From: Pacificibacter marinus
GTDB taxonomy: Bacteria; Pseudomonadota; Alphaproteobacteria; Rhodobacterales; Rhodobacteraceae
Assembly (NCBI RefSeq): GCF_018860665.1
Contig: NZ_JAHKPK010000056.1
Location: 1 to 58,753, forward strand
DNA: 58,753 nt
Direction: 5' to 3'
Positions 1-58,753 of the stretch are shown one piece after another (position 1 is the stretch's first letter; each line of letters opens with the position of its first letter). The notes under the pieces were generated by a model. The model searched no databases, was not told the DNA's origin, and worked only from the letters and a program-made list of their open reading frames with translations. Made by a program: the position numbers and the translations under genes.

Positions 1-152
1 AGGCATAGCACCGAGATGCTTTCCTCGCCACGCAGGCCCGCCAAGACGATGCGGATTTTCTCTTCAGCTGAATAGGTTTGCCGCGTCTTGCGGCGGATGT
101 TCTTAACCACCTTGTCGGCGGCGTCTTTTGATGTCTGGGGCTTCTTCGTCAT
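1..152 (-). CDS. IS3-family transposase OrfA, N-terminal part (cut by window edge)
   Basis: The minus strand reads MTKKPQTSKDAADKVVKN and continues through a segment containing YSAEEKIRIVLAGLRGEE. This is the start of IS3-family OrfA, the helix-turn-helix subunit that binds the element's ends and is normally joined to OrfB by programmed frameshifting. Its ATG (150-152) follows a good ribosome site, AGGAGA, 6-8 bases upstream. The rest of OrfA and OrfB would lie to the left of the window. The sequence from 153 to about 240 is the element's outer end, with a TGAGTGTCTGACGTCA-like tip near 225-240; the exact boundary cannot be set from one end. The family call rests on sequence recognition. Confidence 0.85.
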   Translation of the reverse strand, partial: MTKKPQTSKDAADKVVKNIRRKTRQTYSAEEKIRIVLAGLRGEESISVLC

Positions 153-353
153 CTCGATCTCCTAATCGATAAGATGAACCAGAAATCCTCCGTTATTCAA
201 ATCCTCAAATCTGTCCCACGGGTGCTGACGTCAGACACTCAATGTTAAACTCTATAGCAATCCACTTGCCCCTCCCCGCGCTTCGGTCTTAAACGGAAGG
301 TGCATCGACAGCCGTACTCTGTCTGCGCAGGCCAAAGCCAAAGAGGTATCACA

Positions 354-1259
354 TTGCTTTTCTTCACCATCTGGCCGATTTTCGCGCTTATCTGCCTTGG
401 ATATGTTCTTGTCCGGAGTGGTTTTCCCAATCCAGGCTTCTGGCCTGCTGCCGAGCGGATCAACTATTTCATTTTTTTCCCAGCCCTTCTTGTTAGCAGT
501 CTCGCTGATGCCCCCATCCGCGATCCACAGGTACTGCGGCTTGGCTGTGCGACCGTTGCCACCATTCTGATAGCGGCACTCGCTCTGACCTTGATCCGGC
601 GCGCATACCCTATGCCTGCCGCGCGCTTTGGCCCTGTGCTGCAAGGCTCGGTACGCTTCAACACCTATTTGGGGCTGGCTATTCTTGCCACTCTGGCAGG
701 ACCCGTAGGAATCGAGCGCGCGGCAATTTATCTTGCTATCGCCGTGCCCTTGGTCAACGTCTTGTCCGTCATGGCCCTGACCGAGGCCGGTCACGGCCGT
801 ACGCCGCTTGCCATGCTCCGTACAATGGCACGCAACCCGCTGATCCTTGCATGCCTAGGGGGCATCGCACTGGCGCTAACCGGATGGGGTCTGCCCTTTG
901 GCACAGGGCGCTTCCTTGAGCTGATTGCACAAGCCAGCTTGCCGCTTGGCCTGCTCTGCGTGGGGGCAGCACTGCAGCCCACCACCCTGCATCGTGACGG
1001 GTTAACCTTGGCTGCAACCGGCGCTTTGCGCCTCTTATTGATGCCTTTTCTCGCAGCACTCATCGCGCGCGCCGTCGGCCTCAGCGGGGCCGAAGCCCTG
1101 GTGCTAGTCGTTTTCTCTGCTATCCCCACAGCCCCCACTTCCTATGTGTTGACCCAGCAAATGAACGGCGATGGCACGCTGATGGCAGGTATCGTCACCT
1201 CTCAAACCATCGCCGGCATTGCCACAATTCCATTGGTCCTGTGGGTCCTCACTATTTGA
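354..1259 (+). CDS. AEC (auxin efflux carrier) family permease
   Basis: About 301 residues, almost entirely hydrophobic, with eight to ten predicted membrane spans. The opening pattern FFTIWPIFALICLGYVLVR and the late PTAPTSYVLTQQMNGD segment are typical of AEC-family transporters, which move small organic acids across the inner membrane. I start it at TTG 354 because AGAGG sits 7 bases before it and the family begins there; an upstream ATG at 300 would add 18 unlikely polar residues. It stands alone between two insertion sequences, with only the IS3 element upstream and a LysR remnant on the opposite strand downstream. LysR-AEC pairs are common, so the broken regulator may once have controlled it. 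Substrate unknown. Confidence 0.8.
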   Translation: MLFFTIWPIFALICLGYVLVRSGFPNPGFWPAAERINYFIFFPALLVSSLADAPIRDPQVLRLGCATVATILIAALALTLIRRAYPMPAARFGPVLQGSVRFNTYLGLAILATLAGPVGIERAAIYLAIAVPLVNVLSVMALTEAGHGRTPLAMLRTMARNPLILACLGGIALALTGWGLPFGTGRFLELIAQASLPLGLLCVGAALQPTTLHRDGLTLAATGALRLLLMPFLAALIARAVGLSGAEALVLVVFSAIPTAPTSYVLTQQMNGDGTLMAGIVTSQTIAGIATIPLVLWVLTI

Positions 1260-1390
1260 CGCAGCGCAGCGGAATGCAGCGGTTGATGAATGACCTGTGT
1301 GGGGTGTTCGCGTCGATCGACACAACCGGCGGTGAGTTGTCAAAGCAGACATCATTATATGGGGGGATGACTTCGGGTTCTTTCAGCGCG

Positions 1391-1533
1391 CTATTTTGAC
1401 TTCCGTGCTGCCAATGCTTGCGAAAATGCATCGGCCAAGGCGCGCACGCGTCGTGGCTGTGCTCTTCCTGGGGGAAACATCATTTGAAGCGGATTGGGAG
1501 GTGGTGCAAAATCTTCAAGGAGAGCGTGTAACC
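1391..1533 (-). pseudogene. LysR-type regulator, C-terminal remnant cut by IS481
   Basis: Read on the minus strand from the IS481 border, one open frame gives LHALLEDFAPPPNPLQMMF, then PPGRAQPRRVRALADAF and a stop at 1391-1393. This is the usual end of a LysR effector domain (a Leu-Glu-Asp-Phe segment, a Pro-rich turn, then Pro-Arg-Arg-Val-Arg before the last helix). About 45 codons remain. The missing 5' part is not found on the other side of the insertion element, so the insertion was accompanied or followed by a deletion. No start codon or promoter remains, so it is non-functional. Confidence 0.75.
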
Positions 1534-2491
1534 TAGACGGACCCGCGGGACACTTGTGGGGTTACTGTAGCTTGTCTCTGAGCGCCTCGTAAGGGGTTTG
1601 TCCGTTGTGGGCACCGTGCGGCCTGGCGAAGTTGTAGAACCGTTCCCATTCGTCGAGTTTAGCCTCCAGATCGACATCACCTTTGTAGCTGAGAAGTTGA
1701 TAGAACTCCTGTTGATCGGAACGGTGGGATCGCTCGACTTTGCCGTTCAATTGCGGTGTGCCGCGTTTGATGTAGGCGTGCCTGATCCCGAGATCTTCGA
1801 CATGCCAATGGAACTTGGCCTGAAACTCGTGGCCATTATCCGTGCGCACTTCGCGAATGCGAAACGGGACCTTTTCGATGATGTGGTCAATGAAGTCGAT
1901 GGCGTTTGCCTGCGTATGTTTCTCGTAGACCTTGAGGGCGCGAACTCTGGTTGCATCGTCGATCGCGGTGTATTGGAACCGGCGGATCTTTTCGCCGCAT
2001 TTTCCTTTGAAGGTCAAGAGCTTGACGTCTACTTGGATGTGGTGACCTGGAACCTGCTTCTGATATCGCTTGGTATGCAGCTTGCGCATTCGTGTGCCTC
2101 TGAGGATACGGTAGACCCTGGCATCTGAGATTTTGATGCCGTGGTAACGTGCCAAATACCAGACGATCCTTATGGGCCCCAGGTGATACTTGCGGCGCAG
2201 ATACAGAACCTTCTCGACGATTTCAGCAGGTGTTTGATTGGCCGGGTTCTTCGGAATTGATTTGGCATTCTTCAAGCCAGCCTCCCCATGCTTTTGATAG
2301 GCATCCCGCCATCTATAAAAGCTGGATCTCCCAATCCCAAAAATACCGGCATGCTTTGCGTACATTGCCGATCTTCTCAGCATGCTGGAGCACTCTCAGC
2401 TTGCGTTGAATGTCACGTTCTTCGTTCGTCATAAAAACTTCCCCCACCCAAAATTGGGTAATTTACAGGAAGTGTCCCGAGAGTCCGTACA
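1534..2491. mobile_element. IS481-family insertion sequence, decayed
   Basis: The element is bounded by imperfect inverted ends: 1537-1555 reads ACGGACCCGCGGGACACTT, and the complement of 2470-2488 reads ACGGACTCTCGGGACACTT (17 of 19 identical). Its single transposase gene lies on the minus strand and is frameshifted. No clear target-site duplication was found, which fits the loss of adjacent LysR sequence on one side. Total size is about 0.96 kb; the outermost two or three bases are uncertain. Confidence 0.8.
1562..2432 (-). pseudogene. IS481-family transposase, frameshifted
   Basis: Translation starts at ATG 2430-2432 as MTNEERDIQRKLRVLQHAEK and runs in frame to about 2344. A five-A run on the plus strand (2339-2343, TTTTT on the coding strand) then shifts the frame; one T fewer restores CRYFGIGRSSFYRWRDAY and the rest of the protein. 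The integrase core keeps the catalytic triad: Asp in QVDVK, Asp in RTDNGHEF and Glu in NGKVERSH. Compared with the family as I remember it, about nine residues are missing after VYRIL, before RGTRMRKL. The frameshift plus in-frame deletion make it probably inactive, although a homopolymer sequencing error could explain the first defect. Confidence 0.85.
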
Positions 2492-2625
2492 TATTTACAT
2501 ATTCTAAATCTCTTTCTTATGCTCCGGGGGCATACGCCCCAATCAACTGTTCGAGTTTGAAGAAAGAGAAGGGTCGCCAGTCTAGATTACGTGGTCGCAC
2601 CACAAGGGGCTAACGGCGTACACCT

Positions 2626-2661
2626 TCCCGATCCGGTATCTTGCAAAACGCCGGATCGGGA
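2626..2661. repeat. Perfect 11-bp inverted repeat upstream of the AraC gene
   Basis: TCCCGATCCGG at 2626-2636 is repeated as its exact complement CCGGATCGGGA at 2651-2661, with a 14-base spacer. There is no T-run after it and no intact gene ending just before it, so it does not look like a simple terminator. It lies 91 bases before the AraC start and could be a regulator site, an RNA hairpin in the leader, or an old IS end. Confidence 0.6.
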
Positions 2662-2751
2662 TAACGATAGCAAACTTCCGATACATAAGGGGCTAGTCAA
2701 ACTTATGATAATTGCCTTGCGAGGTTTGTACTCATATTCCAATGTAGATTG

Positions 2752-3711
2752 ATGAACACAACGCTTACCTTTTCCTGCAACCGTTTTGAAGATGCACAGG
2801 CGCACCTTTCAGAATCGTATTGCCGCCATCGGCTGGTGCCTTTGGGCGGGCGGCCTATCGAGTTATCACATGTTTCAGCGTCATTTGGGACAGAAGCCTT
2901 CAATACCTTGAGTTATGGCGCAGAAATTGAAGTGAAGGCGAATGGTTTCGAGGGGTTCTATATGTTCGAGATGCCGCTGCATGGTGGTGTCGATATTTCA
3001 ATTGGTCAACAGCAGGCGCAATCGCAGCCTGGGCGCGCACTCCTGCTTTCCCCGGGGCAGAGATTTCATTCGCGTTGGAAGCCAGACACTTACCAGTGGA
3101 TGTTGCAAATCAGTCAAAAGTCCATTCAAACTGCATTTGAAAAACGCGCGCATCGTCGGCTGGATGCGGAAATCGTGTTTGATCCAGTGATTGAACTCGG
3201 GACGCCTCATGGACAATTCTTGCAAACGGCTATGAGTGATTTGGCACATTATATGGGTAATTACGATTCCGCACAGGGAGACATGTTTCAGCAACGGTTT
3301 GATACTGTTGTTGAGTTGTTAATTTCAAATTTGCCATATTTTCGCAATGGCTCGCCAGTTCCAGAGCGGCTGTATGCCACGCCGCGACATGTTCATCGCG
3401 TGGTTGAAATCATGCAAACCCGCTTTCATGAGGCGCTCTCAGTCGCTGACTTGGCGGTGGAGGTGGGCGTCTCTGAACGCGCACTTTATGATGGGTTTCA
3501 GCGGTATTATCAAAAACCGCCCTATGAGGTGCTAATGCGAATTCGCATGGATGTTGCGCGCAGCCTCATACGAAAAGATGATTTACCTTTGTCGGCAGTG
3601 GCTAGGCGCGTAGGTATGCCGCATCAAGGACGGTTCTCAGGGTTGTACCGAAAAACCTTTGGAGTGCGGCCATTGGCCGACCGGAGAACGCGGCACAAGC
3701 TAAAAGAGTAG
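2752..3711 (+). CDS. AraC-family transcriptional regulator of the TrpA/TrpB-like operon
   Basis: About 319 residues. The N-terminal two thirds resemble the AraC-binding-like sensor domain (PF14525 type), with CRHRLVPLGG near residue 27 and a GFYMFEMPLHGG segment near residue 70. The last 100 residues form the double helix-turn-helix: LSVADLAVEVGVSERALYDGF, then a second motif ending GRFSGLYRKTFGVRPL. ATG 2752 is preferred; a TTG one codon earlier is possible. It lies 154 bases upstream of the TrpA-like gene on the same strand, so it is the likely local activator. The AraC at 11832-12845 shares the same sensor signature (CDHRLEPMG), suggesting that the two regulators sense related molecules. 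Ligand unknown. Confidence 0.88.
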   Translation: MNTTLTFSCNRFEDAQAHLSESYCRHRLVPLGGRPIELSHVSASFGTEAFNTLSYGAEIEVKANGFEGFYMFEMPLHGGVDISIGQQQAQSQPGRALLLSPGQRFHSRWKPDTYQWMLQISQKSIQTAFEKRAHRRLDAEIVFDPVIELGTPHGQFLQTAMSDLAHYMGNYDSAQGDMFQQRFDTVVELLISNLPYFRNGSPVPERLYATPRHVHRVVEIMQTRFHEALSVADLAVEVGVSERALYDGFQRYYQKPPYEVLMRIRMDVARSLIRKDDLPLSAVARRVGMPHQGRFSGLYRKTFGVRPLADRRTRHKLKE

Positions 3712-3771
3712 CTTCCGTTTTATGTTTTATCCACATCCTGCATAATGTTAAGTTTAGGCGTGCGTCGGAGC

Positions 3772-3800
3772 TTGACTATGCCATTTCCCGTGTCTCTATT
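3772..3800 (+). promoter_or_regulatory. Probable sigma70-type promoter of the TrpA-like/kinase/ABC operon
   Basis: TTGACT (3772-3777; 5 of 6 to consensus) and TCTATT (3795-3800; 4 of 6) are separated by 17 bases, 66 bases before the first ATG. The conserved 17-bp dyad begins at the last base of the -10 box, so a protein bound there would cover the transcription start. Confidence 0.5.
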
Positions 3801-3816
3801 TATTTTAAATCTAAAG
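3800..3816 (-). promoter_or_regulatory. Shared 17-bp dyad motif, copy 1
   Basis: On the minus strand: CTTTAGATTTAAAATAA. It fits the window-wide consensus CTTTARRYYTAAARTAA and is 15 of 17 identical to copy 2 at 12857-12873. It starts at the -10 box of the TrpA-like operon promoter, a position expected for a repressor site. The binding protein is unknown; AraC, GntR and MarR regulators are all encoded nearby. Confidence 0.55.
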
Positions 3817-3865
3817 CGCCTGCTGCGCTATTTGACGGTTTAAGAATTGGGAGAGAGATACTGAA

Positions 3866-4636
3866 ATGGCACGCCCGAACTTAAAAAACAATGGCCTGCT
3901 TTCTCAACGAGAAGCGCCAGTTTTAAGTTGTTATTTTCCGCTAGGAGATCCTAAGGTCCCTGTGGATTTGGTCGATATTTATGCCGATCATGGGGTCGAT
4001 GTCCTGGAAATAGGACTTGCGTCTGATCACCCTTTTTTAGACGGGCCCGATGTCAGTGCCTCAATGAAACGCGCGGATGTAGACCGAGCGCGAAAAGATT
4101 TGGATCGCGTGATGAATCACCTATCCAAACGTAGGGTTGCTCCGAAAATTTTGTTGATGGGCTATGTTGAGCAGGCGCATAAAGGTCGAGAGGATACTCA
4201 CTTTTGGTCGGGGATCGATAGTTTCCTAAGTGTTGGGTGTAGCAATGAACATATCGCACAGCAAATCGAAAAAACCGCCATCGGGGCAGGGGTCGCACCT
4301 TCTGTCTTCGTGGGATGGCCTATCGTGGACCATGACATTGATGCGGTTAGAAAGGCGACGTTTTACGTGATGCTTCAAGCTGGCGCTGGGCAAACAGGAC
4401 CGCGCAAAGAGTTGGATCCGGAAAACCGCCAACGTATCCTGCAGTTGCGTGATGCCGGTGTCGATGTTCCGATTTTGTTGGGGTTTGGCATTTCCAACGG
4501 GGCCCAAGCACGTGAAGCAATTTCACTAGGGGCGGATGGCGTCGTTGTGGGATCTCAAGTCTTAAGGGCTGCGCTTGAGGGAGATAAGGTATTGAAATCT
4601 TTATTTACAGATTTGCGGAGTGGGCTTGATGCGTGA
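3866..4636 (+). CDS. TrpA-like (tryptophan synthase alpha family) protein 1, probable retro-aldolase
   Basis: A 256-residue TIM-barrel protein of the TrpA family. Genuine TrpA splits indole-3-glycerol phosphate into indole and glyceraldehyde 3-phosphate. The acid/base pair is kept: Glu48 in VLEIG (TrpA Glu49) and Asp59 in PFLDG (TrpA Asp60). The phosphate-gripping end is also kept: GQTG near residue 176 and GFGISNGAQ with GADGVVVGS near residues 210-230. The middle (after LMGYVEQAHKG) is very divergent and carries an insertion-like stretch, so the substrate probably differs. It is the first gene of an operon with a kinase, a sugar-type importer, a TrpB-like protein and a second TrpA. No trpC, trpD, trpE or trpF is nearby, so a catabolic aldolase role is more likely than tryptophan synthesis. 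Confidence 0.85.
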   Translation: MARPNLKNNGLLSQREAPVLSCYFPLGDPKVPVDLVDIYADHGVDVLEIGLASDHPFLDGPDVSASMKRADVDRARKDLDRVMNHLSKRRVAPKILLMGYVEQAHKGREDTHFWSGIDSFLSVGCSNEHIAQQIEKTAIGAGVAPSVFVGWPIVDHDIDAVRKATFYVMLQAGAGQTGPRKELDPENRQRILQLRDAGVDVPILLGFGISNGAQAREAISLGADGVVVGSQVLRAALEGDKVLKSLFTDLRSGLDA

Positions 4637-6116
4637 TGGAACACTGATCATTGGATTTGATATCGGCTCAACGGCTGTCAAAGCGGGTCTGTTCAACATT
4701 GATGGTACAGTCGTCGATCAGTGGAGTCGTTCTTATCCGACGTCTCGACCAGGGCCGGGTTTGGTTGAACAAGATCCACAAGACTGGTTGGATGGTATCC
4801 AAAATGCGATCGATGCCTTGCTTGAAGGGCGTGATGCCAATTGCGTAGGGGCAATTGGCATATGTAGCCAAGTCAATACAGAGGTGTTTGTTGATGCGTC
4901 AGGCGTACCATTATGCCCCGCGATAACGTGGCAAGACGTGCGTGCCGCAGATCAAGCCACCGCTTTGAAAGACCGTATCACGCCGGCGCTTAAGCAGGCG
5001 TGGTGGGGGACTGATATGCCGATTGGGGCAAGTCATGTGATGGCCAAAATGCAATGGATGGAACAAATGCATCCAGATATTTGGGACCGCACATGCTATG
5101 TCTTGTCGCCTAAGGACTATTGTCTTTTTAAACTTGCAGGTGTTGCCGTTTCTGATCCCATTGCATCGTTCGGTCAGGTGGGCACAGACCTTGAATATAT
5201 CTCGCCACTTCTTGACTTGATGCCTGGGGCATCAAAGCGTTTGCCTCCCTTGCGCTTTTTCACCGATGTTGTTGGAGAGATGGAACTTGGAAGTCACAAA
5301 CGCAAAGTGCCTGTCGTTTCTGGCACAATGGATGCATGGGGAAACCTATTTGGCTGTGGTGTATATGAACCGGGACAAGGCATGTATATCAGCGGCACAA
5401 GTGAAATCTTGTCGGTCGTTGGCAGCGAGCGGATTGGAGCTTCTGGGGTTGTAACCTTTGCCACCGTGGACAATTTGGTGGTAAATGCAGGCCCCACTCA
5501 AAGTGGCGCGGACAGTCTGCGGTGGTGGGGCAATGTCGTGGACAAGACCCCAGCAGAATTGATCGCCTTGGCTGAGCAAGTGGATCGCGCGCAAAGCAAT
5601 GTGCTTTTCCTTCCGCAGCTGGAAGGTGAGCGTGCTCCAATTTGGAATTCTAATATACGAGGATCATTCATCGGGTTGGACAGTCGAACATCAGGCCCAG
5701 AGTTTGCAATGGCCGTTTTGGAGGGCGTTGCTATGTCAGCGCGCCATTTGTTTGATGCTTTGGGTCAAGCCGCAGGCGCTCAGCCAGATTATCTTCTGTA
5801 TGGCGGTGGCGGTGCGCGTTCGGATTTGTGGAGCCAAATCAGAGCAGATGTTCTTGGCGTACCGCTGCACAAATTTGAGTATGGTGATGTCGGATGCCTT
5901 GGCGCCGCCATTCTGGCCGCCGTTGGCATTGGTGCATTCCCCGATATTAAAAGCGCTGTACCAAACATGACGCGGGTCGAGAAAATCTTTGAACCAGACC
6001 CGCGCCAAAAGGCGCGATATGACACAATGTTTGAGACCTATCTGCGCGCCATTGATGCGCTGGAACCATTGACTGTTTTGAACAACAAAGAGCATCACCA
6101 CAAGATGCCAGCTTAA
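4629..6116 (+). CDS. FGGY-family carbohydrate kinase (xylulokinase-like)
   Basis: About 495 residues with the two actin-like ATPase halves of FGGY kinases. IGFDIGSTAVKAGLFN opens the N-terminal domain (phosphate-1 loop, Asp11). SGTMDAWGNLFGCG holds the probable catalytic base Asp. GTSEILS and YGGGGARSDLWSQ are C-terminal nucleotide-binding motifs. The family phosphorylates sugars, polyols or glycerol in the cytoplasm with ATP. ATG 4629 overlaps the TrpA-like stop by 8 bases and has GGAG 8 bases upstream; a GTG at 4620 is the alternative. Between a TrpA-like aldolase and an importer, it probably phosphorylates the imported compound to make the aldolase substrate. The specific substrate cannot be read from sequence. 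Confidence 0.9.
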   Translation: MRDGTLIIGFDIGSTAVKAGLFNIDGTVVDQWSRSYPTSRPGPGLVEQDPQDWLDGIQNAIDALLEGRDANCVGAIGICSQVNTEVFVDASGVPLCPAITWQDVRAADQATALKDRITPALKQAWWGTDMPIGASHVMAKMQWMEQMHPDIWDRTCYVLSPKDYCLFKLAGVAVSDPIASFGQVGTDLEYISPLLDLMPGASKRLPPLRFFTDVVGEMELGSHKRKVPVVSGTMDAWGNLFGCGVYEPGQGMYISGTSEILSVVGSERIGASGVVTFATVDNLVVNAGPTQSGADSLRWWGNVVDKTPAELIALAEQVDRAQSNVLFLPQLEGERAPIWNSNIRGSFIGLDSRTSGPEFAMAVLEGVAMSARHLFDALGQAAGAQPDYLLYGGGGARSDLWSQIRADVLGVPLHKFEYGDVGCLGAAILAAVGIGAFPDIKSAVPNMTRVEKIFEPDPRQKARYDTMFETYLRAIDALEPLTVLNNKEHHHKMPA

Positions 6117-6140
6117 CCCCAACACATGAGGAGATATATG

Positions 6141-7058
6141 ATGACCACCTTGAAAACTTCTATAACGGCACTGACGTTGGCAACGTTTGGCTGCCTTCCT
6201 GCCTTTGCGACAGACGTTAATGTTTTGACGCCTTACATGAGCTCCATTCCCACAAACGATATGGTCCAAGCATTCATAGCCGAAGGTGAAGCGCGTGGCT
6301 GGAACGTGACTGTCATCGATACACGCAACGACTTTGCCCAATTGGCATCACGTATTGAAGATACCGTAAACGCAAAAGCTGATGCGATTGTATTGGTTTC
6401 AACCACGGCTGAGTTGATTGCCGATCAGGTGGCTCTGGCTGCCGAATCAGGCATACCGGTGATCTCGCTTGACGGTGCCAAGGCTGAAAACGTTGCTGTA
6501 AATGTGACCTCCAACAACTTTGATCTTGGTGTGCAATTGTCCGAAGCCCTGTTCACGTCGCTGGATGGCAAAGGCAATATCGTGAAATTCTTCCATTCAG
6601 CGCATCCGGGCGTGTACCAACGCGAACTGGGTTTGGACAAAACACTGGCTAAGTACCCAGATATCAATGTGATTGCAGAACATTTTGTTCAGGTTCCGGG
6701 CCCTGTGGACAATGGACGTATCGCGATGGAAAATATCCTGCGCCAACATGGTGATGAAATTGACGGTGTCTGGGCCGCATTCGATGACCCTGGTATCGGC
6801 GCAGAGCTGGCTTTTGAAGCCGAAGCGCCAGACTCTTCAGCCATTATCATGGGGATCGATGGCAATGAACAAGCCGTCGATATGATCTCCTCTTGCACCC
6901 ATTTCAAAATGACTTTGCGTCAAGATTTCGCGGGTATGGCCAAAATCGGCGCGCAACAGCTCGAGGCAATCCTTGCTGGGGGCACTGCTGAAAGCGACGA
7001 AATTTATGTGACTGCGATTCCGATTACAGCGCAAAGCCTTGGAGCTGACTGCGAATGA
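6141..7058 (+). CDS. Periplasmic sugar-type binding protein of ABC importer (Peripla_BP_4, RbsB-like)
   Basis: About 305 residues. A signal peptide (residues 1-23, ending AFA before TDV) is followed by a ribose-binding-type fold: VIDTRNDFAQLASRIEDTV, then ADAIVLVSTTAELIADQV, VISLDGA, and the late IIMGIDGNEQAVDMI segment. It captures the substrate in the periplasm for the ATPase and permease encoded next. ATG 6141 is chosen because GAGGAGA (6128-6134) is 6 bases before it; the ATG at 6126 lies partly inside that ribosome site. It follows the kinase by 24 bases and overlaps the ATPase gene by 4. Ribose-family binding proteins take pentoses, hexoses, polyols and some furanone or autoinducer ligands. 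Confidence 0.9.
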   Translation: MTTLKTSITALTLATFGCLPAFATDVNVLTPYMSSIPTNDMVQAFIAEGEARGWNVTVIDTRNDFAQLASRIEDTVNAKADAIVLVSTTAELIADQVALAAESGIPVISLDGAKAENVAVNVTSNNFDLGVQLSEALFTSLDGKGNIVKFFHSAHPGVYQRELGLDKTLAKYPDINVIAEHFVQVPGPVDNGRIAMENILRQHGDEIDGVWAAFDDPGIGAELAFEAEAPDSSAIIMGIDGNEQAVDMISSCTHFKMTLRQDFAGMAKIGAQQLEAILAGGTAESDEIYVTAIPITAQSLGADCE

Positions 7059-8611
7059 TAAAGTCGGAGCCAGATAATACCACAGGGGCAGGGCAGCCAT
7101 TTTTGACGCTGCGTGGTGTGAAAAAGCACTATGGTGGTGCTAAGGCGCTTGATGGTGCTGACCTCGTGGTCGAGGCTGGCTCCGTTCACAGCTTGGTTGG
7201 CGAGAACGGTGCAGGAAAGTCGACCTTAATCAAATCCTTGTCGGGTTTGATTGCACCTGATGCAGGCGATATTTTGGTTGATGGCAAACCTGTCACTATT
7301 TCTGGCGTGAAACAGGCCGAAGCACTTGGCTTTCGGTTTATCCACCAGGAACTCAGTCTCGTGCCGCATTTTACAGCTGTAGAAAACGCATTTGTTGGAC
7401 GGACCTATCCCCGCAAGGGCCCCTTCATTGATAGAGCGCAAATGCGGCAAACCATTGCAGAGACAGCGCGCAATATTGCCCCCGATCTACCATTGGATAT
7501 TCCTGTTGCAAAGATGACGACGGGGCAAAAACAGCTTGTGGAAATCATTCGCGCGTTGGTGGGCGCCCCTGCACGTTTGGTGGTGATGGATGAACCAACC
7601 GCCTCTTTGTCAGATGGCGAAGCGGCGCGTTTGCACCAAGCTGTCAACCGTATGTCCGAACAGGGTGTCGCGGTGATTTTCATTTCGCATCGCCTTGATG
7701 AGGTCATGCAAATTTGCGACAGCTACACGGTTTTGCGCAATGGCTGCACTGTTGGGGCAGGGCGCATTGCACAGACAGATCGTGCCGGTCTGGTTCATTT
7801 GATGTCTGGGCGTGAAGAATTGCGTGGGGCCGCACATATTCCCCCTGTCGGCAATCCTGTGGTTCTGCGTTTGCGTGATGTGCCATATGGCACGCGCGAT
7901 AGTCGGGTTTCTTTTGATGTCCGCGCAGGCGAAATCGTGGGCCTATATGGTCTTGTCGGGGCGGGGCGCTCGTCATTGATGAAACTGATTTGGGGGGCGT
8001 CAAAACATTCTGGCGGACAGATCGAACTTGACGGCACAGAGTTAAGGGCGGGACGTATCGGCGACAGGATCGCCAAAGGGGCGGCCTATGTCCCTGAAGA
8101 CAGGCGTCACGAAGGCCTGATCACCAGCCGTTCGATCGCGGATAATATCTCGATTGCGCAATTGCCTTCCATGCGCACTTGGAATGGATTGCCTTGGACA
8201 AGCCGACGCAAATTGGTGTCACGCAGCAAGACGGTTCAAACAACATTATCTGTTAAAATGGGGTCGCCATGGGATGGTCCATTGACGCTGTCTGGTGGCA
8301 ACCAACAAAAGCTTTTGTTCGGGCGATGGTACGGTCGTGACACGCGATTGCTGATCCTCGATGAACCAAGTCGCGGTGTCGATGTCGGCGCTAAGGCCGA
8401 AATTCACGACCTTGCACGCCGCTTTGCCGCAGATGGCGCCGCCGTTTTAATGACGACCAGTGACATGGATGAACTGATGGCCCTAAGCGCACGTGTTCTT
8501 GTGCTTGCCAGCGGTGAAATCACCGCTGAGTTTTCGGGCGAAACCCTAACCCCAAGACGCGTCATCGACGCAGCTTTTCAACACCAAACAGAAAAAGAGA
8601 CCCACGCATGA
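7055..8611 (+). CDS. Sugar-type ABC importer ATPase, two nucleotide-binding domains (RbsA-like)
   Basis: A 518-residue tandem ATPase. Domain 1 has Walker A GENGAGKST (residues 49-57), a signature-like MTTGQKQLVEI and Walker B LVVMDEPTASL. Domain 2 has a degenerate Walker A, GLVGAGRSS, signature LSGGNQQKLLFGRW and Walker B LLILDEPSRGVDVG. The weak second Walker A is normal in the RbsA/MglA/XylG group. It powers uptake with the permease encoded at 8608. The start codon overlaps the binding-protein stop (ATGA) and its stop overlaps the permease start, indicating translational coupling. Confidence 0.93.
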   Translation: MIKSEPDNTTGAGQPFLTLRGVKKHYGGAKALDGADLVVEAGSVHSLVGENGAGKSTLIKSLSGLIAPDAGDILVDGKPVTISGVKQAEALGFRFIHQELSLVPHFTAVENAFVGRTYPRKGPFIDRAQMRQTIAETARNIAPDLPLDIPVAKMTTGQKQLVEIIRALVGAPARLVVMDEPTASLSDGEAARLHQAVNRMSEQGVAVIFISHRLDEVMQICDSYTVLRNGCTVGAGRIAQTDRAGLVHLMSGREELRGAAHIPPVGNPVVLRLRDVPYGTRDSRVSFDVRAGEIVGLYGLVGAGRSSLMKLIWGASKHSGGQIELDGTELRAGRIGDRIAKGAAYVPEDRRHEGLITSRSIADNISIAQLPSMRTWNGLPWTSRRKLVSRSKTVQTTLSVKMGSPWDGPLTLSGGNQQKLLFGRWYGRDTRLLILDEPSRGVDVGAKAEIHDLARRFAADGAAVLMTTSDMDELMALSARVLVLASGEITAEFSGETLTPRRVIDAAFQHQTEKETHA

Positions 8612-9540
8612 CATCCTTTGTCCGTCGTTACGGGACCTTGATGGCGCTTGTGGCAATCATCGCTGCATTTTCCATCGCGTCTCCGCAGGCTTTCGGGACT
8701 GCTTCCAACTTGATCAACATAACGCAACAAATGACGCTTCTGGCGATTGTTGCCATCGGCGCCACGATTGTGATGGCGGTTGGAGAGTTTGATCTCTCGA
8801 CGGCTTCGGTCGTGTCTTTTGGAGGTATTTTCTCTGTCTTTTTGTTCAAGCTTGGCATCCCTGCGCCCCTTGTGTGCCTTGCTGTTCTCGTCGCCGCAGG
8901 TGCTTTCGGTGCCGTGTCCGGCTTTATCGTTGCCCGCTTCGAGGTTTTGTCTTTCATCACCACTTTGGCCATCGGTACGATTGTCGGAGGCGTTACGTTT
9001 TGGCTTTCCAACGGGGCAACGCTGTTTGGCGATATACCAACCGGATTTAGAGATTTGGCGCGGGGCAAAAGCTTTGGCATTCCGATTTTGACGTTTTGGT
9101 TGCTTGGCGTTTCCATATTGGCGTGGATTTTACTCGATAAAATCGAAATCGGTCGCCGTCTCTATGCCATTGGCGGCAATCGCGAAGCGGCGCGCTTGGC
9201 TGGTGTGCGGATTGTGTCCAACACCACGTTTGCCTTTGTGTGCTCCGCAATTTTAGCCGCCTTGGTTGGGATGTTGCTGACAGGCCGAATTGGCAGCGCC
9301 AGTCCTACAGGTGGCGGTGGCTTTCTACTTTCGGCCTATGCGGCTGTCTTTCTTGGCATGACGGCTTTCCGTGAAGGAGAGGCAAACGTGCCAGGCACGC
9401 TTGTGGGGGCTGCGATCATTGCGGTGGTCGGGAACGGCTTGACCATTCTTGGCGTGTCGACGTTCATGCAAGATATCATTACAGGTTTGATCATCCTTGC
9501 AGCTGTCTTGGTGCGGCGCACCGGCGCACAGGGAAGATAA
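8608..9540 (+). CDS. Sugar-type ABC importer permease (RbsC-like, BPD_transp_2)
   Basis: 310 residues with about eight to ten membrane spans. The family motif VGEFDLSTASVVSFGG lies around residue 55 and the EAA-like loop AIGGNREAARLAGVR near residue 187. It probably forms a homodimeric channel with the tandem ATPase. It overlaps the ATPase gene by 4 bases and ends 2 bases before the TrpB-like gene. As is usual in this family, there is no cleaved signal peptide. Confidence 0.92.
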   Translation: MTSFVRRYGTLMALVAIIAAFSIASPQAFGTASNLINITQQMTLLAIVAIGATIVMAVGEFDLSTASVVSFGGIFSVFLFKLGIPAPLVCLAVLVAAGAFGAVSGFIVARFEVLSFITTLAIGTIVGGVTFWLSNGATLFGDIPTGFRDLARGKSFGIPILTFWLLGVSILAWILLDKIEIGRRLYAIGGNREAARLAGVRIVSNTTFAFVCSAILAALVGMLLTGRIGSASPTGGGGFLLSAYAAVFLGMTAFREGEANVPGTLVGAAIIAVVGNGLTILGVSTFMQDIITGLIILAAVLVRRTGAQGR

Positions 9541-9542
9541 TC

Positions 9543-10736
9543 ATGGGGATTGAGACAAAAAATTCTACAAAAAACGGGCGTTTTGGTCATTTTGGTGGGC
9601 AATTCGTAGCTCCGATTTTGCTGCCTGTTCTTGATCGACTGGAAGCTGCGTTTGACGACGCGCGGAAAGACGCAGAATTTCGCGATACCTTGAATCAACT
9701 GCTGCACCGCTATGTGGGCAGGCCGACACCTTTGTTCGACATCCCGCGATTTGCCGCCCGTAAAGGTGGTGCGCAAATTGTATTGAAACGCGATGATTTG
9801 ACCTTCAACGGTGGGAATTACGCCAATTCCGCCGTCGGGCAATGCCTTTTGGCAAAACGCATGGGTCTAAATGCCGTTGTGGCAGATACAGGTTCAGGAC
9901 AGAACGGGATTGCCACGGCGGCGGTGGCCGCGCGGTTCGGGATGAAATGCACAATTTACATCGGTGCAAGTGATGCGGCACGCCAACAGAGCACGGTCAA
10001 AAAGATGACTCTCTTTGGGGCCAAAGTGCAAATCGTCGAAGACGCGGATCGCGCTTTGAGCGCGGCAACCAGTGCCGCAACACGCCATTGGATGGGCCGT
10101 AGCGACACAACAACCTATGTTGCCGGTGCCCCCATCGGGCCGCATCCTTACCCTGAAATGGTCGCGGCATTCCAAGCCGTGATTGGCAGAGAGACCCGTT
10201 TGCAGTTGATAGATCAAGGTCTTGCGCCTTCGATTTTCGTCTCTGCAGTGGGGGGCGGCGCGTCGACCATCGGGTTGTTTTCTGCGTTTCTAGACGATCC
10301 GCAAGTGCGTTTGATGGCGGTAGAAGGTGCGGGCGAGGGAGGCGAGAAATCTGCGCATTCAGCGCGTTTGGGACGCGGGCGTCGGGGTATTTTTCACGGC
10401 GCAGAAACAATGGTTTTGGCTGATGCGCATGGTCAAATTATCTCTACTTCTTCGATTGCTCCGGGGCTTTCCTATCCGGGGTCATCGCCGCAGTTGGCTC
10501 ATTTGGTCGAAACGGGACGGATTGAAACGATGGAGGTATCGAATGCTGCCGCCAAGGCTGCCGTTTTACGCCTTGCGAAACGTGAAGGTATTTTACTGTG
10601 TCTTGAGGCAGGTCATGCCTTGGCTGCCGCCGAAGGTCTTGCCGCGCAACTGTCACCTGATCAAACCATTGTCGTGATGGCGCAGTCATCCGGAGACAAG
10701 GATATTGAAACTCTAGTGGAAGAGATCCCACAATGA
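9543..10736 (+). CDS. TrpB-like protein lacking the PLP-binding lysine
   Basis: A 397-residue protein that aligns with tryptophan synthase beta along its whole length (FGHFGGQFV, GRPTPLFDIPRF, VLKRDD, GQCLLAKRMG, GPHPYPEMV, AVGGGASTIG, SSGDKDIE). Key catalytic positions are changed. The Schiff-base Lys (Lys87 in Salmonella TrpB, in GGAHKTN) is Tyr93 in GGNYANS. The neighbouring His is Asn92, Glu109 is Asp115, GQHG is GQNG, and Asp305 is Ser310. Without the Lys it cannot form the usual internal aldimine, so beta-replacement with serine is unlikely. It may be a scaffold or activator of the TrpA-like proteins, or have a new activity. It is the sixth operon gene and overlaps the second TrpA by 4 bases. 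Confidence 0.9.
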   Translation: MGIETKNSTKNGRFGHFGGQFVAPILLPVLDRLEAAFDDARKDAEFRDTLNQLLHRYVGRPTPLFDIPRFAARKGGAQIVLKRDDLTFNGGNYANSAVGQCLLAKRMGLNAVVADTGSGQNGIATAAVAARFGMKCTIYIGASDAARQQSTVKKMTLFGAKVQIVEDADRALSAATSAATRHWMGRSDTTTYVAGAPIGPHPYPEMVAAFQAVIGRETRLQLIDQGLAPSIFVSAVGGGASTIGLFSAFLDDPQVRLMAVEGAGEGGEKSAHSARLGRGRRGIFHGAETMVLADAHGQIISTSSIAPGLSYPGSSPQLAHLVETGRIETMEVSNAAAKAAVLRLAKREGILLCLEAGHALAAAEGLAAQLSPDQTIVVMAQSSGDKDIETLVEEIPQ

Positions 10737-11575
10737 CCCAAAGTGCCACGACACCGAAAACGCGCCGGATTGACTCGATGTTTAAACGGCTTAAAGCAGA
10801 AGATAAATCAGCGTTTGTGACGTATACAGTTGCGAATGATCCTACCTTTGAGGCGTCTCTGGCCTTGATGCATAAATTTGTTGCTTCGGGCATTGACCTT
10901 ATTGAGATTGGTCATCCGTTTTCAGATCCAATTCTCGATGGTGCGACAATACAAAAAGCGAACATTCGCGGACTTGCATCTGGCGGAAACTTGGATCGTA
11001 CATTGGATCTGTGCGCAGCTTTTCGGCAAACGGATCCTGTGACGCCATTAGTGTTGATGGGATACGCCAATCCGCTTGCGGTGATGGGATATGAACACTT
11101 TGCACAACGTGCGGCTGCTGCGGGTGTGGATGGGTTGATCGCAGGCGATTTCCCCTTACGCGAAGCCGGTGATCTGCTTGATGCTTTGGCACGCTCTGGA
11201 ATATTCATGATCCCGATGGCTGCCCCCACGCTTGAAGCAAAAGATTTCACATCTGAGCATCCAGCTGTCGGTGGCTTTCTATATTGTATCCCTGTTGTTG
11301 GCCCGACGGGTGGCCCTTCGGCCTCAATCGAAGCCATCGCAGCAGGCGTTGCTGAATGCCGCAAAGTCAGCACGTTACCTGTAATGGTCGGCTTTGGTGT
11401 GAAAACGCCCCAGATGGCGGCGGACGTCGGACAGGTGGCTGATGGCGTGATCGTTGCGACGGCGCTTATCGATATGTTTCAGGGAAAACTGAATGGTGAT
11501 GATCCTCAAGGCTCTGATTATTTGGACTATGTTGCAGCCCAGATAAATCAATTTCGAATGGCCATCGACAAATGA
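10733..11575 (+). CDS. TrpA-like (tryptophan synthase alpha family) protein 2, probable retro-aldolase
   Basis: 280 residues and closer to canonical TrpA than the first copy. It has FVTYTVANDP at the N-terminus, IEIGHPFSDPILDGATIQ with Glu58 and Asp69 at the two catalytic positions, LMGYANPLAVMGYEHF, GVDGLIAGDFP, YCIPVVGPTGG (phosphate loop) and GFGVKTPQM. It could therefore still do retro-aldol cleavage of an indole-3-glycerol-phosphate-like compound. Its start overlaps the TrpB-like stop by 4 bases, the arrangement of true trpBA, so the two products may form a complex. It is the last gene of the operon; 256 bases of unassigned sequence follow before the convergent AraC gene, with no obvious terminator hairpin. 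Confidence 0.88.
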   Translation: MTQSATTPKTRRIDSMFKRLKAEDKSAFVTYTVANDPTFEASLALMHKFVASGIDLIEIGHPFSDPILDGATIQKANIRGLASGGNLDRTLDLCAAFRQTDPVTPLVLMGYANPLAVMGYEHFAQRAAAAGVDGLIAGDFPLREAGDLLDALARSGIFMIPMAAPTLEAKDFTSEHPAVGGFLYCIPVVGPTGGPSASIEAIAAGVAECRKVSTLPVMVGFGVKTPQMAADVGQVADGVIVATALIDMFQGKLNGDDPQGSDYLDYVAAQINQFRMAIDK

Positions 11576-11831
11576 GGTTGATCAGGCTGCACGTGTGGAA
11601 ATTGCCCAAATATCAGTAACAATTGCCGATATCCCCAATCATTCTTATTATTTCAGAGCGCTATGTATTATGCGCCTAAGCGAAGTTTGGTGTCGTAGCT
11701 AGTGCTCTGAGGAATTGTTGCTCCGTCTTCGCGGCAAGGGTATCTTTACTGCGACAAAATTGCATTGAGAGGGGCACTCATACATGGATCGGATGATATC
11801 CGTCGCGTAAAAGCCGAAGATTAAACGCAGG

Positions 11832-12845
11832 TCACAAACGCCTCGCCTTGCGCAGGATTTCGCTTGGTGTGCAGCCGAATTTACGACGGAAATGTTCGGA
11901 AAATCGCCCGAGATGATAAAAACCTAGCTGCATTGCAACATCGGTGACATTGGTGCCAGGCTCGGCGTGGCTGAGTTCCTGCCAAGAGCGTTCCAATCGC
12001 AGATCGCGGAGCACTGCCATCGGTGATCGACCCCGCCCAGCCCGAAATGCCATCTGAAGCGCGCGTTCACTGACGCCTGTTTCACGTGCCAAAGTGCCGA
12101 GCGTGAGCGGCTCTGCAATATGCGCGCTCATATACTCTTCTGCCAGCCGCACAGCGCGCGGCAAAGCGCCAGATTTTTCAAGGCTTTGTTCAGAAAGGTT
12201 GTGCCGCTGGGTCTGCAAAAGCCCGACCATGAGGGTTGTTTCCAATTGCTGCCCCATAAGGCCGCCAGTGCCCAGCACGCCATCGCCGCTCATCGCGTAG
12301 TTCAGAAGGCCGAGAAAGGCTTTGCCTTCTTGCGCACGCATATCATTTGCGCCGCAGAACCTTAGGCTTTGCCCGTCAGGCAAGCCGAAATGACTGCGTG
12401 CTGTGCGCTGCAACGCATCTCGGCGGACTTGAATCATCAGTTGTGTACAGCCTTCACCCCAAATCATGCAGGTGCTTTCGCTTGGATTCACAACGCCACT
12501 GCGACCCCCGCCGATCTCGTGGCAGTTTGTGCCGTTCGAGATCGAGGCATGGCCGCTCAAAGGGTATTGAAATAGATAGAATTCTTTCAGGGCCCCTGGA
12601 ATGATCATGGTTTTTGCCGAATAAGTCATCACATTGATTGACAGGTCGCTTCCCGCCAATCGATTGTGCCGAGCGTCGAAACCTCTTTTGCCCATGGGTT
12701 CCAGTCGGTGGTCGCAATAGACCTGTGCAACGCGCGCGCGGGCTTCATCCACATCCTGAGAGGTGAAAAATGGTGAGCAGGACAGCGGTAAATGCCGCGG
12801 CCGTCCCGTGTCTGCCATATTCTGTATTGCCCCAGTATTGTCCAT
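11832..12845 (-). CDS. AraC-family transcriptional regulator of the SDR-styAB-like operon
   Basis: About 337 residues, starting at ATG 12845 (MDNTGAIQNMAD). A much longer upstream extension is open but lacks family similarity. The sensor domain has YCDHRLEPMGKRGFD near residue 43 and FYLFQYPLSGHASI. The C-terminal AraC domain has LTLGTLARETGVSERALQMAF, then FYHLGRFSEHFRRKFGCTPSE. It is divergent from the SDR/monooxygenase operon that starts 134 bases away, so it very likely controls it. It belongs to the same subfamily as the AraC at 2752-3711. AraC regulators are typical companions of group E indole/styrene monooxygenases. Confidence 0.88.
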   Translation of the reverse strand: MDNTGAIQNMADTGRPRHLPLSCSPFFTSQDVDEARARVAQVYCDHRLEPMGKRGFDARHNRLAGSDLSINVMTYSAKTMIIPGALKEFYLFQYPLSGHASISNGTNCHEIGGGRSGVVNPSESTCMIWGEGCTQLMIQVRRDALQRTARSHFGLPDGQSLRFCGANDMRAQEGKAFLGLLNYAMSGDGVLGTGGLMGQQLETTLMVGLLQTQRHNLSEQSLEKSGALPRAVRLAEEYMSAHIAEPLTLGTLARETGVSERALQMAFRAGRGRSPMAVLRDLRLERSWQELSHAEPGTNVTDVAMQLGFYHLGRFSEHFRRKFGCTPSEILRKARRL

Positions 12846-12856
12846 CGTCACGCATC

Positions 12857-12873
12857 TTATTTTAGAGCTAAAG
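12857..12873 (-). promoter_or_regulatory. Shared 17-bp dyad motif, copy 2
   Basis: On the minus strand: CTTTAGCTCTAAAATAA, matching CTTTARRYYTAAARTAA at 16 of 17 positions. It lies between the divergent AraC and SDR-styAB-like units, 12 bases before the AraC start codon. It is 15 of 17 identical to copy 1 in front of the TrpA-like operon, which ties the two units together. Confidence 0.55.
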
Positions 12874-12979
12874 ATAATTTTTTCGTATTCTGGATAGTGT
12901 TGACGCAAACAGGATAGCGCGAGGCGCCCCCCTTTAGGCAAGGTTTTTTTACAAAACCATAACAATAAGGGAGACACCG

Positions 12980-13756
12980 ATGCGAGGGCTGAAGGATAAA
13001 GTTGCGATTGTACCCGGTGGTGCCACAAAAATTGGCGCGGCTGTGGTTCAGGCCTTTCGCGCCCATGGCGTGAAAGTTGTAATCGCGGATATCGACGCAA
13101 AAAGCGGTAAGGCACTTGAGGCGGACGGGGTGACGTTCGTCGAAGCAAATATCTGTTCGGATGAAGATATTGCCAAGGTCGTCACCACAGCAACCCAGAC
13201 ATATGGCCGAATTGATTTTCTTGTAAATGTCGCCGCGACCTATCTCGACAATGGGGTGGAAAGCACGCGGGCAGAATGGCTGGAAGCTTTGGATGTAAAC
13301 ATTGTTGGCTCGGTCATGTTAATGCAGGCGGCACGTGCGCAGCTTGCGAAAAACAAAGGCGCCATTGTGAATTTCGGCTCGATCTCTGCACGTGTGGCGC
13401 AGACCGGCCGCTGGCTTTATCCAGTGTCAAAGGCCGCGATTTTGCAGTTGACGAAAAATCAGGCGATGGATTTGGCCCCCGAGGGCATCCGCGTGAATGC
13501 CGTTTCACCGGGGTGGACGTGGTCGAACATCATGGACGGTCTTACAAATGGCGATCGCGAAAAGACCGACAGGGTCGGCGCGGATTATCACCTGTTTCCA
13601 CGGGTCGGGGACCCTGAAGAGGTGGCCCAAGCGGTGATATTCTTGTGTTCGGACGAGTCTTCGTTCGTGACCGGGACCGATATTCGCGTGGATGGTGGTT
13701 ATTCGGCGATGGGACCTGAGGGCAAAAGTCCGGCTATCCCGCGCCTGATGGATTGA
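12980..13756 (+). CDS. Short-chain dehydrogenase/reductase in the monooxygenase operon
   Basis: 258 residues with a classical SDR fold. The cofactor loop is GGATKIGAAV instead of the usual TGxxxGxG. IDFLVNVAA stands for the NNAG motif, with the first Ala/Gly positions changed. The active site is Ser in GSISARV with YPVSK (Tyr/Lys). The C-terminal VTGTDIRVDGGYSAMGPEG tail is normal. Ribosome site AAGGGAGA lies 6 bases before ATG. It is the first gene of an operon with the StyA/StyB-type pair 46 bases downstream. SDRs beside indole monooxygenases are thought to act on an oxidised indole (for example a dihydrodiol or indoxyl-level intermediate); the role here is inferred. Confidence 0.88.
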   Translation: MRGLKDKVAIVPGGATKIGAAVVQAFRAHGVKVVIADIDAKSGKALEADGVTFVEANICSDEDIAKVVTTATQTYGRIDFLVNVAATYLDNGVESTRAEWLEALDVNIVGSVMLMQAARAQLAKNKGAIVNFGSISARVAQTGRWLYPVSKAAILQLTKNQAMDLAPEGIRVNAVSPGWTWSNIMDGLTNGDREKTDRVGADYHLFPRVGDPEEVAQAVIFLCSDESSFVTGTDIRVDGGYSAMGPEGKSPAIPRLMD

Positions 13757-13801
13757 TCCGCGACCACACATATCAAAACAAAAACAACAGGAGAAACACG
13801 C

Positions 13802-15031
13802 ATGAAACGTATCACCATCGTAGGTGGGGGCCAGTCGGGCCTGCAACTTGCTATCGGCCTTTTGCAAAAGGGCTATGACGTTAAGATTATTCAGGACCGC
13901 ACCGGCGACCAGATTGCTGCGGGACGGGTTCTTTCGTCGCAATGCCAATTCGACGCATCCCTAGACCACGAACGCGCCCTTGGCATCAATTTTTGGGAAG
14001 AGGCTTGCCCACCGGTTGAAGGGATTTCTTTCACCGTGCCGGCCCCCGAAGGCGCGGGCAAGGCGCTGGAGTGGTCTTCACGGCTTGATGCCAAAGGCCA
14101 ATCGGTCGACCAGCGGGTGAAAATGCCGCGCTGGCTTGAGGAATTCAGCCGTCTGGGCGGCGATCTGGTGATTGCGTCTGCCGATATTGCTATGCTGGAA
14201 CAGGAATCCAAGACTGCTGATCTGGTGATTGTCGCCTCTGGCAAGGGCGAGATTGGAAAACTCTTTGAACGCGATGCAGAGCGTTCGCCGTTTGATGCGC
14301 CACAGCGTGCGCTGGCGTTGACCTATGTCCATGGCATGACGCCGCGCGAGAATTTTTCGGCGGTGAACTTTAACCTTATCCCTGGTGTTGGCGAATACTT
14401 CGTTTTCCCCGCGCTGACCAAAGCCGGCCCGTGCGATATTATGGTGTTCGAGGGTGTGCCGGGTGGCCCTATGGATTGTTGGAAAGATGCCACCACGCCT
14501 GAGGCACATCTTGAGACTTCGCTGAACATTCTTAAGACTTACTTGCCTTGGGAATATGCCCGGTGTGGCAATGTCGAGTTGACCGATGAGAACGGAATTC
14601 TTGCTGGGCGTTTCCCTCCAACGGTACGTAAACCTGTCGCAACCTTGCCATCTGGGGCAAAGGTTTTGGGTCTTGGCGATGCTGTATGCCTCAATGACCC
14701 GATCACGGGGCAGGGTGCGAACAACGCGGCGAAGGCGGCGGCGGTCTATTTTGACGCCATTCTTGCACAGGGTGATAAGCCGTTTGATGAGGATTGGATG
14801 GTCGCAACCTTTGAGCAATTCTGGGACTATGCGCAATGGGTTGTCCGTTGGACCAATATGATGCTCTTGCCGCCGCCACCCTTTGTGCTGAACATCATGG
14901 GCTCAGCGCAGGTTTTGCCGAGGCTCGCAAAACGCATTGCTAACGGGTTTGACGATCCGCGTGATTTCTTTCCGTGGTTCGCCGATGAAGCGGCGGCGCA
15001 AGAGTATCTCACCAGCCTTCAGGCGGCTTGA
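13802..15031 (+). CDS. StyA/IndA-type (group E) FAD-dependent indole/styrene monooxygenase
   Basis: 409 residues with the single-Rossmann PHBH fold of StyA. FAD-binding VGGGQSGLQLAIGL lies at residues 7-20, and the second flavin motif, LGLGDAVCLNDPITGQGANN, lies near residue 290. Substrate-site residues align with positions reported to separate indole from styrene monooxygenases (recalled from the literature). Where styrene enzymes have N46/V48/H50, this one has Ser45, Gln47 and Gln49; where they have Y73/H76, it has Val72 and Ile75. That is closer to the indole type. It uses FADH2 delivered by the reductase encoded 1 base downstream and would epoxidise indole at C2-C3, leading to indoxyl or, further on, isatin. 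Confidence 0.87.
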   Translation: MKRITIVGGGQSGLQLAIGLLQKGYDVKIIQDRTGDQIAAGRVLSSQCQFDASLDHERALGINFWEEACPPVEGISFTVPAPEGAGKALEWSSRLDAKGQSVDQRVKMPRWLEEFSRLGGDLVIASADIAMLEQESKTADLVIVASGKGEIGKLFERDAERSPFDAPQRALALTYVHGMTPRENFSAVNFNLIPGVGEYFVFPALTKAGPCDIMVFEGVPGGPMDCWKDATTPEAHLETSLNILKTYLPWEYARCGNVELTDENGILAGRFPPTVRKPVATLPSGAKVLGLGDAVCLNDPITGQGANNAAKAAAVYFDAILAQGDKPFDEDWMVATFEQFWDYAQWVVRWTNMMLLPPPPFVLNIMGSAQVLPRLAKRIANGFDDPRDFFPWFADEAAAQEYLTSLQAA

Positions 15032-15032
15032 T

Positions 15033-15518
15033 ATGGTGGATGTAGCGACCTTTCGTCAGGCCATGGGGCTTTTCCCCGGTGCTGTGACGCTAATTACCAC
15101 CGGTAAAGATACGCTGAGGCGTGGAATCACGGCGACGGCGGTGTGTTCGGTCACCGACAATCCGCCGTCTATCCTTGTCTGTGTCAATCGCAAAACCGGC
15201 ACGTGTCAGGAGATTGAGCGTTCTGGAAAATTCTCTGTGCAGCTTTTAGATGGCGATCAGTCTGATGTGGCGCTTTGTTTTGCTGGTGCGACAGGGAAAA
15301 CAGGGGCCGATAAATTCACCCCAGCAGACTGGACCGCCTGCGTTGTGGGTCTGCCGCGTCTTAAGTCAGCATTGGCGAGCCTGTCTTGTGAGGTCACGTC
15401 CTCAAGTGAAAACGGCAGTCACATGGTCTTTATTGGGGCTATAAAGGATACGGCGCTGCGCGAGGGAGAGGCCTTGATCTATGCGCAGTCTCATTTCAGA
15501 CGCTTAGACGCGGTCTGA
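15033..15518 (+). CDS. StyB/IndB-type NAD(P)H:flavin oxidoreductase
   Basis: 161 residues of the flavin reductase-like (FMN-binding split barrel) family: FRQAMGLFPGAVTLITTG, RGITATAVCSVTDNPPSIL, a Cys-Val-Asn-Arg segment, SGKFSVQLL and SHMVFIGAI. It supplies reduced FAD to the oxygenase encoded immediately upstream. ATG 15033 is one base after the oxygenase stop. About 60 to 65 percent of its first 70 residues match the reductase at 22021-22512, so the two are paralogues. A terminator follows. Confidence 0.9.
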   Translation: MVDVATFRQAMGLFPGAVTLITTGKDTLRRGITATAVCSVTDNPPSILVCVNRKTGTCQEIERSGKFSVQLLDGDQSDVALCFAGATGKTGADKFTPADWTACVVGLPRLKSALASLSCEVTSSSENGSHMVFIGAIKDTALREGEALIYAQSHFRRLDAV

Positions 15519-15532
15519 AGAAGGCATTCCAA

Positions 15533-15560
15533 GAAAAGGCCCCCACGGGGGTCTTTTTTA
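15533..15560 (+). terminator. Rho-independent terminator after the styAB-like operon
   Basis: AAAAGGCCCCC, a short ACG loop, GGGGGTCTTTTTT: a strong GC stem followed by six T, starting 15 bases after the reductase stop. Confidence 0.88.
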
Positions 15561-15690
15561 TAGTTCCAGTTCCGGATGGAGGTTGCGTGAAAGGCCTTCG
15601 CAGCAGTTTGCTCGGCTATGAAATCGGAAAAATAATTTCGTAATTTACGCAATGAAGGGCTTATCGTGGTGTTAATCGCAGAGTAAAAAG

Positions 15691-15718
15691 GGACCAGTAC
15701 GCGGCGTAAAACTGGTCC
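15691..15718. repeat. Inverted repeat GGACCAGT/ACTGGTCC
   Basis: A perfect 8-bp inverted repeat (15691-15698 and 15711-15718, spacer 12), just upstream of the IS110 remnant. It could be a subterminal repeat of that element or an old operator. There is no T-run, so a terminator is unlikely. Confidence 0.4.
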
Positions 15719-15742
15719 ACTAAACTATCGGATTTCTGCGTT

Positions 15743-16582
15743 TTGGACAAATGGGTCCGGGGCTCGAGTGTCATTTTTGAATCGACATGCATTTATCATT
15801 GCAGTGTCGAATTGGGTTTTCCGTATCACAACTTCGGCTTAACGCTTGGGAGCCCACGTCAGGCTCGGCACTTTTGCGAAGGTGTCGGCCAACAGGCAAA
15901 GGCAGACTGGGTAGATGCTGCAATGTTAGCCAAAATGAGGTCACTGCTACAGTTGAAGGCCGATCAACCAAAGAGTGAAACCCTTCATGATCTCAAACAG
16001 TTGGCGAGGGCGCGGCAGGCCTTGATCAAGGGGCGCACTGCGGCCAAAATACGGCTCGCCGCCACGCCCCATCGGTTGCTCTTCCAGCAGATCAAACGGC
16101 GGCTGAGCCAGATCAAACGCGATCTTTCGCAGAGTGCAGTTATCGTCGACACGATCATTGCTGCTGATACAGAACTTTGCGCCAAGGCTGACATCATGGT
16201 GAGCCCTCCCAGTATTGCAAAGATGACTGCCTCTGCGATATCTGACTGATGTGCCTGATCTCGGGCATTTGAGCGGTAAGCAAGCGGCAAAACTGGAGGG
16301 TCTTGCCCCAATTACCAAGCAATTGGGAAAGTGACAGGGCAAATAACAGATTCAAGGAGGCCGAGCCAGCGTCAGAAACGCGGTCTACTTACTGGCTGTT
16401 GTTGGAAAACGATCCAACCCTGATTTGAAGGCCAAATATGAGCAATTGGTATCGACCGGGAAATGCTGACAACCGGTCATTACAGCTGTCATACGCATGC
16501 CCATTGTCATGGAAAATGCATTGTTGTGCGAAGGTCGAAAATGGAATGAATATCACGCTTGACCAATACGGATATCACCCAA
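15743..16582 (+). pseudogene. IS110-family transposase remnant
   Basis: Recognisable IS110 pieces appear in order but in several frames. First is VIFESTCIYHCSVELGF, then SPRQARHFCEGVGQQAKADW with VDAAMLAKM. After a frameshift come YLTDVPDLGHLSGKQAAKL and LAPITKQLGK. After two stops comes GGRASVRNAVYLLAVVGKR with NPDLKAKYEQL, and finally ITLDQYGYHP. The catalytic DEDD region is incomplete. Internal stops at 16247-16249, 16332-16334 and beyond show it is dead. An open 168-codon stretch from 15743 should not be taken as an intact gene. Confidence 0.82.
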
Positions 16583-16680
16583 TTTCGATCTGCCTTGATG
16601 AGGGCGTTGGCCAGTTCAATGAGCTTTCGCATCAGGGCAGCAATGGCGACTTTTGGTGGTTTGGATACATTTGCGCCAGC
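16583..16680 (-). pseudogene. Second IS110-family transposase C-terminal remnant, opposite orientation
   Basis: The minus strand reads SKPPKVAIAALMRKLIELAN then ALIKADRNW. This is the conserved C-terminal helix region of IS110 transposases. It abuts the C-terminus of the plus-strand remnant tail to tail near 16582, so two related elements inserted here, or one was inverted and mostly deleted. Confidence 0.65.
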
Positions 16681-16951
16681 TGTCCAGTGTTGTCGGCCTC
16701 TTCAGTTTTCACTATCCGCACCGAAAATCCTAAATTTTTGGGATGAAAAAGTCGATCGGTGTTCGAGTCATCGGTTGTATCGAAACTGGGTCGCTTAAGT
16801 GATCAGTCCAGATGTCGCTCTCTAACTAGAATTTATTTTTGATGAAATCGTTTTGAGTATAAAATAGATTCCACCATTTAAAGCGTTTTAAATTTTAGAT
16901 TTCCGATGACACCGTGCCTATTTTTTGTGCGAAAACGACACGTTTGAGCGG

Positions 16952-16981
16952 TTTTCATGAATTTTTCTTGCAATATATACT
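16952..16981 (+). promoter_or_regulatory. Possible promoter of the gntR gene
   Basis: TTTTCA (16952-16957) and TATACT (16976-16981; 5 of 6 to consensus) are separated by 18 bases. The shared dyad begins inside the -10 box, as it does at the TrpA-like operon. Confidence 0.4.
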
Positions 16982-16996
16982 TTAAACTTAAAGGTA
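16980..16996 (+). promoter_or_regulatory. Shared 17-bp dyad motif, copy 3 (with GGTATACC)
   Basis: CTTTAAACTTAAAGGTA: a near-perfect dyad, 13 of 14 identical in its core to copy 5 at 29478. Directly after it, GGTATACC (16993-17000) is a perfect palindrome resembling FadR/FCD-type GntR operators. Both lie 29-49 bases before the gntR start, suggesting autoregulation. Confidence 0.6.
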
Positions 16997-17028
16997 TACC
17001 GTAGGAAGTCGAAAGAGGTATAACTCCC

Positions 17029-17703
17029 GTGTCTCAGAAAAGTATGACGCAGTCCCTTGTTCAGCGTGTTTATGATGATTTGCTGTCGGATCTTTCGGCA
17101 GACCGCCTTCAGGCTGGCGACCGCTTGGTGGAAGCGACCATTGCGCGTGAAAGGGATGTTTCCAGAACGCCTGTGCGCGAAGCGCTTGGGCGGCTCGAAA
17201 ACGATGGTTTGATTGAAAGCGTGCAGCCGTATGGGCATGTCATCATAACGCCTACGGTCGAAGATATACGGGAAATTTTTGCGATCCGTCGCGCGCTGGA
17301 GCCTTTGGCGTTTTCAAGCCTGATTGAATTCGCCACCGACGATGATGATGCGGAGTTGCGGTTACTTCTTGCAGATGTTCAAGCCGCACAGACACCCAAA
17401 GATGCCGCGCATTCAAATATTGCCTTTCGCAACTTCTGGATGTCCCGAATTCAAAATCGTCGTCTGCAAGAAACACTGTCTCGGTTTCATATGCAGGTCC
17501 ATTTGGTCCGCGCTGCAACGCTGAAGCTATCAAATGGTCGTGACACGGCGCGCATTGGTGCGGGCAAATTGGCTGAAAGCTACTGGGCGCGCGACAGGGA
17601 TGCTGCGCAAAAATCAATGACACAGTTTGTTGATGCAGCCCTTGTGATTTTTGAAGCTGTTTCGTCTGAAATGCCGGCGGTCCAAAATCGACGTCGAAAA
17701 TAA
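17029..17703 (+). CDS. GntR-family regulator, FCD (FadR) subfamily
   Basis: 224 residues. The winged helix comes first (VQRVYDDLLSDLSADRLQAG, then SRTPVREALGRLENDGLIE, the classic GntR recognition helix). An all-helical FCD effector domain follows, with EIFAIRRALEPLAF near residue 84. The start is GTG 17029; an in-frame ATG at 17044 is possible. It precedes the TRAP transporter genes by 70 bases on the same strand and probably represses them until an acidic effector binds. A palindrome suited to this family lies in its own promoter. Confidence 0.88.
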   Translation: MSQKSMTQSLVQRVYDDLLSDLSADRLQAGDRLVEATIARERDVSRTPVREALGRLENDGLIESVQPYGHVIITPTVEDIREIFAIRRALEPLAFSSLIEFATDDDDAELRLLLADVQAAQTPKDAAHSNIAFRNFWMSRIQNRRLQETLSRFHMQVHLVRAATLKLSNGRDTARIGAGKLAESYWARDRDAAQKSMTQFVDAALVIFEAVSSEMPAVQNRRRK

Positions 17704-17773
17704 CGATTAACAAAAAATAGACCCATAAAAACCGACTAAACGGTGGGGTTTCTTAACCAACAATGAGGAAAAC

Positions 17774-18766
17774 ATGACAAAACTTTTAACATTCAAAGGC
17801 TTTGCCGCTGCAGCGGCTTTCGGATTGTCATCTGTGGCCGCTCAAGCCGAAGACATTATCCGTGCCGTCACATTTGTGCCTGCACAGGTATCATTTGCAC
17901 GTAACTTTCAAGGATTTGTTGATCTCGTAAATGAGCGCGGAGAAGGTGTTGTTCAAATTCAGGTCATCGGGGGACCAGAAACTATCCCTGCAGAGCGGAT
18001 GGGGGAGGCTCAAAAGAACGGTATCGCCGATATGTTCCTGCTGCCTGCGGGACTGTATCTTAACCTCGTTCCAGAGGGCGAAGCCTTTGCTGGATCCAAT
18101 CTTGATCCAATGACGCTTAGGGCCGCTGGCGGTATGGAATTGGTCAACAAACCTTTTCACGAAAAAGGCAATGCCCATGTGCTGGCGCATGTTGACGGTG
18201 GAGCAAACTTCTTTTTGTGGACGACTGAAAAACCGGGTGCAGATGAGAATGGTCAGCTAAACTTAGAGGGCATTCGTATGCGTTCGTCGCCCTTATTTAG
18301 GTCGTTTCTAGAAGAGCTTGGCGCGACCAATGTCGTTCAAAGTGCAAGCGAAGTGTATACATCCTTAGAGCGTGGTGTCGTTGATGGAACTGCTTTTCCA
18401 GTTACGGGTCTTCGTGATTTTGGTTGGGACAAGTTCCTGAAATACCGTGTTAATCCAGGATTTTTTCAGACAGATGTTCTGGTGTCTATGAACTTGGATA
18501 GCTGGGATGATCTGTCTGACGAAGCAAAGGAAATTGTCAATCAAGCCGCTATCGATCATGAAATATCTTCCTATGGGGCGAGTATTGCGCTGAACGAATC
18601 CGAGAGCCAAATTCTTTTGGAGGGTGGCATCGAGAACATAGAACTGACCGGTGAACAGCGTCAAATCTTTCTTGAAAAAGCATATGATATTTCTTGGCAG
18701 CGCCTGAAAGATCGTGACCCAACAATGCATGATGAACTCAAGGCGGTCTTCTTTACAGACTTCTAA
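17774..18766 (+). CDS. TRAP transporter periplasmic binding protein (DctP family)
   Basis: 330 residues with a signal peptide (residues 1-25, cleavage after AQA, before EDI). DctP-type features are AERMGEAQKNGIADMFLLPA, an Arg in IRMRSSPLFRSFLEELGA (the usual carboxylate-binding Arg region), and ASEVYTSLERGVVDGTAFP. It delivers an organic acid to the DctQM membrane pair encoded downstream. A spacing of 90 bases to dctQ is usual. The substrate is not readable; the neighbouring V4R and aldolase genes suggest a hydroxy- or oxo-acid or an aromatic acid. Confidence 0.9.
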   Translation: MTKLLTFKGFAAAAAFGLSSVAAQAEDIIRAVTFVPAQVSFARNFQGFVDLVNERGEGVVQIQVIGGPETIPAERMGEAQKNGIADMFLLPAGLYLNLVPEGEAFAGSNLDPMTLRAAGGMELVNKPFHEKGNAHVLAHVDGGANFFLWTTEKPGADENGQLNLEGIRMRSSPLFRSFLEELGATNVVQSASEVYTSLERGVVDGTAFPVTGLRDFGWDKFLKYRVNPGFFQTDVLVSMNLDSWDDLSDEAKEIVNQAAIDHEISSYGASIALNESESQILLEGGIENIELTGEQRQIFLEKAYDISWQRLKDRDPTMHDELKAVFFTDF

Positions 18767-18856
18767 AATCGTCTCTTGGCGGGGATGATGATTGATCCCG
18801 CCATTTTGAATGCTCGTATTGTTCGCCAATAAATTCCCACTTGAAAGGACACTGTC

Positions 18857-19369
18857 ATGTCTTTGATGTTCAGATGCCTCGATGCGGTGTCGAACCTGTT
18901 GTTTCGTCTCGCATGCCTTTTCATTGTCGCGATTGTTTTGATTGTCACATATGATGTGTTGTCCCGAAACTTTGGCCTTCCGATGTTTGTATGGGCGGTT
19001 AATTCCGTCGAATACTCGATGCTTTATGTGACGTTTTTGTGCCTTCCCTATCTTGTGATGACACGAGGGCATGTCAGTGTCGAAGTGGTCTTGACCTACC
19101 TCCCAAACAACGTTCGCAAAGCTTGGGAGTTCATGCTGCATATCATCTCAGCTCTGATTTGCTTCTACCTCGCATGGTATTCAGGAAAGAGCTTCGTCAC
19201 GTCGATCATCGAAGGCACCTACGAGGTGCGCAGTTTTGATGCTCCGATGTGGGCGCTCTATGCCTCAATGCCGCTTGGTTTCGGATTTGGGGGCGCTCAG
19301 TTCCTGTCCTTTATTGCGCGCGGCGAAAGCTTCTTTGGTGCTGCGCCCGAAGCGCACGCAGGAATGTAA
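18857..19369 (+). CDS. TRAP transporter small membrane subunit (DctQ)
   Basis: 170 residues with four membrane spans. A Phe-Val-Trp-Ala segment is followed by VNSVEYSMLYVTFLCLPYLV and a TRGHVSVEVV motif, typical of DctQ. Ribosome site AAAGGA lies 9 bases before the ATG. It sits between the binding-protein and large-subunit genes. Confidence 0.9.
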   Translation: MSLMFRCLDAVSNLLFRLACLFIVAIVLIVTYDVLSRNFGLPMFVWAVNSVEYSMLYVTFLCLPYLVMTRGHVSVEVVLTYLPNNVRKAWEFMLHIISALICFYLAWYSGKSFVTSIIEGTYEVRSFDAPMWALYASMPLGFGFGGAQFLSFIARGESFFGAAPEAHAGM

Positions 19370-19380
19370 GGGATTTTGAT

Positions 19381-20694
19381 ATGATGGACTGGAGCATTTC
19401 GATTGCGATCCTCATCGGTGGCCTCATCTTTTCAATGGGCATCGGATTGCCTGTGGCGCTTGGCTTCTTTTTGATCAACGTGGTCGGCGTATTTTTATTC
19501 ATGGGGGGGGCGCGTGGTATCGACCAGATGCTCTCAAATGGGACGATGGCGGTCTCGACCTATGCCTTGGCGCCCGTCCCACTCTTTCTTGTTATGGGGT
19601 CGTTGTTCTTTCACTCAGGTCTTGCACGCCGTGTTTTGGATGCGATTGACGTTCTGATTGGCCGCCTGCCTGCGCGATTGTCCTATCTGACGATCACGTC
19701 AGGGACTGTGTTTGCTGCTTTGTCTGGATCATCGCTTGCCAATACAGGGATGCTCGGCACGTTAATGGTGCCTGAGATGATGAAGCGCGGGTACAAAAAG
19801 CATATGGCCATTGGCCCTATTCTTGGGTCGGGTGGCTTGGCTGTGATCATTCCGCCATCAACATTGGCCGTGCTCTTTGGGTCCTTGGCGGGGATAGATA
19901 TTGGCGGTCTTCTTGTGGCTGGCTTACTTCCGGGGCTCATTCTCGCAATTTTCTACTCAATTTTAATTTTCATTCAGGCCAAAATTGATCCGGATGCTGC
20001 ACCGTCTTACGATTTTGAACCTGTGCCTTTGTCCAAGCGCGTTGGTATTTTTTGCCGAGACATTCTGCCGATGGTCGTGATTATGATGGCGGTTGTGGGA
20101 TCAATCTTAACTGGTTTTGCGACACCCACTGAAAGTGGTGCTCTTGGAATTGTTGCTGTCGCCGCTCTAGCATTGCTGTTCAAAGCTCTCGATTTCAAAG
20201 CCGTTAGAACCGCGATTGCGGATGCGGCCCGTGTGACGGGAATGACGTTCCTTTTGATCACTGCGTCGTCGACCTTCGCACAGCTTTTGGCGTTCTCTGG
20301 TGCTTCATCTGGCTTAGTTCGCTGGGCTACGGCGCTCGAAATGGGACCAACTCAGACACTCTTGGTGATGGCGTTGATCCTGCTCGTTCTTGGAATGTTT
20401 ATGGATCAGGTGTCGATGATGCTCATCACGCTGCCTCTCTTTGTTCCGCTTGCGCTGTCTTTGGATTTCGACATGATTTGGTGGGGGCTGATCATGCTTT
20501 TGATGCTTGAAGTTTCCTTTACAACGCCACCTTTTGGATTGCTGTTGTTTGTTATGCATGGCGTCAGTCCCCCCGGAACGACATTGCCAGAAGTGGCGAA
20601 AGCGGCCTTGCCCTATATTCTATGTGTGTTTTTGCTAATCGGTTTGGTGATCTTAGTACCATCTTTAGCGACCTTTATTCCCTCGCTGATGTAA
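19381..20694 (+). CDS. TRAP transporter large membrane subunit (DctM)
   Basis: About 437 residues and roughly 12 membrane spans. DctM hallmarks are visible: PVALGFFLINVVGVFLF, PLFLVMGSLFFHSGL, GTVFAALSGSSLANTGMLG, GYKKHMAIGPILGSGGLAVI, PPSTLAVLFGSLAGI and TPTESGALGIVAVAAL. The ATG at 19381 follows dctQ by 11 bases with AAGGGA upstream; a second ATG follows immediately. It carries out Na+-coupled uptake with DctQ and the DctP protein. Confidence 0.92.
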   Translation: MMDWSISIAILIGGLIFSMGIGLPVALGFFLINVVGVFLFMGGARGIDQMLSNGTMAVSTYALAPVPLFLVMGSLFFHSGLARRVLDAIDVLIGRLPARLSYLTITSGTVFAALSGSSLANTGMLGTLMVPEMMKRGYKKHMAIGPILGSGGLAVIIPPSTLAVLFGSLAGIDIGGLLVAGLLPGLILAIFYSILIFIQAKIDPDAAPSYDFEPVPLSKRVGIFCRDILPMVVIMMAVVGSILTGFATPTESGALGIVAVAALALLFKALDFKAVRTAIADAARVTGMTFLLITASSTFAQLLAFSGASSGLVRWATALEMGPTQTLLVMALILLVLGMFMDQVSMMLITLPLFVPLALSLDFDMIWWGLIMLLMLEVSFTTPPFGLLLFVMHGVSPPGTTLPEVAKAALPYILCVFLLIGLVILVPSLATFIPSLM

Positions 20695-20727
20695 GCAAGC
20701 TGCCCCATGTACAAAAAGGACAAACCA

Positions 20728-21234
20728 ATGAGTTTTCGCGACAGACTTTCTTATGATGCCACGGCTGGCACCTATTTCGATGGTGATATGCGTTATATTT
20801 TCATCAAACCAGAGGCGGTCATGGGGATCGTTTTGGAGATGCCAGCAGAGCAACGCCCAGTGGTGTTCGAGGCAATGATCCGCTCGGTTTTCACCAATGG
20901 TGGGAAATCGGCGCAAAGCTATAAAGACGCAGGAGCGGGGGCCTCAGAAGCATTGCTTGGTGTGATCCGTGAAACGTCAGGCCAATTGGGTTGGGGCGAT
21001 TGGGATACGGTTTTAACAGAAGATAGCCTCAATGTGACGGTTCGAAATTCTCCCTTTGCGGCAGGGTATGGGGCCTCGGATGTGCCTGTCTGTGCCCTTA
21101 TTGTCGGAATGTTGACAGCAGTATCAGGGATGATTTTTGGCGCACCAACATGCGTCACTGAAACAACATGTGCAGCAATGGGCGCTGATGTGTGTCGGTT
21201 TGAAGCACGGATTGCAAAGGGCACGAAAGAATGA
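20728..21234 (+). CDS. V4R (4-vinyl reductase/XylR-N-like) domain protein
   Basis: About 168 residues, essentially one V4R domain. The C-terminal CVTETTCAAMGADVCRFEA has the three-Cys pattern of the domain, which in other proteins binds metal and small hydrophobic or aromatic ligands (as in the sensor part of XylR/DmpR). ATG 20728 is chosen since AAGGA lies 7 bases upstream; an earlier ATG at 20707 overlaps that ribosome site. It sits between dctM and an HpcH-type aldolase, overlapping the latter by 4 bases. A free-standing V4R protein in a TRAP operon is unusual. It may be a ligand sensor or a small enzyme; function unknown. Confidence 0.78.
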   Translation: MSFRDRLSYDATAGTYFDGDMRYIFIKPEAVMGIVLEMPAEQRPVVFEAMIRSVFTNGGKSAQSYKDAGAGASEALLGVIRETSGQLGWGDWDTVLTEDSLNVTVRNSPFAAGYGASDVPVCALIVGMLTAVSGMIFGAPTCVTETTCAAMGADVCRFEARIAKGTKE

Positions 21235-21986
21235 GTTTAGCGCAGCTTTACGATTTGCGTGATGCCGTTGCAAAACGCGTTCCTTTACGTGGGCCTTTTG
21301 TCGCTATTCCGACACCTGTGTCGGTCGAAATCGTGGCAGGTGCAAAGCCCGATTTTATCTGCATCGATACGGAGCATAGTCCAATTTCAGACGGGCTGTT
21401 GACGGATATGTTGCGGGCGGCGGACGTGGCTTGCATCCCAGCGATCGTGCGCGTGCGCAGCAATTTACCACAAAATATTTCGGCTGCTCTTGACGCTGGT
21501 GCTTGCGGTGTTCTTGTGCCGCATATCTCATCCGCAGTCGAGGCAAAAGCCGTTGTGAAAGCCGCTCGATTTGCCCCGCATGGCGCACGCGGAGCAGGGC
21601 CTGGACGCGCCGCATCCTATCTGCGCAACATATCTGGATCGATTGAGCGCGCACGCAAGGAAACTTTTGTGGCAATTCAACTTGAGACCCTTCAGGCGGT
21701 TGAGAATGTCGAAGAAATTCTAGCAGTTGCAGGGGTTGATCTGGTTTTTATTGGCCCCGGTGATCTTGGCGTGGATGCTGCTGCTCATACGGGTGATGTT
21801 ACTGTTGATGCTTTGATCGAGCGTTTAGTGTCTGCTGCGCAAGCGGCGGATGTGCCTGTTGGCATTTTTACAGCCGATCGCAGTGCCAGTAAGCGTTGGC
21901 TTGCGCGTTTGTCCTTTGTGATCGAAGGTTCGGATGCATTGTTTCTCACACAAGCCAGCGATGCGGCCGCAGCGGCTTTGGACTAG
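21231..21986 (+). CDS. HpcH/HpaI-family aldolase/citrate lyase-type enzyme
   Basis: 251 residues. It shows the HpcH/HpaI barrel: PDFICIDTEHSPISDGLL (metal/base region), IVRVRSNLPQNISAALDAGA, GVLVPHISSAVEAKAVV, GARGAGPGRAASYL, VAIQLETLQAVENVEEIL (metal-binding Glu) and VDLVFIGPGDLGVD (metal-binding Asp). The family cleaves 4-hydroxy-2-oxo acids or 2-keto-3-deoxy sugar acids to pyruvate and an aldehyde, using a divalent metal. It is the last gene of the TRAP operon, so it probably acts on the imported acid or its product. A convergent gene on the other strand starts 35 bases later. Confidence 0.88.
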   Translation: MSLAQLYDLRDAVAKRVPLRGPFVAIPTPVSVEIVAGAKPDFICIDTEHSPISDGLLTDMLRAADVACIPAIVRVRSNLPQNISAALDAGACGVLVPHISSAVEAKAVVKAARFAPHGARGAGPGRAASYLRNISGSIERARKETFVAIQLETLQAVENVEEILAVAGVDLVFIGPGDLGVDAAAHTGDVTVDALIERLVSAAQAADVPVGIFTADRSASKRWLARLSFVIEGSDALFLTQASDAAAAALD

Positions 21987-22020
21987 GTTGTGCGGCTGCA
22001 ACCACTTTAATGCAGTCTTT

Positions 22021-22512
22021 TTAAAGTGTTGCTTGTGCGCGTCCAAACTGAGCACGCGCATAAATCAAGGCATCACCTACTTCAAGGGCAGAGTCTATAA
22101 TTTCACCTATGAACACTCTGTGACTTCCGACGTCGTTGTAAGAACTCACCTCACAACACACTGAGGCAACGGCGGTGGTCAGTTGCGGCAAACCACTATC
22201 TGTTTCTTCCCATGCCCCAACGGAAAACTTTTGAGCCCCCCGTAATCCTGCGGCACCTGCAAAAGCGAGGGCGATATCGTCGGAAGTATGGTCAAGAAGC
22301 TGCACGCTAAAGCTTTTCAATCGGGTGATTTCTGTACAGGTGTCCGTCGCACGGTTGACGCAGACCAACAGACTTGGTGGTGTGTCCGTGACCGAACAAA
22401 CAGCCGTGGCCGTAATGCCGCGTCGACCATCGCCTTGCCCCACTGTGACAAGTGTCACAGCCCCTGGAAAAAGCGACATGGTTTGGCGGAATAGGTCGGT
22501 GCTAATGGTCAT
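22021..22512 (-). CDS. Flavin reductase partner of a two-component monooxygenase
   Basis: 163 residues, same family as the StyB-type gene at 15033: FRQTMSLFPGAVTLVTVGQG, RGITATAVCSVTDTPPSLL, a Cys-Val-Asn-Arg segment and FSVQLLDHTSDD. ATG 22512 is internal to the LysR stop region, giving an 11-base overlap. It supplies reduced flavin, most plausibly to the HsaA/IacA-type oxygenase encoded at 23488-24696. The regulator gene lies between reductase and oxygenase, which is an odd order. Confidence 0.9.
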   Translation of the reverse strand: MTISTDLFRQTMSLFPGAVTLVTVGQGDGRRGITATAVCSVTDTPPSLLVCVNRATDTCTEITRLKSFSVQLLDHTSDDIALAFAGAAGLRGAQKFSVGAWEETDSGLPQLTTAVASVCCEVSSYNDVGSHRVFIGEIIDSALEVGDALIYARAQFGRAQATL

Positions 22513-23440
22513 GTGAAGTGATCTCCGGTGATGTGAGGGCCGTCTGAATAAGCGCGCGGAGCCAAAGCAATGCGGGGTCTTCAGAAAAGCTAGAATGCAC
22601 CCAGAGTTTGATGTCATAGGATGGCAATTCGAATGGAAGGTCGCGCGCAGAAAAGCCTCCGCGCCCTTCAAGACGCAAAAAGATGGAATTCGGGAAGATT
22701 GCGACAAAATCTGTTTGACGTACGACTTCTGGCACAACAGTAAAATGATCCAGGCGCGCTTTTGCATTTATGCGCAGGCCGCGCCGTTTAAAGCTGTCTT
22801 GTGCCATTTGATACCCCGTCGCCGCTCGGCTGACATCGACAAAGGATAAGCGTGCAAAGCTTCTTTCTGTCCAATCTTGCGTCAACGCGGGATGATTTTC
22901 GCGCATCAAACAAACCAAATGGTCTTTTAGCAAAAGGTCTCCGTGGCACTGAGCTGTATCTAGTCCTGGCAGATAGCCGATGGCCAAATCCACATGACCA
23001 CTGCGCAGTGCGCTCGCAATCTCAGATGGATCAATGCGAACGGAGGTGATGTTCGCCTCAGGGGCTGCTTTTTCCAAAGCGGCCAGAATGCGCGGCATAG
23101 AGAAAAACTCACCTGTGTCCGTCATCGCAATGCGAAACCGGCGTGACGTGGCTTCGGGCACGAAACGATGGGTGTCCTGCACGGTTTGCTCTAGCAAGGA
23201 CAGTGCCGCTTCAAACGGGCCGCGCAATCGGGTCGCTGTTGCTGTTGGCAACATTTGGTTTCCAACGCGTTGGAACAGAGGGTCGGAAAACTGATCGCGT
23301 AATCTGCGCAACGAATGGCTAACTGCGGGTTGGGTCAAACCAAGGCGCTCTGCTGCGTCTGTGAGGCTTTGCATGTCCCAAATCGCGAGAAAAACCTTGA
23401 TGAGGTTCAGGTCAAAGTGGCTAGAGTTGAAGTTTCTCAT
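22502..23440 (-). CDS. LysR-family transcriptional regulator
   Basis: About 312 residues. The N-terminal helix-turn-helix is FDLNLIKVFLAIWDMQSLTD, then AAERLGLTQPAVSHSLRRL; the rest is a periplasmic-binding-like effector domain. ATG 23440 gives the usual short LysR N-terminus; an ATG six codons earlier (23458) is also possible, and neither has a strong ribosome site. The gene lies within an operon-like row between the oxygenase (47 bases upstream) and flavin reductase (overlapping), all on the minus strand, rather than divergent as is usual for LysR. Confidence 0.88.
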   Translation of the reverse strand: MRNFNSSHFDLNLIKVFLAIWDMQSLTDAAERLGLTQPAVSHSLRRLRDQFSDPLFQRVGNQMLPTATATRLRGPFEAALSLLEQTVQDTHRFVPEATSRRFRIAMTDTGEFFSMPRILAALEKAAPEANITSVRIDPSEIASALRSGHVDLAIGYLPGLDTAQCHGDLLLKDHLVCLMRENHPALTQDWTERSFARLSFVDVSRAATGYQMAQDSFKRRGLRINAKARLDHFTVVPEVVRQTDFVAIFPNSIFLRLEGRGGFSARDLPFELPSYDIKLWVHSSFSEDPALLWLRALIQTALTSPEITSHDH

Positions 23441-23487
23441 TAAGGATGTCCAACCCATAAGGAAAGTAGAAAGAGGTTAAAGTGTGC

Positions 23488-24696
23488 TTACGGATACCCG
23501 CGAGGAGCATCTAGACCCGCCAGCACCCGACCTGCATTCTCAATAGTCATATCGGTCACTGCCGCATGTTGGGTCACAACCATTGCATCCCGTAAATAGC
23601 GCTGCATCGGGTTCCCTTTGGCGATAACGCCCATACCCGAAATCGTGTAGCATTTTTGTACGATTTGCGCGCTAATCTTGGCCGCGTTTGAGGCACTCAA
23701 CCGCAACAAATTGGTGTGCTCAAGCGGTACAGGATCTCCCTGTAGCAGGTAATCCCACGCCTCTTCTGCAGCTTCATAAAAGAACGCGCGCGCGCCGCGC
23801 AAGGCTGCTTCTGATTCTGCTACCCCCGTCAAAAAATATCCACGATCGCAAAGGCGGGCATGTCCGGCCATGAGTTTTGCCGCACCCGATACTGATTTTG
23901 CCTGCTCGATTGCCGCGCGTGCTAAACCAAGGTTGCAGGCTGCGTGAACTTGAGCTTGGTACGCCATCGCAGGGTATCGGTAGAGAGGATCGTCAAAGAG
24001 CCCAGGGGCGCCGCGTTCACAAATCCATGTGTCAGGATAGAATTTATCCGTGACCGTCGTGTCGTGGCTGCCTGTGCCTTGCATGCCTGAAACGTCCCAA
24101 CATTCGATGATGTCGACTTCATTGGCGGGTGCAACAGCCATCATCACAGTGGCGGGCGCATTTGGCTCGTTGCCTTGTGGCACGCCTTCGATACCGACGC
24201 CGATCCAGTCAGCCCCCATGCAACCCGATGCAAACTTCCAACGACCTGAGACAGACCAGCCACCGTCTACGCGTGTGGCCTTTTGCACAGGGTGCAATCC
24301 GCCAGCGAACACTTGATCTGGTCCATTTGCATACATGATTTCTTGGGCTTCGACGGGCAGGGCGGCGGTATATGTGTTGGCTGAACCAAACGCTGAAACC
24401 CAAGCTGCAGAGCCATCGACGGTGCCGATTTTGTCGACCATTTTCAAAAAATGATGTGGGGCAATGGCATCGCCGCCAAAGCGCGTTGGGGTGGCTGATC
24501 TAAAAATTCGGGCTTTCTTCATCAGCGCTACAATGTCTTTGGGCACGTGTCTTTTTTGCTCAATTTCGCCGCGGCGTTCAGAAATGGTTTCTAAGAGGAG
24601 TTTGAACTCTACGGTTTCTGTGAGCTTCGAAAAATCCGTCTCCAACAGCGGGGCGCTTGAGGTTTCTGGTGCTTTTACATCAAGTGCTGTAGTCAT
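23488..24696 (-). CDS. HsaA/IacA-type flavin-dependent monooxygenase (acyl-CoA dehydrogenase fold)
   Basis: 402 residues of the class D two-component flavoprotein monooxygenase group: KKARIFRSATPTRFGGDAI, VDGSAAWVSAFGSANTYTAA, SGRWKFASGCMGADWIG, a Ser-His-Asp-Thr segment near VTDKFY and a C-terminal RDAMVVTQHAAVTDMTIENA. These enzymes hydroxylate aromatic rings (4-hydroxyphenylacetate, the HsaA substrate, indole or indoleacetate in IacA) using reduced flavin from a separate reductase. That reductase is probably encoded at 22021. It is a second candidate indole-ring oxygenase in this window. A copy of the shared dyad lies 164 bases upstream. Confidence 0.87.
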   Translation of the reverse strand: MTTALDVKAPETSSAPLLETDFSKLTETVEFKLLLETISERRGEIEQKRHVPKDIVALMKKARIFRSATPTRFGGDAIAPHHFLKMVDKIGTVDGSAAWVSAFGSANTYTAALPVEAQEIMYANGPDQVFAGGLHPVQKATRVDGGWSVSGRWKFASGCMGADWIGVGIEGVPQGNEPNAPATVMMAVAPANEVDIIECWDVSGMQGTGSHDTTVTDKFYPDTWICERGAPGLFDDPLYRYPAMAYQAQVHAACNLGLARAAIEQAKSVSGAAKLMAGHARLCDRGYFLTGVAESEAALRGARAFFYEAAEEAWDYLLQGDPVPLEHTNLLRLSASNAAKISAQIVQKCYTISGMGVIAKGNPMQRYLRDAMVVTQHAAVTDMTIENAGRVLAGLDAPRGYP

Positions 24697-24859
24697 TGGA
24701 GCGGTCCTTTTCGTTGTTCAAACGTATTAGCGTTGAAATTGCTTTATAAATCAAATTCATTATTCTAACTTGTAGAATGAATTTAATTTATTCAGAATTG
24801 CAGTCATTTTTGAGCAAAAATTCTTCATCGGTGCATGACACACGACATTCCAAGTCTAA

Positions 24860-24876
24860 GCTAAAGTCTAAAACTT
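24860..24876 (+). promoter_or_regulatory. Shared 17-bp dyad motif, copy 4 (weaker)
   Basis: GCTAAAGTCTAAAACTT, with AAGTCTAAAA identical to copy 6 at 43962. The left half departs from the consensus. It lies between the decayed IS3 remnant and the HsaA-type monooxygenase gene. Confidence 0.35.
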
Positions 24877-24936
24877 AATGTGTGTGAAGGCGAAGAAAAC
24901 CAATTCCCGTCGGCGACGATCTAACACGGTGCAGCG

Positions 24937-25076
24937 CATCGATGCTTTCAATCCATGCCGGCGCAAGACGCGTTGATAATCGTGCGAACAGTATTGGCTG
25001 CCACGGTCTGTGTGGTATTCTCTCGGCAGTATTGCCTGCCGGCTAATCGATGTCATGGATGACGTCAGCGCCTATT
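24937..25076 (-). pseudogene. IS3-family transposase OrfB fragment
   Basis: The minus strand reads REYHTDRGSQYCSHDYQRV then LRRHGLKASM, the block around the second catalytic Asp of IS3-family OrfB, preceded by ALTSSMTSISRQAI. In-frame stops and divergence on both sides show that only about 45 codons survive. It interrupts the row of catabolic genes between 24696 and 25192, so the HsaA-type gene and the thioesterase gene may once have been contiguous. Confidence 0.72.
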
Positions 25077-25191
25077 TAGATCCATAGGCGATGACGTCAA
25101 GAATGCTATATAATTCAAGTGCTTGAGTCTTCTGCCCCGATCTGTAGCTGCGTATACGCAACATCAGGTGGTCGGTTTTGGCATTGCTCAA

Positions 25192-25566
25192 TCAAGCGAT
25201 TTTGCGAGGCTTACCTTCGGCATCGACTGCGACAAGCAGGACATCTGCGCTAAAGATGTGCGTGCAGGTCGTTTTGGGGGCAGCCCAGCCTGAAAAGGAA
25301 AGATTGAACGATGTATTTCCTGTGCGCGTTAAATTAGCATGTACCGCAAATTCCACGCCTGCGGACAGCGGTGCGTGGAATGTTAGGTCTTTGATCGAAA
25401 GTATAAGCGCGTCACCACCGCTTGCGTGATGTCCTGCAAGGCCTGCCGCGATGTCGAGTTGACCCATAATCCACGCGCCTGTGATGGCCCCGCGAGAGGT
25501 TGCCTCACTGTAGGGTGCTGTTGTGATTAAAACAGGCTGGCCTTCGGGTTTTTTTGGATCAGTCAT
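25192..25566 (-). CDS. Hotdog-fold acyl-CoA thioesterase (YciA-like)
   Basis: 124 residues. GAWIMGQLDIAAGLAG holds the catalytic Asp region of YciA-type thioesterases, then LSIKDLTFHAPLSAGVEF, RTGNTSFNLSFSGWA and VAVDAEGKPRKI. It probably hydrolyses a CoA thioester in the cytoplasm. The start overlaps the RidA stop by 8 bases. It is the last intact gene of the 2-aminobenzoyl-CoA operon (ATG 29432 down to here), with the IS3 fragment beyond. Confidence 0.8.
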   Translation of the reverse strand: MTDPKKPEGQPVLITTAPYSEATSRGAITGAWIMGQLDIAAGLAGHHASGGDALILSIKDLTFHAPLSAGVEFAVHANLTRTGNTSFNLSFSGWAAPKTTCTHIFSADVLLVAVDAEGKPRKIA

Positions 25567-25972
25567 GGGGAATGACAGCCGTTGCTTCGATTTCGATTTT
25601 AGCTTCGTCTTCCATCAAGGCCACAACCTGTACGACTGCCATGGCTGGAAAATGTCTGCCGAGCACGTCGCGATATGCTGCGCCGAAAGCGCGCAGGTTT
25701 TCTGTGTATTCTTTTTTGTCGGTGATATACCACGTCAAACGCACCAAATGTTTTGGGCTGGCACCTGCGCTATCCAAGACCGCGACGATGTTTTCCAGCG
25801 TCTGGCGGAACTGGCCAACCATATCGTCGTGTTCCCATTCTTGTTGTGCGTTCCAGCCGACCAACCCGCCTGTGAAAACCATCTTGCCCTCGGCCATTAC
25901 ACCATTGGCGTAGCCTTTTGCAGGGATCCAACCGTCTGGTTGAAGAAAATTGTGGGGCGTCAGGGCACTCAT
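25559..25972 (-). CDS. RidA/YjgF-family enamine/imine deaminase
   Basis: 137 residues: GWIPAKGYANGVMAEGKMVF, TGGLVGWNAQQEWEHDDM, QFRQTLENIVAVLDSAGAS, LVRLTWYITDKKEY and KIEIEATAVIP. RidA proteins hydrolyse enamines and imines to ketones and ammonia; the 2-aminomuconate deaminases are relatives. In this operon the enamine nitrogen of dearomatised 2-aminobenzoyl-CoA is the obvious target, which is inference. The usual C-terminal Arg near position 105 aligns poorly, so its exact reaction may differ from canonical RidA. Confidence 0.88.
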   Translation of the reverse strand: MSALTPHNFLQPDGWIPAKGYANGVMAEGKMVFTGGLVGWNAQQEWEHDDMVGQFRQTLENIVAVLDSAGASPKHLVRLTWYITDKKEYTENLRAFGAAYRDVLGRHFPAMAVVQVVALMEDEAKIEIEATAVIPHD

Positions 25973-25987
25973 AAAATGACTTTCTTT

Positions 25988-26413
25988 TTAATCTAAGGAA
26001 GGGGTGATGTAGTGTTGCATTGCGGCACGCGGGGCATCTGGCCATGGATGGGATGCGTTGGTGGCAATATTTGCGTAAACGAGCGTCGCTGTGCATGTAA
26101 ACCGAGGCTGCCCCGCGCATGAACATGTGATGAGAAAGGTAACAGACGCGTTGCCGATTTTTTTGATGTTGAGCGAAAAATCAAGCCAATCCTCAAGGCG
26201 AGAGGCCGCGTGAAAGCGGACCTCGATGTTGCCCATGGGGGTGCCGTAACCCTGCTTCATGACCGTGCCGGCCCAGCTGAAATCTACGGCGTCTGAGAAG
26301 AAACGTTCGCAAACAGAAGAAATCATTTCAAAGTAGCGAGGGTAGAACACGATCCCTGCAGGATCGCAATGGTTGAATTCGACCTGACGATTGTGTGTGA
26401 AAACCTTACTCAT
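25988..26413 (-). CDS. 4-hydroxybenzoyl-CoA thioesterase-type hotdog protein
   Basis: 141 residues. The signature VEFNHCDPAGIVFYPRYFEM carries the conserved Asp of the 4HBT family, with TPMGNIEVRFHAASRLED next. These enzymes cleave aromatic or dearomatised acyl-CoAs. The start overlaps the SDR stop by 4 bases. Its relative at 29796-30215 has the same layout and a similar C-terminal SHPWPDD/SHPWPDA segment, indicating duplication. Confidence 0.88.
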   Translation of the reverse strand: MSKVFTHNRQVEFNHCDPAGIVFYPRYFEMISSVCERFFSDAVDFSWAGTVMKQGYGTPMGNIEVRFHAASRLEDWLDFSLNIKKIGNASVTFLITCSCAGQPRFTCTATLVYANIATNASHPWPDAPRAAMQHYITPSLD

Positions 26414-27153
26414 GTTTCACCGCCTGATACAGAGATGCTCTGTCCTGTGACCATATCCGATCCTTCTGCGCACAGCCAAAGCACTGCTGCGGCGACATCT
26501 TGCGGCGGCACAAGGCGGTGCATGGGATTTGTCGCCTCCAAAGTTGCGCGGGCCTCTTGCGCTGTGCGGCCGGTTTTTTCCACAATATTGGCGATAGAAC
26601 GTTCGGTCATCTCAGTGTCTAGAAAACCTGGGCAGATGGCGTTCACAGTGATGCCTTTGCGGACCAGTTCAAGGGCCACGGATTTGACCATGCCGACCAC
26701 ACCATGTTTGGCAGCAGCATAAGGCGCCACATAAGGGTAGCCTTTGATGCCTGCCGTGGATGCTATGGCGATCAATCGTCCCCAAGGCTTGTCTTTCATA
26801 GCCTTCGCACCCTCGCGCAACGTCAAAAACGTACCCGTGACGTTGACCGACATGATCCGTTCAAACGCTTCAAGTTCGGTTTTGACAAAAGGGGCGCTTT
26901 CAGATGCGCCTGCATTTGCCACAACAATATCGGGGGCGGCAGCGGAAATGGCTGCTGATATGACCGCCTCATCAGTGATGTCTGCGACAGTGGCGGTTAT
27001 GTTTTCATGCTGCGCGGCAACCGCCTGCAACGGGGCCAAACGTCGTCCACAAATCGTGACCTGCGCGCCAGCTTCGGCCAGTTGCAGGGCGATGATCGCC
27101 CCCACACCAGACCCGCCACCTGTTACGAAGGCCGTTTTTCCAATCAAACTCAT
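26410..27153 (-). CDS. Short-chain dehydrogenase/reductase in the 2-aminobenzoyl-CoA operon
   Basis: 247 residues: TGGGSGVGAII cofactor loop, DIVVANAGAS, Ser in IAIASTAGIKG, YAAAKHGVVGMV (Tyr/Lys pair) and AICPGFLDTEMTERSI. It resembles 3-oxoacyl-ACP/3-hydroxyacyl-CoA-type dehydrogenases. Its start overlaps the monooxygenase/reductase stop by 4 bases. It may reduce the ring ketone left after the preceding step or oxidise a ring alcohol. Confidence 0.88.
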   Translation of the reverse strand: MSLIGKTAFVTGGGSGVGAIIALQLAEAGAQVTICGRRLAPLQAVAAQHENITATVADITDEAVISAAISAAAPDIVVANAGASESAPFVKTELEAFERIMSVNVTGTFLTLREGAKAMKDKPWGRLIAIASTAGIKGYPYVAPYAAAKHGVVGMVKSVALELVRKGITVNAICPGFLDTEMTERSIANIVEKTGRTAQEARATLEATNPMHRLVPPQDVAAAVLWLCAEGSDMVTGQSISVSGGET

Positions 27154-29432
27154 ACCGCCAAGGCCTTTGCGCGTTCGGCCAAAGTTATAGCTTGACGACG
27201 GCCGCCTTCATAGGGGGCAGGCCAGTCTTGAGCAGTGTCGCCCAGCTCTACCGCCGCATGCAGGGTCCAATATGGGTCTGCAAGATGTGGACGCGCCAGC
27301 AAGACCAGATCGGCACGCCCAGCCATCAGGGTAGAGTTGACATGATCCGGTTCATAAATATTGCCAGCGACCAACGTCGGCACAGCCAATTCATTGCGCA
27401 CACGGTCCGAGAATGGCACTTGGAACATGCGGCCATAAATAGGCTGTTCGCCTTTGTCAGTCTGGCCTGACGACACGTTGATCGCATCGGCGCCTGCATC
27501 TTTGAACATTTGTGCGATGGCAACGGCATCTTCGGGATTGACGCCTGCTTCGCCCATCCAATCATGTGCGGAAATACGCACTGTCATCGGTTTGCTCTCG
27601 GGCCATTCAGCGCGCATGGCGTGAAAAATTTCCAACGGATAGCGCATACGGTTTTCCAATGAACCACCATATTCATCGCTGCGCTTGTTGGTGACAGGCG
27701 AGATGAAAGAGGCCAACAAATAGCCATGTGCTGCGTGCATTTCGATCATGTCAAATCCAGCTTTGTCAGCGGCTTTAACGGACGCGATGAACTGATCTTT
27801 CACCATGTCCATATCTGCGCGATCCATTGATTTTGGCACTACGTTGCCGTCCATCAAGGGGATGGCTGATGCAGACAAAAGATCCCAATTGTCCTCGGTC
27901 AAAGGTTTGTCGATGCCGTCCCATGCTAAACGCGTAGAGCCTTTGCGTCCTGCATGACCAATCTGCGCACAGATTTTCGCAGGTGTCTCGGCGTGTACAA
28001 AATCGGTCAAGCGTGACCACGCCGGGACTTGATCCTCGCTAATACAAGGGCAGCCGGGGGTGATGCGGCCTTCTTTCGACACACATAGCATTTCAGTGAA
28101 CACAAGGCCCGCGCCGCCTTTGGCCCGTTCGGCGTAATGTACAAAATGCCAATCATTTGGATTGCCATCGGTGGCTTTGTATTGCGCCATGGGAGAAACG
28201 ACGACACGGTTTTGCAGCGTCATATCACGCAATTTGTAAGGGGCGAACATGGGGCTGCGACCAGCTGTGCCGCCCGCTTTTTTCTGAAACCAAGCTTCAG
28301 CCTTGGCCATCCACTCAGGATCGCGCAGGCGCAGGTTTTCATGGCTGATCCGTTGAGACCGCGTTAGCAAAGCATAGCTGAACTGCGTCATGTCAAGGGT
28401 CAAGTAGCGTTCGATATCTTCAAACCACTCGGTGGAATTGCGCGCCGCAGAGGTCACGCGCAGCACCTGCAATTTGCGTTCATCTTGGTAGGTTTGCAAA
28501 GCGTCTTGCAGCGGTTTGCCAGCGTTCAGCACATCTGCAAGGGCAATAGCGCTTTCCATGCCCAGTTTAGACCCTGACCCGATCGAGAAATGCGCTGTGG
28601 CCGATGCGTCGCCCAGCAGGACGACATTTTCAAAGTGCCAGTTTTCACAGGTCACGCGCGGGAATTGAATCCAAGCAGAGCCACGAATGTGGTTGGCATT
28701 GGTCATCAGGGGATGCCCGCCGAGGTGCTTGGCGAATATCTTTTCGCAAAGTGCGATGCTCTCTTGTTGATTTAACGTGTCAAATCCGAACGCTTTATAG
28801 GTTTCAGGCCCGCATTCGACGATGAAGGTCGCTGTATTGTCATCGAACTGGTAGGCATGAGCCCAGATCCAGCCGTGCTCGGTCTTTTCAAAGATAAAGG
28901 TGAAGGCGTCGTCGAATTTCTGATGAGTGCCGAGCCAGACAAAGTGGTTTTGGCGCATGTCAATTTCAGGCTTGAATTTATCTTGATAGATTGTGCGGGT
29001 CTTGGAATTCAGCCCGTCTGCCGCCACGACAAGGTCATTGGTTTGTTTCAACTCGGCAATTTTTTCATCTGTCAAATCGGTTTCAAAGGCTAGATTGACA
29101 CCCAGATCACGTGCGCGATCTTGCAGAGCAATAAGCAAAACTTTACGCCCGATCCCACAAAACCCGTGACCGCTTGATGTCATTTCTTCATCGCCGCGTA
29201 CGGTTTTTACATCATCCCAATAGGCGAAGTTATCGCGGATCATTTTTTCACTGACCGGGTCGTTTTCTTCAAAGTTCGACATCGTCTCATCGGACAAAAC
29301 AACCCCCCAGCCAAATGTATCATCAAAGCGATTGCGTTCGTAAATGGTGATGTCATGGGCGGTATCGCGAAGCTTCATCGAGATCGCAAAATATAAGCCA
29401 GATGGTCCGCCGCCAAGAACTGCTATCTTCAT
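27150..29432 (-). CDS. 2-aminobenzoyl-CoA (anthraniloyl-CoA) monooxygenase/reductase-type bifunctional flavoprotein
   Basis: 760 residues with two fused flavoenzymes. The N-terminal half is a salicylate-hydroxylase-like FAD monooxygenase: VLGGGPSGLYFAISM at residues 5-19, FGWGVVLSDETM, and LLGDASATAHFSIGSGSKLG near residue 270. From about residue 390 it is an Old Yellow Enzyme-type reductase: MFAPYKLRDMTLQNRVVVSP, MAQYKATDG, QIGHAGRKGS, HAAHGYLLASFISPVTNKR and LARPHLADPYW. This exact fusion is known from aerobic CoA-dependent anthranilate breakdown, where it hydroxylates and reduces 2-aminobenzoyl-CoA to a non-aromatic enamino-ketone. Homologues are often labelled salicylyl-CoA 5-hydroxylase. 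It heads a minus-strand operon with SDR, 4HBT, RidA and thioesterase, which fits the anthraniloyl role. Confidence 0.88.
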   Translation of the reverse strand: MKIAVLGGGPSGLYFAISMKLRDTAHDITIYERNRFDDTFGWGVVLSDETMSNFEENDPVSEKMIRDNFAYWDDVKTVRGDEEMTSSGHGFCGIGRKVLLIALQDRARDLGVNLAFETDLTDEKIAELKQTNDLVVAADGLNSKTRTIYQDKFKPEIDMRQNHFVWLGTHQKFDDAFTFIFEKTEHGWIWAHAYQFDDNTATFIVECGPETYKAFGFDTLNQQESIALCEKIFAKHLGGHPLMTNANHIRGSAWIQFPRVTCENWHFENVVLLGDASATAHFSIGSGSKLGMESAIALADVLNAGKPLQDALQTYQDERKLQVLRVTSAARNSTEWFEDIERYLTLDMTQFSYALLTRSQRISHENLRLRDPEWMAKAEAWFQKKAGGTAGRSPMFAPYKLRDMTLQNRVVVSPMAQYKATDGNPNDWHFVHYAERAKGGAGLVFTEMLCVSKEGRITPGCPCISEDQVPAWSRLTDFVHAETPAKICAQIGHAGRKGSTRLAWDGIDKPLTEDNWDLLSASAIPLMDGNVVPKSMDRADMDMVKDQFIASVKAADKAGFDMIEMHAAHGYLLASFISPVTNKRSDEYGGSLENRMRYPLEIFHAMRAEWPESKPMTVRISAHDWMGEAGVNPEDAVAIAQMFKDAGADAINVSSGQTDKGEQPIYGRMFQVPFSDRVRNELAVPTLVAGNIYEPDHVNSTLMAGRADLVLLARPHLADPYWTLHAAVELGDTAQDWPAPYEGGRRQAITLAERAKALAV

Positions 29433-29477
29433 CTTATTATCCCTTGCTGATTGGCGAGTGTTAGACTCGCCTTAATG

Positions 29478-29494
29478 CTTTAAGCTTAAAGTTA
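29478..29494 (+). promoter_or_regulatory. Shared 17-bp dyad motif, copy 5 (perfect 14-bp palindrome)
   Basis: CTTTAAGCTTAAAG (29478-29491) is a perfect palindrome followed by TTA. It lies 46 bases upstream of the 2-aminobenzoyl-CoA monooxygenase/reductase start and overlaps the presumed -10 region, as expected for a repressor site. Confidence 0.65.
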
Positions 29495-29517
29495 ATAGGC
29501 GGCGGCATGTCTGTCAA
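29489..29517 (-). promoter_or_regulatory. Possible promoter of the 2-aminobenzoyl-CoA operon
   Basis: On the minus strand a perfect -35 box TTGACA (29512-29517) is followed after 17 bases by TAACTT (29489-29494, weak -10). TATTAA closer in is an alternative -10 with short spacing. The dyad palindrome overlaps this region. Confidence 0.45.
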
Positions 29518-29795
29518 CAGATAAGGTGCGGGAATTATATTGTCCGTGGGGTGGCTGGTGTTGTTATAACTAATTATTTTTTATTCATTTATTTAAATAA
29601 TAACGAAGGCGTGTGTTGAATTTTAGATGGGCATTAAAAATTTTTTACGATATTTTGCATGGAAAAAAGACGGCCAGTCGTTGATTGAAACATCATTTGA
29701 CTTTCGAATGCATTTTAAACATAAATGAAATTGAAGCATGGGTCGCTGCCCTATTACACGGGGTGGGATTCTGCAATTTTTGAGAGGAAATCAAT

Positions 29796-30215
29796 ATGCC
29801 CTTTACGATGACCAAACCAATGCGTTTTGGCGATTGCGACCTTACAGGCATCGCGTATCACCCTGCTTATTTATCCTATCTTGTCGATGTAAACGAGGCA
29901 ATGTTCGCGTCATTTGGCGTGCTATGGAAAGAGCTTATGTTTGAGCGTCATCTGGGGTTGCCGAGTGTCAAAATGAACATCGAGTTCAAAAAACCTGCCG
30001 TTTATGGCGATGTGCTTGAATTCAATGTGCATGTGCGCAAAATCGGTAGATCTTCGCTTGATCTTTATACTGTTGTCATCGTGGATGGTGATGTGATCTG
30101 GACGATTGAGCAACTGATTGTGATGACCTCGACCAAGGATCACAAATCACACCCATGGCCCGATGATTGCCGTGCAGGACTTGAGAAATATTTGCACCCT
30201 GAGCTCGCAAAGTGA
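29796..30215 (+). CDS. 4-hydroxybenzoyl-CoA thioesterase-type hotdog protein 2
   Basis: 139 residues: MRFGDCDLTGIAYHPAYLSY contains the Asp-centred 4HBT active-site motif (with Thr for the usual Ala before Gly-Ile), followed by KMNIEFKKPAVYGDVLEF and SHPWPDD near the end. It has a good ribosome site (GAGAGGAAA). It is transcribed alone, divergent from the 2-aminobenzoyl-CoA operon, and is related to the thioesterase at 25988. It probably removes CoA from a pathway intermediate. Confidence 0.86.
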   Translation: MPFTMTKPMRFGDCDLTGIAYHPAYLSYLVDVNEAMFASFGVLWKELMFERHLGLPSVKMNIEFKKPAVYGDVLEFNVHVRKIGRSSLDLYTVVIVDGDVIWTIEQLIVMTSTKDHKSHPWPDDCRAGLEKYLHPELAK

Positions 30216-30233
30216 TCTGAGGGGATATTTGGC

Positions 30234-30253
30234 GCGCCCAGTATGTTGGGCGC
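30234..30253. terminator. Bidirectional hairpin between convergent genes
   Basis: GCGCCCA, loop GTATGT, TGGGCGC: a perfect 7-bp GC-rich stem between the ends of the convergent thioesterase (30215) and ABC ATPase (30273) genes. There is no long T-run, so termination is inferred from position. Confidence 0.55.
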
Positions 30254-30272
30254 ATCCGAATAGTTTTGGCTG

Positions 30273-31100
30273 TTAGTCGAACCAGCTGTCATTTATTTCA
30301 GGGCGCGGGATCGCATCAAGCAAGGCTTTGGTGATGTCTGATTTCGGGTGCTCAAAAACGGTTTGCACAGGCCCGCTGTCTACGATTTCACCGTGGTTCA
30401 AAACAATGACATCATCGCATAAATGACGGATCACCGATAGATCGTGGCTGATAAACGCTACGGTCAGCCCCATGTCTTTGGCCAGTGTTTTCAGCAATGA
30501 CAGAACCTGTGCCTGACTTGACACATCCAGCCCCGATACAATTTCATCGGCCAAGATAAAGCGCGGCTCCAAAGCGATTGCGCGAGCGATGCCAACGCGT
30601 TGTCGTTGTCCACCTGACAATTCATGCGGATAGCGATCTGCAAAGGATTCAGGCAGCCCGACCTTTTCCAAGGCTTTCAATGCATCCGCGCGGGTGCCGC
30701 CGCGGCGATACCGTTTCATCGGTTGCGCGATGATACGCCAGACTTTGTGACGCGGGTTCAGCGATGACATCGGGTCTTGGAAAATCATTTGCAGATCGCG
30801 GCGCAGCGGACGCAGCGCATCTTCATCTAACGTGCCGATGTCTTTTCCGTCAAAGGTAACCTGGCCTGCGTCAGGCGCAAGAAGGCGTACCAATACACGG
30901 CCAAGAGTCGATTTTCCTGACCCGCTTTCCCCGACAATGCCTGTGATGCGCCCTTCGGGCAGATCAAGAGTGAGGCCTTTCAGGACTTCAATGCGTGGAG
31001 CTGTGCCAAACAGTGGCCTATGCGCGCGATCAGGGAACGACAGGTGCAGATCCTTGATTGAAAACAACGCTGGCTGTGGGGGTGTCATCACGTCAGTCAT
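30273..31100 (-). CDS. Dipeptide/oligopeptide-type ABC importer ATPase 2 (DppF-like)
   Basis: 275 residues: Walker A GESGSGKST, Q-loop QMIFQDPMSSLNPRH, signature LSGGQRQRVGIARAIAL, Walker B FILADEIVSGLD and switch His in FISHDLS. Last gene of a five-gene importer set; its start overlaps the other ATPase's stop by 4 bases. With DppD-like, DppB/C-like and binding-protein partners it would import a peptide-like or other amphipathic small molecule. Confidence 0.92.
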   Translation of the reverse strand: MTDVMTPPQPALFSIKDLHLSFPDRAHRPLFGTAPRIEVLKGLTLDLPEGRITGIVGESGSGKSTLGRVLVRLLAPDAGQVTFDGKDIGTLDEDALRPLRRDLQMIFQDPMSSLNPRHKVWRIIAQPMKRYRRGGTRADALKALEKVGLPESFADRYPHELSGGQRQRVGIARAIALEPRFILADEIVSGLDVSSQAQVLSLLKTLAKDMGLTVAFISHDLSVIRHLCDDVIVLNHGEIVDSGPVQTVFEHPKSDITKALLDAIPRPEINDSWFD

Positions 31101-31990
31101 CGGTGCGCCCTTTTCGAAAATCTGTCGTCATCTGCCTGTATCTCGCGATGTAATTCGGCAATCAACGCGGGTGGAACAGGGCGGAACGGCTCGGTGCTGG
31201 CATTTGGGGTTGGGGTCGCGGCGATCAGCGCGCGGGTATAAGCATGTTCGGGGTTCTCAAAAATGCGATGCGTGGGCGCATCTTCGACAACCCGTCCGCC
31301 AAACAATACTGTGACTTTTTGACTGATTTTGGCGACAACGCCCATGTCATGCGTCACAAATAAAACGCCTGTGCCCGTTTCGCGTTGTAGTTCACGAATA
31401 AGGCGCAAGATTTCCTTTTGTACCGTGACATCCAGCGCTGTGGTCGGTTCATCGGCCACGATCAGGCGCGGAGAGGGTGCAAATGCGGCAGCTATCAAAA
31501 TACGCTGGCGCATGCCGCCAGACAGTTCATGCGGGTAGCTGTTCAATACGCGGTCTGGATTTCGGATATGAACGCGGTCCAGCAATTCGCGGGTGCGGGC
31601 AAGCGCGCGGGCCTTGGTCCAGCCGTGGATGCGCGTCAGCGGATCAGTGATTTGCGGCCCGATTTTGCGCACCGGGTTAAGCGCGGTCAGCGGATCTTGG
31701 GGGATCAAAGCAGACGTCTGGGCAATCGTTTTGCGTCGTGTGGCGGGGGTCAGCGCATTCAAATGCGTGCCTTCCAGTAAAATCTCGCCTTGGCTGATTG
31801 AAATCCCAGTCGGTAGGATGCCCAATACAGCCTTGCCGATCATGGATTTGCCCGCACCACTTTCCCCGACAAGGGCGCGCACTTCGCCTGGATCTAATGA
31901 CAAAGAGACATCGCGCAGTAGGCGGTGGCCATTGGGTAGGGTGACGTTAAGGTTAATGATATCAAGTGTTTTTGCGTGAAGATTGTTCAT
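31097..31990 (-). CDS. Dipeptide/oligopeptide-type ABC importer ATPase 1 (DppD-like)
   Basis: 297 residues: Walker A GESGAGKSM, signature LSGGMRQRILIAAAFA, Walker B LIVADEPTTALD, switch His in FVTHDMG, then the C-terminal oligopeptide-type extension with HAYTRALIAATP. It overlaps neighbouring genes by 4 bases on both sides. Confidence 0.92.
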   Translation of the reverse strand: MNNLHAKTLDIINLNVTLPNGHRLLRDVSLSLDPGEVRALVGESGAGKSMIGKAVLGILPTGISISQGEILLEGTHLNALTPATRRKTIAQTSALIPQDPLTALNPVRKIGPQITDPLTRIHGWTKARALARTRELLDRVHIRNPDRVLNSYPHELSGGMRQRILIAAAFAPSPRLIVADEPTTALDVTVQKEILRLIRELQRETGTGVLFVTHDMGVVAKISQKVTVLFGGRVVEDAPTHRIFENPEHAYTRALIAATPTPNASTEPFRPVPPALIAELHREIQADDDRFSKRAHR

Positions 31991-32850
31991 TTCAGCACCG
32001 GATCAAATTGTTTCTTTAGGCCTTCGCCAAGGGTCGAAAAGCTGAGAACGGTGAGGAATAGTGCGATCAGCGGGAACAGCAAAACCCACCATGCAAAGTG
32101 AATTGCGCCGCGGCCTTCGGAAATCATCGACCCCCAAGTGGGATCATCTGATGAAATAGACAGATTCACAAAGCTCAAGATCGCCTCGACGATCACAGCG
32201 ATGCCCATTTCAAGCGCCAAAAGGGCAATGATTGACGGCAAGACATTTGGCAGTATTTCACTGAGCAGCGTCGCCATACGCCGTGCGCCGCCAATGCGCG
32301 CGCTGTCGACATAGTCCATCTGCGCCTGCACCATCGTTTCAGCGCGGATCACGCGGGCAAAGCGGGTCCAGTCAATCAGGGCAATCGCGAAAATAACCGA
32401 TGTCAGCCCCGTGCCGATCACTGCCACCAAAAGAACGGCAAACAAAACGGGGGGGAAGGCCATCCAAATATCGACCAGCCGCGAGATAACGCGGTCCCAC
32501 CAGCCGCCATAGTAGCCAGCGATCAGCCCAAGTGTAGATCCGAAAATCCCTGTGCTAAAGGCTGCAATGACGCTGACAAATAGGGCAATCCGAGCGCCAT
32601 AGATCATACGCGACAGCACATCTCGGCCCAGACTGTCAGTGCCAAGCAGGTGTCCCGGCTCGGAGCCGTCGATGAAAAAGGGCGGTAAACGTTCCAACAT
32701 CAAATCTTGGGCGAGCGGGTCATGCGGCGCGAAAATCGGAGCAAAAACAGCCGCGATTATCAGTGTGACAATCCATAACAGTGGAAGCCAAAGGCGCAAA
32801 TTTCTGATCTTGAACCGCATGGGGCGGGGGGAATATGTTGCATCAACCAT
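31987..32850 (-). CDS. Dipeptide/oligopeptide-type ABC importer permease (DppC-like)
   Basis: 287 residues with about six membrane spans. The pattern HLLGTDSLGRDVLSRMIYGAR near residue 68 is the DppC/OppC hallmark, and the EAA loop is near ARIGGARRMATLLSEILPN. It overlaps the DppB-like gene by 8 bases and the ATPase gene by 4. Confidence 0.92.
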   Translation of the reverse strand: MVDATYSPRPMRFKIRNLRLWLPLLWIVTLIIAAVFAPIFAPHDPLAQDLMLERLPPFFIDGSEPGHLLGTDSLGRDVLSRMIYGARIALFVSVIAAFSTGIFGSTLGLIAGYYGGWWDRVISRLVDIWMAFPPVLFAVLLVAVIGTGLTSVIFAIALIDWTRFARVIRAETMVQAQMDYVDSARIGGARRMATLLSEILPNVLPSIIALLALEMGIAVIVEAILSFVNLSISSDDPTWGSMISEGRGAIHFAWWVLLFPLIALFLTVLSFSTLGEGLKKQFDPVLK

Positions 32851-33850
32851 TACGCAGCCTCGGGTTTAGAAATGTGTAGGACAGATCAACCAGCAGGTTG
32901 ATCACGGTAAACAAGGCGGCGAACAGTAAAACAATGCCTTGGATCAATGGCAGATCACGATTGATCACCGCATCAATGGCCATATTTCCGAGGCCTTCAT
33001 AGGCAAACAGGCGCTCAACGATCACGGTACCTCCGATCAGGAATGTGAACTGGACGCCGACCAAGGCCAAAGTTGGCAAGGCGGCATTTTGCAAGGCTTC
33101 GCGCAGAATGACGGATGTTTCCGAGAAGCCGCGCACACGGGCCAGTGTGGTGTAATCTTGGTTCAAAACTTCTTTCAGGTTTTGTTTCAGCAACTGGGCA
33201 ATCATTGCGGCCAAAGGCAACGCAAGGGACATTGCTGGCATGAGCATATGTGAGAACGTCGAGCTGACAACATCCCAGCGTCCACGCAACAGGCCCTCAA
33301 AAAAGTAAAAGTTAGTCGTGAAATCAATATCTAACCGTGGATCAACGCGCCCCGAAATCGACAGGACCGGCCAGAGAACGCCAAAGAGCAGCACAAAGAT
33401 TAACCCCCACAAAAAGTCGGGAATAGACAGCACCGCGCCGCTGGTCAGGTCCAGCCCGACTTCGGTGCCTGTGCTACGCTTGCGTGCGCCAATCACCGCG
33501 ACAAGGCCGCCGAGTGCCAAGGCAATCAACAGGGCCATCAGCGACAGCTCTAACGTGGCGGGCAAACGTCCCAAGACCAACTCATCAACGGGTTGGCGCA
33601 GGGTGATCGAGGTGCCAAAATCGCCTTGTATCACGCCGCCGATCCAGATCATAAATTGATGCGGCAGGCTTTTGTCAAACCCGTAGAGTGCAGTCAGCGC
33701 TGCGATATCTTCCTCGGTGGCGCCAGGGGGCAGCATCATCGAAATCGGATTGCCTGGGGCAACACGTACCAGCGTGAACACGACCACGGCGACACCAAAT
33801 AGGGTGATCGCGGTCGTGAGCAGCCGCACAAACACGGTTTTCAAAAGCAT
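32843..33850 (-). CDS. Dipeptide/oligopeptide-type ABC importer permease (DppB-like)
   Basis: 335 residues, six membrane spans. The N-terminal VVVFTLVRVAPGNPISMMLP motif and the EAA-type loop DYTTLARVRGFSETSVILRE are DppB hallmarks. It is separated from the upstream binding-protein gene by 65 bases that contain a strong hairpin, which may lower membrane-subunit expression relative to the binding protein. Confidence 0.92.
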   Translation of the reverse strand: MLLKTVFVRLLTTAITLFGVAVVVFTLVRVAPGNPISMMLPPGATEEDIAALTALYGFDKSLPHQFMIWIGGVIQGDFGTSITLRQPVDELVLGRLPATLELSLMALLIALALGGLVAVIGARKRSTGTEVGLDLTSGAVLSIPDFLWGLIFVLLFGVLWPVLSISGRVDPRLDIDFTTNFYFFEGLLRGRWDVVSSTFSHMLMPAMSLALPLAAMIAQLLKQNLKEVLNQDYTTLARVRGFSETSVILREALQNAALPTLALVGVQFTFLIGGTVIVERLFAYEGLGNMAIDAVINRDLPLIQGIVLLFAALFTVINLLVDLSYTFLNPRLRNG

Positions 33851-33871
33851 AGTAATCTTTCTGAGTTTTGG

Positions 33872-33900
33872 CCTCGGACTGCAGGACGCTCAGTCCGAGG
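33872..33900 (-). terminator. Intra-operon hairpin after the binding-protein gene
   Basis: A perfect 10-bp inverted repeat CCTCGGACTG/CAGTCCGAGG with a 9-base loop lies just downstream of the binding-protein stop (minus strand). Such hairpins commonly stabilise the upstream mRNA and attenuate reading into permease genes. On the minus strand it is followed by CCAAAACTC rather than a T-run, so it is probably a stabiliser or partial terminator. Confidence 0.6.
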
Positions 33901-33915
33901 TTTTGCCTAATGAAA

Positions 33916-35454
33916 TCAGGCTTTGGTGATCGCTTGTGGTAGCAAATCACCTGAGGTGTAGGGCGTCACCGCCAAGGAAGACGCGTAGACAACTGGCATC
34001 ACATATTGCAAAATCGGAATGACATAGCCCTCTTCAGCGATGTAACGCGACACATCTTTAAAGCCTTGAATGCGGTTGTCTTCATCAGGCTCTACAAACA
34101 GCGGCCCGATCTTTTCAATCAAATCAGGGCTGTCCCATACCGCATGGGGTGAGGGGCCGAACATGGAAAAACCAGTCGATGTTGACGGGTCGCCGATCGA
34201 GTTGCCCCAGTTGTAAAATGCGGCAGGTGCCAATGTGTCCGTGGCGCGCAGCTCGTAGTGTTTCGCGATCTCGTAGACTTCGATCTCGGCCTCGATGCCC
34301 ACCTTGCGCCACATGCCAACGATGGCTTGAATCATCTCATAATCTTTGGGTTTGAAACCACGAGTTGTTTGAATGGTAAAGGTCACAGGATTGTCCGTGG
34401 AATACCCCGATGCCGCAAGCAGTTCTTTCGCCTTTTCAACATCATAGTCAAAAGTAATGCTGTCGTCATAGGCTGCGTATCCGGGTGCTTCGAGTGTGGC
34501 CAATGGCACCCCATAGCCACGTAGCAAACGGTCGATGATCAACTGCTTGTCGATAGCGTGATGCGCTGCGAGGCGTACATTTTTGTCCAGCATGACGTCG
34601 ATGTCATTGAGAAAAATCATACCTATATCAGTGACCGGAATGGCTTCGCCAGACAGGCCGTCTTTGGCAATCAAACGGTCATATTCTTCATAAGGCATGT
34701 TCGAAGTGACGTCGGAATTACCTGATTCAATTTCGGCCACACGAGAAGCCGCATCGGTGACGAATTTGACTGTTACTGTTTCAAATTCAGGTGCGCCTCC
34801 CCAGTAGTCGGCAAAGGCTTTCAGACGGACATAAGCGCCTTGCTCAAAGGCATCGACCATATAAGGGCCAGTGCCGATTGGGGCTTTTTCGAACCCTTCG
34901 GTGCCGACCTCTTCGTAGTATTTCTTGGGTAGGATAAAGGCTGTGAGAAAGGCCATCCATTTGAACAATGCGGGTTCAAAGCTCAGCACATCTGCTGTGA
35001 TGACATTGCCATTTACGGTGAAGTTGCCGATTTTGGACCAGACGAATTGCATCGGGTTGCCCGTGTCAGGGTTGGCTGCGCGTTCCAGCGACCAGATGAC
35101 ATCTTCGGGGGTGAAGTCATCGCCATTGTGCCATTTGACGCCTTCGCGCACGGTCATTGTGAGCTTGGTTTTGTCATCGCTAAAGCCCCAGTCGGTCAAC
35201 AGTCCGGCGTCGAATGTTAAGTCGGGGCGCTGTGCAATGTAGCGGTCATAAACGGCGAGATAAATGGATTGCAGTGCAGGATTTACAGCTGCAGGGCCTG
35301 TGGTTGGGTCCCAGCTTTGGACAGGGACGTTATAGGCGATTGTCAGGCTGTCGGTCCCTTGCGCAGCCAAGGGAATGCCACTTGCGAATAGGGCGGTCAG
35401 TGCGGCTGACGTTCCTATAAATCCACGGCGGGTAAGGTCTGATTTGGCAGTCAT
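33916..35454 (-). CDS. Dipeptide-type ABC importer periplasmic binding protein (SBP_bac_5), Tat signal
   Basis: 512 residues. The N-terminus DLTRRGFIGTSAALTALFA has a twin-arginine (Tat) export signal. The mature protein is a DppA/OppA-type receptor: NPALQSIYLAVYDRYI, WGFSDDKTKLTMTVREGVKW, HNGDDFTPEDVIWSLERA, APIGTGPYMVDAFEQG and a VPILQYVMPVVYA end. It captures the substrate for the four membrane/ATPase genes downstream. It follows the FAD oxidoreductase gene by 117 bases, with a weak dyad-like sequence at 35527-35543 in the gap. Its genomic setting suggests an aromatic amine or indole derivative rather than a peptide, which is inference. Confidence 0.9.
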   Translation of the reverse strand: MTAKSDLTRRGFIGTSAALTALFASGIPLAAQGTDSLTIAYNVPVQSWDPTTGPAAVNPALQSIYLAVYDRYIAQRPDLTFDAGLLTDWGFSDDKTKLTMTVREGVKWHNGDDFTPEDVIWSLERAANPDTGNPMQFVWSKIGNFTVNGNVITADVLSFEPALFKWMAFLTAFILPKKYYEEVGTEGFEKAPIGTGPYMVDAFEQGAYVRLKAFADYWGGAPEFETVTVKFVTDAASRVAEIESGNSDVTSNMPYEEYDRLIAKDGLSGEAIPVTDIGMIFLNDIDVMLDKNVRLAAHHAIDKQLIIDRLLRGYGVPLATLEAPGYAAYDDSITFDYDVEKAKELLAASGYSTDNPVTFTIQTTRGFKPKDYEMIQAIVGMWRKVGIEAEIEVYEIAKHYELRATDTLAPAAFYNWGNSIGDPSTSTGFSMFGPSPHAVWDSPDLIEKIGPLFVEPDEDNRIQGFKDVSRYIAEEGYVIPILQYVMPVVYASSLAVTPYTSGDLLPQAITKA

Positions 35455-35571
35455 CTTGTATACTCCTGTTGAGAGGGTAAGGCTCGGTTTCCGAGTTCGT
35501 TTTATAGAGTCACTTTATGGGTGTTATTTCAAATATAAAGTAAAAACTGTGTGCGGAGTGATCGTCTTTTG

Positions 35572-37116
35572 CTATTTGATTGCTTGTGCAGCAAAAAAAC
35601 CTGACGCGGCCCCCGTGCCCGCGCCGGGCCACGCCGCAGCGCCAATCAAATGCAGGCCTTTGATTGGTGTGTGCCCATCGGCAAAGCCGCGCAACGGACG
35701 GAATAAAAAGTTTTGGGTCAAGTGATGTGATCCGCAAATCTGATCGCCGCCCACAAGGTTGGGATTGCCTGCCTCTAAATCCTCAGGGGATACGACGTGC
35801 TGTGCAAGAATGGTGGCTCGGAACCCAGGGGCTTGTTCTTCGATCAAATCCAGTACGCGGTCCGCCATTGATTCTTTAGCATCATCCCAATTTTTATGGA
35901 GTATTTCACCTTTTGCATCACCTTTTATAACGGCAGGCACAACGCGAGCCTGCACCCATAGGGTGTGTTTTCCCTCGGGCGCGCGAGTGGGATCAAATAG
36001 GGTGGGTTGTCCCACGACAAGCAAAGGTGTTTCAGGCAGTAACCCTGCAACGGCTTGCGCATAGGTCTGGGACGCGGTGTCAATGGACCGCCCAATGTGG
36101 ACATAGGCAAATTTCTTAAGCGGTTCTGCCAGCCACGGGACCGGGGCATCAAGGGCAAGATGCAACATCATTGTTCCCGGTGCATGGCGGAACTTTTCCA
36201 TGCCTTTATCAAAACGCGTATCGGCGGTTGGGCCCGCCAGACGCGATAGATGTTTGGGCGCCAGTCCAGCAAGTATAATTGAAGTGTCAATTATTTTCCC
36301 ATTCGCCTCAACGCCGGTAACTTTCCCGTTTGTGTGGCAAATACGTGTGACTTCGGTGTTGCATTCAATCTGCCCGCCGTGAGATTCGATCATCGAAACC
36401 AGCGCGCGCGTGGCACTATCTGCACCGCCTTTGCCGATAACCATTCCCATAGCTTGCCCCCCCATTGCCTCGAGGTAGGGAAAGATCGCACCGCCTGCGA
36501 TATCGGGGGCGAAATCAAGGTGCATTCCCCATGTGGACAGGGCCGTGCGCAAGCGGGGATCTTCAAAGGTGTTGTCCAGCCAATCGCGCGGAGAGCTTAT
36601 CAAAAACTGGGCAACTTCAATGGCTTTGGATGTGCCAAGAGAGCGCCAGGTTTTCCACAGAAACTTTGCCAATGGCCAACGTCGCATCGGAGTTCCCAAC
36701 AATCCGCCAACCACGCCAGCGCGTTCGGGAAATTCAGCCATCAAATTGCGCCAAGTCTCTTTGTCGGCCTCGTTGGAAAAGCTGCTGAGAGTTTCTTCAA
36801 GGTCGGTTGTTACGCCGATATGGTCGCCCGGCTCTAGGGCTTGGGCGAACGGGTGGCTGATAGGGACCAACGCGAACCCGTGTCGTGCCATTTCTTCGCC
36901 GTGACGGGCCATGAATTGCGACCCCGCGAACATCGATAGGTTCATCGCGGCGACATCGTGGCGAAACCCTTTTTTCGTCAACTCTTCAGTGCGCACCGCG
37001 CCACCAGCGGTTGGGCCGCGTTCCAGCACCCGCACGGGTGTGCCGCGCGCGGCCAAATCCGCGGCCGCCACCAACCCGTTGATGCCTGCGCCAATGATTA
37101 CAACAGGTTCGGTCAT
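35572..37116 (-). CDS. Phytoene-desaturase-type FAD/NAD(P) oxidoreductase 1
   Basis: 514 residues. VIIGAGINGLVAAADLAARG is the dinucleotide-binding loop (residues 5-24), followed by VRVLERGPTAGGAVRTEEL. The C-terminal flavin motif region is HLIGAAAWPGAGTGAASG. This amine-oxidase/phytoene-desaturase superfamily does dehydrogenations or isomerisations of hydrophobic substrates. It is paralogous to the gene at 41318-42883, and the two flank the 2-oxoacid oxidoreductase subunits. Its start is 3 bases from the IorB-like stop. It could oxidise an indole-derived intermediate (for example indoxyl or dioxindole to isatin) or a ring ketone; no reaction can be assigned from sequence. Confidence 0.85.
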   Translation of the reverse strand: MTEPVVIIGAGINGLVAAADLAARGTPVRVLERGPTAGGAVRTEELTKKGFRHDVAAMNLSMFAGSQFMARHGEEMARHGFALVPISHPFAQALEPGDHIGVTTDLEETLSSFSNEADKETWRNLMAEFPERAGVVGGLLGTPMRRWPLAKFLWKTWRSLGTSKAIEVAQFLISSPRDWLDNTFEDPRLRTALSTWGMHLDFAPDIAGGAIFPYLEAMGGQAMGMVIGKGGADSATRALVSMIESHGGQIECNTEVTRICHTNGKVTGVEANGKIIDTSIILAGLAPKHLSRLAGPTADTRFDKGMEKFRHAPGTMMLHLALDAPVPWLAEPLKKFAYVHIGRSIDTASQTYAQAVAGLLPETPLLVVGQPTLFDPTRAPEGKHTLWVQARVVPAVIKGDAKGEILHKNWDDAKESMADRVLDLIEEQAPGFRATILAQHVVSPEDLEAGNPNLVGGDQICGSHHLTQNFLFRPLRGFADGHTPIKGLHLIGAAAWPGAGTGAASGFFAAQAIK

Positions 37117-37119
37117 GGT

Positions 37120-38670
37120 TTACCTCGCAAAGCTTTTGACGGTTTCAAGCGCGCCGTCCAATGCATCGCCCTTGACATCATCAAGAGCCGCCACACGCAG
37201 GCGGCGCATCCAATCGGCGCCATCGCTGCGGCCTACGAGCATATCCAATGCGCCCATGACGCGGGCAAATTTGGAATGTCCGCGCACATGGGTGTCGGAA
37301 TAGCCTTTAATCAGGCGGTAGTTTGTCAGGATTTCTATGGCCATTGCAGGATTGTCTTTTGCCACTGAAAGCGCCGTTTTGAACCACGTATCGACATGGT
37401 CCATTTCGCTTTTATGGCGCAGCAATTTGCGGCGGTAGGGGCGCAGGGATGATACGATCCACAGCATAAGAAAACCGCTTAGACTATCGGTGCGCACGCG
37501 GCGGCCTTTGTCAAAATGCTTGGTGTAGAAAGCCTCAAGCCCTTTACGTCTTTGCAGCCAGCGTCCGATGCTGGTGGGCAATGTGGTGGTGAACTCTTCG
37601 AAGCGCGGGTGAAAATATTCGGTGACCATCAAAAGTTGATCGTCTTTCACAACGACCTCGTTTTTGACCCGCTCCATACGCGAGGCACGGGTTTTGATAT
37701 CGGCCACGCGCAGGATATCGTCGTAGCACAGAGCGCGCGCACAGTATTTGGCGGCACAAATGCTAAGATCAAAAGGCGTCACATCAAGAGTGGCGATTTG
37801 TTCGACCATATCCAGATAATCTGCGCCGTAGTCGATGTCTTGATAATCGACGACTTTTTGCAGACCCAAACCGACCATCTCATGGGTTTCTTGCGGCAGG
37901 TTGGCGATGCGGACCTCTAAAGCCGTCCATTTCGATTTCAGGTTTTTCGGCACATTTAGAACTGGCAGAATGACCGCAGGCGCATCTTCGGCAGTGGGCG
38001 CTGCTTTGTCGCCCTTGGCAATGTCATAGGCATCACCGAATGCGCGCAGGCTGGCTTCGACGCCGCGTCCTGACGCGCGAATGACATTTTCAAAGCTTTC
38101 GCGTGAAAAGGGCAGGGAGCCAGAGCCTGCAAGTGCGCCCAATAGGGACGATGAAATAACAGATCCCGCCGCTTTGGCGACCGTTTCCATATCAAACGCA
38201 ACTACATGGTCGGCGGCGATGCCCATTGCTTCGATCACTTCCGCGCCGTCCACGCGGCCATCGCCTGCGTGGATTTTTTCTGACACAGCCGGGATGCGGT
38301 GGGTCGAGGCGATCAGCGTTGTTCGCCCCGGCGTGACAAAGCCGCGCATGATGGCGCGCCCGCCCTCCATCAATTCGGAGGCCATTAAAATATCGACATC
38401 GCCAATGGATGGAGACAGCGAAAACACAGGTGTGCGGCCTGTGTCGCGGCACATTTCGACGTAGTAAATCGTGGCCCCCGTGCGCTGCGCCACCCCCGCA
38501 ACAGAGGTGGATTGTGCGCGGTATCCATTGGCTTCGGCAACGGCGACGATCCAGTTCGTCAATACGCCGCCGCCCTGGCCCCCTACCGCAAGAGCGGCAA
38601 GGGTTATGATTTTTTCTCCGTCAGGTCCGGGCGAACGGCGTGCGATGATAGGGGCTGCTTGCATGTTCAT
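37120..38670 (-). CDS. Indolepyruvate oxidoreductase-type 2-oxoacid oxidoreductase, subunit B (IorB-like, extended)
   Basis: 516 residues from ATG 38670, which has AAGGA 8 bases upstream. The N-terminal 200 residues are the gamma-type domain of 2-oxoacid:acceptor oxidoreductases (ALAVGGQGGGVLTNWIVAVA, then GVAQRTGATIYYVEM). The remainder is the long C-terminal extension found in aerobic-type IorB proteins. With the TPP/Fe-S subunit encoded 11 bases upstream it should convert an aromatic 2-oxoacid plus CoA to the acyl-CoA. Known members act on indolepyruvate. In this locus isatinate (2-aminophenylglyoxylate) is an attractive substrate. Confidence 0.88.
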   Translation of the reverse strand: MNMQAAPIIARRSPGPDGEKIITLAALAVGGQGGGVLTNWIVAVAEANGYRAQSTSVAGVAQRTGATIYYVEMCRDTGRTPVFSLSPSIGDVDILMASELMEGGRAIMRGFVTPGRTTLIASTHRIPAVSEKIHAGDGRVDGAEVIEAMGIAADHVVAFDMETVAKAAGSVISSSLLGALAGSGSLPFSRESFENVIRASGRGVEASLRAFGDAYDIAKGDKAAPTAEDAPAVILPVLNVPKNLKSKWTALEVRIANLPQETHEMVGLGLQKVVDYQDIDYGADYLDMVEQIATLDVTPFDLSICAAKYCARALCYDDILRVADIKTRASRMERVKNEVVVKDDQLLMVTEYFHPRFEEFTTTLPTSIGRWLQRRKGLEAFYTKHFDKGRRVRTDSLSGFLMLWIVSSLRPYRRKLLRHKSEMDHVDTWFKTALSVAKDNPAMAIEILTNYRLIKGYSDTHVRGHSKFARVMGALDMLVGRSDGADWMRRLRVAALDDVKGDALDGALETVKSFAR

Positions 38671-38681
38671 GATTTTGGTCC

Positions 38682-40826
38682 TTAGGCAAATGCAACGCGT
38701 TTGGCGTCGCGGCGGCTTTGTAGCCAAGAGATGATTTTTTGACTTCGTTTCGCGCGCCTTTGTTCAGATGCGCTTGGGTTTGAAACGATTTCCGCTTGGA
38801 AGAAAGATGGGCATAGCACGGCCGCGTCCGCCACTTCACCGCAGTTGCCGCAGCCCACACAGGTTTGGTCGATGGCGGCGACGGGATCATCACGCAAGGG
38901 ATCGCCTGTGTCTTTGACGGAAAGCGATGGACAGCCCGACAGGCGCATACAGGCGTGGTCGCCGGTGCAAATGTCTTCGTCGACGCCGAAACGGGGGCGC
39001 ACAACGCGTTTGCCGTCTTTGGCGGCTTTGGCCAACTCGGGTTTCACGCGGCGCTGTTTGTTCAGCATGCATTCCGAGGAGGCAACAATGACCTTTGGGC
39101 CGGTTTCTTCGGTCGTGAGCGCTTCTTTTAACGTATCGCGAACTTTGGTCACATCATAGGTGTGGTCGATGTGACGGATCCATTTCACTCCGATGCCCTT
39201 GCAAGCGTCAACGATGGAGTTTTGGGTTTGCTTGGTTTTATTATTGGCTCTTGAGGATAGGTTGTCTTGCCCACCTGTGGCGGCGGAATAGAAGTTATCG
39301 ACGATCACGATCACATTGTCGGATTTATTGAACACTGCGTTCCCGACTGAGCTGGTCAAACCGTTGTGCCAAAACCCACCATCGCCAACAAAGGAAATAG
39401 ATCTGCGCCCGCCTTTGGATTCATTGTGAAATGCGGCTGCCGATGCCGGCCCAAGGCCGTAGCCCATTGTTGTTGCACCCAGATTGAAGGGAGGCATGAT
39501 GGAGAATAAATGGCACCCGATGTCAGAGGAAATGTGGTGTTCTCCCAATTCTTCTTCGACTAGTTTCGTTGCCGCAAAAATAGGGCGTTCAGGGCAGCCT
39601 GTGCAAAACCCTGGTGGGCGTGCGGGCAAGTTTTTTGACAGATCGGGGATGGCGACAGCTTCTTCGTTGCCAGCCGTTTTTGCGACAGGCAGCAAGCTTG
39701 GAGCGTGCTCGGACAAAAACGCGCCAATGCCATCAACCATAACCTGACCGGTATATTCACCGCCCATTGGCAGGTTGCCTTTGCCTTCCAGCTTGACGGA
39801 TTTCCCTGCTTTATACAGCATATGAGCAATCTGCTGCTCTATGTAATTTGGCTGGCCTTCCTCAACAATCAGCACCGCGTCCTTGCCTTCGCAGAACTCT
39901 ATTATTTGGCTATCAACCAGGGGATAGATGCAGTTTAGCACCAGCATATCCATATCTGTTTGGCCATAAATATCGGCCAAACCGAGACGGTTCAGCGCGC
40001 GAATAAGGGTGTTATAAGTGCCGCCTTGTACGATCAACCCGACCTTTGATGCAGGTTTGCCAAAGCGTTCGTTGATTTCTTTCTCTAAGATAAAGTTTTT
40101 CGCAGCGGGCAGGCGTTTGGTGAGCTTTTCTTCTTCATGCAGATAGGTCGCCGGCGGCAGAACAATACGGTTTAGGTCACGCGCAGGGTTTTCCAGCGCG
40201 TCGCTGACTGTCATGGCTGGTCGTTTATTGTCTGCGGCTGGGAATTGTCCGTGAACGTGGCAAGACCGGATGCCCATCTGCAACATGACAGGTGTGTTTG
40301 ACACTTCAGACAATTCAAACCCGTCGCCAACAGCCTTTACAATTGCGGGCAAGTTCGGTCTCGGGTCCAGCATCCAGACCTGCGATTTCATGGCAAACGC
40401 ATAGGTGCGCTCTTGCATGATGGAGGACCCCTCGCCGTAATCTTCGCCGACGATGATCAACGCGCCCCCCGTCACACCGCCAGAGGCAAGGTTGGACAGC
40501 GCATCCGAGGCAACATTGGTGCCCACGACAGATTTATATGTTACAGCGCCGCGAATGGGGTAATGTACCGAGGCGGCAAGCATTGCGGTGGCGGTGGCCT
40601 CGCTTGCAGAGGCTTCAAAATGCACACCTAGCTCGCCCAAAATTTCCTGCGCGTCGGACAGAACATCCATCAGATGGGAAATAGGCGAGCCTTGATATCC
40701 GCCAACATACCCGACACCATTTTCCAAGAGTGCCTTTGTGATGGCGAGAATGCCTTCACCGGCAAAAATATCGCCTTCGCCTTGTTTGAGTTTTTGAACT
40801 TCCTTAGCGAATGATCTTTCGGCCAT
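38682..40826 (-). CDS. Indolepyruvate oxidoreductase-type 2-oxoacid oxidoreductase, subunit A (IorA-like)
   Basis: 714 residues. A pyrimidine-binding domain comes first (VGYVGGYQGSPISHLMDVL, then HFEASASEATATAMLAASVH). Next is PPGFCTGCPERPIFAATKL and the TPP-binding domain (SSDIGCHLFSIMPPFNLGAT, FVGDGGFWHNGLTSSVGNA, VDNFYSAATGGQ). A ferredoxin-like end has two Cys clusters (ICTGDHACMRLSGCPSL; QTCVGCGNCGEVADAAVLCP). The enzyme decarboxylates an aryl 2-oxoacid through TPP, passes electrons through Fe-S clusters, and forms a CoA thioester in the cytoplasm. It follows the MarR gene by 48 bases in a minus-strand row starting at isatin hydrolase. Confidence 0.92.
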   Translation of the reverse strand: MAERSFAKEVQKLKQGEGDIFAGEGILAITKALLENGVGYVGGYQGSPISHLMDVLSDAQEILGELGVHFEASASEATATAMLAASVHYPIRGAVTYKSVVGTNVASDALSNLASGGVTGGALIIVGEDYGEGSSIMQERTYAFAMKSQVWMLDPRPNLPAIVKAVGDGFELSEVSNTPVMLQMGIRSCHVHGQFPAADNKRPAMTVSDALENPARDLNRIVLPPATYLHEEEKLTKRLPAAKNFILEKEINERFGKPASKVGLIVQGGTYNTLIRALNRLGLADIYGQTDMDMLVLNCIYPLVDSQIIEFCEGKDAVLIVEEGQPNYIEQQIAHMLYKAGKSVKLEGKGNLPMGGEYTGQVMVDGIGAFLSEHAPSLLPVAKTAGNEEAVAIPDLSKNLPARPPGFCTGCPERPIFAATKLVEEELGEHHISSDIGCHLFSIMPPFNLGATTMGYGLGPASAAAFHNESKGGRRSISFVGDGGFWHNGLTSSVGNAVFNKSDNVIVIVDNFYSAATGGQDNLSSRANNKTKQTQNSIVDACKGIGVKWIRHIDHTYDVTKVRDTLKEALTTEETGPKVIVASSECMLNKQRRVKPELAKAAKDGKRVVRPRFGVDEDICTGDHACMRLSGCPSLSVKDTGDPLRDDPVAAIDQTCVGCGNCGEVADAAVLCPSFFQAEIVSNPSASEQRRAKRSQKIISWLQSRRDAKRVAFA

Positions 40827-40874
40827 TTGCGCTCTCCTTATTGGGTGGTTCTAGTGTTCCAGCACAGTTTTTGA

Positions 40875-41321
40875 TTAAAAATCGTGGTGGCGAATGTCGT
40901 AAAAGATGCGCTGCAATAGTCGGTTAAACGTTGCGCGCTCGTCTGCGGATAAGGATGACAACATGGTGTCGCGCATGCCCAACATGGCAGGCCATGCAGT
41001 TTCATAGGCGGCGCGACCAGTGTCGCTGAGACTGATCAATCGCACCCTGCTGTCGCCATCGCGCGCTTCTCGTTTTATCAAACCTGCAGCTTCCATCGCG
41101 TCCAATGTACGTGACAGCGTGGGTTGTTTGATGACGGTGAGCACTGACAGCTCGGATATTGTGCAAGGGCTGTGATCGACAAGCACAACAAGCGCGCGCA
41201 TTTGCGCGACGGACACGCCGACACCCTTGAGCGCTGCCTCGACACCTTTGTTGTAGCGCGCCATAATCCTGTTCATGAGGTAGGGCGTGAACTCTTCTAG
41301 GTCTTCGGTATGGTTGCTCAT
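40875..41321 (-). CDS. MarR-family transcriptional regulator 1
   Basis: 148 residues: winged helix with VSVAQMRALVVLVDHSPCTI, SELSVLTVIKQPTLSRTLDA, MEAAGLIKREARDGDSRVRL. Its start overlaps the FAD oxidoreductase stop by 4 bases, and the IorA-like gene follows, so it is inside the operon. MarR regulators often sense aromatic acids or aryl-CoA thioesters and would repress the isatin/2-oxoacid operon. The palindromic 17-bp dyad in the window would suit a MarR dimer as well as a GntR one. Confidence 0.88.
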   Translation of the reverse strand: MSNHTEDLEEFTPYLMNRIMARYNKGVEAALKGVGVSVAQMRALVVLVDHSPCTISELSVLTVIKQPTLSRTLDAMEAAGLIKREARDGDSRVRLISLSDTGRAAYETAWPAMLGMRDTMLSSLSADERATFNRLLQRIFYDIRHHDF

Positions 41322-42883
41322 GCTCCCAACTCCTTGGCTGCAAGAAACCCTGATCCGCCAGACAGCCCTGGGCCGGGGTGTGTCGACGCGCCGATGTGAT
41401 AGAGGTTTTTGATGCCCGTCTCGTGACGCACAGTGTCGCTAAATGGGCGCCACGCAAAGAATTGCTCGATTGAGCAGGCACCGCCATAAGGATCGCCTCC
41501 GACAAGGTTCATGTTATAGCCCTGTAAATCAGCGGGCGATATCGCGCGGCGGGTCACGATCTGGTCTGTGAACCCTTCGATGTGTTGCGCTAAAATCGCT
41601 TCAACGCGGTCTGCATAAGCCTCGCGAATGGCGTCAGACCATTGGCCGTCTGTGGGTGTTTCAATTTCGTAGCGCGCATCGCCTTTGATGTGGCGGGGCG
41701 CCTCGGGCATTTGTAGCCATAAGACGGTTTTGCCTTCTGGGGCGCGTGTCGGATCAGCGGCGCAGGGCTGACCGACACAGATGGTTGGTTGATCGGGTAG
41801 CATGCCGCGCTCGGCTTCATTGCCAGCTTTCGACACGCCGTCTAGTCCAGAGGTGAGGTGCAATAACTGCACGTCCTCAAGCCCTTCCGTTTTCCATCTT
41901 ACAGGCCCGTCCAAGAGGTAATGAAGTTGGAAGTTTCCCTTACCATAACGATATTTACGCAGATCGTTTTGTTTTGTCGGGGTGGGGGCGAGTGTTTCAT
42001 ACAGTTGGTTTGGCGTGACCGATGCCAGCACTTTTCCAGCCTTAATCGTTTCACCGCTGGCAAGCTTTAGCCCCTCAGCTTTGTCGCCACGCACCATCAC
42101 CTCAGACACCTCGGTTGAGGTGTGGATCGTTCCGCCGTTTTCTTCGATAATGGCGATCAGGCCACGTACCATATTTGCAGCGCCGCCTTTGACGATGGGC
42201 GCGCTTGCCGCCTCTAGTGCGAAACCGATGACTTGACCCATTTGTCCCGAAAATGCCGATTCTGGGGCAAGGCCAGCATGAAGACACCACGGAGCCCAAA
42301 GCGCCCGGGTCAGGTCGCTTTCAAAAGATGTTTCAAGCCAGCCGCGCATGGACTGCAATGCGCCGCCCATCGTTGTGGCAAGGCCGCGCGGTTTGCGTTT
42401 CCATGCCTCTTTGCCTAACAGTTTTACGGTTGATTTTGACCACGGGTCGCCACCCATAAGACCAAACAACAGTTCTGCATCTGCGCCAAATGCGTCTAAG
42501 TCCGCGGCGAGTTGTTGTCCGTCGCCTGCATTGACAGCATCAAATGCGGCAATATTTGCCGCGCGATCGGTTTTATAGGTCAGGGCGCGACCGTCCGGGA
42601 GCAGCACGCCTGTTGGGGTGCGCGTGGCGCAAAACTCGACGCCGTGGCGCGCCAGATCTGCGCCGAGCTCTGCATGAGCGCCGCCCGTGACCCAAAGAAC
42701 AAATGTGGTGGCGAGGGGATCATAAGTGACCCCCTCGGCCAGTGTTTCAGAGCGCATGCACCCGCCTGCAACGGTCTCTCGTTCAAACAGCGCAACCTTT
42801 TTGCCTGATTTAGACAGCAGCGCACCTGCCGCTAAAGAATTGATCCCGCTGCCAATAATGGCAATGTCTATCCGTGCTGTCAT
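41318..42883 (-). CDS. Phytoene-desaturase-type FAD/NAD(P) oxidoreductase 2
   Basis: 521 residues: IDIAIIGSGINSLAAGALLS (FAD loop), VALFERETVAGGCMRSETL, and a C-terminal NLYHIGASTHPGPGLSGGSG flavin motif. It is paralogous to the oxidoreductase at 35572-37116 across its length (same order of motifs, including FLP/DQP-TICVGQP-type and ARAPEGKxxLW segments). It lies 18 bases after the isatin hydrolase gene and overlaps the MarR gene by 4. A dehydrogenation in the isatin-forming or ring-handling part of the pathway is plausible. Confidence 0.85.
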   Translation of the reverse strand: MTARIDIAIIGSGINSLAAGALLSKSGKKVALFERETVAGGCMRSETLAEGVTYDPLATTFVLWVTGGAHAELGADLARHGVEFCATRTPTGVLLPDGRALTYKTDRAANIAAFDAVNAGDGQQLAADLDAFGADAELLFGLMGGDPWSKSTVKLLGKEAWKRKPRGLATTMGGALQSMRGWLETSFESDLTRALWAPWCLHAGLAPESAFSGQMGQVIGFALEAASAPIVKGGAANMVRGLIAIIEENGGTIHTSTEVSEVMVRGDKAEGLKLASGETIKAGKVLASVTPNQLYETLAPTPTKQNDLRKYRYGKGNFQLHYLLDGPVRWKTEGLEDVQLLHLTSGLDGVSKAGNEAERGMLPDQPTICVGQPCAADPTRAPEGKTVLWLQMPEAPRHIKGDARYEIETPTDGQWSDAIREAYADRVEAILAQHIEGFTDQIVTRRAISPADLQGYNMNLVGGDPYGGACSIEQFFAWRPFSDTVRHETGIKNLYHIGASTHPGPGLSGGSGFLAAKELGA

Positions 42884-42901
42884 GGTGCTACGCTCTTCGG
42901 T

Positions 42902-43696
42902 TTATGTTGTGGGAACAAGAGCGAGTGCGCGGATGGGCGAGCCTGTGCCGTTCACAATTTTAAGCGGTGCTGTGACAAGGATGGCTCCTTTGGCGGGCAG
43001 AGCACTTAGGTTGGTCAGTGAGGCAAGGCCATAGCGGTTGTGTTTGTGCAAAAGGTTGTGGGCAGGAAAGGGGATTTCAAATCCGCCTGCGGCACCTGCG
43101 TCGGTGCCGATGCACTGCGTGCCCCAGCCCAATGCTTTTTTCTCTTCCATCAAGTAAATAATGGCTTCGGCATTTGGTCCGGGGGTATGAGGGCCTGTTT
43201 CATCCGCATTCAGAAATTTGTCTGGGTCGGTGTTGTACTGATCCCAATCTGTACGCATTAGCACCCATTCGCCTTCTTTGATCTCGCCGTGCTCGGCTTC
43301 CCATGCTTTGATGTGCTCAGGTGTCAGCAAGAAATCGGGATCGGCTGCGGATTCTTTCGTGCAGTCAATAACATTGGCTGGGGCGACAAAATTTTGCGGC
43401 GCGATGGTGTCGACAGAGCCGTCAGGAAAATCTTTGCCCGTGATCCAGTGATGTGGCGCATCGTAATGCGTGCCGGAGTGTTCGCCCAGCTTTAGCCAAT
43501 TCCAAGCCCAAAACGGACCGCGATCGCCGTATTTTGAAATTTCGTGGATTTCGATTTTTGGTGTGTCATCAGCCAATTCTGGGGGCAGCTTCAAAAGTGG
43601 CGTATCAGGGCCCAATGGGGCCGTGCAGTCGACGACTTTAATGGATCCGTCCAGAAGGCTGGAGGCAAGGCTGGCAAGTGTATCTTGTGTGGACAT
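42902..43696 (-). CDS. Isatin hydrolase-like cyclase-family metal hydrolase
   Basis: 264 residues of the cyclase family. The metal motif GEHSGTHYDAPHHW places His73, His77 and Asp79 at the positions I recall as the Mn(II) ligands of Labrenzia isatin hydrolase. The context WAWNWLKLGEHSG, ADETGPHTPGPNAEAI, GTDAGAAGGFEIPFPAHNLL and SPIRALALVP also matches that enzyme. It opens isatin (indoline-2,3-dione) to isatinate in the cytoplasm. It is the first gene of the minus-strand row leading to the 2-oxoacid oxidoreductase, which makes a 2-oxoacid product such as isatinate a natural next substrate. A kynurenine formamidase-like role is the main alternative. Confidence 0.9.
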   Translation of the reverse strand: MSTQDTLASLASSLLDGSIKVVDCTAPLGPDTPLLKLPPELADDTPKIEIHEISKYGDRGPFWAWNWLKLGEHSGTHYDAPHHWITGKDFPDGSVDTIAPQNFVAPANVIDCTKESAADPDFLLTPEHIKAWEAEHGEIKEGEWVLMRTDWDQYNTDPDKFLNADETGPHTPGPNAEAIIYLMEEKKALGWGTQCIGTDAGAAGGFEIPFPAHNLLHKHNRYGLASLTNLSALPAKGAILVTAPLKIVNGTGSPIRALALVPTT

Positions 43697-44037
43697 TGAT
43701 GTGGCTCCCTGAAGTTTTTTTGTAGTTTCTGATCTGCTTTATATGCAAATACATATATCTGAATTCTTCAAGAGGAAAGTTTAATTCAGGTCGGATTAAT
43801 TTTGTAAGATATAGTTTTAACAATGTATTTTTTCCAATACGATCAAAATATATGCATAATTTTCTGTTATTACTGGTGTTTTCGGCATCTTTTCATGCTG
43901 GCGTGCTGTGTGGGGTTAAGCCTGTAATGTGTTTGTTGTGATTCTCGCCCTCAATAAAGTGATTGAAGTCTAAAATAAATTCTGCCAACGTTAATATATG
44001 GCGGCGTGGGTCGCATTTAATTTAGGGAGGCATTTAA
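43697..44037. other. Divergent promoter region between isatin hydrolase and cupin genes
   Basis: AT-rich, without a gene. It must hold the promoters of the isatin hydrolase row (minus) and the cupin-FAH-SDR row (plus). Visible elements are dyad copy 6 at 43962-43978 and a TATATGCAAATACATATAT stretch near 43740-43760. Confidence 0.5.
43962..43978 (+). promoter_or_regulatory. Shared 17-bp dyad motif, copy 6
   Basis: ATTGAAGTCTAAAATAA. Its right half, TCTAAAATAA, is the same as in copy 2 and differs by one base from copy 1 (TTTAAAATAA); the left half is weaker. It lies 60-76 bases upstream of the cupin gene in the region shared with isatin hydrolase. Confidence 0.45.
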
Positions 44038-44463
44038 ATGAGTGCTAAAGTTGTTCCTGTCGTAACGCGTTCAAGTGAATTGGACGATGGTACGTTGCAA
44101 TCTGGCGAATGTGTGCGAAAATCAGGCGTTAGCCCGCAACACACACCGGCAACAAAAATCTGGTTTGGCCGTGTGAGTAACGAGCCCGGTCACCGTTCGC
44201 CACCGCATCATCACGAGGAATGCGAGACTGGCGGATATGTCCTGAAAGGGCATGGGCGCATTTATTTTGGCGATGATTACAAAGAATACACCGATCTGTA
44301 TGAAGGTGATTTTGTTTTTGTTCCCCCGTATATGCCTCATGTCGAAGTGAACATGAGCACGACGGAAGAGCTGGTGTGGCTGACCTGTCGGACGCCTGAC
44401 AATTTGGTGACAAACCTTCCCGATGTGCCTGACGAGGCCCTCGAAGGGTATCGCCGCGCTTAA
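44038..44463 (+). CDS. Cupin-domain protein
   Basis: 141 residues, a single cupin barrel. Metal ligands are visible in PPHHHEECETGGYVL (His, His, Glu region) and PYMPHVEV (His), with GEGDFVF-like EGDFVFVPPYMP between. Strong ribosome site AGGGAGG. Cupins of this size can be dioxygenases, isomerases or sensors. It heads a plus-strand unit with an FAH-family hydrolase (58 bases later) and an SDR, divergent from isatin hydrolase. No specific reaction can be assigned. Confidence 0.82.
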   Translation: MSAKVVPVVTRSSELDDGTLQSGECVRKSGVSPQHTPATKIWFGRVSNEPGHRSPPHHHEECETGGYVLKGHGRIYFGDDYKEYTDLYEGDFVFVPPYMPHVEVNMSTTEELVWLTCRTPDNLVTNLPDVPDEALEGYRRA

Positions 44464-44521
44464 TCCAGACATCTCCCCCTTCGATGAAAACACGTCGAAG
44501 GGGCCTTAGAAAGGACGCTTC

Positions 44522-45364
44522 ATGAAGCTTCTTCGCTATGGGCCTGTTGGCTCTGAACGCCCCGCTATTTTGGACGCTGACGGAGAGATCCGTGATCTGT
44601 CGGCTCATGTGAGTGATATTGACGGGGCAGCGCTTGCGCCTGCATCGCTTGAAAAACTCTCAAAGCTTGATCTATCCTCTTTGCCGCTTGTTTCTGGAGC
44701 GCCCCGAATTGGATCTGCGATTTCGCGGCCTGGAAAATTTCTGTGTGTAGGTCTGAATTACGCCGATCATGCGCGCGAAACAGGGAAAGAACCCCCCGTT
44801 GAACCCGTCTTGTTTTCAAAGGCCACAACCGCGCTGTGCGGGCCAAATGATAATGTTGAAATTCCACGTGGTTCCGACCGCACAGATTGGGAAATTGAAC
44901 TGGGCATCGTGATTGGCAGTCGCGTCAAATATGTGGATGAGGCAGATGCGCTGTACTATGTGGCAGGCTATGCTTTGGTCAATGATGTGTCCGAGCGTCG
45001 CTTTCAATCAGAGCGCGGCGGCCAGTGGGTGAAGGGCAAAAGCCATGACACCTTTGGTCCTGTCGGTCCGTGGATGGTGACAAAAGATGAAGTAGCAGAT
45101 GTGCAAAACATTGATCTGTGGCTTGATGTAGATGGAGAGCGTCGCCAGACGGGCAATACCAAAACCATGATTTTCGGGGTTGCGCATTTGGTACATTATA
45201 TCTCGCAATTCATGACGCTTGAGGCTGGTGATATCATCGCGACGGGCACGCCTCCGGGGGTTGGTTTGGGGATGAAGCCGCCCACATTCTTAAGTGAAGG
45301 TCAGGTTGTCACACTTGGGGCAAGCGGGCTGGGCGAACAACGTCAGCTTATGGTGCGAGTATGA
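44522..45364 (+). CDS. Fumarylacetoacetate hydrolase (FAH) family protein 1
   Basis: 280 residues: PGKFLCVGLNYADHARETGK, ALCGPNDNVEIPRGSDRTDW, EIELGIVIG (metal-binding Glu pair), VNDVSERRFQ, KSHDTFGPVGPWMV and IIATGTPPGVGLGM. The family hydrolyses 1,3-diketone-type C-C bonds or related bonds with a divalent metal. It is very similar in length and motif order to the FAH protein of the fucose operon (57717-58559). Here it is followed by an SDR overlapping by 4 bases. It may act on a second sugar acid or on the ring-derived beta-dicarbonyl of the aromatic pathway. Confidence 0.88.
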   Translation: MKLLRYGPVGSERPAILDADGEIRDLSAHVSDIDGAALAPASLEKLSKLDLSSLPLVSGAPRIGSAISRPGKFLCVGLNYADHARETGKEPPVEPVLFSKATTALCGPNDNVEIPRGSDRTDWEIELGIVIGSRVKYVDEADALYYVAGYALVNDVSERRFQSERGGQWVKGKSHDTFGPVGPWMVTKDEVADVQNIDLWLDVDGERRQTGNTKTMIFGVAHLVHYISQFMTLEAGDIIATGTPPGVGLGMKPPTFLSEGQVVTLGASGLGEQRQLMVRV

Positions 45365-46170
45365 GTATCAACTTTGAAAAAATGAAATCAGCCCTAACCG
45401 ATATGTCGGGCAAAACCGCAATCGTCACTGGCGGTGCGCGCGGTCAAGGCGCTGTGGAGGCAGAGCTTTTGGCCACGGCTGGTGCAGCGGTTTTGATCTG
45501 CGATGTGCTTGAAGATGATGGCGCTGCCCTTGCTGCGCGCTTGTCATTCGAGGGCCTGCGGGTGAAGTTTCTCAAGCTTGATGTCACCTCTGAAAGTGAG
45601 TGGAAAGCAGTAGTTAAGGATGCTCAGTCATGGACGGGTAGCCTTGATATTCTTGTGAATAACGCAGGCATCATTAACCGCAAAATTATCGGTGATATGT
45701 CGGTTGATGAATGGCGCAAGGTGATGGACGTCAATGCGACGGGCAGCTTTATCGGCATCAAGGTTTGTGCGCCAGCTATGGCTGCAACCGGTGGGGGAAG
45801 TATCGTAAATATTTCGTCCAACAGCGGGTTTTCTGGCCACTACGATCCTGCGTATACGTCATCCAAATGGGCGCTGCGTGGATTGACGCGGACCGCAGCC
45901 ATGGAACTGGCTGATGATGGCATTCGCGTGAATGCGATTTGCCCGGGGTTGATTGTAACTGACTTAAACCGCGATTCCGCGCATCTTGGCCCGATGATTT
46001 CCATGACGCCTGCGCAACGCGCGGGCGAGGCCGAAGAAGTGGCGCAACTTGTGCTCTTCTTGGCGTCGGAAGGATCTGGATTCATCACAGGCGAAGACTT
46101 TGTGATTGACGGTGGATTCACCGCTGGCGCTGGTTATCGCCGCGTTGCAAAAGAAACCGGCATTTTGTAG
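45361..46170 (+). CDS. Short-chain dehydrogenase/reductase paired with FAH protein 1
   Basis: 269 residues: TGGARGQGAVEAELLATAGA cofactor loop, DILVNNAGIIN, Ser in SNSGFSGHYDPAYTSSKWAL with Tyr/Lys, AICPGLIVTDLN and GEDFVIDGGFTAGAGYRRV. FAH-SDR pairs recur in 2-keto-3-deoxy acid breakdown, where the SDR makes the diketo acid that FAH splits. It ends just before a bidirectional terminator. Confidence 0.88.
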   Translation: MSINFEKMKSALTDMSGKTAIVTGGARGQGAVEAELLATAGAAVLICDVLEDDGAALAARLSFEGLRVKFLKLDVTSESEWKAVVKDAQSWTGSLDILVNNAGIINRKIIGDMSVDEWRKVMDVNATGSFIGIKVCAPAMAATGGGSIVNISSNSGFSGHYDPAYTSSKWALRGLTRTAAMELADDGIRVNAICPGLIVTDLNRDSAHLGPMISMTPAQRAGEAEEVAQLVLFLASEGSGFITGEDFVIDGGFTAGAGYRRVAKETGIL

Positions 46171-46191
46171 GGCCAAAAATGCAGGGCGAAA

Positions 46192-46224
46192 AATAAGCGC
46201 GCGGCTTCTGGCTTCGCGCTTATT
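46192..46224. terminator. Bidirectional terminator between SDR and MarR genes
   Basis: AATAAGCGCG and its exact complement CGCGCTTATT with a 13-base loop, lying between two convergent genes and overlapping the MarR stop codon. A-rich sequence on the left and TTCCTTG on the right suit termination in both directions. Confidence 0.75.
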
Positions 46225-46684
46225 CCTTGTGGCGAATATCCAGCATAATCGAGATGGCGCGGGCTGCGTCAGGTTCGGATACGTCTTCAAACAATTCGTT
46301 GATCCAGATAAGATGTTCCGCCGCCATTTCATCCATTAAAGCCCGCCCCTCATCGGTGATGCGCACCAAAAAGGCGCGCCGGTCACTTTTAAGGTTCGTG
46401 CGCTCAGCAAGTCCTTCGCTGACAAGGCGATCCACGACGCCGGTAACATTGCCGTTTGACACAACTAGATGTTGGGACAGTTCACTCATTTTCATGCCTT
46501 CAGGCGTGACGTGCAGCGTGGCAAGCACGTCAAATCGCGGCAGTGTTGTGTCGTATCCCGAGCGCAACCGTTCGCGTAGCAAGCCTTCAACGTGGCGTGT
46601 GGCTTTTAACATTTGCAGCCAAAGTCGCAGACGCTGACGGGCAAGGTTTTCGGATGCGGTATCAGGTTTGGACGGGCTATCCAT
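46220..46684 (-). CDS. MarR-family transcriptional regulator 2
   Basis: 154 residues: LPRFDVLATLHVTPEGMKMS, ELSQHLVVSNGNVTGVVDRL, VSEGLAERTNLKSDRRAFLV, then a C-terminal dimerisation helix ending MLDIRHKE. It is convergent with the cupin-FAH-SDR unit and is a candidate controller of it or of isatin hydrolase. Its ligand is unknown. It is not closely similar to the MarR at 40875 beyond the shared fold. Confidence 0.87.
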   Translation of the reverse strand: MDSPSKPDTASENLARQRLRLWLQMLKATRHVEGLLRERLRSGYDTTLPRFDVLATLHVTPEGMKMSELSQHLVVSNGNVTGVVDRLVSEGLAERTNLKSDRRAFLVRITDEGRALMDEMAAEHLIWINELFEDVSEPDAARAISIMLDIRHKE

Positions 46685-47034
46685 GAAATATCCCTAACTA
46701 AGTTGAAGGTAATAATTTGATTTATATATAAAACTTTTAGGATGTAGGTAAAGCCAGTTCTTGGCGTTTGGGCTGTTTTGGCCGTTAAAAAAAGCGTTTC
46801 ACCTAAATGATGTGACCTAATTTCAGGTGTAAACGCCAAAGCTACATTTGTTACAAGCGCGTCTTGAGGTTGGCTACGCGAAAAGATTAATGCACCAATT
46901 GATTTGAGGCCAACATCGTCGACGCTTGATGCCAACATTAGTACAGTCCAAAAATAATCTAAAACATAAACGAGAGGGGCGTAAGGTTGTATTCAGGCGC
47001 CGTGTAGGATGTTTTTTGAGGCATCGATGGGAGG
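46685..47034. other. Unassigned intergenic stretch between MarR 2 and the IS6 element
   Basis: No supported gene. The first 60 bases upstream of marR are AT-rich (promoter area). The remainder has mixed composition with no recognisable protein remnant on either strand. Confidence 0.4.
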
Positions 47035-47837
47035 GGCCTGTCAGAGGAACTTGACGAGTGCCTGTTGATCCGCGCAATCTTGATTTATGAGCAAAACCGC
47101 ACCTTTCAAATACTTCAAAACCAGTCCTGAAATCATCAAGCTGGCGGTGATGTATTACATTCGGTTTCCGCTGAGCTTGCGGCAGGTTGAAGATATTCTG
47201 CATGAACGCGGGATAGATATTACTCACGAGACTATTCGGTTTTGGTGGAACCGATTTGGTCCGCTGTTTGCGAAGGAAATTCGAAAGAATAAGGGAGACC
47301 GTCATTCAAACTGGCGCTGGCACATTGATGAGGTCTTTGTGAAAATCAATGGCGAGAGATTCTACCTATGGCGTGCCGTTGATCAAGAAGGAACGGTTCT
47401 TGAGAGTTTTGTTTCAAAACGTCGAGACCGCCGCGCGGCACTGAAAGTGTTACGAAAACTGCTTTCTAAACATGGTTCTCCGCATGAAATTATCACGGAT
47501 AAACTTGGTTCCTACCGCGCAGCACTGCGCGAGTTAAACCTCTTAGATCGGCACGAAACAGGACAGTATGAAAACAACCAATCTGAAAATTCACACTTAC
47601 ATTTCCGACAGCGAGAACGGGCAATGTGTCGCTTTCGATCCGCGCGAAGTCTGCAGAAGTTCATCTCGATCAACGCAGCCATTTTTAACCACTTTAGTCA
47701 CCAACGTCACTTCCTCAGTCGCCCCAATTTCAAGCTTTTGCGTGACCAGTCGCTCGCCGATTGGAGAAAGGTTTGTGCGGGATAGGATAATGGTCGTGGG
47801 GTCTATTACAGCGTGTTAGCATTCCTCTGACAATGCC
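47035..47837. mobile_element. IS6-family insertion sequence
   Basis: An intact-looking element of about 0.8 kb. TGTCAGAGGAA near 47039-47049 is mirrored by TTCCTCTGACA at 47822-47832, with partly matching outer bases (GGCC.. and the complement GGCATTG..). The single transposase gene fills the interior. No 8-bp target duplication was seen at the borders, so it may result from recombination between IS6 copies. It marks the junction between the aromatic region and the fucose operon. Confidence 0.8.
47087..47785 (+). CDS. IS6-family transposase
   Basis: 232 residues. The N-terminal helix-turn-helix has YYIRFPLSLRQVEDILHERG then IDITHETIRFWWNRFGP. The DDE core has Asp in WRWHIDEVFVKI, Asp in EIITDKLGSYRAAL and Glu in NNQSENSHLHFRQRE. 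This is full family length with no frameshift, so it is probably active. Ribosome site is poor; the ATG is about 50 bases inside the element, as is usual for IS6. Confidence 0.92.
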   Translation: MSKTAPFKYFKTSPEIIKLAVMYYIRFPLSLRQVEDILHERGIDITHETIRFWWNRFGPLFAKEIRKNKGDRHSNWRWHIDEVFVKINGERFYLWRAVDQEGTVLESFVSKRRDRRAALKVLRKLLSKHGSPHEIITDKLGSYRAALRELNLLDRHETGQYENNQSENSHLHFRQRERAMCRFRSARSLQKFISINAAIFNHFSHQRHFLSRPNFKLLRDQSLADWRKVCAG

Positions 47838-48453
47838 GTCGGCGGCATTGAACGCCTGCTTCATGGCTCTGCCAAAGGTTGAACGTATACTCAGTGGGAC
47901 TGTGCATTTTAGTATCACCCTTGTTGTTCGTTTAAGCCTCCTCCCGTTTAAAAGTGACGGTGTTTTTTGCTTAGGTGATGCCATGCTGGATTGCCTTTTT
48001 TCGTCTATGGTAAGCAACAACAGTTCAGCCAATGCGCTTTCAAGGTGAGCGGACAGTTTGTCGGCTCGCCTCGTTGGGGTAAGCACAATCCTGTCTTGAA
48101 AACAGCGGACCCCTCTGGCGACACTGGACCTATCATGTTTTGGTGCCGCCCTCGGTGTTCGTTTAAGCTACCTTGCGTTCTAAAGCGGCGGGGCTTTACC
48201 TGTTCAATTTTGAGTGGCGGTGTGGATCGTAAAAGCCGTGTGTGGGTGCTCCTTTTAATGCAAGAAGTTTTTCAGATTGCTCAGAACATGTGATCAGTGC
48301 GGTCGTGTGTCCGGCCTATATATGCAGCTTTCACACGCCACTGGCCTGTATGGTGTCCGTGGATTAGGTCCAAATCTGTAGATATGCCGTTACTCGCGAG
48401 ACATTTCATAAGAAAGTTTGCTCTTGACGCGGGTTTGATTTCAGATGTACCTT
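47838..48453. other. Non-coding, IS-scar-like region with an imperfect direct repeat
   Basis: No credible gene in about 0.6 kb. A segment beginning CCCTTGTTGTTCGTTTAAGC (47918) recurs as CCCTCGGTGTTCGTTTAAGC (48149), with partial similarity for about 30 more bases (CGTTTAAAAGTGACGG against CGTTCTAAAGCGGCGG). This looks like leftover IS ends or a duplicated leader sequence. The last 70 bases are the upstream region of the lacI-type gene. Confidence 0.5.
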
Positions 48454-48469
48454 ATTTTAACGTTAAAAT
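48454..48469. promoter_or_regulatory. LacI-type operator 1
   Basis: ATTTTAACGTTAAAAT, a perfect 16-bp palindrome with the central CG typical of LacI/GalR-family operators. It lies 22 bases before the regulator's start codon. The identical palindrome occurs at 50426-50441, so the protein encoded at 48491 probably binds both and regulates itself. Confidence 0.85.
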
Positions 48470-48490
48470 TAAGCTGGTGAAGGAAGTAAG

Positions 48491-49522
48491 TTGAAAAGAC
48501 GTGTCACTCTTGCCGAGGTTGCCAAGTCTGCGGGCGTATCCCATCAGACGGTCTCAAATGTCTTGAATAACCGATCTGTGGTGCGCGAAGAAACGCGTAA
48601 GTTGGTTTCGCATCACCTCAAGCAATCAGGATATCGTCGCAATGCAACGGCTCGAAGCCTGAAGACCAATCAGTCGAATTTGATTGGTCTAGTTGTTCCA
48701 AGCATGACCAATTCCATGTACGCCGAGGTCGCCCAAGCCGTTGTGCGTGAAGCTGAGCGGCGGGGGTACACTGTGATGATGGCGGTGAGTAATCGTGACG
48801 CCGAAGTTGAGATGAGTGTAGTTCACACTATCATTGATCACAACGCAGCGGGTATTTTGATTTCTCCGTCCGACGTGGAAGGTAAGGCAAGCAAGTTGAT
48901 CAAAGATCAAGGTGTTCCTTTTGCGGAGATGTTGAATCGAAGCGCTTTCGACATGTGCGACGTTTATGAGGCTGACAATCATAATGGTGCGCGCACCGCG
49001 ACGAACCATTTGATAGAGTGTGGGCACACAAACATTGGGTTCATCGCGGGTGTGTTTAGTTCAACCGCACAAAGTCGATACGAGGGCTACATCGAGGCGC
49101 TAAAAACAGCTGGATTGCCAATGTCTTCCGAATTGATTGTGAGTGGTAACTATACGCGAGAGGGTGGGTTGTTGGCCTGTCAGCAGATACTGGACAGCGG
49201 GCGGCACCCGACTGCGATCTTTTGCGCAAGTGATATCATGGCCTATGGTGCGATGGATGAATTGGCCGCACGCGGATTGCGAATTCCGCAAGATGTTGCA
49301 ATCATAGGATTTGATGACATGGAATTGTCCTCGTTGCCAGGTGTCAGTCTGTCCAGCATTTCGTTTCAACCGGCTGTCTTGGCGTGCAGAGCTATTGCGC
49401 AGTTGATTGATCGAATCGAACTGTCTGATCCCTTTGCTGACCGCGCATATGAACGCGTGCCTTGTTCACTTGTCGTTCGTGCAAGTACAGTTACAACACA
49501 GACGCACCGAGATGCATCATGA
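48491..49522 (+). CDS. LacI-family regulator of the fucose-type operon
   Basis: 343 residues. The N-terminal LacI helix-turn-helix is VTLAEVAKSAGVSHQTVSNV then LNNRSV, followed by hinge and a periplasmic-binding-like effector domain (NLIGLVVPSMTNSMYAEVAQ; AIFCASDIMAYGAMDELAAR; DVAIIGFDDMELS). The start is TTG 48491 with AGGAAG 5 bases upstream. It overlaps the lactonase gene by 4 bases, so it is the first gene of its own operon. Effector is likely the sugar or a sugar acid. Confidence 0.92.
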   Translation: MKRRVTLAEVAKSAGVSHQTVSNVLNNRSVVREETRKLVSHHLKQSGYRRNATARSLKTNQSNLIGLVVPSMTNSMYAEVAQAVVREAERRGYTVMMAVSNRDAEVEMSVVHTIIDHNAAGILISPSDVEGKASKLIKDQGVPFAEMLNRSAFDMCDVYEADNHNGARTATNHLIECGHTNIGFIAGVFSSTAQSRYEGYIEALKTAGLPMSSELIVSGNYTREGGLLACQQILDSGRHPTAIFCASDIMAYGAMDELAARGLRIPQDVAIIGFDDMELSSLPGVSLSSISFQPAVLACRAIAQLIDRIELSDPFADRAYERVPCSLVVRASTVTTQTHRDAS

Positions 49523-50403
49523 AGGTTGTTGACCCACATTTTCACCTCTGGGACCTAGATTTCCTTTCCTATCCTTGGTTGACGACTGGGCCCTCAATCG
49601 GGGTTTTTGGTGACAATACGCCCATCCGGAAAGCTCATACACTGGCAGACTATCTGGCGAGCGCTGGCTCTATCGAGGTCGTGAAAACAGTCCATGTTGA
49701 AGCAGCCGTGGAGGCCGGTAATGATGTCGCCGAAACTGTCTGGCTTGACGACATTGCTAGAAATGAAGGGCAACCGAACGGTATTGTCGGATTCTGCGAT
49801 CTGTCCTCTGATGATGTCGAGGCAAAATTAGCCCTACAATGCCTGTCGGGTCGCATGCGTGGCATTCGCCAAATTCTGAATACCCATGACGACCCGCTTT
49901 TGAATTTTGCGTCGCAAGAGTATATGGAAAATCCGTCTTGGAACGCGGGGTTTGAACTGCTTGCCGAGCGGAACCTTTCGTTCGATTTACAGATTTACCC
50001 AAGACAGATGTCGACTGCCTCCGCACTCGCGAAGCGTAACCCACACACTGCAATCGTTTTGAATCATACAGGCATGCCAACGAGCTTTGATCAATGCGGG
50101 TTCAATGAATGGCAACAGGGTATGTCGAAGCTGGCAATATGTGAAAATGTGTCGGTTAAAATTTCTGGTTTGGGGATGATGTTTCACAATTGGACCGTTG
50201 AGGCGATCCGGCCATTTGTGCTTGAAACGATCAACTTGTTTGGTGTGGACAGATGTATGTTCGCAAGTAATTTTCCAGTCGATGGGATGTATTCGACGTT
50301 TGAGTTTCTTTGGTTGGCCTATGCGGACATCGTTTCAGATCAAAGTATGTCCATGAGTGATAAATTATTCCACCAAACCGCAGAAAAAATCTATCGAATA
50401 TGA
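49519..50403 (+). CDS. Amidohydrolase-family sugar lactonase (L-fuconolactonase-like)
   Basis: About 294 residues from ATG 49519 (ATGA overlap with the lacI stop). VDPHFHLWDLD is the HxH metal motif, with AIVLNHTGMP (His) and MFASNFPVDGM (late Asp region). This COG3618-type family contains the L-fucono-1,5-lactone and L-rhamnono-lactone hydrolases. It would open the lactone made by the aldo/keto reductase encoded at 54858. Confidence 0.87.
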   Translation: MKVVDPHFHLWDLDFLSYPWLTTGPSIGVFGDNTPIRKAHTLADYLASAGSIEVVKTVHVEAAVEAGNDVAETVWLDDIARNEGQPNGIVGFCDLSSDDVEAKLALQCLSGRMRGIRQILNTHDDPLLNFASQEYMENPSWNAGFELLAERNLSFDLQIYPRQMSTASALAKRNPHTAIVLNHTGMPTSFDQCGFNEWQQGMSKLAICENVSVKISGLGMMFHNWTVEAIRPFVLETINLFGVDRCMFASNFPVDGMYSTFEFLWLAYADIVSDQSMSMSDKLFHQTAEKIYRI

Positions 50404-50425
50404 TGCTGTGCTTTTTTGCGAGAAA

Positions 50426-50441
50426 ATTTTAACGTTAAAAT
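50426..50441. promoter_or_regulatory. LacI-type operator 2
   Basis: ATTTTAACGTTAAAAT, identical to operator 1, in the 62-base gap between the lactonase and SDR genes and 24 bases before the SDR start. It implies a second promoter for the transport/catabolic genes under the same regulator. Confidence 0.85.
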
Positions 50442-50465
50442 AAGGCGAACTAGGGAAATCTACGA

Positions 50466-51206
50466 ATGAATAGCAAAAAAACAAAAACATGCCTTGTTAC
50501 CGCAGCAGGCCAAGGCATTGGTCGAGCGATCGTGGATGGATTGCTTTCAGCTGGGCACAAGGTAATCGCCACAGATAGGGATGTGGCGTTGCTTGAGGGT
50601 TTAATCGGGGTGGAAAAGTGCGAAGTGCATGAACTTGATGTGACTGAGCCTGCCGCCATCGCCGCACTTAGCCACTACACTAATACTGTTGACGTGCTGT
50701 GCCACTGCGCTGGTTACGTCGATAGTGGCACCGTATTGGACATTACGGATGCGCAGTATGACTTTAACTTTCAGCTGAACGTCCAGTCTGCCGTGCGTTT
50801 GGCACAAGCTGTGCTGCCAGGGATGGTTTCCCGAAACGATGGAGCGTTGATCTTTATTTCGTCCGTGGCTAGCGCAATCAAAGGTGTCCCGAACCGCTCA
50901 ATTTATGGCACCACCAAAGCCGCATTGCTTGGTCTCTCAAAATCGATTGCTGCGGACTTTGTGGCAGAGGGCATCAGGTCCAATTGCATCTGTCCTGGTA
51001 CAGTAGAGACGCCATCTCTTTCCGAACGTATCGCCGAAAGTGGCTCCGATATTATGGCCCAGCGGAAAGAATTTATTGCACGCCAACCCATGGGGCGACT
51101 TGGTCGTGCAGAAGAAATTGCAGCATTGGCCGTTTTCTTGTCTGACCCAATGGCCGGTTTCATGACCGGGCAAGCGCTCGCAATCGACGGTGGTTGGACA
51201 ATTTAA
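50466..51206 (+). CDS. SDR, probable 2-keto-3-deoxy-L-fuconate dehydrogenase
   Basis: 246 residues: CLVTAAGQGIGRAIVDGLLS cofactor loop, VDVLCHCAGYVDSGT, Ser in SSVASAIKGVPNRSIYGTTK (Tyr/Lys pair), CPGTVETPSLSERIAESG and LAIDGGWTI. This matches SDRs that oxidise 2-keto-3-deoxy-L-fuconate to the 2,4-diketo acid. The presence of an FAH-type hydrolase (57717) in the same operon supports this. Confidence 0.87.
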   Translation: MNSKKTKTCLVTAAGQGIGRAIVDGLLSAGHKVIATDRDVALLEGLIGVEKCEVHELDVTEPAAIAALSHYTNTVDVLCHCAGYVDSGTVLDITDAQYDFNFQLNVQSAVRLAQAVLPGMVSRNDGALIFISSVASAIKGVPNRSIYGTTKAALLGLSKSIAADFVAEGIRSNCICPGTVETPSLSERIAESGSDIMAQRKEFIARQPMGRLGRAEEIAALAVFLSDPMAGFMTGQALAIDGGWTI

Positions 51207-51257
51207 TCACCAAAATTACTAAACATTCCGACAACCAATCTCTGGAGGAGAGAAAAA

Positions 51258-52220
51258 GTGAGTATTTCCTACATAAAGAAAATAATATCGGCTGGTACAT
51301 TTGCCGCACTGGCGACATCTGCAAGCGCAGAAGACGTTACAATCGGTTATTCCGTATTCTGGGGAACAAACCCCTTTCTCGTTACGATGGTAAACGGTGC
51401 CGAAGCCGCTGCCGCAGAATGGGCCGACAAGGGCTATGATATTGATGTTGTCGTGACAAACGGTGGCGACGACGACAAATCCAGGCAGGTCAACGATCTT
51501 GAAGATTTGTTCGCTCAAGGGGTCGATGGACTCCTGATCTTCCCCGGAGACAGTGTTATGGTCGGTGAGCCGATCTCCAATTTGTACAATGCCTCAAATC
51601 TTCCGGTGGTCGTCACTGACATCGGCATTCGAAAAGGCGAAATTACGTCTCTGGTGATTACCGACAACTTGGCCGGTGGTATGCTGGCAGCAGAAGAAAT
51701 GGCACGTATCGTCCCCGCTGGATCCAAGGTGATTACATTGGATTATGCCCCAACCAACGACAACGCCCAGTTGCGCCAGCAGGGGTTCGAGGAACGTGCA
51801 GCCGAGCTTGGCTTGATCGTTCTTGAAGAGGCCGCAATGCCGCCCGCAATGACGTTGGACAATGGCCGCAACGTCATGGAAGATTTGCTGGTGTCAGAGC
51901 CGGATATTGCGGGCGTGTTTTCGTTTAATCAGGTTGTTTTGCAGGGTGCGTATGCCGCGCTTGAGGGTGCTGATCGCGTCGGCGAAGTCAAACTTGTTGG
52001 GTTCGATCTAGACCCGGTATCTTGGCAGATGGTCCGTGACGGCAAGATCGACGCGCTGGTCGTTCAGGACCCATATGCAATGGGGTTCACGGGTCTCAAT
52101 CAGGTGATGGCTGCGATTACGGGTGCTGAAACGCAAGAGTTTATCGGTCTTGATACCAAGCTGTTGGTCGCGGCAAACGCCGTTGATTTCGCGAATGATC
52201 CACAAGTGACAGGCGAATGA
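51258..52220 (+). CDS. Periplasmic sugar-binding protein of the fucose-type ABC importer
   Basis: 320 residues, GTG start with strong ribosome site GGAGGAG. Signal peptide residues 1-24 (ASA before EDV). Peripla_BP_4 fold: GYSVFWGTNPFLVTMVNGAE, DKSRQVNDLEDLFAQGVDGL, PVVVTDIGIRKGE and VKLVGFDLDPVSWQMVRDGK. It binds a monosaccharide for the importer encoded next, overlapping the ATPase gene by 4 bases. Confidence 0.9.
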   Translation: MSISYIKKIISAGTFAALATSASAEDVTIGYSVFWGTNPFLVTMVNGAEAAAAEWADKGYDIDVVVTNGGDDDKSRQVNDLEDLFAQGVDGLLIFPGDSVMVGEPISNLYNASNLPVVVTDIGIRKGEITSLVITDNLAGGMLAAEEMARIVPAGSKVITLDYAPTNDNAQLRQQGFEERAAELGLIVLEEAAMPPAMTLDNGRNVMEDLLVSEPDIAGVFSFNQVVLQGAYAALEGADRVGEVKLVGFDLDPVSWQMVRDGKIDALVVQDPYAMGFTGLNQVMAAITGAETQEFIGLDTKLLVAANAVDFANDPQVTGE

Positions 52221-53830
52221 ACGTCGCCGCCATCAAAAACGGGAAGGGGGGCGTTATGCCCCCCGCCCAAACCGACACCGTGTCAGGCATGCTTAGTGCC
52301 AGTGGCATAAGCAAGGCGTTCGGAGCTACCCAGGCCTTGGATGATGTGTCGATCCGGCTTGAACCTGGTGAAATCCATGGTTTGATCGGTGAAAACGGCG
52401 CGGGCAAATCCACGCTGGTCAAGACACTGTGCGGTGTCCATCGCCCTGACGCCGGAACAATTGAGGTGGGCGGGGAGTCCATCACAGGTTGGTCGCCTGA
52501 AATCGCAATCGCATCAGGCCTCATTACAGTGCATCAGGACGTCAATCTGATTGAGACCATGACCGTCACAGAAAACATCTTTCTGAATGCCGAAATTAAA
52601 CGCGGACCCTTTCTTGACCGTCAAGCTATGGCAGCCGAAGCCCAGCAACTGCTGGACACACTTATGCTCGAGATATCGCCAGAGGCGGTCTTGGGCAGCC
52701 TGCCCACTGATCTGCGAAAAATGGTTCAACTCGCCCGCGCGATGCGCCAGAAGCCGCGCGTCCTTTTGCTCGACGAGCCAACATCATCTCTGACCGCTGA
52801 TGAGGTCGACATTCTGATTTCGCAGGTGAAGAGTATCGCCGCAACTGGTGTGAGTGTTCTGTATATTTCGCACTATTTGAACGAGGTGTTCGAGCATACT
52901 CAGAGCCTCACTATTCTGCGTGACGGAAAAACGGCGTGGCAAGGAGCGACATCCGACATAACGTTGCCGGAAGCGATCCGCACCATGATCGGTGGAACCT
53001 TGCGCACCTCCCAGAAAATTGACGCTTCGACCAAACAGCTTGGTGAACCAGTACTTAAACTGCGGAATCTTACGCTTGGCCACCGATTGAGCGACATCAG
53101 TTTTGATGTCCGGCCAGGTGAAATTCTGGGTATCGGCGGATTGATCGGGGCGGGGTTGGGTGATCTCGCGCGGACAATTTTTGCTGATCCCGATTATCGA
53201 GCGACCTCTGGTGACATCATGATGGATGGTGAAAGAGTTGACTGGACCAGCCCAGCCGATGCAATGGGTGCCGGTATCGGACTGGTGACAAATGATCGCC
53301 ATCGATCAGGTGCAATTGTGGATTTTTCGATTGCTGACAATATCGGGCTGCCGTCACTCAGCAGGTTTTCAAACAAATTTGGCGTGCTGAAAACCACTGC
53401 GCTGAAAGCAGAAGTCGACGACCAGATGCAGCAACTATCCGTCAAGGCAGCTGGACCGCTGGCAGCCTTGTCGACGTTGTCAGGAGGCAACCAGCAGAAA
53501 GTTATGTTGGCGAAATGGTTCATGACCAATCCCCGCGTCCTTATCCTTGATGAACCGACGATTGGCGTCGATATCGGTGCCAAACAATCCATCAAGGATT
53601 TGATCCTTCAAAAGGCCGCCGAAGGCTGCGCCGTGGTTATTCTGTCGAGCGAGATGGATGAAATCGTTGAAGTTGCAGACCGCGCATTGATCTTGTTTCG
53701 AGGTCGGATCGTCGCTCGTCTGGATGAGCCCGGGTTTACGCAAGAAGACCTTACGAATGCGGCAAACGCGTCGTTCAATCCCAAAATCAGCACGCAAACA
53801 ACTGAGAAGTCAGTGGAGACAATATCATGA
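52217..53830 (+). CDS. Sugar-type ABC importer ATPase, tandem (RbsA-like)
   Basis: 537 residues. Domain 1: Walker A GENGAGKST (from residue 58), signature-like LPTDLRKMVQLARAM, Walker B VLLLDEPTSSL. Domain 2: GGLIGAGLGDLA in the Walker A position (degenerate), LSGGNQQKVMLAKWF, LILDEPTIGVDIG. The ATG at 52217 overlaps the upstream stop; an ATG at 52256 with AAGGGGGG before it is a possible alternative start. Confidence 0.92.
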   Translation: MNVAAIKNGKGGVMPPAQTDTVSGMLSASGISKAFGATQALDDVSIRLEPGEIHGLIGENGAGKSTLVKTLCGVHRPDAGTIEVGGESITGWSPEIAIASGLITVHQDVNLIETMTVTENIFLNAEIKRGPFLDRQAMAAEAQQLLDTLMLEISPEAVLGSLPTDLRKMVQLARAMRQKPRVLLLDEPTSSLTADEVDILISQVKSIAATGVSVLYISHYLNEVFEHTQSLTILRDGKTAWQGATSDITLPEAIRTMIGGTLRTSQKIDASTKQLGEPVLKLRNLTLGHRLSDISFDVRPGEILGIGGLIGAGLGDLARTIFADPDYRATSGDIMMDGERVDWTSPADAMGAGIGLVTNDRHRSGAIVDFSIADNIGLPSLSRFSNKFGVLKTTALKAEVDDQMQQLSVKAAGPLAALSTLSGGNQQKVMLAKWFMTNPRVLILDEPTIGVDIGAKQSIKDLILQKAAEGCAVVILSSEMDEIVEVADRALILFRGRIVARLDEPGFTQEDLTNAANASFNPKISTQTTEKSVETIS

Positions 53831-54861
53831 ATTCCGTTATCGCCTTTGGTCGCCGCAATCTGAATATAATCCAATTGGTATTGGTCGTGCTGATCCTGTC
53901 AGCAACGATCTACAGCATGAACCCGCGCTTTTTGTCGCCGGTGAACCTTTCAAACCTTTTGGGGCAGATGGTTACACTTCTGATCGTCTCCCTGGGCATG
54001 ACAATCGTGATCATTAATGGGGAGTTTGATATATCCGTTGGCTCCATGGTTGGTTTAACGGGGGCCGTTATGGGATGGTTCATGGTCGCAATGCCAGCTG
54101 CATACACCACGCCGTTCTGGGAGGCGCATCCCGTTTTGTTAATGGTCTTGGGCATCAGTGCAGCCTTGCTTGTTGGGCCAATGTTAGCCGTGCTGAGTGG
54201 GCTGCTGGTGACACAATTCCTGATCCCCAGTTTCATCGTCACATTAGGAATGTTGATGATCGCGCGGTCGCTGACGCTGGTTGTGACCGGCGGGCAGCCA
54301 ATCGCTGGAATCCCCGAGAGCCTCAAGGCGTTCGGCGTTTCGCGACCAATCGAAATTCCACTGCCTATTGCGGATGTCGGGCTTCGGCTGCCTTCCATAT
54401 TTCTCGTAGCGGTTCTCGTCTATGTCATAGGTTGGTTCGTAATGAATCGCATGGCGTTTGGTCGCAAAGTCTATTCGGTCGGCGCGAACCCAACTGTGGC
54501 GCGATTGGCGGGAATCAACACCACCAAAGTTAAACTACAGTGCTTTGCGATCGTGGGTTTTTGTGCGTCGATTGCTGGCGTCTTGAACGTCATGCGGATT
54601 GGCGCGGTCTCGCCGAATTCGGGCCAAGGCTTGGAATTTGAAGTCATCGCCGCAGTCGTGATCGGTGGAACGTCACTGAGCGGCGGGCGTGGCACCGTAC
54701 TTGGAACCGTGCTGGGTGTGATTATCATCGTTTTGATCCGCAACTTTTTGAACCTCGCGCGGATCGATATTTTTTGGCAAGATTTTGCAACGGGGGCGAT
54801 CATTATGACCGCCGTAATCCTTAATGCGCTGCAACGCCGTGTGTCGGGGGCGCCGGCATGA
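53827..54861 (+). CDS. Sugar-type ABC importer permease (RbsC-like)
   Basis: 344 residues with about ten membrane spans. The motif INGEFDISVGSMVGLTGAVM lies near residue 60 and the EAA-like loop SVGANPTVARLAGINTTKVK near residue 218. GGTSLSGGRGTVLGTVLG is the conserved C-terminal segment. It overlaps both neighbours by 4 bases. Confidence 0.92.
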   Translation: MNSVIAFGRRNLNIIQLVLVVLILSATIYSMNPRFLSPVNLSNLLGQMVTLLIVSLGMTIVIINGEFDISVGSMVGLTGAVMGWFMVAMPAAYTTPFWEAHPVLLMVLGISAALLVGPMLAVLSGLLVTQFLIPSFIVTLGMLMIARSLTLVVTGGQPIAGIPESLKAFGVSRPIEIPLPIADVGLRLPSIFLVAVLVYVIGWFVMNRMAFGRKVYSVGANPTVARLAGINTTKVKLQCFAIVGFCASIAGVLNVMRIGAVSPNSGQGLEFEVIAAVVIGGTSLSGGRGTVLGTVLGVIIIVLIRNFLNLARIDIFWQDFATGAIIMTAVILNALQRRVSGAPA

Positions 54862-55916
54862 AGATGAAAAGCACTTCAAAACGCAGGTTAGGTCATACTG
54901 ATTTGCATCTTTCGGCGCTGGGTCTTGGCACAGCCGGCCTTGGTGAGTTGTTTGAGCCCGTCGATGAAAATACAGCCCAAGCAACGTTGCAAACGGCATG
55001 GAAGCAGGGGTGTCGATACTTTGATACTTCGCCGTTCTACGGTCACGGGCAGGCCGAAATTCGGACAGGTCGGGGTCTTTATCGCAAGGATCGGGATGAT
55101 CTTGTCGTCTCATCCAAAGTCGGCCGGTTGTTTCGTCGCCCCAAACACCCCGATAGCTTTGTTCCGGATCAATGGATTGGTGGTTTGCCGTTCGAGATCA
55201 AGTTTGATTACTCCTACGACGGCATTATGCGGTCTGTTGAGGACAGTTATTTACGCCTTGGCATGAACCGCATCGACGTGTTGCTTATTCACGATCTGGA
55301 CACGTGGTTTCACCCGGATTCTGATACGCTTGAACAGCACCGAAAATCTCTTTTGAACAGCGGTTGGAAAGCACTGGAAGAGTTGAAATCGTCTGGTGTC
55401 GTCGGTGCCATCGGCGCTGGTCTGAACGACCGAGAGACTTTTGGATGGTATCTGGATCATTGCGACGTCGACTGCTTCTTACTGGCTTTACGGTATTCCT
55501 TGTTGGACCATGACGTTCTGGATGAAGAATTCAAACGTTGTGAATCAGCAGGGATAGGCATTGTCGTCGGTGGCGCCTTTAGCTCCGGAATCTTGGCTAC
55601 GGGTGCCATCGAAGACGCCAAATATAACTACGAAAAAGCCCCGGATGATATTCTTGCCAAAGTCCGCAGGATTGAGGCCGTTTGCTGTCGGTACGATACG
55701 CCACTTGCGGCAGCAGCCCTGCAATTTTCAGCATCTCATCCTTTAGTTGCCAGCGTCGTAGTCGGTGCCTTGAGCCCTGCCCACGTCGATACAAACATTT
55801 CCGCGTTCGAGACCGAAATACCAGCCGACCTTTGGGCGGAACTTAAATCAGAGGGACTTTTGCCACGTCATGCGCCGGTTCCTGACCAACATCATATCAG
55901 TAAGGAAATTTTATGA
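54858..55916 (+). CDS. Aldo/keto reductase, probable L-fucose (aldose) 1-dehydrogenase
   Basis: 352 residues. The catalytic tetrad is visible: Asp and Tyr in [14 protein letters not shown], Lys in VVSSKVGRL, His in [10 protein letters not shown]. The fold opens [20 protein letters not shown]. It belongs to the D-threo-aldose/L-fucose dehydrogenase group, which oxidises the sugar to its lactone with NAD(P). Its operon position between importer and dehydratase is the usual one for the first step of non-phosphorylating L-fucose breakdown. Confidence 0.87.
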
Positions 55917-57694
55917 AACTTCGTTCACAGCAGTGGTTCGACAATCCGGAAAATCCGGGCATGACTGCGATGTATCTTGAACGTTATTTGAATTACGGTC
56001 TGACACGCGAAGAACTGCAATCAGGCAAACCGATCATCGGGATCGCCCAAACCGGAAATGATCTGACCCCTTGTAACCGCCACCATGTCGAACTGGCTAA
56101 GCGTGTGCGCGACGGTATTACTGCTTCAGGCGGAATCTGCTTTGAATTTCCCGTTCATCCCATTCAGGAAACCGGAAAACGACCAACCGCAGGTCTGGAC
56201 CGCAACCTTGCTTATCTGGGACTCGTAGAGACCCTTTACGGCTACCCGCTTGACGGCGTGGTGTTAACGATCGGTTGTGACAAAACCACGCCCGCGCTGC
56301 TGATGGCCGCGGCCACTGTTAACATTCCAGCTATCGCGCTATCGGTTGGCCCGATGCTGAACGGGTGGGAAGGCGAACAGCGCATGGGGTCTGGCACCGT
56401 GATCTGGGACGCGCGCAAAGACCTTGCTGTGGGTGAAATTGATGAAGAGCGGTTCATGCAAAAAGTATCGGACGCTGCACCTTCCGTCGGATATTGCAAT
56501 TCGATGGGCACGGCGAGCACCATGAACTGCTTGACCGAAGCTCTCGGAATGCAGATGCCGGGTTCCGGTGCCATTCCTGCCCCATATCGCGAACGGGGCC
56601 AAATGGCGTATCGAACAGGTAAGCGGATCGTGGACATGGTCCACGAAGACCTTAAACCATCCGACATCATGACACGGGGCGCGTTCGAGAACGCGATCGT
56701 TGTCAATTCTGCAATTGGTGGATCGACAAATGCCCCCATCCATCTGAACGCTGTTGCATCCCATATGGGGGTGAAGCTCGACAACGACGATTGGGAGCGT
56801 TTGGGCCACACCGTTCCGTTGATCGTCGACATGCAGCCTTCTGGAAAATATCTAGCTGAAGACTTTCACCGGGCAGGGGGGATTGCAGCGGTTATATCAT
56901 GTCTGCTCAGCAACAACGTTTTGCCAGATCGAACAGCCCTGTGTGCAACCGGGCAGACAATGGAAGATGTCTATGTCGATGTTCCCGTCACAAACACAGA
57001 TGTCATTCGACCGTTCGATACGCCGTTGAAACCGCAGGCTGGTTTTTTGAACCTGACAGGTAACTTGTGGGACAGTGCAATCATGAAGACCTCAGTGATT
57101 TCCGAGGGCTTTCGCGCACGGTATCTGTCAGCTCCAGATGATCCCGAAGCTTTCGAGGGGCGCGCTATCGTTTTCGATGGACCTGAACATTATCACGCGA
57201 CGCTGGATGATCCTGCGCTAGAAATCGATGAAACCTGCATTCTGGTTATGCGTGGGGCTGGGCCAATCGGGTATCCGGGTGGTGCCGAAGTCGTCAACAT
57301 GCAACCCCCCGCTACATTGATTGCGCAGGGTATCACCGAACTACCGTGTATTGGCGATGGTCGCCAATCGGGTACGTCGGGGTCTCCTTCAATTCTAAAT
57401 GTGGCTCCGGAAGCAGCAGCGATGGGCGGTTTGGCGATTTTGCAGACCAACGACATCCTACGTGTCGACCTGGCCAAACGGCGTGTCGATGTCTTGATAA
57501 GTGACGAAATCCTTGACCAGCGGCGTTCGGAATTAAGGGAAACTGGTAACTTCCCCTATCCAGCAGACCAAACTCCATGGCAGCAAATTCAACGCGGATT
57601 GATCAATCAGTTCGACAAGGGCGCCGTTCTATCACACGCCCCTGACTTTCAGCGGATTGCGCAGACAAAAGGCATTCCGCGCGACAACCATTAA
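55913..57694 (+). CDS. IlvD/Edd-family sugar acid dehydratase (L-fuconate/L-arabonate type)
   Basis: 593 residues. Cluster-ligand Cys positions are in [33 protein letters not shown] and [35 protein letters not shown] holds the active-site Ser of the family. These Fe-S enzymes dehydrate aldonates to 2-keto-3-deoxy acids. In this operon L-fuconate (or a stereochemically related aldonate) is the expected substrate. It overlaps the aldo/keto reductase gene by 4 bases. Confidence 0.9.
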
Positions 57695-57716
57695 CATCTG
57701 CAAAGGAAACTAGAAT

Positions 57717-58559
57717 ATGAAATATTTGCGTTACGGCGATATTGGTCACGAAAAACCTGCAATGATTGATCCTGAAGGCGCGATGAGATGCCTTGTCGAG
57801 CACTGCGACGATCTGGTCGGTGACACACTTGCGAACCTAGATACGCTTGCCGATGTCGATTGGAAGACCCTGCCACTGGTCGATCCGGATTCTCGGGTTG
57901 GTGCCTGCGTCTCTGGTGTCGGTAAATTTATCTGTATCGGATTGAACTATGCAGACCATGCAGCTGAAAGCGGGATGGCAATCCCGTCCGAGCCGGTCAT
58001 GTTCATGAAGGCGACAAGCGCGATCTGCGGCCCTGACGACGGCATAGTCATTCCGCGTGGGTCCGAGAAAACAGACTGGGAGGTCGAACTGGGTGTCGTG
58101 ATTGGCAAGCCCGCAAAGCATGTGTCCGAGGTAGATGCGTTGAACCACGTTGCAGGATATTGTGTCGTGAACGATCTTTCTGAACGTGCATTTCAGATTG
58201 TCCGCCAAGGGCAGTGGACTAAAGGAAAATCCTGCGATTATTTTGGCCCCATAGGACCTTACCTTGTGACGCCTGATGAAATCCCGGACCCGCAAGCGTT
58301 GTCCATGTGGCTTGACGTCAACGGTGAGCGCGTACAGGACGGATCGACTGCGACGATGGTCTATAGCGTCGCACACCTTATCAGCTATTTGAGCCAATTC
58401 ATGACGCTGCACCCCGGTGACGTCATTTCTACGGGCACACCGCCCGGTGTTGGTATGGGCTTCACTCCGCCCCGTTACCTCAAGGCTGGTGACAGAGTTG
58501 AACTAGGCATCGAAGGGCTTGGTCGACAGTCGCAAATTTGTGTCAATGAAGGCCACTGA
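57717..58559 (+). CDS. FAH-family hydrolase 2, probable 2,4-diketo-3-deoxy-L-fuconate hydrolase
   Basis: 280 residues: VGKFICIGLNYADHAAESGM, AICGPDDGIVIPRGSEKTDW, EVELGVVIG, VNDLSERAFQ, KSCDYFGPIGPYLV and VISTGTPPGVGMGF. It would cleave the diketo acid from the SDR to pyruvate and L-lactate. It is preceded by AAAGGA 10 bases before ATG. It is a paralogue of the FAH protein at 44522. Confidence 0.88.
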   Translation: MKYLRYGDIGHEKPAMIDPEGAMRCLVEHCDDLVGDTLANLDTLADVDWKTLPLVDPDSRVGACVSGVGKFICIGLNYADHAAESGMAIPSEPVMFMKATSAICGPDDGIVIPRGSEKTDWEVELGVVIGKPAKHVSEVDALNHVAGYCVVNDLSERAFQIVRQGQWTKGKSCDYFGPIGPYLVTPDEIPDPQALSMWLDVNGERVQDGSTATMVYSVAHLISYLSQFMTLHPGDVISTGTPPGVGMGFTPPRYLKAGDRVELGIEGLGRQSQICVNEGH

Positions 58560-58560
58560 C

Positions 58561-58674
58561 GTGAAAAAGCGCATCCTAAACGATTTCAATGGTCGCACTG
58601 CTGTCATCACAGGCAGCGGCCAAGGTTTTGGGTATGCAACCGCGCTGCGTATTTTAGAGGGTGGTGCAAGCTAA
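58561..58674 (+). pseudogene. SDR, N-terminal fragment
   Basis: From GTG 58561 the frame gives MKKRILNDFNGRTAVITGSG then QGFGYATALRILEGGAS and a stop, only 37 residues. The cofactor loop TGSGQGFG and the following helix are typical SDR, so a second dehydrogenase of the fucose operon was truncated here. The sequence after 58674 has no SDR similarity in any frame. Confidence 0.8.
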
Positions 58675-58753
58675 TGGGCAGCCGCGCCAGCCTTTAGGTG
58701 TCTTATACAAAGGCAAGTATTTATCAAATCGAGCTCCCGCAACCAATATCTCT
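58675..58753. other. Junction sequence after the truncated SDR (possible mobile-element end)
   Basis: The SDR homology stops abruptly at about 58670 and the remaining 79 bases are unrelated. An insertion or deletion boundary is likely. No inverted repeat or transposase is visible before the window ends. Confidence 0.4.

What the first reader, a model, noticed from the sequence alone, without database searches (positions are those of the whole stretch)
3866..11575. A TrpA-kinase-importer-TrpB-TrpA operon: tryptophan synthase relatives recruited to catabolism
Seen: seven genes with overlaps or tiny gaps encode TrpA-like 1, FGGY kinase, ribose-type ABC importer, TrpB-like and TrpA-like 2 behind an AraC regulator. 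No other trp gene is present. Known: TrpA cleaves indole-3-glycerol phosphate by a retro-aldol reaction; FGGY kinases phosphorylate sugars, polyols and glycerol. Inference: a compound such as an aryl- or indolyl-glycerol or C-linked sugar is imported, phosphorylated, and split to glyceraldehyde 3-phosphate plus an aromatic or other leaving group. I know of no described pathway with this gene set.
Basis: partly seen in the sequence, partly recalled or inferred. Interest (0 to 1): 0.92.

Follow-up and report, generated by a model that had tools for sequence, protein, structure and literature searches.

The report
Indole-releasing operon with disarmed tryptophan synthase
A conserved bacterial operon appears to import and phosphorylate an indole-carrying sugar-alcohol-like compound and split it with a tryptophan-synthase pair whose beta subunit has lost its catalytic lysine, so that indole is released for breakdown instead of being made into tryptophan.

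Summary
The seven-gene operon is real, tightly packed and conserved. Pacificibacter marinus has it gene for gene (64-93% identity). Three genomes of the Rhizobium lusitanum genus carry it without the first TrpA. (1) The TrpB-like protein is no longer a PLP enzyme by sequence: the Schiff-base lysine (K87) is Tyr in 5 of 5 family members and Lys in 10 of 10 ordinary TrpBs read. E109, N236 and D305 are changed too, yet dN/dS is low (0.03-0.11), and both TrpAs keep catalytic E49 and D60. (2) The operon travels with an indole monooxygenase module, next door in the window and in P. marinus, on opposite sides. IndA occurs in 5 of 5 genomes with the lysine-less TrpB and 0 of 29 with a related kinase but no such TrpB seen beside it. 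Isatin hydrolase: 4 of 4 tested against 0 of 2. Best reading: an indolyl-glycerol-type compound is imported and phosphorylated, and TrpA2 with the TrpB pseudoenzyme releases indole for oxidation. A plant precedent exists (TSB-like). Not shown: substrate, any activity, TrpA1's role. Against: 26 of 32 related kinase loci show no Trp gene in the DNA held.

The parts
2749..3711 (+). AraC-family regulator 1, probable operon regulator
   Evidence: Pfam AraC_binding_2 and HTH_18; best NCBIfam hit is the anthranilate dioxygenase regulator AndR, 114 bits, below its cut-off of 350; 75% identical copy in front of the P. marinus operon
3866..4636 (+). TrpA1: divergent TrpA-like protein, probably acting without a TrpB partner
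4620..6116 (+). FGGY-family kinase of a distinct subfamily
   Evidence: FGGY_N/C; XylB model 254 bits, cut-off 380; N86, D238 and W240 invariant in 36 of 36 rows, of which L011 and L041 are the same contig
6141..7058 (+). Periplasmic binding protein, CUT2 (ribose) type; the open frame also allows a start at 6126
   Evidence: Peripla_BP_4; best PDB hits 4rs3 and 5hko, CUT2 sugar-binding proteins
7055..8611 (+). CUT2 ABC importer ATPase
   Evidence: AraG model 436 bits, below its cut-off of 689
8608..9540 (+). CUT2 ABC importer permease
   Evidence: Pfam BPD_transp_2
9543..10736 (+). TrpB-prime: TrpB-like protein without the PLP lysine, presumed non-catalytic partner of TrpA2
   Evidence: TIGR00263 427 bits; Y93 at K87, D115 at E109, S241 at N236, S310 at D305, with the same or like changes in 5 of 5; clade support 100/100; dN/dS 0.03-0.11 in the 4 of 6 pairs that could be computed
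10733..11575 (+). TrpA2-prime: TrpA-like, presumed lyase subunit
   Evidence: Trp_syntA 217 bits; keeps E49, PFSDP and D60 in 5 of 5
11832..12845 (-). AraC-family regulator 2 of the indole module (likely start 12845)
   Evidence: 51% identical copy in P. marinus beside the same SDR
12980..13756 (+). SDR, IifB-like by position
   Evidence: conserved next to IndA in P. marinus (80%), R. lusitanum and ASV20 (67% each)
13802..15031 (+). IndA-type indole monooxygenase
   Evidence: Smoa_sbd; PDB 7z4x E 1.8e-178, then 9lrq E 4.8e-169 (named Alanine-phosphoribitol ligase in its record), then 9j0h 5.8e-60; 4 of 6 published indole-monooxygenase fingerprint residues here, 6 of 6 in the three Rhizobium copies
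15033..15518 (+). Flavin reductase partner of IndA (likely start, by eye; open frame from 14937)
   Evidence: Pfam Flavin_Reduct; relatives beside IndA in P. marinus (62%), R. lusitanum and ASV20 (38% each)
27150..29432 (-). Bifunctional monooxygenase/reductase of the 2-aminobenzoyl-CoA or salicylyl-CoA type (possible later step; the aminobenzoyl-CoA link is recalled)
   Evidence: NF006101 1205 bits, cut-off 1078; 84% identical copy in P. marinus near isatin hydrolase
42902..43696 (-). Isatin hydrolase (possible later step)
   Evidence: PDB 4j0n isatin hydrolase B, E 4e-125; present in P. marinus, R. lusitanum and ASV20

Best explanation
The operon imports a small indole-carrying polyol, most simply indole-3-glycerol or a close relative. 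The CUT2 importer brings it in, the FGGY kinase phosphorylates the terminal hydroxyl to give indole-3-glycerol phosphate or a homologue, and TrpA2-prime performs the TrpA retro-aldol cleavage to glyceraldehyde 3-phosphate and indole. TrpB-prime, a TrpB without the PLP lysine, binds and activates TrpA2-prime but cannot convert indole to tryptophan, so indole leaves the complex. The linked AraC/SDR/IndA/flavin-reductase module oxidises it towards anthranilate, possibly with isatin hydrolase. TrpA1, a BX1-like TrpA without most of the usual TrpB-contact loop, is probably a stand-alone lyase or handles another isomer. Shown: gene set, conservation, residue losses, linkage and co-occurrence. Inferred: substrate, complex formation, every reaction.
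For: Conserved operon in two families. K87 is Tyr in 5 of 5 TrpB-primes and Lys in 10 of 10 ordinary TrpBs, read from similarity hits without any motif filter; likewise E109 to D, N236 to S and D305 to S/A. H86N, H115N and G378S in 5 of 5. Purifying selection: dN/dS 0.03-0.11, dS near saturation. E49 and D60 kept in both TrpA families; D60 is described as taking the indole N1 proton (PMC12930369, passages), which points to an N-H ring. IndA in 5 of 5 TrpB-prime genomes, 0 of 29 others; same contig in 4 of 5. Isatin hydrolase in 3 of 3 fetched TrpB-prime genomes tested plus the window, 0 of 2 others. Precedent: a plant TSB-like pseudoenzyme activates TSA to release indole (PMC12727527; abstract, passages, sections 8 and 10). 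K87T mutant alpha-beta complexes have been crystallised (titles of 2trs and 1ubs).
Against: Of 32 loci of the kinase subfamily, 26 show no TrpA/TrpB in the DNA held (some contigs are cut), so the importer and kinase can work without them. TrpA1 occurs in three genomes that lack IndA (L041, L051, L052), so TrpA1 itself is not tied to indole oxidation. TrpB-prime also lost K167, a known alpha-contact (recalled), and its changed residues are not those of plant TSB-like. TrpA2-prime has Gly234 to Ala at the phosphate site. The window and P. marinus IndA differ from the fingerprint at two of six positions. The five TrpB-prime genomes amount to two clades. No listed paper in the searches describes indole-3-glycerol as a bacterial nutrient (listings only, partly capped).
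Confidence: 0.58

Rival explanations
1. Another aromatic C-linked polyol (not indole-3-glycerol) is imported and cleaved; the former PLP pocket of TrpB-prime, now carrying the conserved Tyr, binds or acts on the leaving group.
For: The replacement motif FNGGNYANS is invariant in 5 of 5, more than mere decay needs; window and P. marinus IndA carry Q and G at two fingerprint positions, so their aromatic substrate may differ; TrpA1 and TrpA2-prime differ, allowing two substrates.
Against: D60, which handles the indole N1 proton, is kept in both TrpA families; Rhizobium IndA matches the indole-monooxygenase fingerprint 6 of 6; isatin hydrolase co-occurs.
Confidence: 0.2
2. Ordinary sugar or polyol use: importer and kinase serve a common pentulose or alditol, and the Trp-like genes are incidental passengers or sugar-phosphate aldolases without an aromatic ring.
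For: 26 of 32 kinase-subfamily loci show no Trp gene in the DNA held; binding protein closest to CUT2 sugar-binding proteins; best family score of the kinase is XylB.
Against: Trp-like genes stay in the operon in two families at low dN/dS; kinase is below the XylB cut-off (254 of 380 bits), with XylB H78 and N234 replaced by invariant N86 and A239 (33 of 36), followed by invariant W240; IndA co-occurrence 5 of 5 against 0 of 29.
Confidence: 0.13
3. Tryptophan salvage: the imported compound becomes indole-3-glycerol phosphate and tryptophan synthase makes tryptophan from it; TrpB-prime is only a modulator.
For: In genome G082 (same contig as locus L041) the AraC-TrpA1-kinase-importer set runs straight into an ordinary, lysine-bearing trpA-trpB, the only other trpA found there. 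The L041 genome lacks IndA.
Against: In the window-type operon TrpB-prime cannot form the PLP Schiff base by sequence, and the cell has its own trpAB elsewhere. Salvage would not call for a linked indole monooxygenase.
Confidence: 0.07

Closest known systems
Plant TSB-like/TSA pair (PMC12727527)
   Same: A TrpB paralogue that lost tryptophan formation is paired with a catalytic TrpA; proposed outcome is free indole
   Different: Plant TSB-like changed E105 (to Ala, in Solanaceae Ser or Pro) and D300 (to Glu), T. maritima numbering; here the PLP lysine itself is Tyr, with E to D and D to Ser/Ala at those sites, in a bacterial operon with importer and kinase, for catabolism and not defence
Maize BX1 / indole-3-glycerol phosphate lyase
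   Different: About 21% identity; sits beside an FGGY kinase; activity unknown
Tryptophan synthase TrpA-TrpB
   Same: Family by sequence, gene pair in one operon, TrpA catalytic residues kept
   Different: TrpB-prime lacks K87, E109, N236 and D305; two TrpA genes; no biosynthetic trp genes seen nearby
iif/ind indole-degradation cluster (PMC6221969, PMC12538310, passages)
   Same: IndA/IifC-type oxygenase, flavin reductase and SDR beside each other, with an AraC regulator
   Different: Here joined to an operon that would generate indole inside the cell; IifA was not looked for; isatin hydrolase present
FGGY kinase with CUT2 importer systems (pentulose and alditol use)
   Same: Gene pair and architecture
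   Different: Subfamily members are 42-88% identical to the query kinase and the other FGGYs returned at most 32%; own active-site motif

Membership tests
Tryptophan synthase beta (TrpB) | Scores above the curated trpB model cut-off | tested here: met
   TIGR00263 427.1 bits, cut-off 392.45
Tryptophan synthase beta (TrpB) | PLP Schiff-base lysine K87 | tested here: not met
   Tyr in 5 of 5 TrpB-primes; Lys in 10 of 10 ordinary TrpBs read from similarity hits without a motif filter
Tryptophan synthase beta (TrpB) | E109 and D305 catalytic carboxylates | tested here: not met
   Asp in 5 of 5; Ser in 2 and Ala in 3 of 5; E and D in 10 of 10 ordinary TrpBs
Tryptophan synthase beta (TrpB) | Forms tryptophan from indole and serine | not testable with these tools
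   needs enzyme assay
TrpA / indole-3-glycerol phosphate lyase | Catalytic E49 and D60 | tested here: met
   TrpA2-prime 5 of 5; TrpA1 5 of 5
TrpA / indole-3-glycerol phosphate lyase | Phosphate site G234-S235 | tested here: inconclusive
   TrpA1 has GS; TrpA2-prime has AT, while an ordinary Rhizobium TrpA has GT
TrpA / indole-3-glycerol phosphate lyase | Cleaves indole-3-glycerol phosphate | not testable with these tools
   needs enzyme assay
Plant TSB-like pseudoenzyme | E to Ala and D to Glu at the two key sites | tested here: not met
   Here E to Asp and D to Ser/Ala (paper section 8): may work like it, is not shown to be a member
Plant TSB-like pseudoenzyme | Binds and activates TrpA, no tryptophan formation | not testable with these tools
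   needs pull-down and assay
Group E indole monooxygenase (IndA/IifC) | Fingerprint S46-Q48-M50-V/I73-I76-A96 | tested here: inconclusive
   Window and P. marinus 4 of 6 (M50 is Q, A96 is G); three Rhizobium copies 6 of 6; no residue of the styrene type (column mapping mine)
Group E indole monooxygenase (IndA/IifC) | Two-component system with flavin reductase | tested here: met
   Flavin_Reduct gene directly downstream; relatives beside IndA in P. marinus (62%), R. lusitanum and ASV20 (38%); function not assayed
Isatin hydrolase | Sequence relation to characterised isatin hydrolase | tested here: met
   4j0n E 4.2e-125 over 262 residues
Xylulokinase (XylB) | Curated XylB score | tested here: not met
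   254 bits, cut-off 380
Xylulokinase (XylB) | Substrate residues H78 and N234 (roles recalled) | tested here: not met
   N86 in 36 of 36 rows, A239 in 33 of 36

The most novel reading that the evidence does not exclude
Indole-3-glycerol or a close indolyl-polyol is an environmental nutrient used by many Alphaproteobacteria. A dedicated importer and kinase bring it in as the phosphate. Lineages with an ordinary TrpAB turn it into tryptophan, while in two lineages a PLP-less TrpB pseudoenzyme, evolved separately from the plant one, turns TrpA into an indole-releasing lyase that feeds indole oxidation.
Probability: 0.4. Interest if true: 0.9.

Novelty: new variant of a known kind. Interest (0 to 1): 0.8.

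Why it matters
If true, this would be a bacterial counterpart of the plant TSB-like pseudoenzyme, reached by a different and more drastic change (loss of the cofactor lysine), and a catabolic use of tryptophan synthase. It would name a nutrient, indolyl-glycerol, for which the searches here listed no described uptake route, and explain why TrpA, TrpB, a sugar-type importer and an indole monooxygenase travel together. This protein scores above NCBI's trpB cut-off, so automated annotation would probably call it tryptophan synthase beta, and Trp-pathway calls could be wrong for such genomes. The model makes clear predictions for purified proteins.

Tried and rejected
AlphaFold2 on TrpB-prime (alignment of four sequences) gave mean pLDDT 39 and was not used. 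The first genome-contig scan with TrpA1 found no relative; TrpA1 as plasmid query gave 35 records at 30.5% identity or less, of which one (L019) was opened and is an ordinary trpFBA. A class-wide TrpB search at E 1e-140 and a phylum-wide TrpA1 search gave only the window genome (1 of 385; 1 of 398), so wider spread rests on the kinase route. On plasmids and phages every TrpB-prime match is under 60% identity; the best in the rows listed are 45.5% (30 of 121 records listed) and 42.9% (5 of 18 listed).

Rejected: that TrpB-prime is a decaying gene (low dN/dS, invariant new motif). Rejected: that the operon is the cell's only tryptophan synthase (ordinary copies on C3). Considered and left open: that neighbours of the TrpA-free kinase loci reveal the substrate; they differ from lineage to lineage (read by eye).

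Limits: absence of TrpB-prime in the 29 comparison genomes was judged from the kinase flanks, several on cut contigs, not from whole-genome searches. IndA was sought at E 1e-30 in five genomes and at 1e-100 in 27; one search has no positive of its own, the same query having rung. Isatin hydrolase was sought in five fetched genomes only, not in G1155 or the 27. G1155 entered the IndA count because it had TrpB-prime. In one search the ordinary TrpBs were picked with a motif that contains the lysine, so that its 9 of 9 was partly by construction; one search repeated the reading on similarity hits without a motif and gave 10 of 10. The tree lacks L124 and uses L122, which falls into two pieces (frameshift or truncation). 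Four of the nine loci scanned for an ordinary TrpA (L121, L122, L123, L127) gave none to that filter; one search shows TrpA motifs in L123 and L127, which are therefore missing from the TrpA tree.
Full report
WHAT IS THERE. The seven genes lie at the stated coordinates, on one strand, with gaps of -17, +9, -4, -4, +2 and -4 bases, behind an AraC-family gene. Pfam and NCBIfam confirm the families. So the operon is extra to tryptophan biosynthesis.

THE TRPB-LIKE PROTEIN IS DISARMED. It scores above NCBI's trpB cut-off (427 against 392 bits), yet alignment to solved TrpBs puts Tyr where the PLP lysine stands. In 5 of 5: K87Y, H86N, E109D, H115N, N236S, D305S/A, S377Q/P, G378S; E350 and R175 are kept. 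As control, ten ordinary TrpBs were read from tblastn hits of the window protein without any motif filter: 10 of 10 have K87, E109, N236 and D305; position 377 is S in 8 and C in 2, so that site is less telling. My first control (9 of 9) had picked frames by a motif that includes the lysine and is replaced by this one. Numbering is that of Salmonella TrpB; K87, Q114 and K167 appear in PDB titles, roles of the other residues are recalled. The five form one clade, support 100/100. dN/dS is 0.029 (window against P. marinus), 0.058 (L023 against L024) and 0.095-0.107 (P. marinus against Rhizobium); two of six pairs could not be computed, and dS is near saturation. The gene is kept by selection, not decaying.

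THE OPERON KEEPS COMPANY WITH INDOLE OXIDATION. From 256 bases after TrpA2 come a divergent AraC gene, an SDR, a flavoprotein monooxygenase and a flavin reductase. The monooxygenase is closest to PDB 7z4x (E 1.8e-178), which I recall as VpIndA1; the VpIndA1 paper was seen only as a reference entry. A second close chain, 9lrq (E 4.8e-169), bears the name Alanine-phosphoribitol ligase, which I did not look into. Of the six published indole-monooxygenase fingerprint residues (PMC13101512 section 11), the window and P. marinus copies have four and the three Rhizobium copies six; none has a styrene-type residue (column mapping mine). In P. marinus the same four genes lie on the other side of the operon. 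In R. lusitanum and G1155 IndA lies on the same contig about 21 and 36 kb away; in ASV20 on another contig.

CO-OCCURRENCE. IndA is in 5 of 5 genomes with TrpB-prime: window and G1155, P. marinus, R. lusitanum and ASV20. It is in 0 of 29 genomes with the related kinase but no TrpB-prime seen beside it: two (E 1e-30) and 27 (E 1e-100). Unweighted, the chance is 1 in C(34,5), about 4e-6, but the five are only two clades, so the real weight is less. Isatin hydrolase is in 3 of 3 fetched TrpB-prime genomes tested and in the window, and in 0 of 2 others. A block with isatin hydrolase, IorA/IorB-like and CrtI-like genes is shared by window, P. marinus, R. lusitanum and ASV20.

THE WIDER KINASE-IMPORTER FAMILY, TOLD AGAINST MY READING TOO. 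One scan with the kinase kept the best 80 of 102 relatives: 32 loci at 42% identity or more, 48 at 32% or less. Of the 32, three carry TrpB-prime and TrpA2-prime (one of them with TrpA1), one carries TrpA1 with an ordinary trpA-trpB (L041, same contig as G082), two carry TrpA1 (L051, L052, contigs cut), and 26 show no Trp gene in the DNA held, several on cut contigs. Importer and kinase therefore can serve without TrpA, and TrpA1 occurs in genomes without IndA. If the product is indole-3-glycerol phosphate, the cell's own TrpAB could take it; G082, where the operon runs into ordinary trpA-trpB, fits that. If it is an ordinary sugar phosphate, this counts against me. The kinase is not XylB by score (254 of 380 bits), and its subfamily has invariant N86, D238 and W240 (36 of 36 rows, two of them the same contig) and W128 in 34 of 36. 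The operon is rare: TrpB-prime in 3 of 148 genomes of the Rhizobium lusitanum genus; TrpA1 in 2 of 295 family genomes, own included.

MECHANISM. Import, phosphorylation of the terminal hydroxyl, retro-aldol cleavage by TrpA2-prime held active by TrpB-prime, indole release, then oxidation by IndA towards anthranilate. Precedent for the middle step: in core eudicots a noncatalytic TSB-like activates TSA and free indole is released (PMC12727527; abstract, passages, sections 8 and 10). The changed residues differ, so this would be a separate origin (inferred; no tree with plant sequences was built). Crystals of alpha-beta complexes with K87T (titles) suggest that losing this lysine does not bar complex formation. 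TrpA1's role is open.

LITERATURE. Nine searches of the held open-access library listed no bacterial TrpB pseudoenzyme, no indole-3-glycerol kinase or importer, and nothing on this gene set. Searches listed only the top 15 of 270, 30 of 103, 12 of 38 and 12 of 29 papers, and most subscription papers are not held. Indole oxidation by iif/ind clusters is known (PMC12538310 and PMC6221969, passages).

VERDICT. Observation confirmed; interpretation partly supported and sharpened. I rate it a new variant of a known kind (tryptophan synthase recast as an indole-releasing lyase inside a catabolic operon), interest 0.8.

Noticed in passing
window 35572-43696: Isatin hydrolase, two CrtI-like flavoproteins and IorA/IorB-like oxidoreductase genes form a block shared with P. 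marinus, R. lusitanum and ASV20; the role of the IorAB-like pair beside isatin hydrolase is not clear.
   Followed up: partly
window 22021-24696: HsaA/HpaB-type flavin monooxygenase (IacA-like by my reading), LysR-like regulator and flavin reductase, a possible second aromatic-oxidation module.
   Followed up: no
window 17029-21986: GntR regulator, TRAP transporter, small V4R-like protein and HpcH-type aldolase in one cluster (names mostly by eye).
   Followed up: no
window 48491-58559: LacI regulator, amidohydrolase, SDR, second CUT2-type importer, aldo-keto reductase, IlvD-like dehydratase and FAH-type gene: looks like a non-phosphorylating deoxysugar pathway (by eye).
   Followed up: no
window 1562-2383, 15743-16249, 47087-47785: Transposase-like frames (by eye) flank the gene blocks, so the region may be a mobile catabolic island.
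   Followed up: no
L018:3328-13461; also L034: Rhizobium BG6 and Root708: the same importer-kinase pair without Trp genes, next to two amidohydrolases, a gamma-glutamyltransferase-like gene, a GntR regulator and an XDH-like gene (names by eye).
   Followed up: partly
L016:1-133 (G082 contig C24) and L013:1456-1588: 133 bases spanning the trpB start are 98.5% identical at a contig end, hinting at a second trpB copy or an assembly break in G082.
   Followed up: partly
window 13802-15031: Window and P. marinus IndA have Gln and Gly at fingerprint positions 50 and 96, where Rhizobium copies and 7z4x have Met and Ala: possible shift of substrate.
   Followed up: partly
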